Positions 1-64,000 of a DNA stretch of 64,000 nt are shown here, piece by piece (the first letter of the stretch is position 1; each line of letters begins with the position of its first letter). Position numbers and translations under genes: made by a program. Under the pieces are notes generated by a model. It saw nothing but the letters and a program-made list of their open reading frames with translations, had not been told where the DNA came from and did no database searches. Source of the stretch: Cladocopium goreaui. Taxonomy: Eukaryota > Sar > Dinophyceae > Suessiales > Symbiodiniaceae. Location: assembly GCA_947184155.2 (NCBI GenBank), contig CAMXCT020001402.1, forward strand, positions 68,463 to 132,462, read 5' to 3'.

Positions 1-113
1 CGTTTCAGTAACGTATGTTTTTGTTAATGTTTCCATTCGTGCAAAAACACCATATAGTAGCGGAATCTACTGGCAATTTGTTTTTGAATGCATCCCAATG
101 AAACAATCCCCAG
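1..113 (+). other. 3' end of an upstream intron of the light-harvesting gene
   Basis: The exon that follows opens directly after a CAG at 111-113, so this AT-rich stretch is read as the end of an intron. Upstream exons with the transit peptide and the first membrane helices lie outside the window. Confidence 0.55.
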
Positions 114-216
114 GAGATCACTGGCAAATTCCCTGGCTACTTATCTCCATCTGCCGGTTTGAAGTTCGCCGATGTGCCTAATGGTTTGGCTGCCATCTCA
201 AAGGTCCCAGCAGCAG
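114..216 (+). CDS. Chlorophyll a/c light-harvesting protein, internal exon
   Basis: This exon encodes part of a plastid chlorophyll a/c-binding antenna protein of the thylakoid membrane, which passes light energy to the photosystems. Read in the frame of GAG at 114, it gives ITGKFPGYLSPSAGLKFADV, then NGLAAISKVPAAG. This is the loop between the first and second membrane helices in dinoflagellate light-harvesting proteins. The exon ends one base into a Gly codon at 216, and the next exon supplies the other two bases. Frame, phase and protein family agree across all three exons seen here, which is strong evidence that this is a real gene although only its 3' part is in the window. The subfamily is not resolved. 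Confidence 0.85.
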
Positions 217-423
217 GACAGGGTTTCAAACTGGCTGTGAAAATCAAAACCGAATAATCACATATAATCGGTGATACTTGGTGGATATGTTTGTGGAGAC
301 AGTAATTATAAACGTAATTATATGATAGAATTATATGTAACTCATTATCCCTAAACATACATAACATGTTGTTTTGATGATCTATGTGATTTTATTTAGA
401 TGCCCACTATTGAAACCTTGGAG
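217..423 (+). other. Light-harvesting gene intron with GA-AG borders
   Basis: The intron starts GACAGGG and ends CTTGGAG. Only this cut keeps the reading frame and restores the expected KVPAAG-WGQIL joint. AGGA is present at both borders, so the cut could slide by a base or two, but no position gives a GT donor. GA and GC donors are known in dinoflagellates. Confidence 0.75.
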
Positions 424-620
424 GATGGGGTCAGATCTTGGCCTACATGGCCTTCTGCGAAGTTTCCCAGGATCAGTCTGCTGGAACCCCTGCTGCCGCA
501 GGCGACTTTGGATTCAAGGTGTTGACCTCTTCCGACCCTGCTGAGAAAACCAAGAAGCTCAGTGCCGAACTTGCTAACGGAAGACTGGCGATGATGGCCA
601 TCATTGGTATGTTTTTCCAG
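424..620 (+). CDS. Chlorophyll a/c light-harvesting protein, penultimate exon
   Basis: This exon completes the Gly codon and runs for 65 further codons. The translation contains WGQILAYMAFCEVSQDQSAG, then AAGDFGFKVLTSSDP and KTKKLSAELANGRLAMMAII. The ELANGRLAMMA segment is the conserved chlorophyll-binding third helix of the light-harvesting superfamily: its Glu and Asn are chlorophyll ligands and the Glu-Arg pair makes an inter-helix salt bridge. The exon ends in phase 0 at GMFFQ. The downstream donor is GCGAGA, a GC-type donor preceded by CAG. Reading on past 620 leaves family similarity at once, which supports the border. Confidence 0.9.
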
Positions 621-745
621 GCGAGATGGGGTGAATGGCGTCAGTGACCTTCGGGAATATGCGTCAGCTGCGTCAGTTGCACGAACAGCCGGATTTTTCT
701 TTGGCGGGTTGAACAGTCGCGGTTTGATGTCATGTCAAGACTCCG

Positions 746-1825
746 GTGCCGCATGCCCCTGCATGTATGCATATATGTATATATGTATATATGTATGTAT
801 GTAATGTCTGTCTGTCTGTATGTCTGTATGTCTGTATGATCTGTATGTCTGTATGTCTGTATGTCTGCCTGTCTGTATCTCTGCCTGTCTGTATGTCTGC
901 CTGTCCGTATGTCTGTATGTCGGTATGTCCGCATGTCTGTATATATGTTTTGTCTTTAATGTATGTCTGTATATGTAATGTCATTTCATGTCATGTCATG
1001 TGATTTGGTGTAATGTATTGTAACGTACTGTACTGTAATGTAACGTACTGCAATGTAATGTAATGTCATGTCATGTTATGTCATGTAATCCTATCTAATG
1101 CATTGTAATGCAATGTCGCGTAATGTAGTGCAATGTAGTCTACAGTAATGTAATGTAATGTAACGCAGTGTAATGTAATGTAGTGTAATGATGTGTAATG
1201 TAGTGTGATGTAATGTCATGTGATGCGACGTGATGTAGTGTAATATAATACAATGGAAAGGAAAGGAATGGAAAGGAATGGAATGGAATGTAAGGTCATG
1301 TAATGTGATGTGATCTCATTCAATGTGATGTGATGTTATGTTAAGTCTTGTATGTAATGTGATGTGATATGGTGTAACGTGATGTGGTGTAATATGACGT
1401 AATGTAATGTAAGGTATGGGATGGCAGGAAATAGTATGGCATCGTATTGTATTGTACTGTATTGTATTGTGTTGTATTGTATCGTATTCTTGTCATGTAT
1501 CCTGAAGTATTCAATGTATGTAATGTATGCTATGCATGCAACGTACGCAATGTATGAAATGTAGCACTGTATGCAATGTATGCACTGTATGCCATGTATG
1601 CAATGAATGTTTGGTGTGGTTTTGCAGTGGGGTTTGGTGTGTGGTTTTGTGTGTGGTACGGAATGTGCTATGAAATGTGGACTGGTATATGGTATGGAAT
1701 GTGGTATGGAACATGGTATGTGGTATGGTAGGTGTATGGTGTGTGGTATGGTATGTTGTATGGTATGTTGTATGGAATGTTGTATGGTATGGATTGGTAT
1801 GGCATGCATGGAATAAATTTCACGC
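746..1825. repeat. Simple TATG / TGTC / TAATG-rich repeat region
   Basis: It begins with ATGTATAT and GTATGTCT microsatellites (760-960), changes to imperfect TAATG/TGATG repeats (about 980-1400), and then to GGTATG-type repeats (about 1680-1800). Open frames on both strands here only reflect the lack of stop codons in the repeats. It is part of the large intron. Confidence 0.85.
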
Positions 1826-4800
1826 ATGTAATGCATCCAATGTATGTAATGAATGTAACGTATGTGATGTATGCAATGTATGTAACGCATCCAATGTATG
1901 TAATGAATGTAACATATGCGATGTATGTCATGTAATGTACTGCATCCAATGTATGTAATGAATGTAACATATGTGATGTATGTCATGTAATGTGCTGCAT
2001 CCAATGTATGTAATGAATGTAACATATGTGATGTATGTCATGTAATGTACTGCATCCAACGTATGTAGTGAATGTAACATATGTGATGTATGCCATGTAA
2101 TGTACTGCATCCAATGTATGTAATGAATGCAACATATGTGATGTATGTCATGTAATGTACTGCATCCAATGTATGTAATGAATGTAACATATGTGATGTA
2201 TGTCATGTAATGTACTGCATCCAATGTATGTAATGAATGTAACATATGTGAAGTATGTCATGTAATGTACTGCATCCAATGTATGTAATGAATGCAACAT
2301 ATGTGATGTATGTCATGTAATGTACTGCATCCAATGTATGTAATGAATGTAACATATGTGAAGTATGTCATGTAATGTACTGCATCCAATGTATGTAATG
2401 AATGCAACATATGTGATGTATGTCATGTAATGTACTGCATCCAATGCATGTAATGAATGCAACATATGTGATGTATGTCATGTAATGTACTGCATCCAAT
2501 GTATGTAATGAATGCAACATATGTGATGTATGTCATGTAATGTACTGCATCCAATGTATGTAATGAATGCAACATATGTGAAGTATGTCATGTAATGTAC
2601 TGCATCCAATGTATGTAATGAATGCAACATATGTGATGTATGTCATGTAATGTACTGCATCCAATGTATGTAATGAATGTAACATATGTGAAGTATGTCA
2701 TGTAATGTACTGCATCCAATGTATGTAATGAATGCAACATATGTGATGTATGTCATGTAATGTACTGCATCCAATGTATGTAATGAATGCAACATATGTG
2801 ATTTATTTCATGTAATGTACTGCATCCAATGTATGTAATGAATGCAACATATGTGAAGTATGTCATGTAATGTACTGCATCCAATGTATGTAATGAATGC
2901 AACATATGTGATGTATGTCATGTAATGTACTGCATCCAATGTATGTAATGAATGTAACATTGTGATGTTGTAATGTAATGTACGCATCCAATGTATGTAA
3001 TGAATGCAACATATGTGATGTATGTCATGTAATGTACTGCATCCAATGTATGTAATGAATGCAACATATGTGATGTATGTCATGTAATGTACTGCATCCA
3101 ATGTATGTAATGAATGCAACATATGTGATGTATGTCATGTAATGTACTGCATCCAATGTATGTAATGAATGTAACATATGTGAAGTATGTCATGTAATGT
3201 ACTGCATCCAATGTATGTAATGAATGCAACATATGTGATGTATGTCATGTAATGTACTGCATCCAATGTATGTAATGAATGTAACATATGTGAAGTATGT
3301 CATGTAATGTACTGCATCCAATGTATGTAATGAATGCAACATATGTGATGTATGTCATGTAATGTACTGCATCCAATGCATGTAATGAATGCAACATATG
3401 TGATGTATGTCATGTAATGTACTGCATCCAATGTATGTAATGAATGCAACATATGTGATGTATGTCATGTAATGTACTGCATCCAATGTATGTAATGAAT
3501 GCAACATATGTGAAGTATGTCATGTAATGTACTGCATCCAATGTATGTAATGAATGCAACATATGTGATGTATGTCATGTAATGTACTGCATCCAATGTA
3601 TGTAATGAATGCAACATATGTGATGTATGTCAAGTAGTGTACTGCATCCAATGTATGTAATGAATGAAACATATGTGATGTATGTCATGTAATGTACTGC
3701 ATCCAATGTATGTAATGAATGCAACATAAATGATGTATGTCATGTAATGTACTGCATCCAATGTATGTAATGAATGCAACATATGTGATGTATGTCATGT
3801 AATGTACTGCATCCAATGTATGTAATAAATGCAACATATGTGATGTATGTCATGTAATGTACTGCATCCAATGTATGTAATGAATGCAACATATGTGATG
3901 TATGTCATGTAATGTACTGCATCCAATGTATGTAGTGAATGCAACATATGTGATGTATGTCATGTAATGTGCAGCACCCAATGTATGTAATGAATGTAAC
4001 ATATGTGAAGTATGTCATGCAATGTACTGCATCCAATGTATGTAATGAATGTAACATATGTGATGTATGTCATGTAATGTGCTGCATCCAATGTATGTAA
4101 TGAATGCAACATATGTGATGTATGTCATGTAATGTACTGCATCCAATGTATGTAATGAATGTAACATATGTGATGTATGTCATGTAATGTGCTGCATCCA
4201 ATGTATGTAATGAATGTAACATATGTGATGTATGTCATGTAATGTGCTGCATCCAATGTATGTAAGGAATGTAGCATATGTGATGTATGTCATGTAATGT
4301 ACTGCATCCAATGTATGTAATGAATGCAACATATGTGATGTATGTCATGTAATGTACTGCATCCAATGTATGTAATGAATGCAACATTGTGATGTATGTC
4401 ATGTAATGTACTGCATCCAATGTATGTAATGAATGCAACATATGTGATGTATGTCATGCAATGTACTGCATCCAATGTATGTAATGAATGCAACATATGT
4501 GATGTATGTCATGTAATGTACTGCATCCAATGTATGTAATGAATGCAACATATGTGATGTATGTCATGTAATGTACTGCATCCAATGTATGTAATGAATG
4601 CAACATACGTGATGTATGTCATGTAATGTACTGCATCCAATGTGTGTAATGAATGCAACATATGTGATGTATGTCATGTAATGTACTGCATCCAATGTAT
4701 GTAATGAATGTAACATATGTGAAGTATGTCATGTAATGTACTGCATCCAATGTATGTAATGAATGCAACATATGTGATGTATGTCATGTAATGTACTGCA

Positions 4801-5884
4801 TCCAATGTATAAGAATGACAAAAATGTGATGTATGTCTGTAATGGCCAATGTATGTAATGCCATGTATGTACATATGTGAAGTATGTAAATGTGATGTAT
4901 TATGTAATGTACTGCATCCAATGTATGTAATGAATGCACCATATGATGTATGTATGTATGTAATGGATGCACATATTGAATGTTAACATATGTGATGTAT
5001 GCATGTACTGCATCCAATGTATGTAATGAATGCAACATATGTGATGTATGTCATGTAATGTACTGCATCCAATGATGTAAGGAATGCAACATATGTGATG
5101 TATGTCATGTAATGTACTGCTTCCATGAGGTAATGAATGCAAACATATGATGTATGCAATCCATAGGTGAATGATGATATGTCATGTAAGGTACTGCAAG
5201 TATGTAATGAATGCAACATACGTGATGTATGTCATGTCAATGTACGCATACATGTGTTTGTAATGATGGCAACATATGTGATGTATGTCATGTAATGTAC
5301 TGCATCCAATGTATGTAATGAATGTAACATATGTGAAGTATGTCATGTAATGTACTGCATCCAATGTATGTAATGAATGCAACATATGTGATGTATGTCA
5401 TGTAATGTACTGCATCCAATGTATGTAATGAATGCAACATATGTGATTTATTTCATGTAATGTACTGCATCCAATGTATGTAATGAATGCAACATATGTG
5501 AAGTATGTCATGTAATGTACTGCATCCAATGTATGTAATGAATGCAACATATGTGATGTATGTCATGTAATGTACTGCATCCAATGTATGTAATGAATGT
5601 AACATATGTGAAGTATGTCATGCAATGTACTGCATCCAATGTATGTAATGAATGCAACATACGTGATGTATGTCATGTAATGTACTGCATCCAATGTATG
5701 TAATGAATGTAACATATGTGATGTATGTCATGTAATGTACTGCATCCAATGTATGTAATGAATGCAACATATGTGATGTATGTCATGTAATGTACTGCAT
5801 CCAATGTATGTAATGAATGTAACATATGTGTTGTATGTCATGTAATGTACTGCATCCAATGCATGTAATGAATGTAACATATGT
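1826..5884. repeat. 55-bp tandem repeat (minisatellite), about 70 copies
   Basis: The landmark TGCATCCAAT recurs at 1941, 1996, 2051, 2106 and 2161, a fixed step of 55 bases, and continues to about 5880. Most units differ only at a few sites, for example GATGTATG versus GAAGTATG and AACATATG preceded by T or C. A rare variant GATTTATTTC appears near 2800 and again near 5440 in similar neighbourhoods, which points to duplication of multi-unit blocks. The units between about 4800 and 5270 are disordered, with many small insertions and deletions. Minus-strand frames of the HSLHTLDAVHYMTYI type are products of the repeat and not genes. Confidence 0.95.
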
Positions 5885-5929
5885 GGAGTCTGCTTTGTCA
5901 GTGCGGGTTTGCCCACAGCTTGTTGCCAG

Positions 5930-5992
5930 GATGGCTTGACAGGAAGCGCCTGGGGTGACTGGGCCAACTACACTGCTTCGCCTTTGCGCTGA
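5930..5992 (+). CDS. Chlorophyll a/c light-harvesting protein, final exon
   Basis: Twenty codons plus a TGA stop at 5990-5992 encode DGLTGSAWGDWANYTASPLR, the usual C-terminus of dinoflagellate and stramenopile light-harvesting proteins, with the conserved short amphipathic end after the third helix. It follows a TTGCCAG acceptor and is in phase 0 with the exon ending at 620. The exon lies 45 bases after the end of the 55-bp repeat array. Confidence 0.9.
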   Translation, partial: DGLTGSAWGDWANYTASPLR

Positions 5993-7228
5993 ATAGACAA
6001 ACCTGTGCGGCTCTGGACAAAAGATATCAAGGCTGACTTGCAGATGGGGATGGGTCAATACCTATTATTACCATATGACTGGGGGAATAACCATCTATTC
6101 ACCAGCTATTTTAGAATACCTAGGGTACCAGGGTTTTGACCCATAACCAGATGTGTTTTGACATCAGATGCAAAGATGAAAGTGAGGCCGCGTTTCAAGT
6201 GATGTCTTTTGATATTCAGGTAATATGAGAGCGAGACGCAGCATAGAGATGGGAGTCAATATAACTCTGTGCAGAGTAAATGTTATTCTTTCTGTGTGAT
6301 CCTGTTGATTCGATGCCTTCGTATTTCTTTTTGTGTTTGTCCGTGACCGCAACAGTTTCGCGCTTGTGGGATGTTGAAACCTCCACTAGAGCATGTTGTG
6401 TTCTCACGAAGGTTTCAGGAACATGTCTACCTTATTTATTTTGAATATCTTGATGTGTCTGTGTAGGTTCTTTGAGAAGATGCTGCAAAAAGGAAAGTCC
6501 TTTTTTGCATTGTTATGTTCATCAACCAAGGTCCAACAGTTTTGACAAATCTGTCTCGTGCATGTCTCAAGGGATATGCATTTCGAAGACAACATCATGG
6601 CTTGGCAGAAGGATCACGTCAGTGCTGAGCAACTGAAAAAATCTCCCCGCTATACGCCGCATGTTCATCATCGCCTGTGATGCGTCGGGGTGCGCGTCGG
6701 GCCGTGGGCAAATCGTTTACAAGATGGTGCATTCAGAATGCCATTGATGGGTTATTATAGGGAATTATACTAGTGGGGTCATTGTTTTTTTTTCTATGGG
6801 CCCACAGTAGGGAAACCTATCAACCAGCTAGTATAATGAGACGGGGAAATGGGGAATTTTTAATGGTTCATATGGTGCATGAAAAAAAAGGCAGAAGGCC
6901 TGTGAGGATTTTGGGGACAAACAATCACAGCTTTGAGGTACAAGCGTTACCGTGCAATCGCGACCATCTTCGCCGCTCCACAGGTGGGCTAAGAGTTTTT
7001 CAGTGAGTTCGTTTCAATTTTAATAAGGATACTGTATTTATTCGAAGAGGGGACCCCCTAACCAACGGCTGACTTGGTCATCCTGGCGAAACGATGTGAA
7101 GCTGACAACGATTCCACCAATTTCTGCTGGCTGAAATCCCACTTGCTTTATCATGGTATTGGCAGGGACTGGAATCGCCAATCACATAAAACTTCACAGT
7201 TAACACGTCACAGCTGTTTTCTCCCGAA
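5993..7228. other. 3' flank of the light-harvesting gene; no gene seen
   Basis: It has mixed composition without long tandem repeats. Frames of 60-77 codons exist on both strands, but none resembles a known protein or shows splice-site support. The 3' untranslated region of the light-harvesting gene should lie at its start. Confidence 0.5.
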
Positions 7229-8522
7229 ATGTGGTCACACTTGGGGTTCTTACGGTAATAGTTAAGGCCTGGTGTTATTCGAGGTGGTTTCATACGTGCG
7301 CGCCGTTTTTGATGACCTGTACAGCATAAAAGCTCCTTCATCTTCCGTTTTTGACGGAAGTCTCGCAGGAAACGGTGGCTCGGAAACCTCTCGCGCAACC
7401 TTCTCGTCACTTTGGGCGTGTCGGATCGCTCTCGTTGTGGCACAGTGCGAATTTTGAGAGCGCTCGCACAATCTTCACGGCACGGCCTGTCAGATCGCTC
7501 TCGCTTTGGCGCGGTGCGAATTTTGAGATCCCTCGCGCAACCTTCTCGGCGCTTTGGGCGTGTCAGATCGCTCTCGTTGTGGCGCGGTGCTCATTTTTGT
7601 GGTCAAGGATATCTTGTGCAGAGATCTTGACAAGGAGGTCCTTACAAGAGAGCTTGCGCAGAGATCTTGCCACGGAGACCTCTTATAAAGATCTTGTACA
7701 GAGAGCTCTTGTAGAGATCTTGTACAGAGACATCGCATAGAGATCTGTTGAGATCTTGCCGAGGGAGCTCTCATAGAGAGCTTGCAAAGCGATCTCATCA
7801 AGAGATCTTGTGCCAAGACACCTCTTATAGGGAGCTTGTACAGAGCTGTTATAGGGAGCTTGTGCAGAGATCTTGCCAAGACACCTCTTATAGAGATCTT
7901 GCACAGAGACATTGCATAGAGATCTGTGATCTGTTGAAATCTTGCCTAGAGAGGTCTTATAGAGAGCTTGCGCAGAGATCTCTGAAACAGATCTTGCCAA
8001 GAGACCTCTTGTAGAGATCTTGTACGGAGACATTGCATAGAGATCTGTTGAGATCTTGCCAAGAGGTCCCTTACAGAGATCTTGCCAAGAGAGCTCTTAT
8101 AGACAGCCTCCACAGAGGTCTCATAAAGAGATCTTGCCAAGAGACCTCTTATATAGATCTGTTGCAGAGATCTAGCCAAGAGGTCTCTTATAGAGATCTC
8201 GCCAACAGAGCTCTTATAAAGACCTTGTCCAGAGATCTTGCCAGGAGACCTCTTGTAGAGATGTTGCACAGGGAGTTGGTGAAGAGGGCAGATATCTTGC
8301 TCAGAGATCTGTTATAGAGAGCTTGAACAGAGGTCTTACTTTGAGATCTCTCACAGAGATGGTCTGTGGAGATTTCTCATAGACACCTTGATCAGATACC
8401 CGTGCAAGGGCATCTTGCACAGCAGCTTCTACAGAGAACCTGCCAAGGAGATCTTGCGCACGATCTTCTACAGAGATCTTCACAGAGGGAACTTGCAGAA
8501 TCTAACCTGCTATCTCTTCTTC
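7229..8522 (+). repeat. AGATCT-rich complex repeat element, copy 1
   Basis: It opens with a unique-looking edge (TGGGGTTCTTACGG, then GGCCTGGTGTT and CGAGGTGGTTTCAT). This is followed by about three diverged units of 70-90 bases containing CAGATCGCTCTCG and GCGAATTTTGAGA. From about 7590 it becomes roughly 26-bp units built on GAGATCTTGCCAAGAGACCT and TTGTACAGAGACATTGCATA. It ends near 8520 with AACTTGCAGAATCT. The same modules in the same order occur in reverse at 48,085-49,551. Frames such as CQETSYRDL are repeat translations. Confidence 0.85.
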
Positions 8523-8680
8523 CAAAGACCACCTTGACTGAACCCCATGCTGTATAATCCTTGCTACCTTCCCTTTAGAATCCTAACTGCACACTGCTTT
8601 GGGGTTCCTTGCCGGGATAGCTTGGAAACAGTTTGCCGTGGTTCAATTCCCCCCTGGGACATCGGCGTCGTATCGTCGCA

Positions 8681-8760
8681 ATCATCATCACCACCACCAC
8701 CATCATCATCACCAGCACCATCAACATCATCATCATCATCATCACCATCACCATCATCAA
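8681..8760 (+). repeat. CAT/CAC trinucleotide microsatellite
   Basis: An imperfect run of CAT, CAC and CAA triplets. It reads as poly-His in one frame and runs of Ile, Thr or Ser in others. No gene context supports translation. Confidence 0.9.
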
Positions 8761-10995
8761 ACTTACTCTCCTCCTCGTACCTCTCAATTCCCCACTCACC
8801 GCTCTTTCACCATGCCTGAAACATTTCTCCCTTTACCTTGCCAGCAAGTTTTTGCCCCTTACCCCTTGGCCTCAAATTGTTTCCTTGAATATACCATGAA
8901 TGGGCTGTAAAGTTTATCCTCCAATGGTCGGTTTATAATTTGGGTTTTCCACATTAGATCCAATTAGCATCCAATGAGCTCCCATTAAGATCTCATTAAA
9001 CTTCCATTCAATGCCACTCAAATGGTAGGTTTCTTATTGGGTTTACCACATCAGCAAGGAACAAACTACAGTGATATGGATTTAGACTGGCTCTTGAAGT
9101 TGGACCTTCCAAATTGGCAAATCTGAAGTTCCCTAAACCCAACAATCGGCTTAATTTGACTGCCATTCAAGTGAACAGTGCCCCAGGAAACTCCGAAAAT
9201 TTTGTTTTTGTTGGGTTTTCACTGTTTTCACACAGATTTCCAGGGCATTTTCCAAAAACATTTTTTCACATCACAAACATCCAGGATGGAACTTCGTTGG
9301 TCACATCCCCAAACACCAGCTACATTCTATGGATCCATTATCAATAAGTGATAGACAGAAGGGGGCCCAATTATTGGTCATTTTACCTCTATATTAAATG
9401 TCAACCCTGGATTAATAACCCCTAGGCTGTTTAATTGGGAAATTACCATTTAAGCATCAAATCATGACTATTGGGGCAATACCCCCACGGGTTGACATTA
9501 CCCAAGTTACCCCCCAAACGTACCTGGGGTGTTTGGAGCAACCATGGTTTGGTAGCTGAGTGGGATCATGATATCCAGGTTGGTTCTGCCATGAAGATCC
9601 ATGAACCAATGCCACCATCCATTTGGATTCACGACGAAAATTGAGGATGGATGGGGATGGTTTATTGCTTGACTAACATTAGAATCATGAAGTAGAAAAT
9701 GAAGGTGTACTCTTAGACGACTGCTCGATGACTCGATGATTGCTTGGCGCAGATGTCTAGCTTGAAAACTAGAGGTTGACAGGTTGCCCTCTGAATGGTC
9801 CGATAACATCCACAATATTGGTGCAATCTCTGCAGGAATGGTCATCGAGTCATCCAGATCCTGCTGAGCCTCTGCTCATCCAGGGCTGCGGTGAGGCCGA
9901 CCGGTTCCAGACTTGGAAAACTCCAGGACGACTCTGAAAAAAAAATTCCCAATTGATGTGTAGCTAGCTCGACCCGTGTCGAAGTGCTGCGAAGTGCATG
10001 AGTCTTGTGCAGTCAAAACTATGTTTGTGCGGCTGTGTTTCGATGATTTTCGCAGATTCAGATCAACCATGGCAATGTAAATCCTTGAAACCCTCGCCGC
10101 CCTATTGGTCCAGCTGTTGCCAGGCGACATAAAAAATGTGTTTTTTTTCCAGGACATTTTCTGGTGAAATCACGTGAGATCATGGTGAAATGGCTGAAAT
10201 TGGCATAGATGGGCCGAAATCTTAATGGCTCTTGAGATTTTTCATGGCATGAAATATGTGAATTCATGAAATTGACATCAGGATCTCATTTTCTTGACAT
10301 GGCAACCATAGCGGCTATAGCGTGACATTGGACTGGACGAAACAACATTTTGTATTTTGATTCACGTCGAACACATAAAACTTCACCGTTGCACACATCA
10401 AACCCTGGGTCGTTTTGTGGAACCATGGATGAATCAGCTTTGTTAGCGCTTGAAAACCGATTGTCATGCTTGGAGGCCTTCTGGAAACTGTTTTGCTTGT
10501 GACAGCACTGCGCTTCAAATTTGGATTGAACAATATTGAGCACATGTGTGTATATATATATATACACCACAATACACCATATTTAAAACATTTCTTTGAT
10601 TTTGCAATAGTTCGAAACAATCTAACCCTACAACATTCTGTGGTATTCAAGGACAAAGATGAACAAGCATGTGCGGCTGTTTGGTCAGTTTCTATTATGA
10701 TTGGGAAAATCGAAAATCAATGAACATCAATGAACACCAATATCGAAAAAAATGGGTTCACCATTTTCGGAACTCCCCATTTTAGTGGCCTCATCATGTG
10801 GATATCCATGAGAATCCCAAGGGATTTTGTGAGGCCAGTTCTGGAAAGCTCATTTGCTGGCGAGTGACTGAGGACGGCTGAAGTGTGACACTTGAAAAAT
10901 AGTTTATATATATATATATGTGGTTAATTAATCATCATCTATGGTTAACAGTGGTTAATGATGGTTAATAATGGATAATGATGGTTAAGAATTGT
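8761..10995. other. No gene recognised
   Basis: Mostly AT-rich sequence. A short motif with TTGGGTTTACCACAT near 9035 recurs near 45,370, and ACATAAAACTTCAC near 10,372 recurs near 7,184, so it contains old dispersed repeats. TA microsatellites lie at 10,550-10,562 and 10,903-10,919. ATGGTTAATG-type short repeats at about 10,935-10,995 lead into the foldback element that follows. Minus-strand frames at 9,507-9,845 and 10,315-10,656 are not recognised. Confidence 0.5.
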
Positions 10996-11134
10996 TACTT
11001 GGTGGCTCATCCCACTTAATAACTAGGTTATAAGCCTACTTACATATAAGTGGATTAACCCTACTTATCTCACTAATAAAAACCAAGGGTATAACAGTAT
11101 AACCTATTTCGTACGTGGGATGAGCCACCAAGTA
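10996..11134. mobile_element. Foldback element family B, complete copy
   Basis: It starts TACTTGGTGGCTCATCCCAC and ends with the exact reverse complement, a 20-bp perfect terminal inverted repeat. The interior contains GGTTATAAGCCTACTT and ATAAGTGGATTAACCC. It has no coding capacity, so it is a MITE-like element. Related copies are at 18,748, 19,582 and 40,107. A block of ATGGTTAATG-like repeats precedes three of the four. Confidence 0.85.
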
Positions 11135-11381
11135 CCAGTGACATTTAAGGTGGAAACCGTATTTCTGGCCATATCCCCTGAGACATCATGTTTCAGACCT
11201 TATTTTTGGGTTTGTTTTTGATCATTATGTTTTTTTTTAAAAGTTTATTTTTTCTTATTTTTTTAAGCCATAAGACTCATAGAAGGAGAAGACTCATAGC
11301 TTGTTTTTTTAAACCATGTTTTTTTTGAACTTGAACATCATTTCATCATGCCAGTGTTCCCATTGATGATTTGAACATCCC

Positions 11382-11537
11382 ACAGGATGGAACCCCCTAG
11401 CGCTAGCGGTGCTAAGCGTGCGTTCAGTTGAGATATGGATCAGTGGCTGAATTCTATGGGAATTCTATGGTTTATGGCGTTTTCATGGGGGTTATTTGTA
11501 CCAACATTCACATCTCTTTATGGGGCCACCATCCTGC
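11382..11537. mobile_element. Foldback element family D, copy 1
   Basis: The left end ACAGGATGG-AACCCCC and right end GGGGCCACCATCCTG are imperfect inverted repeats. The interior carries GCGTTCAGTTGAGATATGG and GAATTCTATGGTTTATGG, shared with copies at 11,860 and 21,113. Confidence 0.75.
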
Positions 11538-11632
11538 AGATCATCTATACCATTTCAAGGCGAACGATCCCCAATTTTACCATATTTTTTAAAAAACCAT
11601 TCCCAGTCATGGGTGGTGTATGACATTGTTTC

Positions 11633-11756
11633 ACCCTCTGGTAAACAAACATAGCTATGGACAATCAATGACAATCTTCATTTTTATTAAATTTTATTTT
11701 GTAAATCAACTATAACTGGCAATTTCAATAGCAAACTGTTAGTTTACCAGAGGGTA
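11633..11756. mobile_element. Foldback element family A, copy 1
   Basis: It begins ACCCTCTGGTAAACAAACAT and ends AGTTTACCAGAGGGTA. Family A is the commonest short inverted-repeat family in the window: about 15 copies, usually 104-125 bases, with inner arms of the type ATAGCTATGGAAAATGG and GTGATTTTCCATAGC. No coding potential. Confidence 0.85.
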
Positions 11757-11859
11757 CCCACATTGAAAAATCTTTCTCTGACCATGGATTGATTGGATAC
11801 TTCGCTTCAAACGGCCAGGCGGGTGAAGCATGCATTGTTCATGTTTCAATAAACAGGTT

Positions 11860-12020
11860 ACAGGATGGGCCCCCCTCAGATAGCGTTCAGTTGAGACATT
11901 TCTGTGGCTGAATTCTATGGAATTCTTTGGTTTATGGCAGATATAGCATGATATACTGTAACGAACTGGTTAATGGGGGTTATAAACCAAGATTCACATC
12001 ACTGGGGGGCACCATCCTGT
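11860..12020. mobile_element. Foldback element family D, copy 2
   Basis: Best-preserved family D copy: ACAGGATGGGCCCCCCT at the left and GGGGGGCACCATCCTGT at the right are reverse complements over most of their length. The shared interior GCGTTCAGTTGAGA and GAATTCTATGG is present. Confidence 0.85.
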
Positions 12021-13020
12021 ATATATGAATGTAGTAAACCCAATGCCATAAACCATCCCCAAGTCATCAGTTCCCACACTATTCTCACATAGAAATACAG
12101 CCTGTTTGGCTGGGTTCACCACATTCGTTCCATCACATAAACAGCCGCCCGCAACATTTCTTAAGGCTTCACAATGAAGCGATAGAAGACGGAACTCATT
12201 TTTTTTGGGGTGTTTCTGTCATTAGGACGTATTATAACTCAACACTTTTAACTTATAAATACTTAATGTGGGAAACCCTGGCTGCCATAAACGTATGGCA
12301 AACGTAACACCCATAATGGTGTGGTGAGGGCTGCGCATGGTTTATGGCCAGGATCCTACATTGCTTATAACTCTTCCTTTCCCGCCGGAAAATAGTTGCA
12401 AGTGGACCTGCTCACCGACCATTTATTCTTTGTGGCTGTAGCAAGCTCCAAAAACCGAGTTGGACAGCTGGATGAACACATCATCTACCCTCTGGTTATT
12501 TAACATAGCCATGGAAAATGGCCCATTTATAGATGGTTTACCTTGGTTTACCTATTAAAACTTGTGATTTTCCATGGCAAACTGTTAGTCATAAGCAGAT
12601 GGTTTGGCCTTTTTGGCCTCAAGTTGGCGACGTTTCAAGAATTTCAGTCGGTCGACGAAGTTGAGTGAATCACTGCAGGAGATCAACGATTTCCGTTTTT
12701 TTTCATGGTTGGATTTCGTTTTTGTCTCATGGTTGAGAGATTTTCGTGATGATATGGATTTTCCATGACGATGAAACACAAAAGTAAAAGGGATGGATCT
12801 ATCATGAAAATTGCTAGCCTGAATTCGAGTCAATGATTGAGCTTTGAGATCTAACATTATATTCCCATATAGTATAGGCCTATTGCGAAATGAGTTCTCT
12901 CCCATGAAACATTCGGATGGGATTTTTACATCAACATCATGATTGTCTCACTTAAGTTCCACATGGGCCTACGTCGTATCGACATATTCACGGTGGTCTA
13001 GGGCCTACCTAATCTGGGTT
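12021..13020. other. No gene recognised
   Basis: AT-rich sequence holding one damaged family A element (listed separately). A minus-strand frame of 106 codons at 12,585-12,905 is rich in Lys, Ser and Arg, begins inside the element edge and resembles nothing known. Confidence 0.5.
12486..12590. mobile_element. Foldback element family A, right end missing
   Basis: The left end TACCCTCTGGTTATTTAACA and both inner arms are intact, but after GGCAAACTGTTAG the expected CCAGAGGGTA is absent. Confidence 0.75.
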
Positions 13021-13120
13021 TGTCTGAAAATAGTGTATCCCTACACCCAATGGTTAATGATCATTATCCCTACTAAATGGCTATAATTGAAGGTATAACG
13101 GTATACCCCATTTTCAGACA
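13021..13120. mobile_element. Foldback element family E
   Basis: TGTCTGAAAATAGTGTAT at the left pairs with ATACCCCATTTTCAGACA at the right with one base unpaired. The interior (CCAATGGTTAATGATCATT) is also partly self-complementary. It ends 17 bases before a coding-like island, so the island's 3' splice site would lie just beside it. Confidence 0.65.
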
Positions 13121-13137
13121 TACCCATCTGTGTCCAG

Positions 13138-13245
13138 GACATTGAGGCTTTGAGCCGGAGGTTGGATGCTTTGGAACGCTTCTGCTGCCCTGTGCTTGGA
13201 GAGGATGGGCTCCAGGAGCGCTGGGGCGCCGCCGAGCACGGCCGA
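13138..13245 (+). CDS. Candidate exon, coiled-coil-like protein
   Basis: After the acceptor CTGTGTCCAG the frame gives DIEALSRRLDALERFCCPVL, then GEDGLQERWGAAEHGRG. The regular Leu spacing in EALSRRLDALE is typical of a coiled coil. GC content and codon use are unlike the AT-rich surroundings. The 3' border is uncertain: a GT donor at 13,246 would end the exon in phase 1. No family is recognised. A chance open stretch cannot be excluded. Confidence 0.4.
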
Positions 13246-13321
13246 GGTTTGCAAGGTTTGGGGAGTCTACGAAGCACATGGGATGATCATTGGTAATCAT
13301 AATCCGTTGGGAATTACCCGG

Positions 13322-13430
13322 CCTGGTAAACAGCAACAGTTTGCGAACTGGAAAATGGCCCAGTCAAAATAGTGGATATACCCAAACATGGTGATTTTCC
13401 ATAGCAAACTGTTAAGTTTACCAGAGGGTA
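13322..13430. mobile_element. Foldback element family A, copy with damaged left end
   Basis: The right end GTTTACCAGAGGGTA and both inner arms (GCGAACTGGAAAATGGCCC and GGTGATTTTCCATAGC) are present. The left end is reduced to CCTGGTAAAC. Confidence 0.75.
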
Positions 13431-14325
13431 CCATGAACCAACCAGTTTTTGATGGAATGAGGGTTTTTGAACTTTGCTCAGAGCATACTAGTTGATTTCT
13501 GTTGGATGGGCTTTAACCCAAACATAACTAGGGGAGCCCTTCCTGTTAAGGACATATTCTTGGGTTGCAGAATCTGGGACGATTCCAATGACCAGCTTGG
13601 CGCAGAATTTTCGGTGTAAACAAATTTTTCTGGGTGCATACATGTTTTGATTTTCCAGACATTCTTCAACGAGATTCGTTGAATTTGGCCATTTGGCTGG
13701 GGGATGGACCTATAGCCATGCCCAGTGGTTCCAAATAGGGTTTCTCCTGGTGACTAGAAGGGTCGACCCGGTCGCAGGCGCAGATCTATTCGGTGATGAA
13801 AGATGTGGCTCGCCCAGTCACAAGCAAATGGCTCCTGCTGGCAGGGGGATCTTCTCACCCCCCTTTATGTTTCAAAATGGCGCCCTCAAAATCGACCATT
13901 TAGTGGTCCATTATAAACTATAAGTAACTATAATTGTAGCAGCGATGCGCTGAAAAAAAATACCCCATCTTTCGATCAACCCCAGAATTTCTTCGATCAG
14001 GCTCTGTGCGATGGAGGCAGCATGGAGCAGACCCGAGATTGTTCAGGCTCCACAAGTGGCGTTGAGCGCTTGCGCAGATCCCCTGGAAGTGGTTCCAAAA
14101 ATCTCGGAAGTTGGGGAATCTCTGGGATTTGGGACCTTCTAAAAGATTCTAAAGACCATAAAAGAAGAGCATGGCTCAGTTCATCTTCATAGGATTTTGG
14201 ATCCTTAGTTTTTTTTTTAAATAGTTTAAGATCCTAAAAGATAGCCATTGATTGGCTCGCGTAGGTCTGAGGGCGAAAGCTGCCGTGGATCAGCTATGGG
14301 AGACGCATAGCTCAGAGGCTGGGAG
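13431..14325. other. No gene recognised
   Basis: Mixed-composition sequence, inferred to be intron if the islands on either side belong to one gene. A plus-strand frame at 13,693-13,923 is not recognised. Confidence 0.4.
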
Positions 14326-14426
14326 TTTCGATCTCCGTCAGTGGAGATCGCAACATCGACCCATTCGACCTGGCCCAGATGAAGATGCTGAACCAGCACA
14401 TGGCCGACATGCAAGGCTCCCTCCAA
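14326..14426 (+). CDS. Candidate exon
   Basis: The frame gives VSISVSGDRNIDPFDLAQMK and continues MLNQHMADMQGSLQ. It looks like a protein segment with a short amphipathic helix. A phase-0 GT donor (GTCTTT) follows CAA at 14,426 and would fit the phase-0 start of the next candidate exon at 14,538. The left border is a guess that fits a phase-1 upstream exon. No family is recognised. Confidence 0.35.
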
Positions 14427-14537
14427 GTCTTTCTCTCAGTCGGCATTGAGATATGTTGAGATCATCAACCACATCTTTGCATTTTTTGAGCTCCAGACAC
14501 TTGAAATCTCCAATCCCTCTTCGAAGATGTTTTTCAG

Positions 14538-14588
14538 GAGTTGAAGGATGCTATCGCAGAGGTGCATTGTGAAATCAGTGAGAACATG
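14538..14588 (+). CDS. Candidate exon, coiled-coil-like protein
   Basis: Seventeen codons (ELKDAIAEVHCEISENM) lie between a TTTTCAG acceptor and a GTGAGT donor, both close to the standard eukaryotic consensus. The heptad-like Leu, Ile and Val spacing suggests a coiled coil. The exon is phase 0 at both ends and joins the next island in frame. Confidence 0.5.
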
Positions 14589-14778
14589 GTGAGTTTCTGG
14601 CAGATTTGGGAGTAGATGATCAGTAGATGATCAGTAGATGTCTTTTCGTGGCTCTTTTTTATGGGATAGAACATGATAATCACATGATATAAACATATCA
14701 AGATCACTTGGAATCACTTGGAATATTACCATGGAAATATCAACACGAATCAACGAGCCGCTGTGGAGCCATTTTTAG

Positions 14779-14886
14779 GTGGTCCCACGTCACAAGTTGG
14801 AGGAGCAACTTGCACACGCCTGCGCATCCGTCCGGGACGAGGTGTGTGTTTTCGAGTCCGATCTGGCAGTTTCTAATCGCAACATG
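14779..14886 (+). CDS. Candidate exon, coiled-coil-like protein
   Basis: Thirty-six codons between the acceptor ATTTTTAG and donor GTTAGT read VVPRHKLEEQLAHACASVRD and then EVCVFESDLAVSNRNM. The end (RNM before the donor) mirrors ENM before the donor of the previous exon, and both borders are phase 0. A further island from 14,982 after GCAGTAG reads LTAVWTRQACSLCAQLRQ and may be the next exon. Protein family unknown. Confidence 0.5.
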
Positions 14887-15110
14887 GTTAGTGCATTTTT
14901 TCAATCTGGATATTTCTATACATTTCTATCAGTATGGCTGTGTTTAAATCAGGTTTGAATCAACCTTGCTGGTTGCAGTAGCTGACTGCTGTGTGGACCC
15001 GCCAGGCCTGTTCTCTTTGCGCGCAGCTCAGGCAAGGAATCCAGGGCTAAGAAGGTCAAGTTGCCCAGAAAAATCATGGGATGAGGAATTGCTGAACCAC
15101 GAAAAATGGA

Positions 15111-15200
15111 TCATTGATGATTGATGATGATTGATGATCATTGATTCTTGATGATTATTATATTGATGATTATTGATTATTGATTCTTGATGATTATTGT
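15111..15200. repeat. TGATGATT simple repeat
   Basis: Imperfect repeats of TTGATGATTATTGATTCT type. No coding potential. Confidence 0.85.
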
Positions 15201-15310
15201 GTTATTCCATTTGTGGCTCGGCCCACCGTGAAAGACCCATCGAAGTCAATGGACAGAAAAAATTACCGCGATTACCAGCTGGATGATTACCAGAGATTCT
15301 TTTTTCATGA

Positions 15311-15416
15311 TACCCTTTGGTTATGACTAACATAGCCATGGAAAATCACCATTTTTAATAGGTAAACCATCTATAAATGGGCCATTTTCCATGGCTATGT
15401 TAAATAACCAGAGGGT
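15311..15416. mobile_element. Foldback element family A, nearly perfect palindrome
   Basis: TACCCTTTGGTTATGACTAA at the left; the right half (GCCATTTTCCATGGCTATGT, then AATAACCAGAGGGTA) is close to its reverse complement. Compared with other copies the interior is in the opposite orientation. Confidence 0.85.
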
Positions 15417-15851
15417 ACACATATTTTTCTTACTGGTGCTTTAGTAGGGAATGGATGGGTTGCTGGGGGTTGCTGGGATGATGAAATTGATAGTTAGCCA
15501 GTGGATCATTCCCGAAAATTCCCTGCGTTTAGCACCAGTAAGTCTTGGCCTACAATACCAATGCGCTAAAAAAATGGGACACGGTTGGGAGTGCAGACAG
15601 CTAGTGAACTGGATAAAAATCATCCCATCGGATTGTACCCCTAAAAACATAAAAAAAACCATTGTAGAAACCACTACCAATCATTATTACTCATTGTAAA
15701 AAACCATTACGAAGCTACTATATCCCCATGATGTCCGAATAAATCGCATTTTTTGTCGTCATCCCCAAATAGATGGAACAGTAAATCATCATCAAAGGAG
15801 TACACATTGACTTTTCCATCAACAATGGGAAAGACCAAAAAAGTATATGCA
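15417..15851. other. No gene recognised
   Basis: AT-rich sequence leading into the 31-bp repeat. An 82-codon frame at 15,451-15,699 has no recognisable similarity. Confidence 0.45.
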
Positions 15852-17866
15852 TATCAGTTATACCAGTTGTATCACCTACATTACAATTTTACAAGTATTA
15901 TATCAGTTATATTACCATTTTACACGTATTATATAAGTTATATTACCATTTTACAAGTATTATCTCAGTTATATTACCATTTTACAAGTATTATCTCAGT
16001 TATATTACCATTTTACAAGTATTATATGAGTTATATTACCATTTTAAAAGTATTATATATGTCAGTTATATTACCATTTTACAAGTATTATATCAGTTAT
16101 ATTACCATTTTACACGTATTATATCAGTTATATTACCATTTTACACATATTATATCAGTTATATTACCATTTTACACATATTATATCAGTTATATTACCA
16201 TTTTACAAGTATTATATTAGTTATATTACCATTTTACAAGTATTATATCAGTTATATTACCATTTTACACGTATTATCTCAGTTATATTACCATTTTACA
16301 AGTATTATATCAGTTATATTACCATTTTACACGTATTATCTCAGTTATATTACCATTTTACACGTATTATATCAGTTATATTACCATTTTACACGTATTA
16401 TATCAGTTATATTACCATTTTACAAATATTATATCAGTTATATTACCATTTTACACGTATTATATCAGTTATATTACCATTTTACACGTATTATATCAGT
16501 TATATTACCATTTTACAAATATTATATCAGTTATATTACCATTTTACACGTATTATATCAGTTATATTACCATTTTACACGTATTATATCAGTTATATTA
16601 CCATTTTACAAATATTATATCAGTTATATTACCATTTTACACGTATTATATTTTACAAGTATTATATCAGCAATATTACCATTTTACAAGTATTATATCA
16701 GCAATATTACCATTTTACAGGTATTATATCAGTTATATTACCATTTTACAAGTATTATATCAGTTATATTACCATTTTACAAGTATTATATCAGTTATAT
16801 TGCCATTTTACACGTATTATATCGGTTATATTACCATTTTACACGTATTATATCAGTTATATTACCATTTTACACGTATTATATCAGTTATATTACCATT
16901 TTACACGTATTATATCAGTTATATTACCATTTTACACGTATTATATCAGTTATATTACCATTTTACACGTATTATATCAGTTATATTACCATTTTTCACG
17001 TATTATATCAGTTATATTACCATTTTTCACGTATTATATCAGCAATATTACCATTTTACAAGTATTCTATCAGTTATATTACCATTTTACAGGTATTATA
17101 TCAGTTATATTACCATTTTACAGGTATTATATCAGTTATATTACCATTTTACAAGTATTATATCAGTTATATTACCATTTTCACGTATTATATCAGTTAT
17201 ATTACCATTTTCCAAGTATTATATCAGTTATATTACCATTTTACACGTATTATATCAGTTATATTACCATTTTACAAGTATTATATCAGTTATATTACCA
17301 TTTTACACGTATTATATCAGTTATATTACCATTTTACAAGTATTATATCAGTTATATTACCATTTTACAAGTATTATATCAGTTATATTACCATTTTACA
17401 AGTATTATATAAGTTATATTACCATTTTACACGTATTATATCAGTTATATTACCATTTTACAGTATTATATCAGTTATATTACCATTTTACACGTATTAT
17501 ATCAGTTATATTACCATTTTACAAGTATTATATCAGTTATATTACCATTTTACAAGTATTATATCAGTTATATTACCATTTTACACGTATTATATCAGTT
17601 ATATTACCATTTTACACGTATTATATCAGTTATATTACCATTTTACAAGTATTATATCAGTTATATTACCATTTTACAAGTATTATATCAGTTATATTAC
17701 CATTTTACACGTATTATATCAGTTATATTACAATTTTACAAGTATTATATCAGTTATATTACCATTTTACACGTATTATATCAGTTATATTACCATTTTA
17801 CAAGTATTATATCAGTTATATTACCATTTTACAAGTATTATATCAGTTATATTGCCATTTTACAAG
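15852..17866. repeat. 31-bp tandem repeat (minisatellite), about 65 copies
   Basis: The unit is CAGTTATATTACCATTTTAC plus AAGTATTATAT; CAG recurs at 16,094 and 16,125 and so on at steps of 31. The main variants are ACACGTATT and ACAAATATT for ACAAGTATT. Because 31 is not a multiple of three and no phase contains a stop, the array stays open for over 350 codons (the YYHFTSIISVILPFYTYYIS type); this is not evidence for a protein. The last unit ends TTTTACAAG exactly at the edge of a coding-like island. Confidence 0.95.
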
Positions 17867-17934
17867 GGAAACTGCACTGGATTCCAGGACAGAAATGCTT
17901 GATCGGGTCGCCACGTTGGAGACGTCGCAGGCAG
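17867..17934 (+). CDS. Candidate exon, coiled-coil-like protein
   Basis: Directly after the last 31-bp unit the frame reads ETALDSRTEMLDRVATLETS and QA, ending at GCAG before GTCCTG. The Leu spacing in ALDSRTEMLDRVATLE is coiled-coil-like and matches the flavour of the 13,138 and 14,779 islands. The exon is 68 bases long with a one-base overhang at each end. Its link to the earlier exons is not proven. Confidence 0.4.
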
Positions 17935-18267
17935 GTCCTGGAAAAAACCGGCGCCATGTGGCTATGTATATACAGCCTAATATACATACACATAAGAAAC
18001 TGGAATGTAATAGGTTATATTATGATATATTAGTATTATCATTTATATTGATTTATTGTAATATGTTTTATTTTGCTTTGATATATATGATATTGTATTG
18101 TATCGTATTTTCATAGAATGTTATGTTATACTGTATATATTATACATAAAACTGGGGTATGTTCCGCATCTGACTACTTTCGCAGATGCCTGGGATCTGC
18201 ATCGCTCAAGAACTTTTATTTGGAACTTATCCTCGGATGTTTATTTGAACATCACTAAGGAAGGGTT
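17935..18267. other. No gene recognised
   Basis: AT-rich sequence with TATTATAT-like simple repeats, probably intron or intergenic. Confidence 0.45.
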
Positions 18268-18378
18268 TTCCTTCTATTACCCTCTGGTAAACGTTTACAG
18301 TTTGCGAACTGGAAAGATCCACCAACTATTCTAGCTGGGTAAATCAACTATTTCGACTGGGCAATGGCTTCAGAGGGT
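18268..18378. mobile_element. Foldback element family A, damaged right end
   Basis: The left end TACCCTCTGGTAAACGTTTA and inner arm GCGAACTGGAAAG are present. The interior is inverted relative to most copies, and the right end is reduced to CAGAGGGTG. Confidence 0.75.
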
Positions 18379-18747
18379 GGCAGCCCCGTGCGCCAAACTT
18401 CTGTCCGCAAGGCAATGGAATCACGGTTGTTGGAGGCTTGGAGTCACTGCGACCTCACTGGGAATCATGGTTAATAAGGGAAATCATCGCCAAATTGCCG
18501 CAAGATTCAGGTTAGTGAAATATTATAATTTACCCGGATATATATATATATATTCCCATATATATTCACATATTCCCATAATCATATTATATTATTCCCA
18601 TTGTATCCATTTATAGAGCAAACACAACTATTACCAGGTCGTTATGATGGTTGATATGGTTAACAAATGGTTAATGATGGTTAATCATCTATGGTTTTCA
18701 TAGTGGTTAATGATGGTGAATAATGGATAATGATGGTTAAGAATTGA
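18379..18747. other. No gene recognised; ATGGTTAATG repeats at its end
   Basis: A TA microsatellite lies at 18,538-18,575. From about 18,640 imperfect ATGGTTAATG units lead into the family B element, as they also do before 10,996 and 40,107. Confidence 0.5.
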
Positions 18748-18965
18748 TACTTGGTGGCGAACTAACCCACGAATCGTACCCTCTGGTTATGACTAACAGC
18801 TCGCTATTGAAAATGGCCCAGTTGAAATAGTTGATTTACCAAAAATGGTGGTTTTCCAGTTCGCTATGTAAACGTTTACCAGAGGGTAGGTTATAACTTA
18901 TAAGCCTAGTTATATATAAGTGGATTCACCGTACTGACCCCACGCGCACAAAAACCAAACATCTT
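18748..18965. mobile_element. Foldback element family B interrupted by a family A element
   Basis: TACTTGGTGGC opens the element and CCCACGAATCG follows. A complete family A copy (18,777-18,888) then breaks it, after which the B interior resumes with TTATAAGCCTAGTT and ATAAGTGGATTCACC. The right terminal repeat is missing. Confidence 0.8.
18777..18888. mobile_element. Foldback element family A, complete, nested in family B
   Basis: It runs from TACCCTCTGGTTATGACTAA to GTTTACCAGAGGGTA, with inner arms GCTATTGAAAATGGCCC and GGTTTTCCAGTTCGC. The uninterrupted B copies at 19,582 and 40,107 read through this point (CACGAATCGTAA), which identifies the insertion site. Confidence 0.85.
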
Positions 18966-19225
18966 TTTCCTACTTACCATTCAAAACCATTGAACACCTA
19001 TGGCTTTCCGAATTCGGGAATGATTTTTTTTACTACCAGCGATGACTTGACATGAAGACCAAGAAAACCAAGAAAACCAAGCTTCTGATTCATAGCCAAA
19101 GTTGAATTAATATATAGTTAACCATCAACTCGATGACTCGAGCCAAAAGCCCAGCTGATATTAGTTACCAGGGCTACCAGCCAGATCCATGATTTTGGAT
19201 GATTTTGAGCCTGCTGTTTCCGTTG

Positions 19226-19344
19226 TAGCCTCTGGTAATTTCACAGTTTGCTATTGAAGCCATGGCCCATAGAAAAGGTTGATTTATCGAACTTAAAGAT
19301 GGTGATTTTCCAGTTCGCAAACTGTAAACGTTTACCAGAGGGTA
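19226..19344. mobile_element. Foldback element family A
   Basis: The left end is slightly altered (TAGCCTCTGGTAATTTCACA) and the right end GTTTACCAGAGGGTA is intact. The inner arms contain CCATGGCCCATAG and GGTGATTTTCCAG. Confidence 0.8.
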
Positions 19345-19581
19345 ACTTGATAATCTGATACTCATGCGAGAAACTTTTTGTGACGTGGTGAGGCACCCCA
19401 CTGATTATGACTGTAGTTAGCGGCAATGTGAAGGGCGTTCTGCTGACTGTGATGATCATCTCGGTTGCGAAAGTTTTTTGTTTTTGAACATCAAGACGAT
19501 GATCCAAAAACTGACCTGACGCTAGTCTGAACTTTTTCTAGCCGCGGGCGTTGATTGAAAAGCACAGAATTCTTGCTTCTT

Positions 19582-19712
19582 TTTGGTGGCTCATCCCACG
19601 AATCGTAAATTTAACTTATAACCCTAGTTATTTCAGTGGATTCAGCTTACTTATCTCACTGACAAAACCAGACATATAACCTACTTGGGATTCGCGGGTA
19701 GTTCGCCACCAC
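19582..19712. mobile_element. Foldback element family B, diverged ends
   Basis: It runs from TTTGGTGGCTCATCCCACGA to TCGCGGGTAGTTCGCCACCA. The interior shares TTATAACCCTAGTT and CTTATCTCACTGA with the 10,996 copy. Confidence 0.8.
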
Positions 19713-20039
19713 GTATGATGTTCTATGTCCGCATTTGCTGCTCGTTGGTGCAGGCATTTCCACCATCCCCACAGGTGGGCCTGTGTGCTGAAATGTGAGC
19801 TGCATGTGGTGTCCAAATATTTTCGAAGACACAGATGATGTGAACATTGGTGATAAACACCAAGAACATGCAAGAACATATGATATTAATGGGTCAGTTT
19901 CAAAGATTTTGGTTTTATTCTAATGGGATTGTGACCCAGTTGATTTATACAGCGCAACCCCGAAATCCAGTGGTTCATCGTCATTTTCCTCATTGGAATT
20001 GGAGTTGCATTTTTTTTCTCGCTACGGTAAGCCCTGTTT
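19713..20039. other. No gene recognised
   Basis: Short frames only; no family similarity seen. Confidence 0.4.
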
Positions 20040-20161
20040 TCAGACACAGCCAGAATATTTTACACATATATAATCATATATAATCATATGTAAATACGTA
20101 TATATATATATATTACATATACATATATACGTATATATATATACGTATATATATATATACG

Positions 20162-20194
<33 letters not shown>

Positions 20195-20254
20195 GTATAT
20201 ATATATATATACATGCGTGCATGCATGCATGCATGCATGCAGACAGACAGACAG

Positions 20255-20287
<33 letters not shown>

Positions 20288-20290
20288 CAT
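20040..20290. repeat. TA, TGCA, GACA and CATA microsatellite cluster
   Basis: Alternating ATATATAT and TATACGTATA runs to about 20,210, then ATGCATGC, ACAGACAG and ACATACAT runs. Confidence 0.9.
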
Positions 20291-20465
20291 ATATACATAT
20301 ATGTGTACCTTGACCCTCCAAAACCCATAAAATTCGTAGGGTGGCACTTAAAACCCAGGGTTTTAAAACGAAAGCCGGTGTTTCTCATTTCAACAAATTT
20401 CACCACCATGTCCCGAGATGCTTTGATTTTCTTAGTGCTCACCAGTTCCAAGGGGTTCCAACCCA

Positions 20466-20645
20466 CGTTTTAAAACACGGGTTCACACGGGTTAAACACG
20501 GGTTGCACACGGGTTAGCAATACCCGGTGTTCCCAAAAAAAAACAGGGTTTTCACCAAAAACCCGAGGTTTCCGAGGTTTCCCCCAGAAAAACACGGTGT
20601 ACACCTGAGATAAACACGGGTTACACACAGGTTGCAAACGAGGCT
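20466..20645. repeat. ACACGGGTT short repeat region
   Basis: Imperfect ACACGGGTT / AACACGGGTTGC units are mixed with AAACCCGAGG and AACCCAGGG; CCCAGGGTTTTA also occurs near 20,360 and 20,783. The mixture of GGGTT and AACCC strands makes the area locally self-complementary. No coding potential. Confidence 0.7.
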
Positions 20646-21112
20646 TGAATTCCGGACCCGTACTTTTGCAGATGTGTATGTAGATGTGAAGTCCTGACAA
20701 AGCAGGAGCTCTGTTGGAAGCAAACATGTTTTTTTTTTTGCAACAAACCCGAGGTCTTGAGCATGATCACGGCTAAACCCAGGGTTTTAGTTTGAACCCG
20801 ACAAATTTGTAGGGTTTGGAAGCTAAGGGTATATATATACACATATTTACAAATATATAGATATGATTTTTATAAATATGATATATATATATATATATAT
20901 TATACATTCTATATCTAAATATTAATGTGTATATTTATTTGTATATCTCTATACACACACCTCTATTGTCCATCACTGGCAAGCGGTCTCGCAGGCAGCG
21001 CCACAGCGTTCTGGTCCGAGGGGAGCGACCGTGGGACCCTGCGTGGCACGGCCCGAAGAGGCAACTTTGAAGGCTCGGACGTCGCCGATTTCGTTGGGAT
21101 TTCCTGCAGCAT
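20646..21112. other. AT-rich sequence ending in a GC-rich island
   Basis: TA microsatellites fill about 20,830-20,960. From about 20,975 to 21,112 the sequence becomes GC-rich and open in two plus-strand frames (one reads SGLAGSATAFWSEGSDRG and continues), which may be an exon, but neither frame is recognised and no clear splice sites were chosen. Confidence 0.35.
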
Positions 21113-21239
21113 GGGGCCCCGTAAACGATAGCGTTCAGTTGAGATATGGCTGTGGTTGAATTCTATGGTTTATGGTAGTTCTAACTATAGTATTCATGGG
21201 GTTTATAAACAAAGTCTTAACTGGGGGGCACCATCCTGT
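21113..21239. mobile_element. Foldback element family D, copy 3
   Basis: The right end GGGGGGCACCATCCTGT is intact and the left end is reduced to CATGGGGCCCC. The shared interior GCGTTCAGTTGAGATATGG and TTGAATTCTATGG is present. Confidence 0.75.
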
Positions 21240-21668
21240 GGGCATATATATATATATAATTGGAAGAACCCACTGAACGAATCGGGGACTTACTAAGCAG
21301 TGTTACTAACCTACTAAGCGGGAGGATCCTCCAAATGGGAATCTCATCAACTACTGTAAGTTGGGTTATAATTGGGATAGAAGACACTTAATATGATGAA
21401 GGGGATGATGCTGGGATGGTCATTATTTTTTATTGGGACTTAACCATCAAGCAACAGGGATTTGTAAATGATTATCATGGGGATAGAGAGGGTTCATCAT
21501 CAATGGGAGGAAACATAGGGGTCTGAGAAAACAAACCATGTTTCGTCCATGGCACAGATGAGCAGTGTTCTGTGAGACCCTGGTAGCAGTGCTCATCAAT
21601 GTGGATTGACATTACACGATTTAACAAATTTAACCAGCATCTCTCTCTCTCTCTCAGTATATACAGAA

Positions 21669-21784
21669 CTGGTTGGTGGTTTGGAACATGGCTTTTATTT
21701 TCCATTCAGTTGGGAATGTCATCATCCCAATTCACGTCCACTCCATCATATTTTTCAGAGGGGTTGGCGAAAAACCACCAACCA
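21669..21784. mobile_element. Foldback element family C, copy 1
   Basis: CTGGTTGGTGGTTTGGAACA at the left and AAAACCACCAACCA at the right. The interior has TTGGGAATGTCATCATCCCA and TTTTTCAGAGGGGTTGGCG, shared with copies at 34,052, 41,747 and 43,879. Confidence 0.85.
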
Positions 21785-22679
21785 TATATATATATATTAT
21801 TATATTATAGTATTGTGGATTATAATATATCAACCACCAACCAGAGAAATGTGTTTTTGAAGTACCTGAAATCGGAAACAATCTGAGGAAACGATGCTTG
21901 TTTCGACACTGCTGAGATGGGTCATCATTTTGGGACATAGTAAACCTTCTAAATAGATAGAAAAGTTGGACACTTCGAATTTGGGGGAGTGATATACATA
22001 TAATCCCAACTTTTTTTGGGATTTTCCAGCAAAGTGAAGTCCCATTGATATTTTCTTGATGGTTAAAGTCCCAATTATGTTTGCCAGCAAACCATATTTG
22101 ATTGGAGGGTAACCAGCAAAAAACACAAATTTGCGCGCTGTCCAAGTTTGGCCTCGGACATGCTGCGCACACACACACACCCACATATTTATCCTTGATT
22201 TTCCGATGGTAAACCAATAATAAGGATGGTTTCCCCAATCAAAATCCGTCATTTTTACCAAGCGGGATGCGGGAATATGACTTGAGACAAACCTGACAAT
22301 GATCCAAGGGGCACACATGAAAATTGCAAAACCAGAGTCACCAGAGACTCTGCTAAGCTTGGTGGTTATTCTGCTTGGCACAAAAAAACATCTTTTTTTT
22401 CCAGCTAATCATTGGAACATCCATCCGAGCAAATCCTGGGAACATGGCCGCCACAGGTCCGTCCTGCAGTGGGCAACGTCGCGACTTACAGCTTGCAGGA
22501 GCCCACCAATTTTTGGGTTTTTCATGGGCTAGAAACATCCACTAGGCCACGGGGATTTTCCATTGGGGATTTTCCATGGGAATATAGTAGGACAGGATGG
22601 GATACGATAGCGAAAATGTGGGGAAAATTGCCATGTTAAATTCGCGGAGGGCAGTCCAGTAGCCCCCTGGATTCGAGGT
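21785..22679. other. No gene confidently recognised
   Basis: A GC-richer patch at about 22,425-22,515 contains short open frames but no convincing exon. Minus-strand frames of 168 and 183 codons (21,732-22,381) overlap each other in two frames and show no family similarity. Confidence 0.4.
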
Positions 22680-22785
22680 GAGCAAACACTTTGCGAAGTG
22701 GAAGCCATGGCCCATAGTTAAATAGTTGATTAATCCCCATTAAGAATGGTGATTTTCCATAGTTATCTTAGTTTACCAGAGGGTA
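22680..22785. mobile_element. Foldback element family A, left end eroded
   Basis: The right end AGTTTACCAGAGGGTA and arms CCATGGCCCATAG and GGTGATTTTCCATAG are clear. The left end is not recognisable. Confidence 0.7.
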
Positions 22786-22922
22786 AATTATAGGTGAACA
22801 GGAAACATGATGACAAATGCTTGGATTTGTACAAACGATGAGCTTCGGAATGTCATTTGAGTGACATTGTGCCGAGACTTTGACCAGGGGATGGATCAAA
22901 GACGACACGTCGCTTGTCTCAG

Positions 22923-23033
22923 GAGTCAACTGAGGAATTGAGAAAGTGCCTGAAGGATCTGAATGACGTTTCGCCGCGCGCTGCTTGCCCCGCTTGCCCC
23001 GTGGTCCAAAGCTTGCCCTGTGGTCCAAAGTAG
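22923..23033 (+). CDS. Candidate C-terminal exon of a gene upstream of the ferredoxins
   Basis: After the acceptor CTTGTCTCAG the frame reads ESTEELRKCLKDLNDVSPRA and then ACPACPVVQSLPCGPK to a TAG stop at 23,031-23,033, 36 codons in all. ELRKCLKDLND is helix-like and the codon use is richer in GC than the surroundings. It may close the coiled-coil gene whose candidate exons start at 13,138, but the chain of exons between was not resolved. Confidence 0.35.
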   Translation, partial: ESTEELRKCLKDLNDVSPRAACPACPVVQSLPCGPK

Positions 23034-23401
23034 ATCACTTTGTTCATAACTTGGGGTCAAAACGGATTCAAGCGGCTTGGCATACGATTCACTGAAGTTC
23101 CAATCAAAGACACTGCTCTCCATGAAGTTTTTCGGAATGTTCACCGGAGTTTTGACCCTCCTTGGGGCGCTTCGATGGCGACCCTGCACCAGACCAGTTT
23201 GAACACTGATTGCTGAAGGTTGCTTTGGAGATCCCCAAAATACCAATGGTTTTGTTTGGCTCTTAGATCAGTAAACTTAGATTTCTGCGGATTTGATCTT
23301 CTGAGCCCTACACTGCAAAGAACAAACTGCGTGCATTGACTAAAACTAGCTGTTTGGCTGTGAGTTCTACAAGGTAGTTTTGGACAAACAAATCTCAAGC
23401 A
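23034..23401 (+). promoter_or_regulatory. 5' flank of the first ferredoxin gene
   Basis: Most of this flank is unlike the spacers between later copies. Only the last 60 or so bases (TTTGGCTGTGAG-like, CTACAAGGTAG, TTTTGGACAAACAAATCTCA, AGCA before ATG) are shared by all nine. This conserved block is the likely 5' untranslated region. One of its AG dinucleotides (after CTACA or in GGTAG) would be the spliced-leader acceptor; which one is not known. Confidence 0.4.
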
Positions 23402-23899
23402 ATGGCTTCTCAGTCTCGTGTGCTGCCTGCCTTGGTGGTTGCGGCCTGCTGTGCGGCCCTGCTGCGCAGCTTCTTGGCCCCCAGCGCAGACACCTTTGTG
23501 GCACCTCAGCAGAGTGTGCACTTGGGCTGCAAGGCCTTGTCCAAAGGCGCATTGGCAGCAGGCGATGTGCCAGCCATCGTGAACACTGTGCCCGCTCGTC
23601 CCGGAGTGCCAGCCCACTTCAAGGTGACCCTCGAGACCCCTGATGGCACGCAGTCCTTCGAGTGCCCTGAGGACGTGTACATCCTGGATCAGGCTGAGGA
23701 GGAAGGCTTGGAATTGCCCTACTCCTGCCGTGCTGGATCTTGCTCCAGCTGCGCTGGCAAGGTGCTTGAGGGCAGCATTGACCAGAGCGACCAGGCGTTC
23801 TTGGATGACGACCAGATGGGCGAGGGATTCTGCCTCACCTGCGTCACCTATGCCACCTCTGATGTGACCATCAAGACCCACTGTGAGGATGAGCTTTGA
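23402..23899 (+). CDS. petF: Plastid 2Fe-2S ferredoxin precursor, copy 1 of 9
   Basis: This is a plant-type ferredoxin, the soluble one-electron carrier that takes electrons from photosystem I and passes them to ferredoxin-NADP reductase and other plastid enzymes. The precursor has 165 residues. Residues 1 to about 70 are a targeting region with a hydrophobic stretch ([15 protein letters not shown], 7-21) followed by a Ser/Ala/Pro-rich part, the signal-plus-transit layout used for dinoflagellate plastids. The mature part starts near [11 protein letters not shown]. The cluster ligands are C109, C114, C117 and C147 (C-x4-C-x2-C-x29-C), and the end THCEDEL matches the acidic ferredoxin tail. The gene is intronless. 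The ATG is chosen because it begins the conserved block in all nine copies. Copy 1 alone has Ala at residue 10. Confidence 0.95.
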
Positions 23900-24113
23900 A
23901 GTGGCAGCTTCGCGGTATAGATTTCTCTTAAGTTACGTAGATTTTCGGTGAATTTTCAGTCTTTGGCTGTGTAACTCTGGCCTCAAGCCAAGTGCCTACA
24001 TTACAGTTTGACAGCCAATCAAACTCTGCAGCCTCTGCTAACGCTTCTAAGTGTCGCATGCTTGAAAATTATACGTCAGACTTGCAGGAATGGAGATTTG
24101 CTGGGGAGAGCGA

Positions 24114-24146
<33 letters not shown>

Positions 24147-24648
24147 CAGTTTTTTTTGGTGAGAACAACTGGGAAGAGTCAATGTGTTAGACTTGTTGAG
24201 CAAGTGATAGTGCAACCTCACACGTGGTTGTGTGAGCATTGAGATATATTGAGATCATCGTGGTGGATTTGCATGACAAGTTGTATTTGCCTACATGTCA
24301 GTGTGAAGTATGTAGCTGTTCTCGTTATTCTTTTTCATGGAGGAAAAAGCGTAGAGTTAATTGCTTGGACACACTTTTATCAGTCCCAAATCAGTCCTTT
24401 GTTGGATGCCACTTGAAGTTGCGTCATATTGGTTATCAAGTCTAGTGCTTTTCACTTGGCAAGACTGAGAATCTGTCTCACAGACACACACAGAAATGTG
24501 TATTTCTCAATCAGGAGATTGCTGCATTTCTGAAATCTGAGTATTTGATGAAAGACTTTCCCAGTCTGATTGAACATGTGCGAACGAGCTGTTTGGCTGT
24601 GAGGTCTACAAGTCTACAAGGTAGTTTTGGACAAACAAATCTCAAGCA
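23900..24648. other. Ferredoxin spacer, class I
   Basis: Spacer type found after copies 1-4. It begins AGTGGCAGCTTCGCGGTATA, includes GGCCTCAAGCCAAGTGCCTA, a GA microsatellite (about 24,110-24,147) and GTCAATGTGTTAGACTTGT, and ends with the conserved pre-ATG block. Confidence 0.85.
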
Positions 24649-25146
24649 ATGGCTTCTCAGTCTCGTGTGCTGCCTGTCTTGGTGGTTGCGGCCTGCTGTG
24701 CGGCCCTGCTGCGCAGCTTCTTGGCCCCCAGCGCAGACACCTTTGTGGCACCTCAGCAGAGTGTGCACTTGGGCTGCAAGGCCTTGTCCAAAGGCGCATT
24801 GGCAGCAGGCGATGTGCCAGCCATCGTGAACACTGTGCCCGCTTGTCCCGGAGTGCCAGCCCACTTCAAGGTGACCCTCGAGACCCCTGATGGCACGCAG
24901 TCCTTCGAGTGCCCTGAGGACGTGTACATCCTGGATCAGGCTGAGGAGGAAGGCTTGGAATTGCCCTACTCCTGCCGTGCTGGATCTTGCTCCAGCTGCG
25001 CTGGCAAGGTGCTTGAGGGCAGCATTGACCAGAGCGACCAGGCGTTCTTGGATGACGACCAGATGGGCGAGGGATTCTGCCTCACCTGCGTCACCTATGC
25101 CACCTCTGATGTGACCATCAAGACCCACTGTGAGGATGAGCTTTGA
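24649..25146 (+). CDS. petF: Plastid 2Fe-2S ferredoxin precursor, copy 2 of 9
   Basis: Same 165-residue protein as copy 1 except Val at residue 10 and Cys instead of Arg at residue 66. Both changes lie in the targeting region; all residues of the mature domain, including the four cluster cysteines, are unchanged. Confidence 0.95.
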
Positions 25147-25354
25147 AGTGGCAGCTTCGCGGTATAGATTTCTCTTAAGTTACGTAGATTTTCGGTGAAT
25201 TTTCAGTCTTTGGCTGTGTAACTCTGGCCTCAAGCCAAGTGCCTACATTGCAGTTTGACAGCCAATCAAACTCTGCAGCCTCTGCTAACGCTTCTAAGTG
25301 TCGCATGCTTGAAAATGATGCGTCAGACTTGTATGAATTAAGATTTTCTTGGAG

Positions 25355-25357
25355 AGG

Positions 25358-25391
<34 letters not shown>

Positions 25392-25478
25392 CACAGAGAG
25401 AAAGAGAGAGAGAGAGAGAGAGAAGAGAGAGAGAGGGAGAGAGAGAGAGAGAAGAGAGAGGGAAGGAGACAGCGAGCA
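25355..25478. repeat. GA microsatellite in ferredoxin spacer 2-3
   Basis: A nearly continuous run of GAGA with occasional AAGAG and CACAG. The equivalent tracts in the other class I spacers differ in length, so this is a length-variable site within an otherwise conserved spacer. Confidence 0.9.
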
Positions 25479-25920
25479 GTTTTTTTGTGAGGCAGCTCAA
25501 ATGGTAGCAACTTTAGGGTCGGGAATGGTACAGAACAACTGGGAAGAGTCAATGTGTTAGACTTGTTAAACAGGTGGTAGTGCAACTTCAGCTGTTTGTG
25601 TGAGCATTGAGATATATTGAGATATATTGAGGTATATAATGGTGGTGGATTTGCATGACAAGTTGTATTTGCCTACATGTCAGTGCGGAGTATGTATGTT
25701 TTGGGCGATCATGCGCTTTTCATTTGGCAAGACTGACGAATCTGTCCCACAGACATGCACAGCAATGTGTATTTCTCAATCAGGAGATTGCTGCATTTCT
25801 GAAATCTCATGAGTATTTGGTGAAAGACTTTCCCAGTCTGATTGAACATGTGCGAACTAGCTGTTTGGCTGTGAGGTCTACAAGTCTACAAGGTAGTTTT
25901 GGACAAACAAATCTCAAGCA

Positions 25921-26418
25921 ATGGCTTCTCAGTCTCGTGTGCTGCCTGTCTTGGTGGTTGCGGCCTGCTGTGCGGCCCTGCTGCGCAGCTTCTTGGCCCC
26001 CAGCGCAGACACCTTTGTGGCACCTCAGCAGAGTGTGCACTTGGGCTGCAAGGCCTTGTCCAAAGGCGCATTGGCAGCAGGCGATGTGCCAGCCATCGTG
26101 AACACTGTGCCCGCTCGTCCCGGAGTGCCAGCCCACTTCAAGGTGACCCTCGAGACCCCTGATGGCACGCAGTCCTTCGAGTGCCCTGAGGACGTGTACA
26201 TCCTGGATCAGGCTGAGGAGGAAGGCTTGGAATTGCCCTACTCCTGCCGTGCTGGATCTTGCTCCAGCTGCGCTGGCAAGGTGCTTGAGGGCAGCATTGA
26301 CCAGAGCGACCAGGCGTTCTTGGATGACGACCAGATGGGCGAGGGATTCTGCCTCACCTGCGTCACCTATGCCACCTCTGATGTGACCATCAAGACCCAC
26401 TGTGAGGATGAGCTTTGA
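25921..26418 (+). CDS. petF: Plastid 2Fe-2S ferredoxin precursor, copy 3 of 9
   Basis: Val at residue 10 and Arg at residue 66. The mature domain is identical to the other copies. The 3' flank differs at once by one base (AGCGGCAGC instead of AGTGGCAGC). Confidence 0.95.
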
Positions 26419-27088
26419 AGCGGCAGCTTCGCGGTATAGATTTCTCTTAAGTTACGTAGATTTTCGGTGAATTTTCAGTCTTTGGCTGTGTAACTCTGGC
26501 CTCAAGCCAAGTGCCTACATTACAGTTTGACAGCCAATCAAACTCTGCAGCCTCTGCTAACGCTTCTAAGTGTCGCATGCTTGAAAATTATACGTCAGAC
26601 TTGCAGGAATGGAGATTTGCTGGGGAGAGCGAGAGACAGAGAGAGAGAGAGAGAGAGAAACGATCGTTTTTTTTTTTTGTCAGGCAGCTCTGGCAAATGG
26701 TATAAAACACCTGGGAAACGTCAATATGTCAATGTGTTAGACTTGTGATGCAGGTGGCACTTCAACCTCAGCCGGTTATGTGAGCATTGAGATATATTGA
26801 GATAATCGTGGTGGATTTGCATGGCAAGTTGTATTTGCATGTATTTGCCTACATGTCAGTGTGGAGTATGTATGTTTTGGGCGATCATGCGCTTTTCATT
26901 TGGCAAGACTGAAGAATCTGTCCTACAGACACGCACAGCAATGTGTATTTCTCAATCAGGAGATCGCTGCATTTCTGAAATCTCATGAGTATTTGGTGAA
27001 AGACTTTCCCAGTCTGATTGAACATGTGCGAACTAGCTGTTTGGCTGTGAGGTCTACAAGGTAGTTTTGGACAAACAAATCTCAAGCA

Positions 27089-27586
27089 ATGGCTTCTCAG
27101 TCTCGTGTGCTGCCTGTCTTGGTGGTTGCGGCCTGCTGTGCGGCCCTGCTGCGCAGCTTCTTGGCCCCCAGCGCAGACACCTTTGTGGCACCTCAGCAGA
27201 GTGTGCACTTGGGCTGCAAGGCCTTGTCCAAAGGCGCATTGGCAGCAGGCGATGTGCCAGCCATCGTGAACACTGTGCCCGCTTGTCCCGGAGTGCCAGC
27301 CCACTTCAAGGTGACCCTCGAGACCCCTGATGGCACGCAGTCCTTCGAGTGCCCTGAGGACGTGTACATCCTGGATCAGGCTGAGGAGGAAGGCTTGGAA
27401 TTGCCCTACTCCTGCCGTGCTGGATCTTGCTCCAGCTGCGCTGGCAAGGTGCTTGAGGGCAGCATTGACCAGAGCGACCAGGCGTTCTTGGATGACGACC
27501 AGATGGGCGAGGGATTCTGCCTCACCTGCGTCACCTATGCCACCTCTGATGTGACCATCAAGACCCACTGTGAGGATGAGCTTTGA
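27089..27586 (+). CDS. petF: Plastid 2Fe-2S ferredoxin precursor, copy 4 of 9
   Basis: Its protein equals copy 2 (Val10, Cys66), although copy 3 between them has Arg66. This patchwork fits gene conversion or duplication of a two-gene block. Confidence 0.95.
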
Positions 27587-27789
27587 AGTGGCAGCTTCGC
27601 GGTATAGATTTCTCTTAAGCTACCTAGATTTTCGGTGAATTTTCAGTTTTTGGCTGTGCAATTCTGGCCTCAAGCCAAGTGCCTACATTGCAGTTTGACA
27701 GCCAATCAAACCCTGCAGCCTCTGCTAACGCTTCTAAGTGTCGCATGCTTGAAAATGATGCGTCGACTTGTATGAATTGAGATGTGCTT

Positions 27790-27793
27790 GGAG

Positions 27794-27836
<43 letters not shown>

Positions 27837-27928
27837 AGAGAGAGAAGAGAGAGAGAAGAGAGAGAGAAGAGAGAGAGAAGAGAGAGAGAGAAGAGAGAGA
27901 GAAGAGAGAGAGAAGAGAGAGGGAGGGA
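27790..27928. repeat. GA microsatellite in ferredoxin spacer 4-5
   Basis: GAGAGAGAAGA runs of about 140 bases at the same place in the spacer as the tracts near 24,110, 25,355 and 26,625. Confidence 0.9.
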
Positions 27929-28364
27929 GACAGCGAGCAGTTTTTTTGTGAAGCAGCTCAAAATGGTAGTAACTTTAGGGTCGCAAATTGTATAGAAAAA
28001 CTGGGAAGAGTCAATGTGTTAGACTTGTGATGCAGGTGGCACTTCAACCTCAGCTGGTTGTGTGAGCATTGAGATATATTGAGGTATATAATGGTGGTTG
28101 ATTTGCATGACAAGTTGTATTTGCCTACATGTCAGTGTGGAGTATGTATGTTTTGGGCGATCATGCGCTTTTCATTTGGCAAGACTGACGAATCTGTCCC
28201 ACAGACATGCACAGCAATGTGTATTTCTCAATCAGGAGATTGCTGCATTTCTGAAATCTCATGAGTATTTGATGAAAGACTTTCCCAGTCTGATTGAACA
28301 TGTGCGAACTAGCTGTTTGGCTGTGAGGTCTACAAGGTAGTTTTGGACAAACAAATCTCAAGCA

Positions 28365-28862
28365 ATGGCTTCTCAGTCTCGTGTGCTGCCTGTCTTGGTG
28401 GTTGCGGCCTGCTGTGCGGCCCTGCTGCGCAGCTTCTTGGCCCCCGGCGCAGACACCTTTGTGGCACCTCAGCAGAGTGTCCACTTGGGCTGCAAGGCCT
28501 TGTCCAAAGGCGCATTGGCAGCAGGCGATGTGCCAGCCATCGTGAACACTGTGCCCGCTCGCCCCGGAGTGCCAGCCCACTTCAAGGTGACCCTCGAGAC
28601 CCCTGATGGCACGCAGTCCTTCGAGTGCCCTGAGGACGTGTACATCCTGGATCAGGCTGAGGAGGAAGGCTTGGAGTTGCCCTACTCCTGCCGTGCTGGA
28701 TCTTGCTCCAGCTGCGCTGGCAAGGTGCTTGAAGGCAGCATTGACCAGAGCGACCAGGCGTTCTTGGATGACGACCAGATGGGCGAGGGATTCTGCCTCA
28801 CCTGCGTCACCTATGCCACCTCTGATGTGACCATCAAGACCCACTGTGAGGATGAGCTTTGA
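28365..28862 (+). CDS. petF: Plastid 2Fe-2S ferredoxin precursor, copy 5 of 9
   Basis: Val10, and Gly instead of Ser at residue 28. It also carries several silent changes not seen in other copies (for example GTCCACTTG for GTGCACTTG, and GAAGGC for GAGGGC). It is the switch point of the array: the spacer before it is class I and the spacer after it is class II. Confidence 0.95.
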
Positions 28863-29306
28863 AGTGGCAGTTCGATTATGACAGTCTCACCACACGAGTT
28901 TTCCTCTGGGTTTCTTCACCATGGATTTCTGGCCTAACGCCAAGAGCCAGGAGTACAGTCTGACAAAATGACCACTATGCAGTGTGAATCTCTTGCCGGC
29001 ATTTTCAACGCCGAAACAAATTGAGCGCGCGGTGCAGCTTACTGTACTGAAAGTAGCCTACTGAAAGTGAGAAAGGGAGTTGTTTGTGATTTTGCCCCAT
29101 TTTCCCACAGTTGACTTTTTGCGAGGTCATTGATTTTCCTGCTTAAAGCCTTGTCCATGCGGTCTCAGAAACGTTTTTGTGGAAGAGACACCTTTAAGTC
29201 TTCGATTGTTGGCATTCGTGTGGACGGTGTGTGAAGTGAAGCAAGACTGCAGAGAATTTTGGCTGTGAGGTCTACAAGGTAGTCTTGGACAAACAAATCT
29301 CAAGCA
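28863..29306. other. Ferredoxin spacer, class II
   Basis: It begins AGTGGCAGTTCGATTATGAC and contains GGCCTAACGCCAAGAGCCAG and GCCTTGTCCATGCGGTCTCA. By eye it matches the spacer at 32,338-32,781 throughout, so the two 942-bp start-to-start segments (copy 5 to 6, copy 8 to 9) are recent duplicates. It shares with class I only the first bases after the stop and the block before the ATG. Confidence 0.9.
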
Positions 29307-29804
29307 ATGGCTTCTCAGTCTCGTGTGCTGCCTTTCTTGGTGGTTGCGGCCTGCTGTGCGGCCCTGCTGCGCAGCTTCTTGGCCCCCAGCGCAGACACCT
29401 TTGTGGCACCTCAGCAGAGTGTGCACTTGGGCTGCAAGGCCTTGTCCAAAGGCGCATTGGCAGCAGGCGATGTGCCAGCCATCGTGAACACTGTGCCCGC
29501 TCGTCCCGGAGTGCCAGCCCACTTCAAGGTGACCCTCGAGACCCCTGATGGCACGCAGTCCTTCGAGTGCCCTGAGGACGTGTACATCCTGGATCAGGCT
29601 GAGGAGGAAGGCTTGGAATTGCCCTACTCCTGCCGTGCTGGATCTTGCTCCAGCTGCGCTGGCAAGGTGCTTGAGGGCAGCATTGACCAGAGCGACCAGG
29701 CGTTCTTGGATGACGACCAGATGGGCGAGGGATTCTGCCTCACCTGCGTCACCTATGCCACCTCTGATGTGACCATCAAGACCCACTGTGAGGATGAGCT
29801 TTGA
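29307..29804 (+). CDS. petF: Plastid 2Fe-2S ferredoxin precursor, copy 6 of 9
   Basis: Phe at residue 10, in the middle of the hydrophobic targeting stretch, a state shared only with copy 9. The mature domain is unchanged. Confidence 0.95.
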
Positions 29805-30007
29805 AGTGGCAGTTCGACTATGGCAGTCTCACCACACGAGTTTTCCTCCGGGTTTTCTTCACCATGAATTTCTGGCCTAACGCCAAGAGCCAGGAGTACA
29901 GTTTGACAAAATGACCACTATGCAGTGTGAATGTCTTGCTGGCATTTTCAACGCCTGAAAAGTTTTAGCTTGTAGTGCAACTTACTGAAAGTAGTTGAAA
30001 GTAATCT

Positions 30008-30475
30008 GTTCCCCCTAATACTACCCCCTCCCCAAATAATAAACACCTCAGGTAGTTTTGTTATTAGGGGTATTTAATTATTCGGGTGCGAAGCTTCCCC
30101 CTAATACTAAATTAAAAACATTTAAAAACCCTAATATAAAAAACATTTTTTCTATTTCAAAATCGATTAGATTTCCTTTTAAAATCTAATTAACATATTG
30201 CCAGAAATTGGATTTCGAAGCTTTCCCCTAATATTAAATTAAACACCTACTTTTGTTTCTACCTTAAAAGACGGACCCTAATAAAAAACACCCCAGGGTT
30301 TACTAGTTTTTATTATTAGGGGGTGAAACCCTGAAATTGTAGCTTCATTTTTAAATTGTTTTCTAAAGGATATCAATAAAAAATCAAATTGGCCAACCTC
30401 AAATTTTCCAAAAATGGAGACGGACCCTAGTTTTTTTTTTATTTGGGGGGTTAAGGAATAGAGGGAAGGGATTAA
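30008..30475. mobile_element. AT-rich insertion in ferredoxin spacer 6-7
   Basis: Other class II spacers run directly from ACTGAAAGTAG into CCTACTGAAAGTGAGAAAGG. Here about 470 bases are inserted between these landmarks, which accounts for the longer start-to-start distance (1,434 instead of 942). The insert has many copies of CCCCTAATA and its complement TATTAGGGG, plus ACACCCCAGGGTTT. No coding capacity; its type is unknown. Confidence 0.65.
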
Positions 30476-30740
30476 CCTACTGAAAGTGAGAAAGGAGTTG
30501 TTTGTGACTATGCACCATGTTCCCACAGTTGACTTTTTGCGAGGTCATTGATTTTCCTGCCTAAAGCCTTGTCCATGCGGTCTCAGAAACGTTTTTTTTA
30601 ACAGTGGAAGACGTGGAAGAGACACCTTTAAGTCTTCGATTGTTGGCATTCGTGTGGATGGTGTGTGAAGTGAAGCAAGACTGCAGAGAATTTTGGCTGT
30701 GAGGTCTACAAGGTAGTTTTGGACAAACAAATCTCAAGCA

Positions 30741-31238
30741 ATGGCTTCTCAGTCTCGTGTGCTGCCTGTCTTGGTGGTTGCGGCCTGCTGTGCGGCCCTG
30801 CTGCGCAGCTTCTTGGCCCCCAGCACAGACACCTTTGTGGCACCTCAGCAGAGTGTGCACTTGGGCTGCAAGGCCTTGTCCAAAGGCGCACTGGCAGCAG
30901 GCGATGTGCCAGCCATCGTGAACACTGTGCCCGCTCGTCCCGGAGTGCCAGCCCACTTCAAGGTGACCCTTGAGACCCCTGATGGTACGCAGTCCTTCGA
31001 GTGCCCTGAGGACGTGTACATCCTGGATCAGGCTGAGGAGGAAGGCTTGGAATTGCCCTACTCCTGCCGTGCTGGATCTTGCTCCAGCTGCGCTGGCAAG
31101 GTGCTTGAGGGCAGCATTGACCAGAGCGACCAGGCGTTCTTGGATGACGACCAGATGGGCGAGGGATTCTGCCTCACCTGCGTCACCTATGCCACCTCTG
31201 ATGTGACCATCAAGACCCACTGTGAGGATGAGCTTTGA
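30741..31238 (+). CDS. petF: Plastid 2Fe-2S ferredoxin precursor, copy 7 of 9
   Basis: Val10, and Thr instead of Ala at residue 29. Silent changes such as GATGGTACG and CTTGAGACC are shared with copy 8 only. Confidence 0.95.
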
Positions 31239-31520
31239 AGTGGCAGTTCGCTAGGCAGTCTCACCACACGCATTTCCTCCGGGTTTTCTTCACCATGGAG
31301 TTTCTGGCCTAACGCAAAGCCAGGAGTACATCTGACAAAATGACACACTATGCAGGTGAGATGCTCTTGCTGGCGTTTTCAACGCCGAAACAATAATGAG
31401 CGTGCGGGGCAGCCTTACGGTACTGAAAGGAGCCTACTGAAAGTGAGAAGGGATTGGGTTTGTTATTTTGCCATTTTTCCCCACGTCGACTTTTTGCGAG
31501 TTCATTGATTTTTCCTGCCT
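31239..31520. other. Error-rich class II ferredoxin spacer
   Basis: It aligns to the class II spacer but with an unusual number of one-base gaps and changes (TTCGCTAGGCAG for TTCGATTATGACAG, ACGCAAAGCC for ACGCCAAGAGCC, GACACACTATGCAGG for GACCACTATGCAG). This pattern looks more like unpolished long-read consensus than evolution. Confidence 0.55.
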
Positions 31521-31522
31521 AG

Positions 31523-31561
<39 letters not shown>

Positions 31562-31664
31562 AAAAAAACAAGGAAAAAAAAAAAAAAAGAAAAAAAAAAA
31601 AAAAAACAAACAAAAAAAAAAAACAAAAAACAAAGAAAAGAAAACCAACAAAAAAAAAAAAAAA
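31521..31664. repeat. A-rich tract of about 145 bases in a ferredoxin spacer
   Basis: Almost only A with scattered C, G and T, inserted where the other class II spacers read TTTTCCTGCCTAAAGCCTTG. It may be an expanded run of A, a retroposition scar, or an assembly artefact next to the error-rich stretch before it. Confidence 0.85.
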
Positions 31665-31839
31665 GCCTTGTCCATGCGGTCTCAGAAACGTTTTTTTAAA
31701 CAGTGGAAGACGTGGAAGAGACACCTTTAAGTCTCCGATTGTTGGCATTCGTGTGGACGGTGTGTGAAGTGAAGCAAGACTGCAGAGAATTTTGGCTGTG
31801 AGGTCTACAAGGTAGTTTTGGACAAACAAATCTCAAGCA

Positions 31840-32337
31840 ATGGCTTCTCAGTCTCGTGTGCTGCCTGTCTTGGTGGTTGCGGCCTGCTGTGCGGCCCTGC
31901 TGCGCAGCTTCTTGGCCCCCAGCACAGACACCTTTGTGGCACCTCAGCAGAGTGTGCACTTGGGCTGCAAGGCCTTGTCCAAAGGCGCACTGGCAGCAGG
32001 CGATGTGCCAGCCATCGTGAACACTGTGCCCGCTCGTCCCGGAGTGCCAGCCCACTTCAAGGTGACCCTTGAGACCCCTGATGGTACGCAGTCCTTCGAG
32101 TGCCCTGAGGACGTGTACATCCTGGATCAGGCTGAGGAGGAAGGCTTGGAATTGCCCTACTCCTGCCGTGCTGGATCTTGCTCCAGCTGCGCTGGCAAGG
32201 TGCTTGAGGGCAGCATTGACCAGAGCGACCAGGCGTTCTTGGATGACGACCAGATGGGCGAGGGATTCTGCCTCACCTGCGTCACCTATGCCACCTCTGA
32301 TGTGACCATCAAGACCCACTGTGAGGATGAGCTTTGA
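31840..32337 (+). CDS. petF: Plastid 2Fe-2S ferredoxin precursor, copy 8 of 9
   Basis: Protein identical to copy 7 (Val10, Thr29), and the same silent changes are present, so copies 7 and 8 are the youngest pair by this test. Confidence 0.95.
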
Positions 32338-32781
32338 AGTGGCAGTTCGATTATGACAGTCTCACCACACGAGTTTTCCTCTGGGTTTCTTCACCATGGA
32401 TTTCTGGCCTAACGCCAAGAGCCAGGAGTACAGTCTGACAAAATGACCACTATGCAGTGTGAATCTCTTGCCGGCATTTTCAACGCCGAAACAAATTGAG
32501 CGCGCGGTGCAGCTTACTGTACTGAAAGTAGCCTACTGAAAGTGAGAAAGGGAGTTGTTTGTGATTTTGCCCCATTTTCCCACAGTTGACTTTTTGCGAG
32601 GTCATTGATTTTCCTGCTTAAAGCCTTGTCCATGCGGTCTCAGAAACGTTTTTGTGGAAGAGACACCTTTAAGTCTTCGATTGTTGGCATTCGTGTGGAC
32701 GGTGTGTGAAGTGAAGCAAGACTGCAGAGAATTTTGGCTGTGAGGTCTACAAGGTAGTCTTGGACAAACAAATCTCAAGCA

Positions 32782-33279
32782 ATGGCTTCTCAGTCTCGTG
32801 TGCTGCCTTTCTTGGTGGTTGCGGCCTGCTGTGCGGCCCTGCTGCGCAGCTTCTTGGCCCCCAGCGCAGACACCTTTGTGGCACCTCAGCAGAGTGTGCA
32901 CTTGGGCTGCAAGGCCTTGTCCAAAGGCGCATTGGCAGCAGGCGATGTGCCAGCCATCGTGAACACTGTGCCCGCTCGTCCCGGAGTGCCAGCCCACTTC
33001 AAGGTGACCCTCGAGACCCCTGATGGCACGCAGTCCTTCGAGTGCCCTGAGGACGTGTACATCCTGGATCAGGCTGAGGAGGAAGGCTTGGAATTGCCCT
33101 ACTCCTGCCGTGCTGGATCTTGCTCCAGCTGCGCTGGCAAGGTGCTTGAGGGCAGCATTGACCAGAGTGACCAGGCGTTCTTGGATGACGACCAGATGGG
33201 CGAGGGATTCTGCCTCACCTGCGTCACCTATGCCACCTCTGATGTGACCATCAAGACCCACTGTGAGGATGAGCTTTGA
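32782..33279 (+). CDS. petF: Plastid 2Fe-2S ferredoxin precursor, copy 9 of 9
   Basis: Protein identical to copy 6 (Phe10); one silent change (GAGTGAC for GAGCGAC) was noticed. Class II sequence follows for about 160 bases and then stops near 33,440, which marks the 3' edge of the array. Confidence 0.95.
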
Positions 33280-34051
33280 AGTGGCAGTTCGACTATGGCA
33301 GTCTCACCACACGAGTTTTCCTCTGGGTTTCTTCACCATGGATTTCTGGCCTAACGCCAAGAGCCAGGAGTACCGTTTGACAAAATGACCACTATGCAGT
33401 GTGAATGTCTTGCTGACATTTTCAATGCCTGGAAAGTTTGAGTGTAGGCTTGGAGCAGAATTCTTAGTGGTAGTGAATGGCGTGAGCAGTCAACAGAATC
33501 AATTTGATTATTTTTTCGGGTTTATAAGGGATCATTACAATCCATTTTTTCTTGCAGATCTAAGAGAAAACATCAATCCATCATCATTCATGTCAGCTGT
33601 GACTTTTGCGGCCGTCCAGCTCAGATTGGGTTTCAAATCGACCGATGAATCCAAGAAGTACTTTCATTTTTTAAACACATATTAATATCCACAATGTTTT
33701 CACTAATCTCCACTAATATTCCAACAAGCATTCCACTAATATCCACTCATCAGCAACTGGAGCATTCTTACAGCTCAGATTCCAAAAATGAGCATTGACA
33801 GGCATTGACACAGGAAGGTTTTCATCCACGTAAACTCGTGTCTGGCTGCGTTTCAACTTTTCGGTCATGGTCACGTCGATGGGGATGGATTGAAGCCAAA
33901 GTTGTCCTGCAATTCTTGTGACTCATGGGTGGTTCCGTGAAGCCCCCCCAAAAAATAATGCTTGGTGCTGACTGGAACAGAATATCTGCTTGGTGTTTAT
34001 TGGGCAGGGATTATTCATGGTTAATACTGGTTAATGGTGAATTATTAGTAA
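33280..34051. other. 3' flank of the ferredoxin array; no gene seen
   Basis: It starts with residual spacer sequence and then becomes unrelated AT-rich DNA. The 94-codon frame at 33,401-33,685 begins inside spacer sequence and is not recognised. Confidence 0.5.
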
Positions 34052-34179
34052 CTGGTTGGTGGTGACTGGAACCATGGAATTTTATGACTTTCCAGAAACA
34101 GTTGGGAATGGAATGTCATCCCAACTGACGAACTCACTCCATCATTTTTCAGAGGGGTTGGCGAAAAACCACCAACCAG
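34052..34179. mobile_element. Foldback element family C, copy 2
   Basis: CTGGTTGGTGGTGACTGGAA to AAAACCACCAACCAG, with interior TTGGGAATGGAATGTCATCC and TTTTTCAGAGGGGTTGGCG. Confidence 0.85.
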
Positions 34180-35090
34180 ATGGTGATTAACCCAATTGGA
34201 TTCGGCCCAAGCCTAAGACGGAGCCAAGGGGGCCAAGGCTGAGAGGCCAAGGTGTCCCCTAGATGTCCAAAAAATGGACCCAAGGGGCAAGTTGAAACAT
34301 CACTTTTCTGAGATCGTGGTGAAACTGTGGTTGGCCCCTCAAAAAGGCGATAGAACATGAGTATACAGTATATATATATATACAATTTATTTACAGTGTG
34401 TGTATATATATATATATAATATTATGTTAATATATGTTGATACACACACACATATATATACACACATATACATATATATATATGGTTGACTCTGTAGTTG
34501 TAGTTTTTGTATGTCGTTGTAGCAACAATTCGTGTCTTGGTATCGCGAGCCATTGGAGAACTTCGTCCATGATCCTCATGGAAAAAGCAGTGTAGTTTTC
34601 TTTCATCAGGACTCGATTAGAAATAGTGTTGGCATACTAATATGATAGTTATCACTACTATAATAGTAATATGATATATGATAGTAATATGATAGTCATC
34701 CAACTGTATATCATCATTTATATGATCATGATACAATACAGTTGGATAAATAGTGATAGTTATAATAGTAATTATAGTGATAGCTATCACACATAAAATA
34801 AACACATATAAATAATAGTGATAGTTATCATCCAACTATAGTATGATTATCATCCAACTAGTATTTCTATAAACCAATGATAAACCAGTTTGGATCATGA
34901 AGACATTAGAATACCAGTAGTACCGCACAAGGCGGTGGCAGAAGTTTCAAAAATAGGAAACCTATAGGAGAGGTTGGTTGTTGTGACTCAGGGATGGCAG
35001 AGCGAAGCCGCTGATGGACCGAAAGGTGCTTGAGGTCTCCTCTCTTTCTCTTTATTTCTCTCTTTTTCTCTCTGTTTCTCTATCTTTCTC
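34180..35090. other. Microsatellites and unassigned sequence
   Basis: TA/CA repeats at about 34,370-34,485 and ATAGTAATATGATAG-type simple repeats at about 34,640-34,865, the latter partly self-complementary (CCAACTGTAT and ATACAGTTGG). No gene seen. Confidence 0.6.
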
Positions 35091-35245
35091 TGATTATCTA
35101 CCGACCTACCTACTGATCTATCTGTCTACAAATCTATCTGTCTGTCTGTCTCTCTATCTATCTATCTACCTATCTATCTCCCTATCTATCTATCTATCTA
35201 TCTATCTGTCTATCTATCTATCTATCTGTCTATCTGTCTATGTAA

Positions 35246-35277
<32 letters not shown>

Positions 35278-35745
35278 ATATCTATCTATCTATCTATCTC
35301 CCTATCTATCTATCTATCTACCTATCTATCTATCTACCTATCTATCTATCTCTCTATCTCTCTATCGATCCATCTATCTATCTATCTATCTATCTGTCTG
35401 TCTGTCTGTCTGTCTGTCTGTGTCTCTATCTATCTCCCTATCTATCTATCTATCTACCTATCTGTCCATCTATCTATGTATCTATCTATCTGTCTATCTA
35501 GCTATCTAGCTATCTATCTATCTATCTATCTGTCTATCTATCTATCTGTCTATCTATCGATCTATCGATCTATCGATCTATCGATCTATCGATCTATCGA
35601 TCTATCTATCTACCTATCTATCTATCTATCTATCTGTCAAGCAATCTATATATCTATCTATCTATCCAACTAGCTATCTATCTATCTATCTACCTACCTA
35701 CCTAATCAATCAATCTATCTATCTATCTATCTATCTCTCTCATCT
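35091..35745. repeat. CTAT tetranucleotide microsatellite, about 650 bases
   Basis: Imperfect CTAT repeats with CTGT, CTAC, CTCC and CGAT variants. The open plus-strand frame (the [12 protein letters not shown] type) is a by-product of a four-base repeat without stops. Confidence 0.95.
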
Positions 35746-35935
35746 GCCCAGCTGGCTCTGCGCCCGCCGTTTCAGCGAGCCTACCTTTACGCGCATCTGC
35801 ATCTTCTTTCTGCTGACTCTTTCGCTTCTATTCTTCTCTCTTCTAATCTTTCTCTTCTCTCTGCCTCTGCCCTGCTTTCCTTTTTATCTGTCCATAGTTG
35901 GTGAAGTTTGACTTCTAAACTTCCTTCGATTATTT
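35746..35935 (+). repeat. Dispersed repeat with C/T-rich tail, copy 1
   Basis: It shares CTCGCTGAAACGG-like edge sequence, GCGCATCTGCATCTTCTTTC, a CTTCT-rich run, and the end GAAGTTTGACTTCTAAACTT followed by CCTTCGA with the segment at 37,556-37,803. Copy 1 lacks a stretch of about 60 bases present in copy 2. Confidence 0.8.
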
Positions 35936-36984
35936 ATCGCAAATTAATTTTTGTGGTAAAACAATGATAACTTGATGGCAGAAGTGAAGTCAATGCCCAC
36001 ACTCAACAGACGTTCGACTGTGGTGCGCTCTTGGCTCTTGATGTTAATGAGAAGATCCTCTTACACGGCACAGCTTGAGACAACGCCAGTTCCATCGTTC
36101 GGGAGGCCTTCGACCATCGAACTTGCGAGAAGTTTGGCAATTGGCAATTGGCACTTCTGATTGCACATGTGGCGCTGGGGGATTCCTACATGGTTCATCT
36201 GGCGCCTATGATTCTATTCTTGTAGAGCCTGGCTTGATCAACAGCCATCGCAACGAGCAGCAAATTCATCAATAATTAGTGTAGTGTGATGTCATTAAAT
36301 GTCCTTGGTACTCTGTTTAATAGTGTAATGTGTGGTATCATGTGGTGTTGTAGTGTAATTAGTCTTGCATCGTCTTGCGTACTATGTTTGCATTTTTAGC
36401 AGTAGTGGTCGTGTAGTGCAGTGGTCCTTGTGCTTGTAGATCTAGTTGTCTATCCATCTATCTGTCCGTCTGCAAGCTTGAAAATGAAGCTATTCGACGA
36501 GACTTCCTCAATTTTTTTACTTGACAGCTTGAGACACGAATCAAGTCTGCGAGACTTAAGTTGACACCATCAAGGACGAACGACTTCTGCGAGACTTCCT
36601 CCAAAAATGGAAAGATCAGTGCTGCGCTCACACCCTCGTGCCAATTCGTTTTGCGATTTTTCTGCTCCACCTATCTAAAGTACTGCGCCTGCCACGAAAA
36701 CTGGCTGCCAGGTCATACGAAATGCTGCACCTATCATGCAAAATCATCTTAGCAAACCTACACTTCTGATAATCCAAAATGTAACCCCTCTCAGGAAATG
36801 AGCGCCCTGACCTCCCAACCTCTCTCATGAACATGTCTTCTGTACTACGCCTGCCACGGAAAATGCGTCTTTGCAGATCATCTTCAAATGTCGTGCCATC
36901 TTTCGTCGAAATGCTGCAAAACCCTCATGTTTTGCTCACTTTTGACAAGATCCACAATCTCATGCGCTTGCCACGCGAAACGAC
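35936..36984. other. No gene confidently recognised
   Basis: Contains TGTAGTGTAATG-type simple sequence (36,270-36,420). The part after 36,480 (CTTCTGCGAGACTTCCTC, CTGCGCCTGCCACG) is probably related to the 94-bp repeat region that follows. Confidence 0.4.
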
Positions 36985-37555
36985 ATCTGAGCCTCCAACA
37001 GTGGTCCGAACCCCTAGTGTTTTTAACATTTTGACTTCAAAATGTGCTTCGCGCCACAACGACGTGCACTTTTTCGAGATCTGAACTTCCAAAAGTGGTC
37101 CGAACCCCTAGTGTTTTTAACATTTTGACTTCCAAATGTGCCTCGCGCCACAACGGCGTGCACTTTTTCGACATCTCAACTTCCAAAAGTCGTCCGACAC
37201 TGAGGTGTTTTGCACATTTTGACTTCCAAATGTGCTTCGCGCCACAACGGCGTGCACTTTTTTCGACATCTCAACTTCCAAAAGTGGTCCGAAGCTGGTG
37301 TGTTTTGTGCATTTTGACTTCCAAATGTGCTTCGCGCCACAACGGCGTGCACTTTTTCGACATCTCAACTTCCAAAAGTGGTCCGAAGCTGGTGTGTTTT
37401 GTGCATTTTGACTTCAAAATGTGCTTCGCGCCACAGCGGCGTGCACTTTTTCGACATCTCAACTGCCAAAAGTGGTCCGGCGCTGAGGTGTTTTGTACAT
37501 TTTGACTTGGAAATGTGCTTCGCGCCACAACGGCGTGCAATTTTTCATCTCTCAT
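36985..37555 (+). repeat. 94-bp tandem repeat, about six copies
   Basis: The landmark GTGCACTTTTTCGA recurs every 94-95 bases (37,063, 37,158, 37,252, 37,347, 37,441). Units contain TTCCAAAAGTGGTCCGAA and TGTGCTTCGCGCCACAACGG. Several frames stay open (for example ILTSKCASRHNGVHFFDIST). Peptides of this kind are familiar from automatic annotations of Symbiodiniaceae genomes, where they are probably repeat translations. Confidence 0.9.
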
Positions 37556-37803
37556 CTCCCCAGATGGCTCCGCACCCGCCGCTTTAGCGAGCCTACTTTT
37601 CGACCCTCCGGAGCCCCAAATCATAGGAAAAACACAGTGTTTCGCGACTTTCCCACCTTTTCGCGCATCTGCATCTTCTTTCTTCTGACTCTTTCTCTTC
37701 TACTCTTCTTTCTTTTAATCTTTCTTTTCTCTCTGCCTCTTCCCTGCTCTGCTTTTCATCTGTCCATATTGTCGGAAGTTTGACTTCTAAACTTCCTTCG
37801 ACT
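37556..37803 (+). repeat. Dispersed repeat with C/T-rich tail, copy 2
   Basis: The longer version of the 35,746 repeat, attached to the end of the 94-bp array. It includes GATGGCTCCGCACCCGCCGC, GGAGCCCCAAATCATAGG and the shared tail ending CTAAACTTCCTTCGA. Confidence 0.8.
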
Positions 37804-37939
37804 ATATTCAATCATCCAATTATCAGAATCATAATTTTATCATTGACAAATTCGAATATTATACTACTAACGGATTGAGTTAATACCCTCTGTTTGAAGT
37901 CATCATAATCCATCATTTCGATCTTCAAATATCTTCAAA

Positions 37940-38052
37940 TACCCTCTGGTAATTTAACATAGGTATTGAACATGGCCCATTGAAATAGTGGATTTACTCA
38001 GCTAGAAAATGGTGGATCTTTCCATAGTTATGTAAACGTTTACCAGAGGGTA
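37940..38052. mobile_element. Foldback element family A with target-site duplication
   Basis: It runs from TACCCTCTGGTAATTTAACA to GTTTACCAGAGGGTA. The left flank TCTTCAAA (37,932-37,939) and right flank TCTTCAAT (38,053-38,060) agree at seven of eight bases, as expected for a target duplication. Confidence 0.85.
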
Positions 38053-38319
38053 TCTTCAATATCATCCAACATTCCCAAGATTCCCCAAGATTCTCTGCTC
38101 CATCCGCCAGCTGCTCCATGTTTTGACGAAAAATCCCCAAGGTTGCACTGCTGTCCATGCTCCCGGAAAACCCGGCCCGACACACGGTGCGAGTTGCTGG
38201 GCTGTTCATTTTTACAGGGGCCCACAACGTGGCTGAATTAGCTATGTTTTTTCCCCAACAGCGTAAGCTGATGGGGTCTTCAGCCCAGAATAGCTCCGGT
38301 GTGCACTGGTGCAGGTGCC
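38053..38319. other. Coding-like sequence on either strand, unassigned
   Basis: The minus strand reads MDSSATLGIFRQNMEQLADG, then AENLGESWECW; the plus strand is also open (MLPENPARHTVRVAGLFIF). One may be an exon, but no family or splice pair settles which. Confidence 0.3.
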
Positions 38320-38945
38320 GGGTCAGCTTCAACGAGGTTCCGGAGAAGGTTCCGAAGGTTCCAGAGAAGATCTGGGAGGCTTTGGTGCAGAGCCAGGTAA
38401 CGTTCAAAACGGTTCCGGAGAAGGAGAAGGTCTGGGAGGCTTTGTTTCCGAGGAAGGTTCCGGAGAAGGTTCCGGAGAAGGTTCCGGAGAAGGTCTGGGA
38501 GGCTCTGGTGCTAAAGCCAGGTCAGGTTCAACATGGTTCCGGAGAAGGTTCCGGAGAAGGTTCCGGAGAAGGTTCCGGAGAAGGTTCCGGAGAAGGTTCT
38601 GGGAGGCTTTGGAGCGGGTTCTGGAGAAGGTTGCGGAGAAGGGGTGGGTGGCTTTGGTGCAGCCAGGTCAGGTTCAACAGGGTTCCGGAGAAGGCCTGGG
38701 AGGCTTTGCAAGGCAAGGTCAGGTTCAACAGGGTTCCGGAGAAGGTTCCGGAGAAAGCGTGGGAGGGTTTGGTGCAGAGCCAGGTTGGGTTTAACAGGGT
38801 TCCGGAGAAGGTTTCGGAGAAGGTTCCGGGAGGCTTTGGTGCAGAGCCAGGTCAGGTTCAACAGGGTTCCGGAGAATGTTCCGGGGAAGGTCTGGGAGGC
38901 TTTGGTGCAGAGCCAGGTCAGGTTCAACAGGATTTGTGTCCATTT
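38320..38945 (+). repeat. GTTCCGGAGAAG repeat region
   Basis: Twelve-base GTTCCGGAGAAG units in short runs alternate with a longer unit containing GTCTGGGAGGCTTTGGTGCA and GAGCCAGGTCAGGTTCAACA. Frames of 269, 200 and 161 codons (VPEKVPEKV or GSGEGSGEG type) cross it because 12 is a multiple of three. No start context or domain supports a gene. Confidence 0.85.
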
Positions 38946-38984
38946 AACTCACGGAAACATAGCTGAGGTGTTGCCAGCGCTTGG

Positions 38985-39125
38985 CTTGGCAGCACGCTTC
39001 CGAACATTTTGTAAAGATAAAACGTTGCGGCTGTTGGGGATACCACCGAAGCTTATTTTTTTGATGTTTACGAACTATTGCGGGGTTTGTAAACCAACGA
39101 ACAGAACTAGGGGGTACCATCCTGT
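38985..39125. mobile_element. Foldback element family D, damaged copy
   Basis: The right end CTAGGGGGTACCATCCTGTA and the neighbouring GCGGGGTTTGTAAACCAACG resemble family D; the left end is not preserved. Confidence 0.5.
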
Positions 39126-39529
39126 AGAGGGGTGAATGATCTTTAACTTTAACCAGTGAAATTTGGATACCATATGTTCAAATAAGCCCATGCTGCGCGG
39201 TTCTTCTCTATGACGCACATAAGCTCCGGCTATGGGGTGAACGCTTGCGAGTTTCTTTTTTCGCTGGTATTAGTATGGATTGGTTAGAAAAATTGAAGGG
39301 TTGATGCAAAGTCACTAACTTGCGGGTAAGGGTTGAATTATGAATGCTTATGTTTTGAACCACTTGACTCACTTGGTCCAGAATATGTTGGCCCTGTGAC
39401 TGCTTCTAAACGTAGGCAATTTCACATTCATTTTCTCCACTCCATCACTCACAGAATCCCAGCAACCCCATTCCCTACGGTTTTTTAGCACCGTACGTTA
39501 ATCCGTTGACACCGAGGCATGCATTCCAG
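39126..39529. other. No gene recognised
   Basis: Probably intron upstream of the RRM exon that follows. Confidence 0.4.
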
Positions 39530-39626
39530 TGTCGCTCGCCATGAGCATCACATTGGATGTGGCCGCTCGAGTCTTTGAGCGTTTTGGCGAGGTCCTTGAG
39601 CTCGATCTGCGACTCGATCGGCCTGG
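39530..39626 (+). CDS. RRM-type RNA-binding protein, exon with first half of the domain
   Basis: After the acceptor GCATTCCAG the frame reads SLAMSITLDVAARVFERFGE and then VLELDLRLDRPG. ARVFERFGEVLELDLRLDR fits helix 1 and strand 2 of an RNA-recognition motif (Phe-x2-Phe-Gly-x-Val followed by alternating hydrophobic residues). The exon ends in phase 2 after CCTGG. Joined to the next exon it gives RLDRPGQSCQLGEVYVTF, a normal RRM order. Earlier exons with strand 1 were not located. The protein's target and subfamily are unknown. Confidence 0.55.
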
Positions 39627-39896
39627 GAAACGATGTTTTTTTTGCCATCTGGGGCCTGGCGTTTTCCGGTTCAAATTTTTTGCTTAAACCAATCCAATGA
39701 TAAATGATGCCGGTTAGGCTTAAAAAAGGCTAGGGGTTTCTGGATGAAATTTAGAAGTCAGGTGGCCTTCTGAGAAGTCGGGGTGTCACTATTTTTGCTA
39801 TGCCGGGTATGCCCCCCTTGTGTGAGCGTCGGCCTGGCACGGATGGTGTGCTCTGGGAAGTCCTCGGAAACTGACCAACTGGGATTCCACTCTCAG
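39627..39896 (+). other. GA-AG intron inside the RRM domain
   Basis: It starts GAAACGATG and ends ATTCCACTCTCAG, 270 bases. The cut is fixed by phase (two bases before, one after) and by the RRM pattern. It is the second GA-AG intron in the window. Confidence 0.55.
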
Positions 39897-39987
39897 GCAG
39901 AGCTGTCAGTTGGGCGAAGTCTATGTGACCTTCAGTGACGCCGCCGCTGCCAAGGAGCTGGTGAAGCACGCCCAGGACATGCTGAGA
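39897..39987 (+). CDS. RRM-type RNA-binding protein, exon with second half of the domain
   Basis: One base completes a Gly codon; then the frame reads QSCQLGEVYVTFSDAAAAKE and LVKHAQDMLR. GEVYVTFSDAAAAKELVKHAQ corresponds to RNP1-like strand 3 and helix 2 of an RRM. A phase-0 GT donor (GTCATG) follows AGA. Downstream coding-like islands at 45,048, 45,433 and 46,266 lie on the same strand and may belong to the same gene. Confidence 0.55.
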
Positions 39988-40106
39988 GTCATGGCTAATG
40001 GATGGTTAATGGATGGTTAATGATGGATACTGATTGATAAAAATGGTCAATAATGGCTAATGGTGAATGATGGTTTTCATGATGGTTAAGAGATGTTAAG
40101 AACTCT
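39988..40106. repeat. ATGGTTAATG short repeats
   Basis: Imperfect ATGGTTAATGG units directly before the family B element, as at 10,935 and 18,640. Confidence 0.75.
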
Positions 40107-40188
40107 TACTTGGTGGCAAACTACCCACGAATCGTAAGTTATAAGCCTCGTTTTTTGTGGATTTTGACCCTGCTTATCCCACGAATCG
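40107..40188. mobile_element. Foldback element family B, truncated
   Basis: TACTTGGTGGCAAACTACCC, then CACGAATCGTAAGTTATAAG and CTGCTTATCCCACGAATCG. The right end is missing. It is uninterrupted at the point where the 18,748 copy carries a family A insertion. Confidence 0.75.
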
Positions 40189-41746
40189 GCGGGGACTGAT
40201 ATGATCAAAAATAGCACCCAAACAAAAGCATGGTATCCATGGTTCATTTGGGTCCCTTCTTGGCGGGGTTTAACATTGATGAAATAAAATGTCAAAACTA
40301 GAGGACAGCATACAAAAAACGCGTCTTTTTCTCTTGGGTTGACTACTTACTATGTGTTTTTCAGACATGGGGATGGTCCAGATTTTTACCAAGTGTGTAT
40401 ACATTGGGGTTGATCATTTGTAAACACCTTCATATTCACCATCTGGTAGTTTAACACAGCTATGGAAAATCACCAATTTGAATAGGTAAAGAATCTCTAC
40501 ATGGGACATCTTCATCCATTCTTCATAGCGATGTCAAATTTCCACAGTTCTTTTTGTCTCATCTACCCTCCGGCAATCAAACAGGGCGCTTTTCAACGGA
40601 CATCCCTGAAGTAAATGGAGGTTTCGTTCGCTGGGAAAATCCCATCGTTGATTTTCCCACGCAAGCTACGCCGCTATGTTCGATTGTTTCTGGGTGGAGA
40701 TCACGACTGAGAAGGAACTCAAAGAACCATCCGCTGGATGATGGTTTTTTTCCATGTTTTTCCTAAGTCAGTCATTTTTGGATATATTACTAATAGCTGG
40801 ATGCTCAAAATTTTTCATGGAAAATCCCAAAAATGGATGATCACCGGGAGGTTTCCCACAAAACGGAAAGCCCTGCTTGGGGTTTCCAGGTTTCACCATC
40901 TGAAGATTTCTAGGTCAGTGAATATCTTCCTGGCGGCGCAAGCGGTGGAATCCCCGTGGCTTTTTTGTTACTGGCCGGTTACCGCCCCCCTTGCACCACA
41001 CATCTCTTCAAACATAGTGGATTAGTCCTCAATACGCCTTAGTCATCACCATTTCAGGAGTAGAAGCTAGTAGAATCAACCATCAACTTAGCATCAAACC
41101 ACCTTACATCCAAGTGACATCAACCCTTTGTTGCTTCAAAAAATCCCGATCTCAGTGGTGACGTGGATGGTTGGACCATGGGCCTCCGAAGCTGTGAACC
41201 TTGGTTGATATTCCTGAAGTTGTCACAGTTGGCCAAGTGAATCTGGATGTCAAACAGATTCAAACAACAAAGACTCTTTGGTGGTACACCCCTTAGACTT
41301 CCTGGTCTATTTTCAGGATTACACCATTTTGGGGCTCATCTTGACCAATACCAATGCAGCATTTTCATGGGGATATAACACCTCAAAGGGGAAGCAACAC
41401 CACTGGGTCCACTCAAAAAAAATCAAATTACCCGCAACACGTTTTCCAACATGTTCATCATTTTTCAACACGCACTTCCCCTCCGAAAGACAATTCCCTT
41501 TCGAGAAAACAACCAACAGTTCAACATTCAACGTAGTTCAACTGTAGAATTTCCTAAAAGATAAAGCTTCATAATTTCACACTCCTTTCCCGGGATTTCG
41601 CCAACTTCCTAACTTTTTTTGGGACGCCACCAGGAGATTGTGAAGGAACTGGCTTCAAGTTGTTCGACCTCGGATCTCGCAAGGTTCGGGCAGGGGTTGA
41701 CAAAAATTCACCAATAAAAGATTGGGGATCAAAAAATGATGTGTAC
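40189..41746. other. No gene confidently recognised
   Basis: Holds two decayed family A remnants (around 40,438 with ATCTGGTAGTTTAACACAG, and 40,563 with TACCCTCCGGCAATCAAACA). Short open patches near 40,660 and 40,920 are weak exon candidates and overlap repeat-derived sequence. Confidence 0.4.
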
Positions 41747-41852
41747 CTGGTTGGTGGTTTGGAAGATTTTTTATGACTTTCCATATATTGGGAATAATAA
41801 TCCCATCTGACGAACTCATATTTTTCAGAGGGGTAGGTATACCACCAACCAG
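41747..41852. mobile_element. Foldback element family C with GTAC target duplication
   Basis: It runs from CTGGTTGGTGGTTTGGAAGA to TATACCACCAACCAG. GTAC stands directly on both sides (41,743-41,746 and 41,853-41,856). As GTAC is its own reverse complement, it could instead be part of the inverted repeat. Confidence 0.85.
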
Positions 41853-43411
41853 GTACACGTGCCAAAATTTCACCAAACATGATAAATCCATATAGGGAAT
41901 ATCATGGGACATCATGGGATATCATGGTAAATCACCACGGTTTTTGTGACAAAAATGCGGTTGTCCAAAACCGGGGGATTCACAAAGTGGCAATTCATGG
42001 CGCCATTTCGGCAAAAGACACCAAATTGTGGTCAACTTTATAGAAACTATGCCCGGCGATGTGCAGAAAGTAAATGTTTACAAGCTATTTACACTCCCCC
42101 AAAATAACATGGAACTGCATGCTATTCCAGGTTGGTCCCCTAACATGAAGCTATGGTACGGTCTCTTTTGTGGACTTTGTTCCCCAGGAAATCATGCAAC
42201 TAACTTTTTGAATAAAATCACTCCAAAACTAACATGGAACCCAAAGCAGGCCCAAACTGAACCCAAACTGCACCCTGAAACAGCCAACGTGGAATTTGAA
42301 CAAGTTATCACACAGCGATCTGCAACCTTGAAGGGTGATTTGAAGTTTAACCTGGAACCCAAGTGGTTTTTAAGGTGTTCTTCTTGAAAAAAACATGTTA
42401 GTGTTCGGGCGACTTTACTTTTCACTTCGTATTGCGCTCACGGTATCATGCTTTGAACTTGGGTGGAGCCATCGCAATACCAGTTGACCATGGCACCCAA
42501 CAAATTGTAAAAAATCAATTGAAAGTTTCCTATGTCTCCGGTAACTGAATGACTGATGACTCTGGGAACTGGATGGCCTTCCCGGAACTGTTGGTTACTA
42601 AACTTTTTACCTGCCAGGTCCAAGGGGTGCCCATTTAGGTTCCAAGTTGGGTTCCAGGTTGGTTTGTTTCGGGGGGGCTCGGCCTAAATGCAACTACATG
42701 TTATGCAAAAGAATTTTACCATGTTATCTTCAAAAAATCAACTAAATGCAGATATACAAAAGAAAAACAAATACAGACAATAAGAATCTATCGTCTGCAT
42801 CGTTTTCTGTTTTTTTTTTTAACGGTGGGAGGACCTCCAGGCGCCAAAGCCACGGGGACACACAACGGCCGTTTTTTGCGAGTCCTTCGAGGCCGTGGGT
42901 GAGGTCCACTTCACCAGGGGTGACACGGGGTAACCACAAGGAGATAACCGGGGAAGGCCACAACGGGGTAACTCAACGGTATAGGTATACAACGGGAGGG
43001 AAACAACGAGAATTTGGCGGCTAACATGGAACTGTTGGTTGAGCACTGCTTGTGGGGTTCTATGTGTTAATATGAGAAGTAGCCAAAAAGTGCCGAAAAT
43101 ATCAAAATTCACCAGCACATACCAACACCAACATGGCACCTACCTGGCACTTATCCCGCTCATGAATTTTAACATGGGCGCACTAACATGAAACCCTTTT
43201 TTTTTGCACCACGTTGGTTTCCAGGAGAGTATCCTATACGCTTTTGACCTGACCCTATTCTGATCCTATCCTATCCTATCGTGTCATGTCTTTCGAATCT
43301 ATCCATGAATCAATCAATCAACCACGCCACGAATCAATTAATAAACTCAACGAATCAATCGATCAATAAAAAACAAATCAATTCATCCATCAATCAATCA
43401 ATCGATCTATT

Positions 43412-43442
<31 letters not shown>

Positions 43443-43878
43443 TTTTCTTTCTTTTGCTATCATTTTCTATCATGCTCTATCATGTTCTATCATATTCTAT
43501 CATTTTAGATCTGTATTTCAGCTGATGTAAATATCCAATTAAAAAAACAGGATATACTAGGCGACCTAGCCATCATACACATCCTACAGTACTTTGATTA
43601 GTTGGTAACCAGCGCAAATTATTTTACTGCAGCAGCCCGTGTGGGGAGGGGACTTTACTAGGCTAACCCGCAGGAAATGAGTCGTTAAGATTCGTGTTTA
43701 TCTGAGAATATGTACCTATTCCAGTAAACTAACATAACTATTGAAAATTGATAAAATTGCCATTTCGTTCGCTGACTTACCCAATTTCTAGAGATTCGGT
43801 CGAGACCTTCCACTTCGCAAAGTCTCTCTGTTTTTACCAGGGTTTACCAATGTTCGCCCCATGATTTCATGGCACTGA
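41853..43878. other. No gene recognised
   Basis: Contains AACATGGAACCC/GGGTTCC-type scattered repeats (42,100-42,670), CAATCAAT and CTAT microsatellites (43,300-43,445), TTCTATCATG repeats (43,455-43,505) and a left-half family A remnant near 43,718. A 119-codon frame at 42,028-42,387 shows no family similarity. Confidence 0.5.
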
Positions 43879-43989
43879 CTGATTGGTGGTTTGGAACATG
43901 TTTCTTTTCCCCAATAATTAGTTGGGATGATGATCCAATCTGACTCTTTCATATTTTTTAGAGGGGTATATCGGTATACCACCAACCAG
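43879..43989. mobile_element. Foldback element family C with CTGA target duplication
   Basis: It runs from CTGATTGGTGGTTTGGAACA to GGTATACCACCAACCAG. CTGA flanks both sides (43,875-43,878 and 43,990-43,993); it is not self-complementary, so it supports a true 4-bp target-site duplication for this family. Confidence 0.85.
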
Positions 43990-44860
43990 CTGACTTAACC
44001 TTGCTTCAAATCCAAATCTGAACTTTCTTGGGTCTTCGCGGATTTTTGGATGAGATATGTATATATATATATCTTTCTTGTGGTCAAACGGTCAAATCCG
44101 GGACTTGCTGGATGATAAACACGGGGTTCCTCCTGAAAAAACCCTTACGACCCATGAAAATAGGTCCACGCCCCCACCAAAATGGGTCTATTCGTCAATT
44201 TTTCGAGGTACTTGCCGGGTCAAAAGATGTCAAAAGTATGTTTCAATCTGATTTATCGCACAATTTGGCGTGTTTCAATCTTATCTCCAAACATGTCATT
44301 GATTTTTAAAAAATCCAATTGCTGGTACAGGATGGTGCCCCCCAGTGATGTGATTGTTGTTTTTTTTCAAGTTCATGATGCTAATATGATAGCTCATGAA
44401 AACTCTAGTACGTTATATCATGTTATATCTACCTAATCAGCCACAACCATCCATATCTCAAAATATCATCTGTATATATCATCGGCTAATCAGCCATCCT
44501 AATCAACCATACTTCAATCAGCCACTTCTCCATCCATATCTCAAGATATGGCTATGGCATCAGGTCAGAGCTGATGGCAGGCCAGGATCGCTCCACGATG
44601 GTTTCTGGGGGAAGCCCATGACTTAGGGTACCTCTAAATAGGTTCTGTATAAGTGGTTAGTAAGTCACTGGTTAGCAATTTATAGGAACATACTGTAACA
44701 TACTCGTACCTGTTTTTCTTACTACGTAAGTTAGTTGGTGGTAAGTATAAGTAAATATGACTTAAGATAAGTTTAGTTATACATGGAATACAATGTATTA
44801 CTTGTACATAATTACTGCTTAGCAAGTGGTTAGTATATCAGGAAACTTCGTCACTATAGT
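43990..44860. other. No gene recognised
   Basis: A single family D end (ACAGGATGGTGCCCCCCAG) stands at 44,327 without a partner. CCATATCTCAAAATATC-type short repeats follow (44,400-44,540), then GTGGTTAGTAAGTC-type sequence. Confidence 0.45.
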
Positions 44861-44965
44861 TACCCTCTGGTTATTTAACATAGCCATGGAAAATGGCCCA
44901 TTTATAGATGGTTTACATATTAAAAATGGTGATTTTCCATGGCTATGTTCAATAACCAGAGGGTA
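44861..44965. mobile_element. Foldback element family A with perfect target duplication
   Basis: It runs from TACCCTCTGGTTATTTAACA to TTCAATAACCAGAGGGTA, almost a full palindrome. TATAGT is present immediately on both sides (44,855-44,860 and 44,966-44,971). Confidence 0.9.
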
Positions 44966-45047
44966 TATAGTTCAATGCTAGTTCACCCATTTAAATGGGA
45001 TAAGCCCCAAAAAAAACGGGGTTTTACCGATCCGTGATCCTCCATAG

Positions 45048-45120
45048 GTGGGTCGTTCCGGAAAATGATCAGCAGCTGGGGATGAAGAACATCGAACTAG
45101 CTGGAAATGCCTTTTTCAAG
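45048..45120 (+). CDS. Candidate exon, unknown protein
   Basis: Between the acceptor TCCATAG and a GC-type donor (AAG before GCATTG) the frame reads WVVPENDQQLGMKNIELAGN and AFFK. It starts with a one-base overhang and ends in phase 0. The composition is protein-like, but no family is recognised. Confidence 0.4.
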
Positions 45121-45432
45121 GCATTGTTTGGAAAGGGTTACTGCAACACAAAAAAATAGATGTCAAAGATGCTAATTAGCCAAGCTTGAAAATGGAGCAT
45201 CCCATTTTCAGACAAAGGCATATCCCATGTATAAAAGGGGCTCACAATACAACTGGGATGTCTCAAATTATATCCAACCCATTTTGTGTCGTAAACTGAA
45301 TACTCAGCCAATTTTTTGGTTATGGTTTTAATACCCCCCAAATGGTAAAATTGAGTAGATCATTTTTGGGTTTACCACATTCATAATGGCTGAGGATGAA
45401 AGTAGTCTGACCCAGACCCGATTTATTGCAGG

Positions 45433-45565
45433 GTCGAGCTGTTAGTTAGTTCAAGCCCCCCCTGGATCTCAGTTGAAGTGCTGGATTATATCTCCCTGTT
45501 GGCACCGACTCCTGATGAGTTGCCAGCTCCCTTCTCTGCCACCCAGGAGCGGGAATTGGGTGGGG
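45433..45565 (+). CDS. Candidate exon, unknown protein
   Basis: After the acceptor TTGCAG the frame reads VELLVSSSPPWISVEVLDYI and then SLLAPTPDELPAPFSATQER. The second part is Pro-rich and protein-like. A second frame is also open (the CWIISPCWHRLL type), so the choice rests on amino-acid character only. Borders are uncertain. Confidence 0.35.
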
Positions 45566-45873
45566 AAAAAGATGGCACATCTGCAGGAAATCTCCATGGT
45601 TGATGGGGAAAATCTATGGTTTCTGGCAGATCTTCGGGAAAAAACATCCAGGTAGGATTTTGAAAGGGATATTTGCTGCCCACATATGACAATTTTGGCT
45701 GGTCTTTTTGCGGGTCTGTGATCGAAAAAAGAGGCCACTGCATATTTGGATGCGCAACAAAACGGCAATAAATGATGTCCGAGAACATTTTCCAACGTTT
45801 GCTCCGTAATTTTACAGCTTTTATTTTGGGTATGGCTCAAAATTCTTGACCTTTCTTTGGGGATGCTTAGAAA

Positions 45874-45977
45874 TACCCTCTGGTAAACAAACATAGCTAT
45901 GGATAATGGACCGTTTATAGATGTTTTACCTATTAAAATGGTGATTTTCCATAGCTCTGTTAGTTTACCAGAGGGTA
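45874..45977. mobile_element. Foldback element family A, complete
   Basis: It runs from TACCCTCTGGTAAACAAACA to AGTTTACCAGAGGGTA, 104 bases, with arms ATAGCTATGGATAATGG and GGTGATTTTCCATAGC. No target duplication is visible. Confidence 0.9.
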
Positions 45978-46265
45978 CATATGACCAAGCGATTTTTGTC
46001 GCACTCCAAGTCATTGGAGTCCATGAAGTTTCCAAGAAATCCTCAAACTTTTATCCAACTTTCAGCAAGATGCCATTTTTTCTCGAAACATTGGTCATCA
46101 AAGCTGGAAAATCCATGAAACTTCTTCAAAACCTGAGTTTCCATGGACTTAAAACTTATAAAATCTTATTTAAAAACATACAAAACCCAAAAGTCACAAA
46201 GAAACCATGGACTTAAATCCTTAAAACTCATGTTTTTTCCCAATATATACTTCCAAGACTTCCAG

Positions 46266-46433
46266 TGAGGCTTCCCCACCATTTCCGAGTCGCGATGTCC
46301 CGATGTCCCCTCCTCGCTTCGTCGAGGGCCTCCACAAGGAGTTCTTGGAGACGATGCACTTCAGACCAGAACGAGTGGCAAATGGAGAAGACCCAAGGAG
46401 CGGCGGCTGTAGATACGTCGAAGGGAAAAAATC
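46266..46433 (+). CDS. Candidate exon, unknown protein
   Basis: After the acceptor ACTTCCAG the frame reads EASPPFPSRDVPMSPPRFVE, GLHKEFLETMHFRPERVANG and EDPRSGGCRYVEG, 56 codons without a stop and with GC-rich third positions. It ends near a family A element that starts at 46,442. It may continue the gene carrying the RRM exons. No domain is recognised. Confidence 0.45.
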
Positions 46434-46441
46434 TTCATGGT

Positions 46442-46545
46442 TGGTAATTCAACATAGCGAACTGGAAAAACAACAGTGTGAATTGGTAAAATCAACGAAC
46501 TAAATGGTTGTGTTCAATAGCTATGTGACAAATTACCAGAGGGTA
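46442..46545. mobile_element. Foldback element family A, left end damaged
   Basis: It runs from TGGTAATTCAACATAGCGAA to ATTACCAGAGGGTA, adjoining a candidate exon. ATGGTT occurs near both ends (46,437 and 46,547), a possible target duplication. Confidence 0.7.
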
Positions 46546-48084
46546 TATGGTTATATATAATTATATATATTATATATAATTATATATATATTATATAACC
46601 ATTATTAACATTAACATCAGTATTAACCATTATATAATGCCCGTTCCCGTATTAGAAACATATCTATTGTTGGTTACCAGACCATTGGTCACGAGCTGGC
46701 AGCAGCAAAGTAAAGTCACAAAGTGAAGTGCCAGGTGATGACTTTCATCGATCCATTGGAGTTTAATCATCAAATAGTATAGGATATACTATGATCTAAA
46801 TGATGATTGGTTGATTTTTTCAGTTCCGGGATTGTACTAAGCAAGATATACGAAGATTAATTGAGGAATATCACAATCAACGGGGAATCCCATTCTTGAC
46901 CAGCCGTTGAATCGTGGACAAAAGTTGAGGTCACGACGACCCCCTGACAAAATAAGGGTCACTTAACCAGCTCAAAAGGGCCACTTGACGAAGAAGCGAT
47001 TTAGGATGATTTAGGATGATTCAAGTGATGTAAGTATCGAAACTTGACATTTTTTTCCGCAATCGACGATGGATTTAAGGATGAATTTCAAGCATCCAGC
47101 ACAACTGGATTTTTGCGCATCGAAAGCCGGGTAAGCATTGAAAACATGGTGTGTTTAATCACCATACATGGTGAGAATCAGCATCCATCGGGATTTAGCC
47201 ATGAACAACCAGTGCATTTAACAATCGGACAAAACGCCTGTGTGGTGATACCAACCTCTATATGAAACAAGGGGTATAAACTAGCGATAACCGGATATTT
47301 TTTGCAGATATTATGGGGAGGTTTTTTCAGCATCCCAGGTTCAAAACGAGGCTTCACGGATTGGTAAATCATGCAGGGTTTCGCAACAGAACTGTGACGG
47401 CCGGAGATTTGACAAACTAGAATGTCTGAAGTCATTGGGTGCCTTTTTTTTTTGCATCCTGAATACTACAGTAGATGGACAAAATATGACAAAATATTCA
47501 AACCCTGCAACAGCCTGCAACATGCACTATGTTGAACCCCCGCACCCCCAAATCTCAATGTTTCAGCGCGCATGTTCCCAAAAGTGATGTTAGGGGTTTG
47601 ATTTTTTTTCCTCCATTGGGGCTAACACACTTCAGGTTACATTAACATTGAACTTAAAGGGCGAGGGGGTTGTACCGGATAGAACCGGTTTGAATATTTG
47701 GTCCATCTACGGTAGGGAATGTACAGTGTAAGCAACAAATATGAGGAGCACTAAAAACAGACGTAATGTATATATGATGCTTGGACGTCTCGGATAGGCA
47801 ACTCAACTAAGCAATGAGCAACATCAGTAGTTCCCAGGGCAGTGCATACTTACAGACCCATGTAAAACCATATGTTGTGTGGGAAAATTTGTTGCATAGG
47901 GCTTACATAGATCTTTCATATGTTTGTTAACTGCAATTCAGGTAACATTTGCAAAACAATTATCCCGGCAAGAGATACCAAACTGTGTGTAGTTAGGATT
48001 CTAAAGGGAGAAGTGGAAAGGACCTAAAATCATCAGTGTCAGTGGCTGCAAGCTAGCAGGACCAGAGCGACCCTAGTAGTGAAA
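46546..48084. other. No gene confidently recognised
   Basis: TATATAAT microsatellite at 46,550-46,600. A patch at about 47,060-47,130 (AIDDGFKDEFQASSTTGFLR before GTAAGC) is exon-like at its right edge but lacks a clear acceptor. The rest is AT-rich. Confidence 0.4.
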
Positions 48085-49551
48085 AGAAGAGATACCAGGT
48101 CAGATTCTGCAAGTTCCCTTTGCGAAGATCACTGTAGAAGATCGTGCGCACGATGTCCTTGAGAGGTTCTCTGTAGAAGCTGCTCTGCAAGATCCCTGTG
48201 TAAGGCTACCTGTAGAAGGTGTCTGTAGGAGATCTCCACAGAAGATCCTTGTAAGGGATCTCAAAGTAAGATCTCTGTCCAAGCTATCGATAACTGATCT
48301 CAGAGGAAGACCTCTGCTCTCTTCACCAGGTATCTGTACAAGATCTCCAAAAGAGGTCTCTTGGCAAGATCTGTGCACAAGAGCTCTACAGAGGCCTCTT
48401 GGCAAGAACTCTGGACAAGATCAGAGGTCTCTAGGCAAGATCTCAACAGATCTCTATGCAATGTCTCTGTACAAGATCTCTTTCTGAAACCTGTGTACAA
48501 GCTCTCTAGAATAGTTTTCTTGGCAAGATTTATGTAAGAGACCTCTTGGCCAGATCTCTGCAAGAGATCTCTATGCAATGTCTCTGTACAAGATCTCCTA
48601 CAGAGGTGTTCTGGCAAGATCTCTGCACAAGATCTCTATAAGAGGTCTCTTGGCAAGATTCTTGAAGAGATCTCTCCATAAGAGATCCCCACAGAAGATT
48701 TGTAAGGGACCTCAAAGTAAGATTGCTGTTCAAGCTATCTTAAAAGGATCTCCCAGGAAGACCTCTGCTCTCTTCACCAGGTCTCTGTACAGATCTCCAT
48801 AAGAGGTCTCCTGCCAAGATCTTGTACAACATCTCTATAAGAGCTGTGTTGGCAAGATCTCTTTAAGAGGTCTCTTGGCAAGAGCTCTGGACAAGATCTC
48901 TGTAAGAGCTCTGTGGCAAGATCCCTGTAGGAGGTCTCTTGGCAAGATCTCTGAACAAGATCTCCAGAAAAGGTTTCTTGCCAAGATCTCTGTGCAAGCT
49001 CCCAGAAGAGGTGTCTTGGCAGTCGAAAGGCGGAAGGACATGTCACAAGAGCCAGTGTATACGGGAAAATGCAGGACCCCAATACCGCGACATCCGTTTT
49101 GTGCGAGCCTGCGCGTCGAAATGCACATGTTGCGTGGGAATTTACAGGGAAATAACCGGGGACAGCTCCGGGGACATGGTTTTGGGCGAGCCTGCAATCG
49201 AAATGCACATGGACATGTCAGAAGAGCAATGTTGTGTGGAAATTTAACGAGAAAATGGCCGAGGACACCTCCGGCGACATGGTTCTGTGCGAGCCTGCGC
49301 AGTCGAAATGCACATGAACATGTCACAAGAGCCATGTTGTGTGAAAATTTACAAGGAAAATGGCCGAGCACACCTCCGGGGACATCGTTTTGTGCGAGCC
49401 TGCGCAGTCGAAATGCACATGGACATTTCACAAGAGCCATTCTGTATGCAAATTTACAGGGAATTGGCCGGACACGGATGAAACCACCTCGACTGAACAC
49501 CAGGCCCTATCCCTGACCGCAAGAACCCCTCAGTGTGGCCACACTGTTTGG
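48085..49551 (-). repeat. AGATCT-rich complex repeat element, copy 2 (inverted)
   Basis: The reverse complement of the 7,229-8,522 element, with the same order of modules: an edge with GGCCTGGTGTT and CGAGGTGGTTTCAT; then about four units of 82-106 bases with AGTCGAAATGCACATG (49,117, 49,199, 49,303, 49,409); then roughly 26-bp AGATCT units; then AACTTGCAGAATCTGACCTG at the far end. The middle units differ in sequence from those of copy 1. Confidence 0.85.
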
Positions 49552-51410
49552 GGAAAAAGATATTGGTTCAGGGATATGGTTTGCAATCAAAAAGTAAGTT
49601 TGAGTAATGAAGCGGGGCACCGCTGCATTTTATTACCGGCTTGACCGTGCCCTAGTGAATATGTGACGTCAGTGTGAGAATTCGGTCAGGACTTCGGTCG
49701 TTGTGAGTGGGCTGCCTCGAACATGCAGCTCCGAGCAATTCCTGCAAGCAATGAAAACACATCAGCTCAATACCAAATTGAGGCGCGCAGTGTGGTGCCT
49801 GAAACTGGGACTTGGATCATTTGTAAACATGACTTACAATATGTGTAAAAAATCTGTATATATATAATTAAACATGTGTAAACATTATATAACATATACT
49901 GCAGTATATGGCATATGGTATACTTGAATATAATATGATATGATATAATAACATATATAATAACATAGCAAAAATTTTTATATAACCTTAATAAAACACA
50001 ATAAAAACAAAAACATTATAATATCAGACAATACAACATAAGAGAATATAATATAAGACAATATAATATATGAAAATAACACACAATATAATATACTTTT
50101 CTATATACTATATAATATATAGTTATAAAATATAATATATTTAATATGATATAATTTAAGATAATATAAAATAATATAAAAAATATAAAAATAAAATAAT
50201 ATAGTTATAATATAATATAATATAATATAATATAATATCATGTAATTATAGTATAATATAATATGATAGAGTATAATTTCAAATAATAAAATACAATACT
50301 TTAAAATATGATATAACAAGGCATAAAATGGGGTAATATAATACTACATTATATTACATTATCTTGCATTATGTTACATTACATTGTATTTTATTAAATT
50401 GCATTTTTTTGAATTACATTGTACGGTTAAAAAGTATATATATATATTGTGAGTTATTTTTTATTTTCTATTTGCATATCTCATGGCGGCCAAGAGAATA
50501 TATACATACGCCGTCAGAATGCCCGTCTATGTACTCAGCGGGACATGGAACTTTGGATCGGCATGGTGGCATCGGCTCCATGTACTGTGGATGGTTGCGA
50601 AATCCTGCGTCCTGCGCCACCAAAAAGATGATTGAAACATGTTGAAACCCTATAATGAATGGGTGAAACCCTGTAATTAATGGGTGAAACCTTATAAACA
50701 ATGGGTGAAACCCTGTAAATAATGGGATATATGGGATGTTTACCATCTATCAACTGGTGATTCGGATTTCCCAACTATCCACAGTAGTTGGATGATTTTC
50801 CCAGCGAACTGAACCTCCATAGCGGGCCGCTGATTTGTTTCGATGATTTACCTACTAAAAATCTTCATTTCCCATAACCATGTTGAATTGCCAGAAAAAG
50901 TGACATGTACGAGGATGTCCCAGCTAGCCATGTTTGATTACTGGACGGTACCAGCAGTTTGACATCCTAATTTTTTCATGGTTGGATTACCAGAGGGCAA
51001 ATATCAGGAAACTATATCAAATTAGATACCATACAACGATTTTGCAATGAAGAACATGTTTTGTCCAAAGCATTTGAGGTTTCCTTGCAAAGTCAGCACC
51101 CTTCAGGGTATCAAATTTACTGTAGTTCTTGTCCTGGTGCGGTACATTGGTATTGGCCTACTTATCGCTAAGTACATAGACACACAGATCTGATATATGA
51201 TGATACATGTACAGTGTATATATATATATATACATAATTACAAAGATGTGTTTTCATTAGACAACATTTTTTTGTTGCATATGTCTATTAATAACTAAAT
51301 ACATATATGTATACTGTATACATATACATTCATTCATTTACACATGCATGTTTATATAGATAACAAATGTATATATGTTTCTATGTACATATATATATAT
51401 GATCCCGCCT
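49552..51410. other. AT-rich intergenic DNA with simple repeats; no gene seen
   Basis: AATATAATAT sequence at about 49,855-50,345; four AATGGGTGAAACCCTGTAA units at about 50,655-50,730; a decayed family A pair (ends near 50,990 with ATTACCAGAGGGCA); TA-rich microsatellites at 51,190-51,400. Confidence 0.6.
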
Positions 51411-51844
51411 TCCGACCGCAAGGTCCCCCCCCTTCTATTTGCAAGCTATTGGCAGCATTTCTGAGGTCCAGCCTCGTATTTGCTAGGTTTTTGCAGCGAT
51501 TCTGACTACCAGCCTCGCATTTACTAGGTACATGCTACCTTTTAGGCGACCTACGTGCGAACACGCCCACACCAACGGGCGCAGCTGCTTTTGCTCGCAA
51601 AGAGTCTCGCGGTAAGCGGAGCTACGTTCGCTACTCCTAGCCAACCAAGTCGCGCAACCCTTGTGGCGCAACTTGAGCCAAAATAGAAGTGAAACAACTG
51701 TACAACATGCAACACGAAAAACTACGGGGCAGACCTAAGCTACATCTAATGGCATACCACACTCGCCCCTCAGCTTAGGCTGCCCGCGCTGATGCCGCGA
51801 ATCGCAGGCACCAGCCGCGAGGCAGGGCACGTCCCTCGCCTCAT
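51411..51844 (-). other. 3' flank of the retroelement ORF
   Basis: GC-richer than the DNA beyond it, so it probably belongs to the element. It contains two related units of about 40 bases (TACTAGGTACATGC and ATTTGCTAGGTTTTTGC type, near 51,478 and 51,530). No sequence here was found again at the other end of the element, so no long terminal repeat could be shown. Confidence 0.45.
51672..51684 (-). other. Possible relic of the dinoflagellate spliced leader
   Basis: On the minus strand these 13 bases read ATTTTGGCTCAAG, identical to the 3' end of the conserved 22-nt dinoflagellate spliced leader. The bases before it do not match further. It stands downstream of the stop codon of the long minus-strand ORF. 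Confidence 0.4.
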
Positions 51845-54800
51845 TTATGCCGCGCCTTCGTGATCTTCGATCGTGATCCCTCCTTCATAGATTTCCTCGA
51901 AGGCGCGCAGCCACTTCTTGGCTGTTTCACTCTCCTGAGAGATCTCGAGCGCCACCCCAGCCTCATAGTTGGCCTTCGATGAGGTCGTAAGATTGCAGCT
52001 CCCCACGACCAACTGAACCGGAGAGCGCCGATCTTCCCGGTCGGTCTGCACATACGCAGACTTCCCGTGCTGTAGGCCGCGCAATTTGCGCCCCAGCCTC
52101 ACGGACCTATTGTCCCGTTCATAGGCCTGACTGACATTGAGTCCTTCCGTCAGCCTGACTCGCACACCAGACGATCTCAGTTCCTTCAGCATCTGGAGCT
52201 GCGTCTTGGTCTTTCCAGCGGCTTGCGAGCGATCTGCGACGACCATCGTCAGGCAACCCCTCTCGGTTGCTTGTTTCAGGCTATTGATCACATCTGGCTG
52301 ATCAAAAGAGTAAGCCCGAACCAGCACACGGCCGCCCTTCCCCACGGACTCCAAGACTTGGACGAGCCAGTCAAAGGTTTCAGCGTCACGCAGGAACTTG
52401 ACCCTGCATCGGTCCATATCATCGCTCTCAGCCTTATCCTTCAAGGCCTTAGGTCGGGGAACGGCAACTGATCCAGCTTCAAGAGCTGTCGTTGGCTCAT
52501 CCACGTTGCTCCCTCGACCGCTGTCCAAACTCAGGGACTCCTTGATGACCTTTCTTTTGAAGTCTTGGGCGTCCTCAATCGCATTTGTCTGCGGAGGAGC
52601 TTCTGTGCCCTTCAGGGTCTTCGCCTTTTCCACAAGCCCTTGGAAACAGCTCCCCAAGCCGAGACCCATGGACTTCCTTGGCCGATCCTCACTTCCGCCC
52701 ATTGCCGCGATGCCACGAGCAGCAGCACTCGAGGATGACCCGGCGCCGACCATCTTCCGATGGGCTGCCACTGCGGACGCCACATGGTCGCACGTCCCAG
52801 AGGCCAAGTATTGGCGGCAAGCGCAACCAGAGCTGTTGCCACTGACTCGGACTCTATGATCTTTCTTCGTTCCTCTCACTTGCCAGGTCGAAGAGGTACC
52901 ATCGAAGCTCAGCAGCCGGGGCTCCATAGAGTTGCCATTGGTCATATGGACCCAGGCATTTGCCATTTTTCGAGATACCCACCAACATGCCAAAACGGCA
53001 AGCACGACCTTTCCGATCCTAAAACCAGTTTCAACGAAGGATGCTACTTCCTCTCCACCTTCCGCGATCACCACTTGGAACGCTTCTGAACTGGTCTCCA
53101 CAATTTCTTCTATCTCAATCTGAACCTTTCGCACAACCGGGGCCAAAAAGGCGGCTATGACCAACCCTAGCTTGTTGGCCGATAGCCCATTGCCATTGTC
53201 CGCATGGGCCTTCTTGTTGCGAGCCTTCCGCGACACAGACCAACCAGAGCGCCGGCGCTTCTTGGTCGATCTCTTCCTCCTGGTCGCGCGAGGGCTGCGA
53301 AACGCAAGCCCCGCCGCTGACCCAGCAGACCCGGCCCTCTCCCTTTTCTTATGGCCCTCGCTCTTGTGGCGCCTCCCGGCTCGCTTGCGGTGGCCGCGGA
53401 GTTTGAGCGCCTTCTTCTGAGCCAGAAACTCTTCGTTGGCCTTCCTCACGGCCTCCGACTCCTGGCGAACTTCCTCCTCCGAGGAATCCTCTTGAGAAGG
53501 ACGGGGATAACTGCATTTATAGCACTTAAACCTGAAGGACAGGTTCCCTTTTCCGCAGTGATCACAGTCCCATGACTTCTCCTTAAGGATCTGTTCGATC
53601 TTGGTTACCCCCGCGTCTCTCTTGGCTTTCCTTTTCTCTGCTGCAGGCAATGCGGACTGAGCGGGGCGAGCCGACGCAAGATGCCGGCAATCGCGGTCGT
53701 ATGTGCCAGTGCACTGCGACCCGCTGACCCAACCGACGCATTCATTAGCATCGGGAGGACTAACTGTCCCACAGAGCCTGCAAACCCAACTTCCTGCCTT
53801 GTAGGTGAGTTCACCCAATCCATCATCTATATTCCATGCGGCCCCGACAGCTAACCTTGGAGCCGCAGCAGCTGGTGCGGCTAGTCTGCGCTGAGCATCT
53901 CCCAGTTGGACTCCCTTCCGGTGGTCCTTTGCTCGGAGCCGCGACCTCAACTGCTTTTTGAGCTTCCGGACTGGTTCTTCGGCCCGGAGTCCCGCGGCAA
54001 ACCGGCTATCGGCGTTAGGCACGGGTGCGCGCATTGGGCCCGAAGCTCTTGCCGCAGCAAGCCGTGCACTAGTTTCGGCAGAAGCCTCGGCAACGTCCCG
54101 GCCATAGTCTTGTGCCTCACCGGCTGCCTCATCTCTGCCTGATCTTTTGCGCACAGCCGCAGACACCGTCGCGCTACCGGCTATCACACGGAGGCGGCGT
54201 TGGAGCTCATCTTCTCCACCCACGGTCGGACGCTCCTGCTGCTTTTCGACCAAAGTGGTCAGTCCCCCGGCACTCCCGTACTGGTAGGTCAGTTCTGAAG
54301 TAGCAGCAGCAGCCAGAGTCGTCTCTATGAGCCGCTGGCCCGGATGCCGTCGGGGTTCGGCCCACACTTCGCGGAGCTCCTCAGCCGTCATCTCCCCGCG
54401 CAATTTATTCGCAGGTGTCTCATCCTTGTTCTCTGGGAGGACTCCGCGGCCAGATCGCGGAAACGCAGACCCGGCCCGCGGCAGGTCCCCCTCGCGGCTA
54501 GGTCGCGAAAGCGCCGACCCGGCCCGCGATGGCTCTTCTTCAACTTCGATTTCTTCCATAGAGCTACTGCTCGGGGCGGCCTCCTTTTTTGCGCCACTCT
54601 TCGGAGAGGCGACTTCCTTCTTTGCACTGGCAGGGGGCTCTTCTTCCACGGTGATCTCCTCATCAGTGCTACTGCTGGACGCCGTCGAGGTCTCCTGCTT
54701 TACTTCAGCAGTCTCCTGCTTTACTTCACAAGCAGATGACGACGCGGCCCCTTCTCCATCCGCTGGAGCGCTCCGCGCAGGACCACGTATGACCCTGATC

Positions 54801-57800
54801 GACAAGCTCGATTCAGAATCACTTGTGGGCAGCTCTGCAGGCGTGAACCCACGATCTCGTGTCCAGAGAACCTCGCCCTCCTTTCCTAGCGCACTGTCAA
54901 AGACACTAATGCGGAGGATACACTGCTTTGGCACATCATCGGTCAGGACGACGTTGTCACCACCGAGCCGCATTCCGATTCGGTGCGCTCGTAACGTCCC
55001 CACTGTGGTTATGGCAGCGACGTCTGTGCCGCTCCTGACCCCTGACTTTTGCCCTTCCTTGCCGATTGCATTTGCCGCCCAGTGACAGAACAGCCTGTTG
55101 ACCGTCATGTCTCCACCTCCGCCTGCCTTCAGGCCATCATAGCCGATCAGGACCACCCGATCCCGGAACGTCCCATGGACGAGAACGGTGTCGTCGCCAA
55201 ACGGCAGATCCTGATCGTCTATGAAGTCTTCGCGGGTAAGCCCGCTGTCAGTGGAATGTCCTTGGCCCGCACGGATGAACTTCCCATCTCTGCTCAGCTC
55301 TGCGCGCCGTTTCTTCCGGCCATCGCCTTCCACCCAGGTCACCAGGTCGACGATGTCCTTTTCTTGGACTCCAAAAGCCCTTGCAACTTCACTGACTTCC
55401 ACCCAGCCATCCTGCTGGAGTTTGCCTCGCAACTTGTGGCCGCCGTACTTCGATCGGCAGCTCCCGTGCCGCAGGGCCTTGACCATGAGGAACTCCAAGT
55501 CATCCCAGTTGTGGCGGGGATCTCTCTGGGCTTGCTTTCCCTTCTGCTTTCCCCAGCCTTTGTTGCGGCGGCCGCCCCCGCCGCCCATAGTCCGAAGCAC
55601 GCGGACAGGTCGCGAAACGCAGACCCGTCCCGCGAAGCTAGCAAAGGTCCTTATGTCCTTGCTCGCGCTTCTAGCCGCAAAAGCCTGAACGCACCGACCC
55701 AGCCAAAACCCGGCCGCGCGTCCAAAGCCAAACGGCTGCGGAAAACAACCCCATATTAACCAAGTAAGGGGGGACCTAATGCTACCCCTGCTACATGTAG
55801 AGGAAACCCCTTTACCCCAGTGGTTAGAACCCTTCTCCCGCATCCTAGAGTGAAACACCCCTTCGGACCGCGGGCGAGTCGGGTGGTTGTGATCCGACTC
55901 TTTTTCATCGTGCTTCGACTTGGCGACACTCAGCCCGTCCGGCCTCACACCTAGAGCTTCCAAGGCTTCTGGGGCCGGCTGGCCGACCACGACTGGCGTT
56001 CGCTTCATGGCTTCCTTGATTTCGGCATCGTGTTCTTCATCAGACATCATAACTCCGTCAACAACCCTACCTGTCCTAACCGTAAGGTCGTCAACGTAAG
56101 CAATCCATTCCTTTGCGAACCGTTGTTTCCGGCCCCGACCTGGCTCATAAGCCCTGTCCACAACGTAGCAGAAATCATCCGGCCCATTGATGGGTCCGAA
56201 CGTCAGGCACACGGGCAGAAACTTGCCTGACCGGGCCACGATGGCCAGGACTTCCATGGCCCTTCGAGTGTTCTCTATTTGGTTGAAACCGGTCACCGCG
56301 TCCACAAAAGAGAAGAATATAGAGCCGCTGCACTGAGCCAAAACATCCGTAGCCTTTCTGCAGTAGTACGTGGATCTTTTGACTCTCGCATTAACCTTCC
56401 GGTAATCAACCACCAGCCGCCGCTTGCGGGACTTCTTGTGAGCGGGTGCTTCCTTAGTAGGAAAAGGAGGCGATCCCCAAGGACTCGCCCCTCGGATCAG
56501 CTGTCCCCGCTGAACTTCTTCTTCAAGCCGCTCGTCGACCCACGCAGCACTCTCTCCCTTGAGCGAATGCGGTTGAAGACTCACGGGGGGTCCTGTTGGA
56601 ACGCAATCATGGGCAACACCACGCACAGTAGTGCGAGGGCTACCTTCCAACCAAAACCCAGCGGCTTTCCGTAGCAAGACTTCCCTGCAAGCTGCGATAT
56701 CATCGGCGTTGAAGTCGGGATGTTTCGAGAGGACATTTTCTCCAAATCCTAGTCCTTCAACGACTGCTTTCCTGTAGGACTCCTCCCTACGAGGATCCTT
56801 GTCGACCTTTTCCCCACTCAGCCGATAGACCGACAGGTCAGACTTGACCTCGTCCCACTGCTCCGCCTTTGCTCGACCGTCCCACAACTGAGCCATGCGG
56901 GCCGAAAGGTCGACTAACTCCTTCTCGATTGCTTCTCTTTCACTGGCCGTCAACTCACTGCTGACGTTCACGTCGGGATCGGGGATCTGGACATCAACCA
57001 AGCCACCATCCGCCCGCTTCTCTGCGACCGAATCAGGAAAACCTTGACTCGATCCGCTAGAGGAAGCGAACACTAGGCCGCTTCCAGCTGAAGCTGCTGG
57101 GGCACCCTTTAGTGCCACTTCGGCAGAACTCCAATAAGCATCACAAAAAACGCTCGGGCGAACAACTTCCTTATCCCCCGCGCCTGCCCAGTGCCCCTTC
57201 CTATCATCAGAGCGGACCTCAGAAGAAATCCGGGTTGCTCGGTGCGGATGCACAGTCGGGGCCAGAGAATCCGGTCGACGGCAACGCAGGCTGCACGACG
57301 AAAGGTCCATGTTTGATAACCATAATTCTCCGTCTTCCGCTACCCAACCATACTGGCACGCGTCGGTCCGAATTCCCGACCATGGGCGTCTTGGCTCTGA
57401 GAGGCTCCCGCAAAGCTCCACGAGCTCCTTTCTGCGGAAGATAGCGCTCCCGACAGGACCTCCCAGCGACCCAAAACGACCTTTCCTTTCCTGCTCCTTC
57501 AACACAGAGACAGCATGGCGCAGTATGGCCTGATCTGAATCTAAGAAACGCCCCTGTCCCGACCGATCGTGAAGTCCAGAAGGCAATCCCACATGGACAA
57601 CTCCAGGCTCAAGCCACTGAATCAAGAGGTCGACAAGGCAGCGATCTTCTTCTCTGGCCAAATCCCATCGGCGCCCGTAAGAAAAGCAATTCTGACCCAA
57701 AGGCGGCGCCGCCAAGAACCCTGCTCGACGCGCAGCCGCAGAGAGTCCTTTGCGGTCAACATGAATTTCTAAAAACGCGACCTTGCGAGCTTTGTGACTC

Positions 57801-60800
57801 TCGAGCCAGTCCCTCAATCGTGAAGCTTCTTGGTCCAAAATTGGGAACATAGGAACAGGAACACCCTCAGCCTCAAACAGCTCGGCCAGGAGCACACCCA
57901 GCTGATTCCACTGGTCAGTCCCCGGCTCTTGAACCAAGGAAGCTACCCGCTCTTCGAAAAGGCGGTAGCCAGCCTTGTCCAATTTGCGGCTTGTGCTGGC
58001 TGCGAGGACTCCGTCCCTTGATATATCTGCCTTCGTGACCACTTCCTTGAGTTTGATTCTTTCGATCACGGGCCTAGTTCCGTTCTCCTCCACGGCTCCT
58101 TCTTCGTTTAAAAACGCCAAAACCCACTTGACCCTGAATGACCCAGTGACAGGGCGGTACTTGTGAACCCCAATCATGCCCTCATCAACTGAAACTTGCG
58201 TCACTCGGCCAAAATGGCAAACCTTGTGCCCCTTCGTGTAAGCCACCACGTCACCAATTCTGAGCACAAATTCTCGGCCACGGCGCTGCATGACGAATTC
58301 CCTTGGTTCGCCTTCGCCCTTCAGACGTTGCCCTAAGGACGGCGCTTCGTCAGGCGGGCCGTCATCCAACAAAACTTCAGCTTGGGGATTAGGACCCTCC
58401 GCGTCCACATCGGCAGGAACCAAAACACAATCTTCTGCATGGGCTTCGACTGAACGGTGCGAGGGATCTTGAACGGAGCGGAGAACAAGGCGATTTCCCC
58501 TAACTTCCGTGATCTCCCATGGCCCGGTCAGACCTCTTTTCCAAGGGACTCGCCCCGCCCCCTCTGGCCGTGCCAGGGGTGATTGCCAAACCACACGGTC
58601 GCCAATGTGAAGATCAAGGCTTCTCCGGTAACGGTTGGCGAGCTTGGCTCTGGCAGCTGAGGCGTTTTCCCAGTGCCTTTTGATCTTCGTACTCAACTTG
58701 GCAAAAGTCTCAAATTGTTTCCTTGCCCATTCGCTCACTGGTTCAAACTGCAGACTTTCACGGATAAGGTCCTTTTCCAAATCCAAACTGAGAGACCATG
58801 ATCTTTCAAGGTCCCTGGGCGTATAACCATGCGCCCCCGGACTGTTATCCAGAATGTACTCCACAAGAGGGAGAAGCTCCGACCATTCGTCTGTCTCCCC
58901 TCGCACCACCTCCTTAATGATGATGTGGAGCGTCTTCTGCACCTCCTGATGCATGCGTTCATTGGAGCCCGTTTCGCAGGGTCGCATGCTCATAGCAAAC
59001 TTCTGCTTGGAACCAAGACCCATAAGAGCGCAGAATTCTGCCATCATTGCATTCTTAAATTCGGGCCCCCTGTCGCTACGAACCAACGTCGGGACCGTTC
59101 GCGCCCGAAAAATGCAGCGAGCGAAGGCCCTCCTGACCTCCGCGTGCGTGAGAGACCGCAACGGTTCAATCTGCACCGCGTGAGACAGGCAATCCAAATA
59201 GGTGAGGGTGTACCTGAAACCCCACCGATCTTCCCTGTTCGGTCCTTCACAATCGACCGAGACTTCTTGCCAACACGCGTCCGCCAGGCATCTAGACGCC
59301 TGCGCAGTAACCTTCGTCGGTCTCCCTCGCGCCTTCAAGCAGATAATGCACCTTTCTGTCCATTTCTGAATGTCTTGGTTCATTCCCGGCCACCAAACCC
59401 TGCGGCTAAGAAGATTCCATGTACGATCGGCCGACCGGTGGCCCCCAATCGCTCCGCTGTGGGCCTGGTCGAAACACGATCTACGCCAGGTCAGCCCGTG
59501 CGATGTCACAAATCCGATTGGGACCACACAAGCCCAGACCTTCTCTCCTGTTTCCAAGATGACAGACCTTTCCAGAAGTCCGTCCGACGCGACTCGGAAC
59601 GGGTCCCCTGGCCGTCGAAAGTGGCCTGCCAGAGACGCGTCCTTCTTCTGCGCATCATACCAGAGGCTTCGAAGCGAACCGGTCACTTCGAATTCTGCGA
59701 TTCCCGCCCCGACCCTTGCTTCTAGGGCCAGTTCCTCCCTGGACGGGATCACTTCTTGCTCTCCCAGAGCACCGACTTGCACGTCCTCCGCACCAACCCA
59801 CTGAGGGAGGATCCAGAACTTGGACCTCATATGAAGAATCAGCCTCCAATTCCAAGACCTTCCAAGGAACGCGATAGTAGGTTTTGGACCTGACTCATTG
59901 ACCTTGATTTTGCGTCCCAAGGTAATTGGAAGCCAATATCCGCCCCCAGTTTGTAGCTGGAACGCCACAAGCACTCTTTTTCCGGCCAAATCTCTTCGGT
60001 GACCGATGGAATCCGTCCCGTTTCCATCGTCCCACTTGGCCACTCCCGTTGGCGCCCCGAGCAATGATATCAACCGTTGGAAGTCATCCTTCCAATCCAA
60101 CTTTGGCGTCGCCGCTTCCCACAGCCGCGTACAAACGCCAAAGACAAGCTTGAGATGATTGTGCCAATTGACTTCGTGGAGCTCCCATCCAGGAGAAATT
60201 GATTCCAAACGGCCCATCTCAGCACAATTATGAACCGTTGTGACGGAGGCGTCCGGGTTCACACACCACGTGATCCCATACTGGTAGCCCTTTCGTTCCC
60301 CGGGGAAAACTGGCAAGGTGAACTCCTGCCCCGCATTCCACTTCTTTCCCGCGACTACTCCTAGTCCGCGAGGAAGCTCGACGAAGCCTTCGGATCCGTT
60401 GGACGCAAACCATCCGGCCGCCCATTTCCGGATTAAACCAACATGGACAATACAACTCCTCAGATCATCACTGGAGCATGGAGCGGAGGCGATCGCCAGA
60501 AGATCCTCCGCAACCAGCTCTTCTTCGGCTTCTTTCTCCTCTGTAGGATTTTCCCTCTCTTCAGCAGCAGCAGCAAATTCCTCTGCGGCTTCCTTTTCGA
60601 TGCAAGTGACGCACCGACTGAAGACGTACGCTCGCTTTCCGCAAGCACAACGCCCTTCGTGTTCCCATACTTCGCGGCCAGGTTCGCGGGCCAGACTAGC
60701 TAGAGGAGGCTCTGCCAGACCCTTGATCAAGCCAAGCTGAAGAATCTCGGTCACTTGCCTGACTTCTTCCTCCTTCGGAATCTTCGTGACGATTCCATAC

Positions 60801-61972
60801 CCGCGCACCAGCGGCATAGGGAATTCTCGTTTGACTTCAGGGCAGGAGCTGGCCAGCAACTCCGGGCTAGGCTTCACCTTCCACATTCGCGGGTTCACCG
60901 ACCACACAGCCTTCAGCCCTGCCCAACCGGACACTACCTTTTTGATCTCCTCCCGCTGCAGATTTCTTGCCTGCAGAGTCACCTCGACCATGAGAGGGAA
61001 TCGCAGCAAGCACACAATGAGGCCTCCTTGCCCCATGCCAACCACGAAATCCGGCAGATGATAACCAATACTTCGAAGCACAGTCGCGCATGAGGTCAGC
61101 ATGTCAACACGCGCGCGCTTCACCTGACGCTCACCTTTCAGCGCCGCTGTAGCACCATCTACGTGAGACCCGTTGCCGTCATCATCTTCGAATGCCCCAT
61201 AGACTGCATGGGTTGAAACCTTCCAGCCAGGCATGGACCGAGAGATCCCTTCCTGGACCTGACTGATCTGGAGGACATTATCACTCTGATTAGCGTAGTC
61301 GGCCACGAAAAGAACCTTCAAGTGGTTTCCCAACGACCCCTCGGCAACCCCGGCTATAGTCGCGCGGTGCTCCGAACCGGAAACACCGCCGCTGACCACC
61401 GCTGCGGAGTTCTCGCCATCAGAAGGGCCATTGGCCGGCAACACATCATCGCCTACAGCCCAAGCCACTGGAACCGTTGGATCTTCCGTGCCTCCTCCCA
61501 AATACTCTTCCAGATTGAATCCCCTGAGATGACCAGAAAGCCCTTGCAGGTCCCGCGTCCTTCCTTGAAGCAATTCATCCCGATCCTTAGGGTTTCTCGA
61601 GAATCCGTCCCCTAACTTGGCACTTCTCCCGCTCAAGGATCGGATCTCAGACCCATCCGCCAGGATCTCAGCCACCCACCTCACGAGCTTCACATCTGAG
61701 CCTATCTCGATGTGCTGAGAACGCATGGGATTGGCGTGATCTGTCCAGCACAGTGTCCTAACTGAGCCGAACGTTTTGCGGGTCGCCCTTTTGACTTCCA
61801 GTTGGGCGTAAGCTTCCTGCACCAAGGCCTGCTGGGGCGCCGTAAGGCTCCGCGAATGCGTAAGCAAGATTTTCATTCTGCTCAAATCGCGCGTCATCTG
61901 AAGGGCGTCATCTGAAGGACTGTCCCCCCGACCGCGATCCCAGACGCGTCGGCGATCTGCTCCAAAGGACAA
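51845..61972 (-). CDS. Giant retroelement polyprotein: RNase H, integrase, RT (catalytic half), KptA, zinc fingers, PLD nuclease
   Basis: One open frame of 3,375 codons; its first Met is arbitrary because the frame continues the ORF at 61,894-62,844 across a frameshift. Order of parts: rest of RNase H (to about residue 130, TDH 77-79); unassigned region; integrase zinc finger (H838 onward) and core (D907, D967, E1005); unassigned region; RT fingers and palm (VVDYR 1854-1858, D1891, YVDD 1959-1962); KptA (about 2154-2360); Ser/Glu-rich linker; RanBP2-like fingers (from W2729 and W2801); hydrophobic segment; SWIM finger (C3050, C3052, C3061, H3063); PLD domain (HGK at 3302, GSCN at 3324). RT and integrase indicate a Ty3/gypsy-type element. 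The RT halves are in permuted order. Residues 2129-3375 start with Met (MGGGGGRRNKG) and could be an independent 1,247-residue ORF. No gag or protease was recognised. Confidence 0.85.
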   Translation of the reverse strand: MSFGADRRRVWDRGRGDSPSDDALQMTRDLSRMKILLTHSRSLTAPQQALVQEAYAQLEVKRATRKTFGSVRTLCWTDHANPMRSQHIEIGSDVKLVRWVAEILADGSEIRSLSGRSAKLGDGFSRNPKDRDELLQGRTRDLQGLSGHLRGFNLEEYLGGGTEDPTVPVAWAVGDDVLPANGPSDGENSAAVVSGGVSGSEHRATIAGVAEGSLGNHLKVLFVADYANQSDNVLQISQVQEGISRSMPGWKVSTHAVYGAFEDDDGNGSHVDGATAALKGERQVKRARVDMLTSCATVLRSIGYHLPDFVVGMGQGGLIVCLLRFPLMVEVTLQARNLQREEIKKVVSGWAGLKAVWSVNPRMWKVKPSPELLASSCPEVKREFPMPLVRGYGIVTKIPKEEEVRQVTEILQLGLIKGLAEPPLASLAREPGREVWEHEGRCACGKRAYVFSRCVTCIEKEAAEEFAAAAEERENPTEEKEAEEELVAEDLLAIASAPCSSDDLRSCIVHVGLIRKWAAGWFASNGSEGFVELPRGLGVVAGKKWNAGQEFTLPVFPGERKGYQYGITWCVNPDASVTTVHNCAEMGRLESISPGWELHEVNWHNHLKLVFGVCTRLWEAATPKLDWKDDFQRLISLLGAPTGVAKWDDGNGTDSIGHRRDLAGKRVLVAFQLQTGGGYWLPITLGRKIKVNESGPKPTIAFLGRSWNWRLILHMRSKFWILPQWVGAEDVQVGALGEQEVIPSREELALEARVGAGIAEFEVTGSLRSLWYDAQKKDASLAGHFRRPGDPFRVASDGLLERSVILETGEKVWACVVPIGFVTSHGLTWRRSCFDQAHSGAIGGHRSADRTWNLLSRRVWWPGMNQDIQKWTERCIICLKARGRPTKVTAQASRCLADACWQEVSVDCEGPNREDRWGFRYTLTYLDCLSHAVQIEPLRSLTHAEVRRAFARCIFRARTVPTLVRSDRGPEFKNAMMAEFCALMGLGSKQKFAMSMRPCETGSNERMHQEVQKTLHIIIKEVVRGETDEWSELLPLVEYILDNSPGAHGYTPRDLERSWSLSLDLEKDLIRESLQFEPVSEWARKQFETFAKLSTKIKRHWENASAARAKLANRYRRSLDLHIGDRVVWQSPLARPEGAGRVPWKRGLTGPWEITEVRGNRLVLRSVQDPSHRSVEAHAEDCVLVPADVDAEGPNPQAEVLLDDGPPDEAPSLGQRLKGEGEPREFVMQRRGREFVLRIGDVVAYTKGHKVCHFGRVTQVSVDEGMIGVHKYRPVTGSFRVKWVLAFLNEEGAVEENGTRPVIERIKLKEVVTKADISRDGVLAASTSRKLDKAGYRLFEERVASLVQEPGTDQWNQLGVLLAELFEAEGVPVPMFPILDQEASRLRDWLESHKARKVAFLEIHVDRKGLSAAARRAGFLAAPPLGQNCFSYGRRWDLAREEDRCLVDLLIQWLEPGVVHVGLPSGLHDRSGQGRFLDSDQAILRHAVSVLKEQERKGRFGSLGGPVGSAIFRRKELVELCGSLSEPRRPWSGIRTDACQYGWVAEDGELWLSNMDLSSCSLRCRRPDSLAPTVHPHRATRISSEVRSDDRKGHWAGAGDKEVVRPSVFCDAYWSSAEVALKGAPAASAGSGLVFASSSGSSQGFPDSVAEKRADGGLVDVQIPDPDVNVSSELTASEREAIEKELVDLSARMAQLWDGRAKAEQWDEVKSDLSVYRLSGEKVDKDPRREESYRKAVVEGLGFGENVLSKHPDFNADDIAACREVLLRKAAGFWLEGSPRTTVRGVAHDCVPTGPPVSLQPHSLKGESAAWVDERLEEEVQRGQLIRGASPWGSPPFPTKEAPAHKKSRKRRLVVDYRKVNARVKRSTYYCRKATDVLAQCSGSIFFSFVDAVTGFNQIENTRRAMEVLAIVARSGKFLPVCLTFGPINGPDDFCYVVDRAYEPGRGRKQRFAKEWIAYVDDLTVRTGRVVDGVMMSDEEHDAEIKEAMKRTPVVVGQPAPEALEALGVRPDGLSVAKSKHDEKESDHNHPTRPRSEGVFHSRMREKGSNHWGKGVSSTCSRGSIRSPLTWLIWGCFPQPFGFGRAAGFWLGRCVQAFAARSASKDIRTFASFAGRVCVSRPVRVLRTMGGGGGRRNKGWGKQKGKQAQRDPRHNWDDLEFLMVKALRHGSCRSKYGGHKLRGKLQQDGWVEVSEVARAFGVQEKDIVDLVTWVEGDGRKKRRAELSRDGKFIRAGQGHSTDSGLTREDFIDDQDLPFGDDTVLVHGTFRDRVVLIGYDGLKAGGGGDMTVNRLFCHWAANAIGKEGQKSGVRSGTDVAAITTVGTLRAHRIGMRLGGDNVVLTDDVPKQCILRISVFDSALGKEGEVLWTRDRGFTPAELPTSDSESSLSIRVIRGPARSAPADGEGAASSSACEVKQETAEVKQETSTASSSSTDEEITVEEEPPASAKKEVASPKSGAKKEAAPSSSSMEEIEVEEEPSRAGSALSRPSREGDLPRAGSAFPRSGRGVLPENKDETPANKLRGEMTAEELREVWAEPRRHPGQRLIETTLAAAATSELTYQYGSAGGLTTLVEKQQERPTVGGEDELQRRLRVIAGSATVSAAVRKRSGRDEAAGEAQDYGRDVAEASAETSARLAAARASGPMRAPVPNADSRFAAGLRAEEPVRKLKKQLRSRLRAKDHRKGVQLGDAQRRLAAPAAAAPRLAVGAAWNIDDGLGELTYKAGSWVCRLCGTVSPPDANECVGWVSGSQCTGTYDRDCRHLASARPAQSALPAAEKRKAKRDAGVTKIEQILKEKSWDCDHCGKGNLSFRFKCYKCSYPRPSQEDSSEEEVRQESEAVRKANEEFLAQKKALKLRGHRKRAGRRHKSEGHKKRERAGSAGSAAGLAFRSPRATRRKRSTKKRRRSGWSVSRKARNKKAHADNGNGLSANKLGLVIAAFLAPVVRKVQIEIEEIVETSSEAFQVVIAEGGEEVASFVETGFRIGKVVLAVLACWWVSRKMANAWVHMTNGNSMEPRLLSFDGTSSTWQVRGTKKDHRVRVSGNSSGCACRQYLASGTCDHVASAVAAHRKMVGAGSSSSAAARGIAAMGGSEDRPRKSMGLGLGSCFQGLVEKAKTLKGTEAPPQTNAIEDAQDFKRKVIKESLSLDSGRGSNVDEPTTALEAGSVAVPRPKALKDKAESDDMDRCRVKFLRDAETFDWLVQVLESVGKGGRVLVRAYSFDQPDVINSLKQATERGCLTMVVADRSQAAGKTKTQLQMLKELRSSGVRVRLTEGLNVSQAYERDNRSVRLGRKLRGLQHGKSAYVQTDREDRRSPVQLVVGSCNLTTSSKANYEAGVALEISQESETAKKWLRAFEEIYEGGITIEDHEGAA
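51890..52400 (-). other. Phospholipase-D-like nuclease domain
   Basis: VLVRAYSFDQPDVINSLKQA, a middle strand TMVVADR, then HGKSAYV (the H-x-K of an HKD motif) and VVGSCNLTTSSKANYEAGVA (the GS-N-T and NYE motifs) match the PLD-nuclease subfamily. Only one HKD half is present, as in single-motif family members that dimerise. Confidence 0.75.
52770..52830 (-). other. SWIM-type zinc finger
   Basis: GCACRQYLASGTCDHVASAV gives C-x-C-x8-C-x-H, the SWIM pattern. It follows a hydrophobic stretch (VVLAVLACWWV) that could be a membrane segment. Confidence 0.6.
53510..53800 (-). other. Two RanBP2-type zinc fingers
   Basis: WDCDHCGKGNLSFRFKCYKC fits W-x-C-x2-C-x3-N-x6-C-x2-C exactly. An upstream finger, WVCRLCGTVSPPDANEC, is looser. 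Fingers of this class often bind single-stranded RNA. Basic Lys/Arg-rich sequence follows. Confidence 0.75.
54898..55516 (-). other. KptA/Tpt1 RNA 2'-phosphotransferase domain
   Basis: Enzymes of this family move the 2'-phosphate left by tRNA ligation onto NAD+. Visible signatures: LMVKALRHG with the Arg-His pair (R2168, H2169); GWVEVSEVARAFG; KFIRAGQGHSTDSG (QGHS from residue 2237); LVHGTF; GLKAGGGGD followed by NRLFCHWA; and GGDNVVLTDD near the end. All main blocks are present in family order, so the domain looks complete. Its presence in a retroelement frame is unusual. Confidence 0.85.
56010..56480 (-). other. Reverse transcriptase, fingers and palm
   Basis: RRLVVDYRKVNARVK (strand before the palm), FFSFVDAVTGFNQI (first catalytic Asp, D1891) and EWIAYVDDLTV (YVDD, D1961 and D1962) appear in the normal order and spacing. 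The connection and thumb part that should follow is not downstream; it is found in the ORF at 61,894-62,844. Confidence 0.85.
56990..57810 (-). other. Unassigned region between integrase and RT half
   Basis: Contains KVAFLEIHVDRKGLSAAARR, VDLLIQWLEPGVVHVGLPSG and WSGIRTDACQYGW. The layout (a hydrophobic strand, then a PSG where cytosine-5 methyltransferases have PPC) recalls methyltransferase-like segments, but the key Cys is missing and the assignment is only a suggestion. Confidence 0.3.
58430..59480 (-). other. Integrase: zinc-binding, DDE core and C-terminal part
   Basis: The HHCC finger is seen in HSGAIGGH followed by CIICLKARG. The core has D907 (VDCEGP), D967 (SDRGPEFKN) and E1005 (NERMHQE), with 37 residues between the last two. 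GYTPRDLERSW and GDRVVWQSP are typical of the C-terminal side in gypsy-type integrases. All three catalytic acids are present, so the domain looks intact. Confidence 0.85.
61650..61900 (-). other. RNase H domain, second part
   Basis: SLTAPQQALVQEAYAQLEV and LCWTDHANPMR match the RNase H segment of gypsy elements (the TDH motif). SGRSAKLGDGFSRNP corresponds to the end, where elements usually have a D-x-LSR motif. The first Asp of the domain lies in the upstream ORF (ADAS). Confidence 0.7.
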
Positions 61973-62844
61973 AGACCAGCAATGGCCCCAGCTTCGTCGA
62001 AAATCGACAGTTCAATTGCCTTGGACATCATCTGCTTGATGGCCTTGACAGCGCGGCACCCTTCTGTATCGGCGCTGCCCAGACCACCCTCCGGAAATGG
62101 CGCTCCAGGTTTCTGATACTTGGAGAGCACCTTGGCGCAGTGCCCAAATTCTGCCGGCAGATACGTCCGCAGCCAGTTAGTACATCCCAAAAATTGTTGG
62201 ATGTGGAGCTTCTCCTTCAACGGCGCGAAGTCGCTGACAGCCTGGGACCGCTCCGGATCTGGAGCAGTCCCGTGCCTGCCCACCAAATGGCCAAGCAACC
62301 TGCCGCCCGTGCTGCAGAGCTCTGCCTTGGCCACGCCGTAACTGAAACCAAAGATGATGCTTTTGTCTAAAAAGGCTTCTAAAGAAACCAAGTGGTCAAG
62401 GAGAAAGCGGTTCGCCTCCGGATACCGCCTGCTCAGTGATTTCCGCAATTCTCCATAATAGAAGTCCGTTGGAGTGGCCTCAGCCATTTTCTCGATTCCT
62501 CCCGGCACCTCGACTATGTGGCAGACGGGCTCAGTGATAGTCGATCTCCAGGGAGTCTCATCCCCTCTGAAAGACTTGTCGAAGAAACGAGTCTCTCCGA
62601 CCCACTGACGGCCTTTGAAAACCCAGGGATCACTCGATCTCGTATCTTCCCATTTTAGTGGTTCCCCGGTCAGAAACTGACCGACAGTCACGCGTCGCTG
62701 CCCGACCGCTGTGACCTCACCTGGAAAATCAGTGCTTGAAATCTGGAAAAGCTCCTCACGAGGCCTTTCGTGAACTCGCACCCATCCACCACCTAGACAA
62801 TCCAACAGCGCCCAAGGGACATGAGGATCAACATGTGGCATCAT
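61894..62844 (-). CDS. Retroelement ORF: RT connection region and start of RNase H
   Basis: 316 codons. After about 130 unrecognised N-terminal residues comes the part of a gypsy-type pol that follows the palm: VAKAELCSTGGRLLGHLVGR (the FLGH motif, 183-186), IQQFLGCTNWLRTYLP (214-230), and LEQIADASGIAVGGTVLQ, the start of RNase H with its first Asp at 299. It stops at TGA 61,894-61,896, just after a 14-bp tandem duplication. The frame on the other side of the duplication continues RNase H. No palm with YVDD exists upstream; that half lies about 6 kb downstream. Confidence 0.8.
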   Translation of the reverse strand: MMPHVDPHVPWALLDCLGGGWVRVHERPREELFQISSTDFPGEVTAVGQRRVTVGQFLTGEPLKWEDTRSSDPWVFKGRQWVGETRFFDKSFRGDETPWRSTITEPVCHIVEVPGGIEKMAEATPTDFYYGELRKSLSRRYPEANRFLLDHLVSLEAFLDKSIIFGFSYGVAKAELCSTGGRLLGHLVGRHGTAPDPERSQAVSDFAPLKEKLHIQQFLGCTNWLRTYLPAEFGHCAKVLSKYQKPGAPFPEGGLGSADTEGCRAVKAIKQMMSKAIELSIFDEAGAIAGLCPLEQIADASGIAVGGTVLQMTPFR

Positions 62845-62997
62845 ACGGTGTCATTTGAATATGACGATGTCGGCTGTTCGCATAGAGCTATACCCTGAAA
62901 GTATAGATGGTTGAACTTGTCTCATCAAAGTCTAATTTTTATTCTCAAGCCCGCAACTTTGTCAAGGCAACCGACATGTAGGTCGCTTCAACAAAGC
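62845..62997. other. 5' flank of the retroelement ORF
   Basis: Short AT-rich sequence between the first Met and the inverted repeat units. No recognisable signal. Confidence 0.4.
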
Positions 62998-63160
62998 ACT
63001 ATGTTGGCAGATGCCGACCATTGGTCGTTAAAACTCTACCGATGCCTGTAGTAAACGAGCACGGGTCGCATGTAAACCCTCATGTTGGCAAGTGCCGACC
63101 ATTGGTCGTTTAAACCCTACCGATGTCTATGGTTTATGTGCATGTCGTTTAAACCCTACA
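62998..63160 (-). repeat. Two 81-bp repeat units in inverted orientation
   Basis: They read GCCGACCATTGGTCGTTTAA, CCCTACCGATG and CATGTAAACCCTCATGTTGG, the reverse complement of the units at 63,292-63,865. Together with that array they form an inverted repeat around a 130-base spacer. Confidence 0.85.
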
Positions 63161-63291
63161 TTTAGAATCCAGGATAGCTGTCATTTTTTTCAAACTGTAA
63201 AAGAGATTCGAGATAGAATCATAGAAATAATGTTAGAAAAAGAGAATGGATGCAGAAGCATACAATGTAAAATAAATAGGATGTTAAAGAG

Positions 63292-63865
63292 CAATGAGGG
63301 TTTACATACGACCCGTGCTCGTTTACCATAGGCATCGGTAGGGTTTAAGCGACCAATGGTCGGCGCCTGCCAACATGAGGGTTTACATACGACCCGTGCT
63401 CATTTACCACAGACATCGGTAGGGTTTAAACGACCAATGGTCGGCACCTGCCAACATGAGGGTTTACATACGACCCGTGCTCATTTACCACAGACATCGG
63501 TAGGGTTTAAACGACTAATGGTCGGCGCCTGCCAACATGAGGGTTTACATACGACCCGTGCTCATTTACCACAGACATCGGTAGGGTTTAAACGACCAAT
63601 GGTCGGCACCTGCCAACATGAGGGTTTACATACGACCCGTGCTCATTTACCACAGACATCGGTAGGGTTTAAACGACCAATGGTCGGCACCTGCCAACAT
63701 GAGGGTTTACATACGACCCGTGCTCATTTACCACAGACATCGGTAGGGTTTAAACGACCAATGGTCGGCACCTGCCAACATGAGGGTTTACATACGACCC
63801 GTGCTCCTTTACCACAGACATCGGTAGGGTTTAAACGACCAATGGTGGGCACCTGCCAACATGGG
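63292..63865 (+). repeat. 81-bp tandem repeat, about seven units
   Basis: CAACATGAGGGTTTACATAC recurs at steps of about 81 bases (63,371, 63,452, 63,533). The units are nearly identical, with GGCGCC/GGCACC as the main variant. As 81 is 27 codons the plus strand stays open with a 27-residue repeat (HTTRAHLPQTSVGFKRPMVG and so on), which is probably not a protein. Confidence 0.9.
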
Positions 63866-64000
63866 GAGCCCATGCTCGTTGACCAGGTCAGGGCGCTGAT
63901 TTCCTGAGAGGGGTTGCATTTTGGAGCATCAGATTTTCAGGTTTGCTAAGCTGATTTTGTGTGACAGGTGCAGCACTTCGTATATCGACACTGCAGGTAG
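63866..64000. other. Unassigned sequence at the window edge
   Basis: Short non-repetitive sequence after the last 81-bp unit; nothing recognised. Confidence 0.4.

Follow-up and report, generated by a model that had tools for sequence, protein, structure and literature searches.

The minus strand of a 64,000-nt stretch of Cladocopium goreaui contig CAMXCT020001402.1 (the window) carries a KptA-RanBP2-SWIM-PLD block that is, with very little room for doubt, a genuine and selected part of a dinoflagellate retroelement family of Ty3-like type. The best explanation as a whole joins this retroelement component with a probable KptA activity and a mechanism of RNA repair, and it falls just short of an even chance of being right.

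ORF translation of the window reveals a single frame that stays open for 3,375 codons (51845-61972, minus strand, as are all features below except one duplication), in which translation and Pfam place an RNase H remainder, integrase, a conserved region, a reverse transcriptase (RT) palm, a spacer, KptA, a RanBP2 finger, a SWIM-like motif and PLD. The Integrase_H2C2 zinc domain (59327-59485) exceeds its Pfam cut-off at 57.9 bits, and the integrase core (rve, 59018-59230) lies below it at 27.4 bits against 32.6; among the homologues scanned, rve passes the cut-off in P0059 only. The RT palm (56078-56440) is recognized by its VDYRKVN ... YVDD motifs and an RVT_1 match below cut-off (18.6 bits against 29.6). 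Between integrase and palm lies a conserved domain (56813-57682) with no Pfam match, for which a methyltransferase-like label was considered and dropped. Homologue comparison delimits a poorly conserved spacer (55589-55876) from the RT end (HPTR) to the KptA reading.

An earlier note on this DNA had read a complete KptA/Tpt1 domain, RanBP2-type fingers, a SWIM finger and a PLD nuclease in one frame continuous with integrase and RT. The KptA domain (PF01885; residues 2165-2345, 54938-55480) stands at 44.7 bits against a cut-off of 26, with the tetrad and modelled fold described below, and the PLD domain (PLDc_2; residues 3216-3361, 51890-52327) at 33.7 bits against 27. One RanBP2-type zinc finger (53498-53584) has a weak Pfam match, 15.8 bits against a cut-off of 27, and the second (about residues 2728-2760, 53693-53791) comes from reading the sequence. 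The SWIM finger finds no Pfam match in the window frame, but CACRQYLASGTCDH (residues 3050-3063, 52784-52825) fits CxCx(n)CxH, which we take to be the SWIM pattern, and the stretch around it is conserved among homologues. The continuity holds as a single frame in the window, but its RT comprises the palm only, and at a second locus the RT and KptA frames differ.

Repeated occurrence ties the block to the retroelement. Within this genome, partial matches to KptA-PLD lie on at least 20 contigs, of which at least 10, the window included, cover both domains; these counts are lower bounds because 37 of 3,287 candidates were scored. One more locus read directly, C691, shows the identical RT-KptA-RanBP-SWIM-PLD order, and other assemblies contain proteins with RVT_1 plus KptA or RVT_1 plus PLD. 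Comparison of the window with C691 gives a KptA dN/dS of 0.09, which shows purifying selection on window-type KptA. These results support the earlier note in assigning the set to a retroelement; it had named co-occurrence at many loci and purifying selection as the checks, and had offered an RNA-processing role as speculation. A first reading as a host retrogene beside a retroelement, drawn from P0002 and a spliced-leader-like stretch, was dropped in view of the RT-linked homologues and the C691 order.

Both copies are defective and 5'-truncated. Homologue P0052 aligns to the window copy only from its residue 577 onward, and no counterpart to its earlier part was found elsewhere in the window or in the next 8 kb, so this copy ends at about 62844. 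Its 5' end (61894-62844) encodes the RT thumb and the beginning of the element's RNase H, put into a different frame by a 14-bp tandem duplication where the two frames meet (61891-61918, seen in the sequence). Pfam gives no match in this ORF; the assignment comes from P0052 and P0060, whose RT_RNaseH matches follow the aligned region. The KptA-PLD frame of C691 has one internal stop. A noncoding stretch (51555-51844) follows the long frame at its 3' side, and both compared copies stop at the same base, 51555. LTRs were looked for at both loci without success, though both copies lack their 5' ends, and viral contigs yielded no relatives of RT or KptA-PLD.

In its general make-up the window type resembles Ty3/gypsy elements (Metaviridae), sharing RNase H, an H2C2 zinc domain, a DDE integrase and an RVT_1-type RT; the zinc domain and integrase are those by which Ty3-like LTR retrotransposons are recognized. 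Its homologues also carry CCCH fingers ahead of RNase H. It differs in its C-terminal KptA-RanBP2-SWIM-PLD, in the LTRs not found for the two truncated copies, and in the order of its RT. The usual Ty3 order is RT palm, thumb, RNase H, integrase, whereas RT in this type looks permuted, with thumb and RNase H before the integrase and the palm after it. In the window, P0029, P0033, P0038 and P0059 the palm motifs come after that of the integrase, and no palm motif precedes the thumb in P0052, P0060, P0067, P0071 or P0073. This permutation is pieced together from several homologues, each with one half. In P0004 the integrase motif pattern occurs once more after the palm, in a linker, and is taken for chance. 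If confirmed in whole copies, the permuted RT would be a structural novelty.

Copies differ in whether one frame runs from RT into KptA. At C691 the spacer departs from that of the window by 2 nt (site 55687-55688, from the copy comparison), enough to put RT and KptA in different frames, so a separate KptA-PLD product may exist as well. The spacer further contains a spliced-leader-like stretch (CCGCAGCCGTTTGGCT, 55726-55741), whose link to the spliced leader is faintly suggestive: 85 of 2,000 shuffles score as high, and a simple search for the leader that tolerates 3 mismatches finds nothing. On this basis KptA-PLD could be a captured host mRNA, now expressed apart from pol through a spliced-leader acceptor in the spacer, with the fused frame incidental. 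The C691 difference speaks for this, as does the spacer itself, poorly conserved except for PQ[PL][FI] in 12 of the 22 homologues that contain the RT end as well as the KptA motif. The residues after the motif read GS(K/E) in some homologues and WLQ in others, which is what translating TTTTGGCTCAAG in two frames would produce. According to PMC6616646, the relict spliced leaders found in genomes contain CCGTAG, whose AG is usable. Weighing on the other side are the modest leader match and the empty scan, the absence of the motif from 10 of the 22 (two of them with PLPF instead), and the many homologues whose frame continues through the spacer, although a spacer-spanning query was used to collect them. 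A captured mRNA is a serious contender, somewhat below an even chance, and is compatible with the best explanation given at the outset.

Profile and fold comparisons both relate the KptA domain to Tpt1. With the A3 profile, all 13 PDB matches at E<=1e-8 are Tpt1, the best being yeast 7yw4 (1.9e-19), and an AlphaFold model (pLDDT 85.9) retrieves Tpt1/KptA structures in 21 of 21 PDB matches at E<=0.001; by this model the domain has the Tpt1 fold. In Tpt1, an Arg-His-Arg-Arg tetrad contacts the RNA 2'-PO4 and 3'-PO4, as PMC6333775 describes. Mapped by our reading of the KxR and RxH motifs in the alignments, the tetrad corresponds to R26, H27, R81 and R151 of the window domain, all in columns at least 90% conserved (17 rows, one of them without the domain). 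Window-type KptA thus shares predicted fold, sequence profile and Arg-His-Arg-Arg with the Tpt1/KptA RNA 2'-phosphotransferases, which are free enzymes, whereas this domain sits within a retroelement reading frame. Its predicted fold and catalytic residues indicate that it is probably an active RNA 2'-phosphotransferase.

The PLD model matches bacterial Nuc best, followed by NucT and Zucchini among others. With the Nuc and Zucchini nucleases it shares the modelled fold, HxK, GSxN and a single HKD half per chain; the window domain is instead the C-terminal part of a retroelement protein and a putative nuclease. An HKD-type catalytic motif is present, and its spacing to Asp is unlike the usual HxKx4D.

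KptA also occurs in other retroelements of the same genome, where it falls into three separate clades. Copia-type elements hold it in a single frame of about 4,026 aa between near-identical LTRs, as Ty1/copia elements do: all 10 copies selected by frame length are flanked by repeats of 164-174 bp, 99.4-100% identical, with TG..CA ends, and 5-bp target repeats are plain in 5 of the 10. Their RVT_2 match is below the Pfam cut-off. Among 51 copia-type pairs, KptA dN/dS never reaches 0.1 in the 10 that have diverged most, the comparison being among copies mostly chosen for intact frames. By eye, TRGQP or CRGHG stands where LRH is expected, and the catalytic His appears lost, so not all three kinds may run the same reaction. 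A DIRS-like frame also carries KptA (94 bits); at L031 Phage_integrase matches with E=0.22 only, and RT, RNase H and recombinase motifs were read by eye. Loss of a catalytic Arg in DIRS-like KptA (that of IRAxQGHS) was considered and rejected, since PMC6333775 points to the KxR/RxH arginines, which are kept.

The repair mechanism within the best explanation would run as follows. Element RNA, or RNA used with the element such as a primer, would be cut and then rejoined by a ligase whose product carries a 2'-phosphate, internal or terminal. This phosphate would block reverse transcription or annealing until the element KptA cleared it using NAD+, while the RanBP2 finger and basic linkers might hold the RNA and PLD might trim or cut ends. 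We hold this sequence of steps tentatively, with rather more doubt than confidence. That three retroelement kinds in a single genome carry KptA suggests that they face a common problem, the simplest candidate being a host ribonuclease or ligase that attacks or joins their RNA, and the presence of KptA in unlike kinds argues for a general pressure. It is a bold and unlikely extension that the Ty3-like, Ty1/copia-type and DIRS-like elements each took up KptA because cut-and-ligate RNA repair belongs permanently to their life cycle or to a host defence against them, the Ty3-like type combining this with a permuted RT, its palm and thumb encoded on either side of the integrase, and a spliced-leader-derived acceptor for its own KptA-PLD mRNA.

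The main activity of KptA might instead be ADP-ribosyl transfer to RNA or DNA ends (for example by 5'-phosphate capping) or to host factors, shielding element nucleic acid from degradation or sensing. KptA belongs to the ART superfamily according to PMC9503650, the term 5-phospho-ADP-ribosylated co-occurs with Tpt1 in reviews (at term level only), and copia-type KptA is strongly constrained while seemingly lacking the tetrad His. The window type, however, retains the entire tetrad that contacts the RNA 2'-PO4 and 3'-PO4, and we consider a main role of this sort improbable, though worth keeping in view. Far less probable is that KptA in copia-type elements heals a cut half-tRNA primer. GTTATCAGCCGTAGTC follows the 5' LTR in 10 of 10 copia-type copies read, its complement resembles an anticodon arm, and Drosophila copia uses half-tRNA priming; against this, the exact anticodon-arm patterns GACTACGGCTGATAACCGT and ACGGCTGATAACCGT have 0 matches in the genome in a search without a positive control. 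Weakest is a single-copy host gene adjoining a retroelement, or a misassembly, which the earlier note had named as refuting its reading. The truncation and unfound LTRs might favour it, and it is scarcely credible, being already contradicted by the matching domain order of C691 and of proteins from other assemblies, the 10 or more contigs spanning KptA and PLD, and a separate Tpt1 nearest mammalian TRPT1 elsewhere in the genome (L001).

A parallel lies in Symbiodinium, where LINE and DIRS elements carry a cytosine methyltransferase described as conserved (PMC5890265). There too a host-type nucleic-acid enzyme sits in several dinoflagellate retroelement kinds, with DNMT in place of KptA; a term search of that text gave neither KptA nor phosphotransferase. 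Some viral polyproteins likewise include KptA: PMC9503650 reports it for a few RNA viruses and names a picorna-like virus and a nidovirus. The carriers there are RNA viruses, not retroelements. The earlier note knew of no retroelement with this set, and no report of KptA in a retroelement appeared among the best-ranked open-licence papers; those naming both retrotransposon and KptA give only the Pfam family in gene tables. If KptA works as proposed, the RNA of dinoflagellate retroelements goes through a stage in which it bears a 2'-phosphate. This would expose a conflict over RNA cleavage and repair and offer a directly testable handle. To our knowledge, no such conflict has been described for transposons. 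The KptA-bearing copia-type and DIRS-like elements, the permuted RT and the variable frame link all lie beyond what the earlier note had in view.

On the minus strand of the window, a single open frame of 3,375 codons (51845-61972) contains Pfam matches to Integrase_H2C2 (57.9 bits), to the RNA 2'-phosphotransferase KptA/Tpt1 (44.7 bits; cut-off 26) and to a PLD nuclease (33.7 bits; cut-off 27). The integrase core, RVT_1 and the RanBP2 finger fall below their respective Pfam cut-offs, and the putative SWIM motif comes from reading the sequence. The earlier note had placed KptA, RanBP2, SWIM and PLD in one frame with integrase and reverse transcriptase (RT); this holds for the window, but the RT-KptA frame link varies between copies. 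The RT end, SDHNHPT, is invariant in all nine aligned rows and is followed by a poorly conserved spacer. Since two extra bases, as read, occur in this spacer in the homologous protein P0002 and in C691, a second contig with a window-type copy, the window's shared RT-KptA frame is one state among others. Twelve of the 22 homologues with both flanking motifs contain PQ[PL][FI] and two more PLPF, while eight have neither. On comparison with the dinoflagellate spliced leader and relict sequences described in PMC6616646, PQ[PL][FI] resembles a putative read-through spliced leader; at the DNA level the window matches the leader modestly, 85 of 2000 shuffles being equally good.

The KptA-PLD set almost certainly belongs to a retroelement and is not a host gene. 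A protein search with RT and KptA matched 45 proteins, in clusters representing up to 89 sequences each. Precomputed domain lists, together with a scan of six proteins, place RVT_1 with KptA in P0013, P0017, P0019, P0020 and P0045, and with PLD in P0009, P0013 and P0028 (44-76% identity to the query across the aligned part); within that scan of six, only P0019 has RVT_1 above the cut-off. Named sources are Cladocopium goreaui (P0010) and Durusdinium trenchii (P0027), and the remaining homologues are taken, by similarity, for probable dinoflagellate proteins. Within the genome that the window comes from, 1.17 Gb in 6,202 contigs, the KptA-PLD query gave at least 39 matches from the best 37 of 3,287 candidates. 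By our count among these, at least 20 contigs, one of them the window's, have matches that extend past the KptA stretch (residues 128-323), and at least six further contigs match that stretch alone. A single-copy host gene, or a link to pol created by misassembly, fails as an explanation: in at least 10 of the 20 contigs, again counting the window's, the match takes in KptA as well as PLD (main pieces 86-100% identical in five, 41-46% in the other five), and C691, the one copy outside the window inspected directly, has the same domain order, with one internal stop. The other ten contigs show partial matches, mostly to the C-terminal half. Free-standing Tpt1 matches score highly (174-180 bits) at L001 (contig C1209), L002 (C5523) and L003 (C1); L001 lies elsewhere in the genome, and the Tpt1 it encodes comes closest to mammalian TRPT1. 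The L003 gene, on a 7.4-Mb contig, may be bacterial in origin.

The C691 copy (L035) is 99.7% identical to the window in RT, 96.8% in KptA, 90.5% in the linker, 97.9% in RanBP and 100% in SWIM and PLD. Purifying selection, which the earlier note had named as support, is visible in KptA, where 29.5 synonymous changes stand against 8.5 non-synonymous ones, a ratio of 0.09; the ratio is 0.04 for RanBP and 0.25 for an unlabelled domain, with RT, SWIM and PLD nearly identical. Synonymous divergence between window 51845-58048 and L035 is uneven across domains (KptA 0.17, RT 0, PLD 0.007), which suggests that element copies are mosaic through recombination between them. The window copy (51555-62844) and the C691 copy (L035-L037) end 3' at the identical base (window 51555, C691 145495), and their 5' starts differ (window about 62844, C691 138950), both being 5'-truncated. 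No LTR was detectable at either copy. An exact common 3' end, differing 5' truncations and no LTR are more usual in target-primed insertions.

The window KptA is predicted to be well formed. Against structure sequences, a 17-row KptA profile retrieved 13 Tpt1 entries, the best being yeast 7yw4 at 1.9e-19, followed by chance-level matches; the model (pLDDT 85.9) has 21 structural matches at E<=0.001, all Tpt1/KptA. In our mapping, the catalytic tetrad described in PMC6333775 corresponds to R26, H27, R81 and R151. The PLD model (pLDDT 72, first 45 residues modelled poorly) lies nearest to bacterial Nuc, NucT and Zucchini, with other PLD-fold proteins next.

KptA also occurs in other elements of this genome. 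A family search scored the best 150 of 1,496 candidates, and every one of the 150 passed the cut-off; since the copy in the window is absent from them, the true number must be higher. By our count, at least 63 of these matches lie in open frames longer than 2,000 aa, and for at least 14 the frame is 4,020-4,039 aa long. From these 14, ten were fetched, chosen by frame length, and in all ten direct repeats of 164-174 bp (99.4-100% identical) flank a single frame; at C491 the second of the two repeats is about 3 kb more distant. Pfam scans of two copies in halves found CCCH fingers and KptA, with weak matches to a protease and to RVT_2, the latter below the cut-off, and from these domains and their order the elements are called copia-type. 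Directly after the 5' LTR, L009, L011, L013, L015, L017, L019, L021, L023, L025 and L027 share GTTATCAGCCGTAGTC, a possible primer-binding site resembling an anticodon-arm complement. Four further loci (L029, L030, L032, L033) form a diverged subfamily. Among 51 pairs of copia-type KptA, the 10 most diverged give dN/dS values of 0.03-0.08 (means: dN 0.0086, dS 0.194 over 45 pairs; dN 0.016, dS 0.309 over 6), which are biased downwards by the choice of copies with intact frames; the C-terminal region is less constrained, reaching 0.15 among the pairs listed. L031, in the roughly 100-bit group of KptA matches, has a 2,622-aa frame (KptA 94 bits) in which RT and RNase H, and a tyrosine recombinase at the C-terminus, are recognised by eye (Pfam recombinase E=0.22 only), and on these motifs is called putatively DIRS-like. 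In a 25-row tree compatible with differing numbers of gains, Ty3-like, copia-type and DIRS-like KptA form three clades (supports 100/98, 100/99).

The window copy is imperfect: the RT thumb and RNase H start lie upstream of the long frame in a different frame (ORF 61894-62844), separated from it by a 14-bp tandem duplication. Motif reading of predicted proteins suggests that the RT of the window type may be permuted. In the window, P0029, P0033, P0038 and P0059 the palm motifs come after the integrase motif, and CCCH, thumb and RNase H run consecutively with no palm motif in P0052, P0060, P0067, P0071 and P0073; the Pfam scan covered P0052, P0054, P0059, P0060 and P0072. Against permutation, P0004 also has the integrase pattern once after the palm, in a linker, which is taken for chance, and both halves occur together in none of the homologues, nor was a whole copy with both ends seen. 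P0052 aligns only from its residue 577 onward, the match ending at window 62844; its preceding part, from the CCCH fingers onward, turned up neither in the remainder of the window nor in the adjoining 8 kb of contig (L034), and the same goes for the other domains tried there.

Literature searches, mostly open-access with few subscription papers covered, turned up no description of a retroelement that carries KptA; in the two listed papers that name retrotransposon and KptA together, KptA is just a Pfam family entered in a table of genes. According to PMC5890265, LINE and DIRS elements of Symbiodinium have captured a DNMT. That KptA serves RNA processing by clearing 2'-phosphates is a tentative reading, somewhat short of an even chance.

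Elsewhere in the window, at 23402-33279, a ferredoxin-like gene of 165 aa is present nine times in tandem, the copies sharing 163-165 of their 165 residues and lying 942-1434 bp apart; the one copy scanned matches Fer2 at 76.8 bits, and of the long minus-strand frames opposite the copies, the two scanned gave no Pfam match. Large minisatellite arrays lie at 1826-5885 (55-bp units), 15880-17866 (31-bp units) and 63294-63863 (81-bp units).
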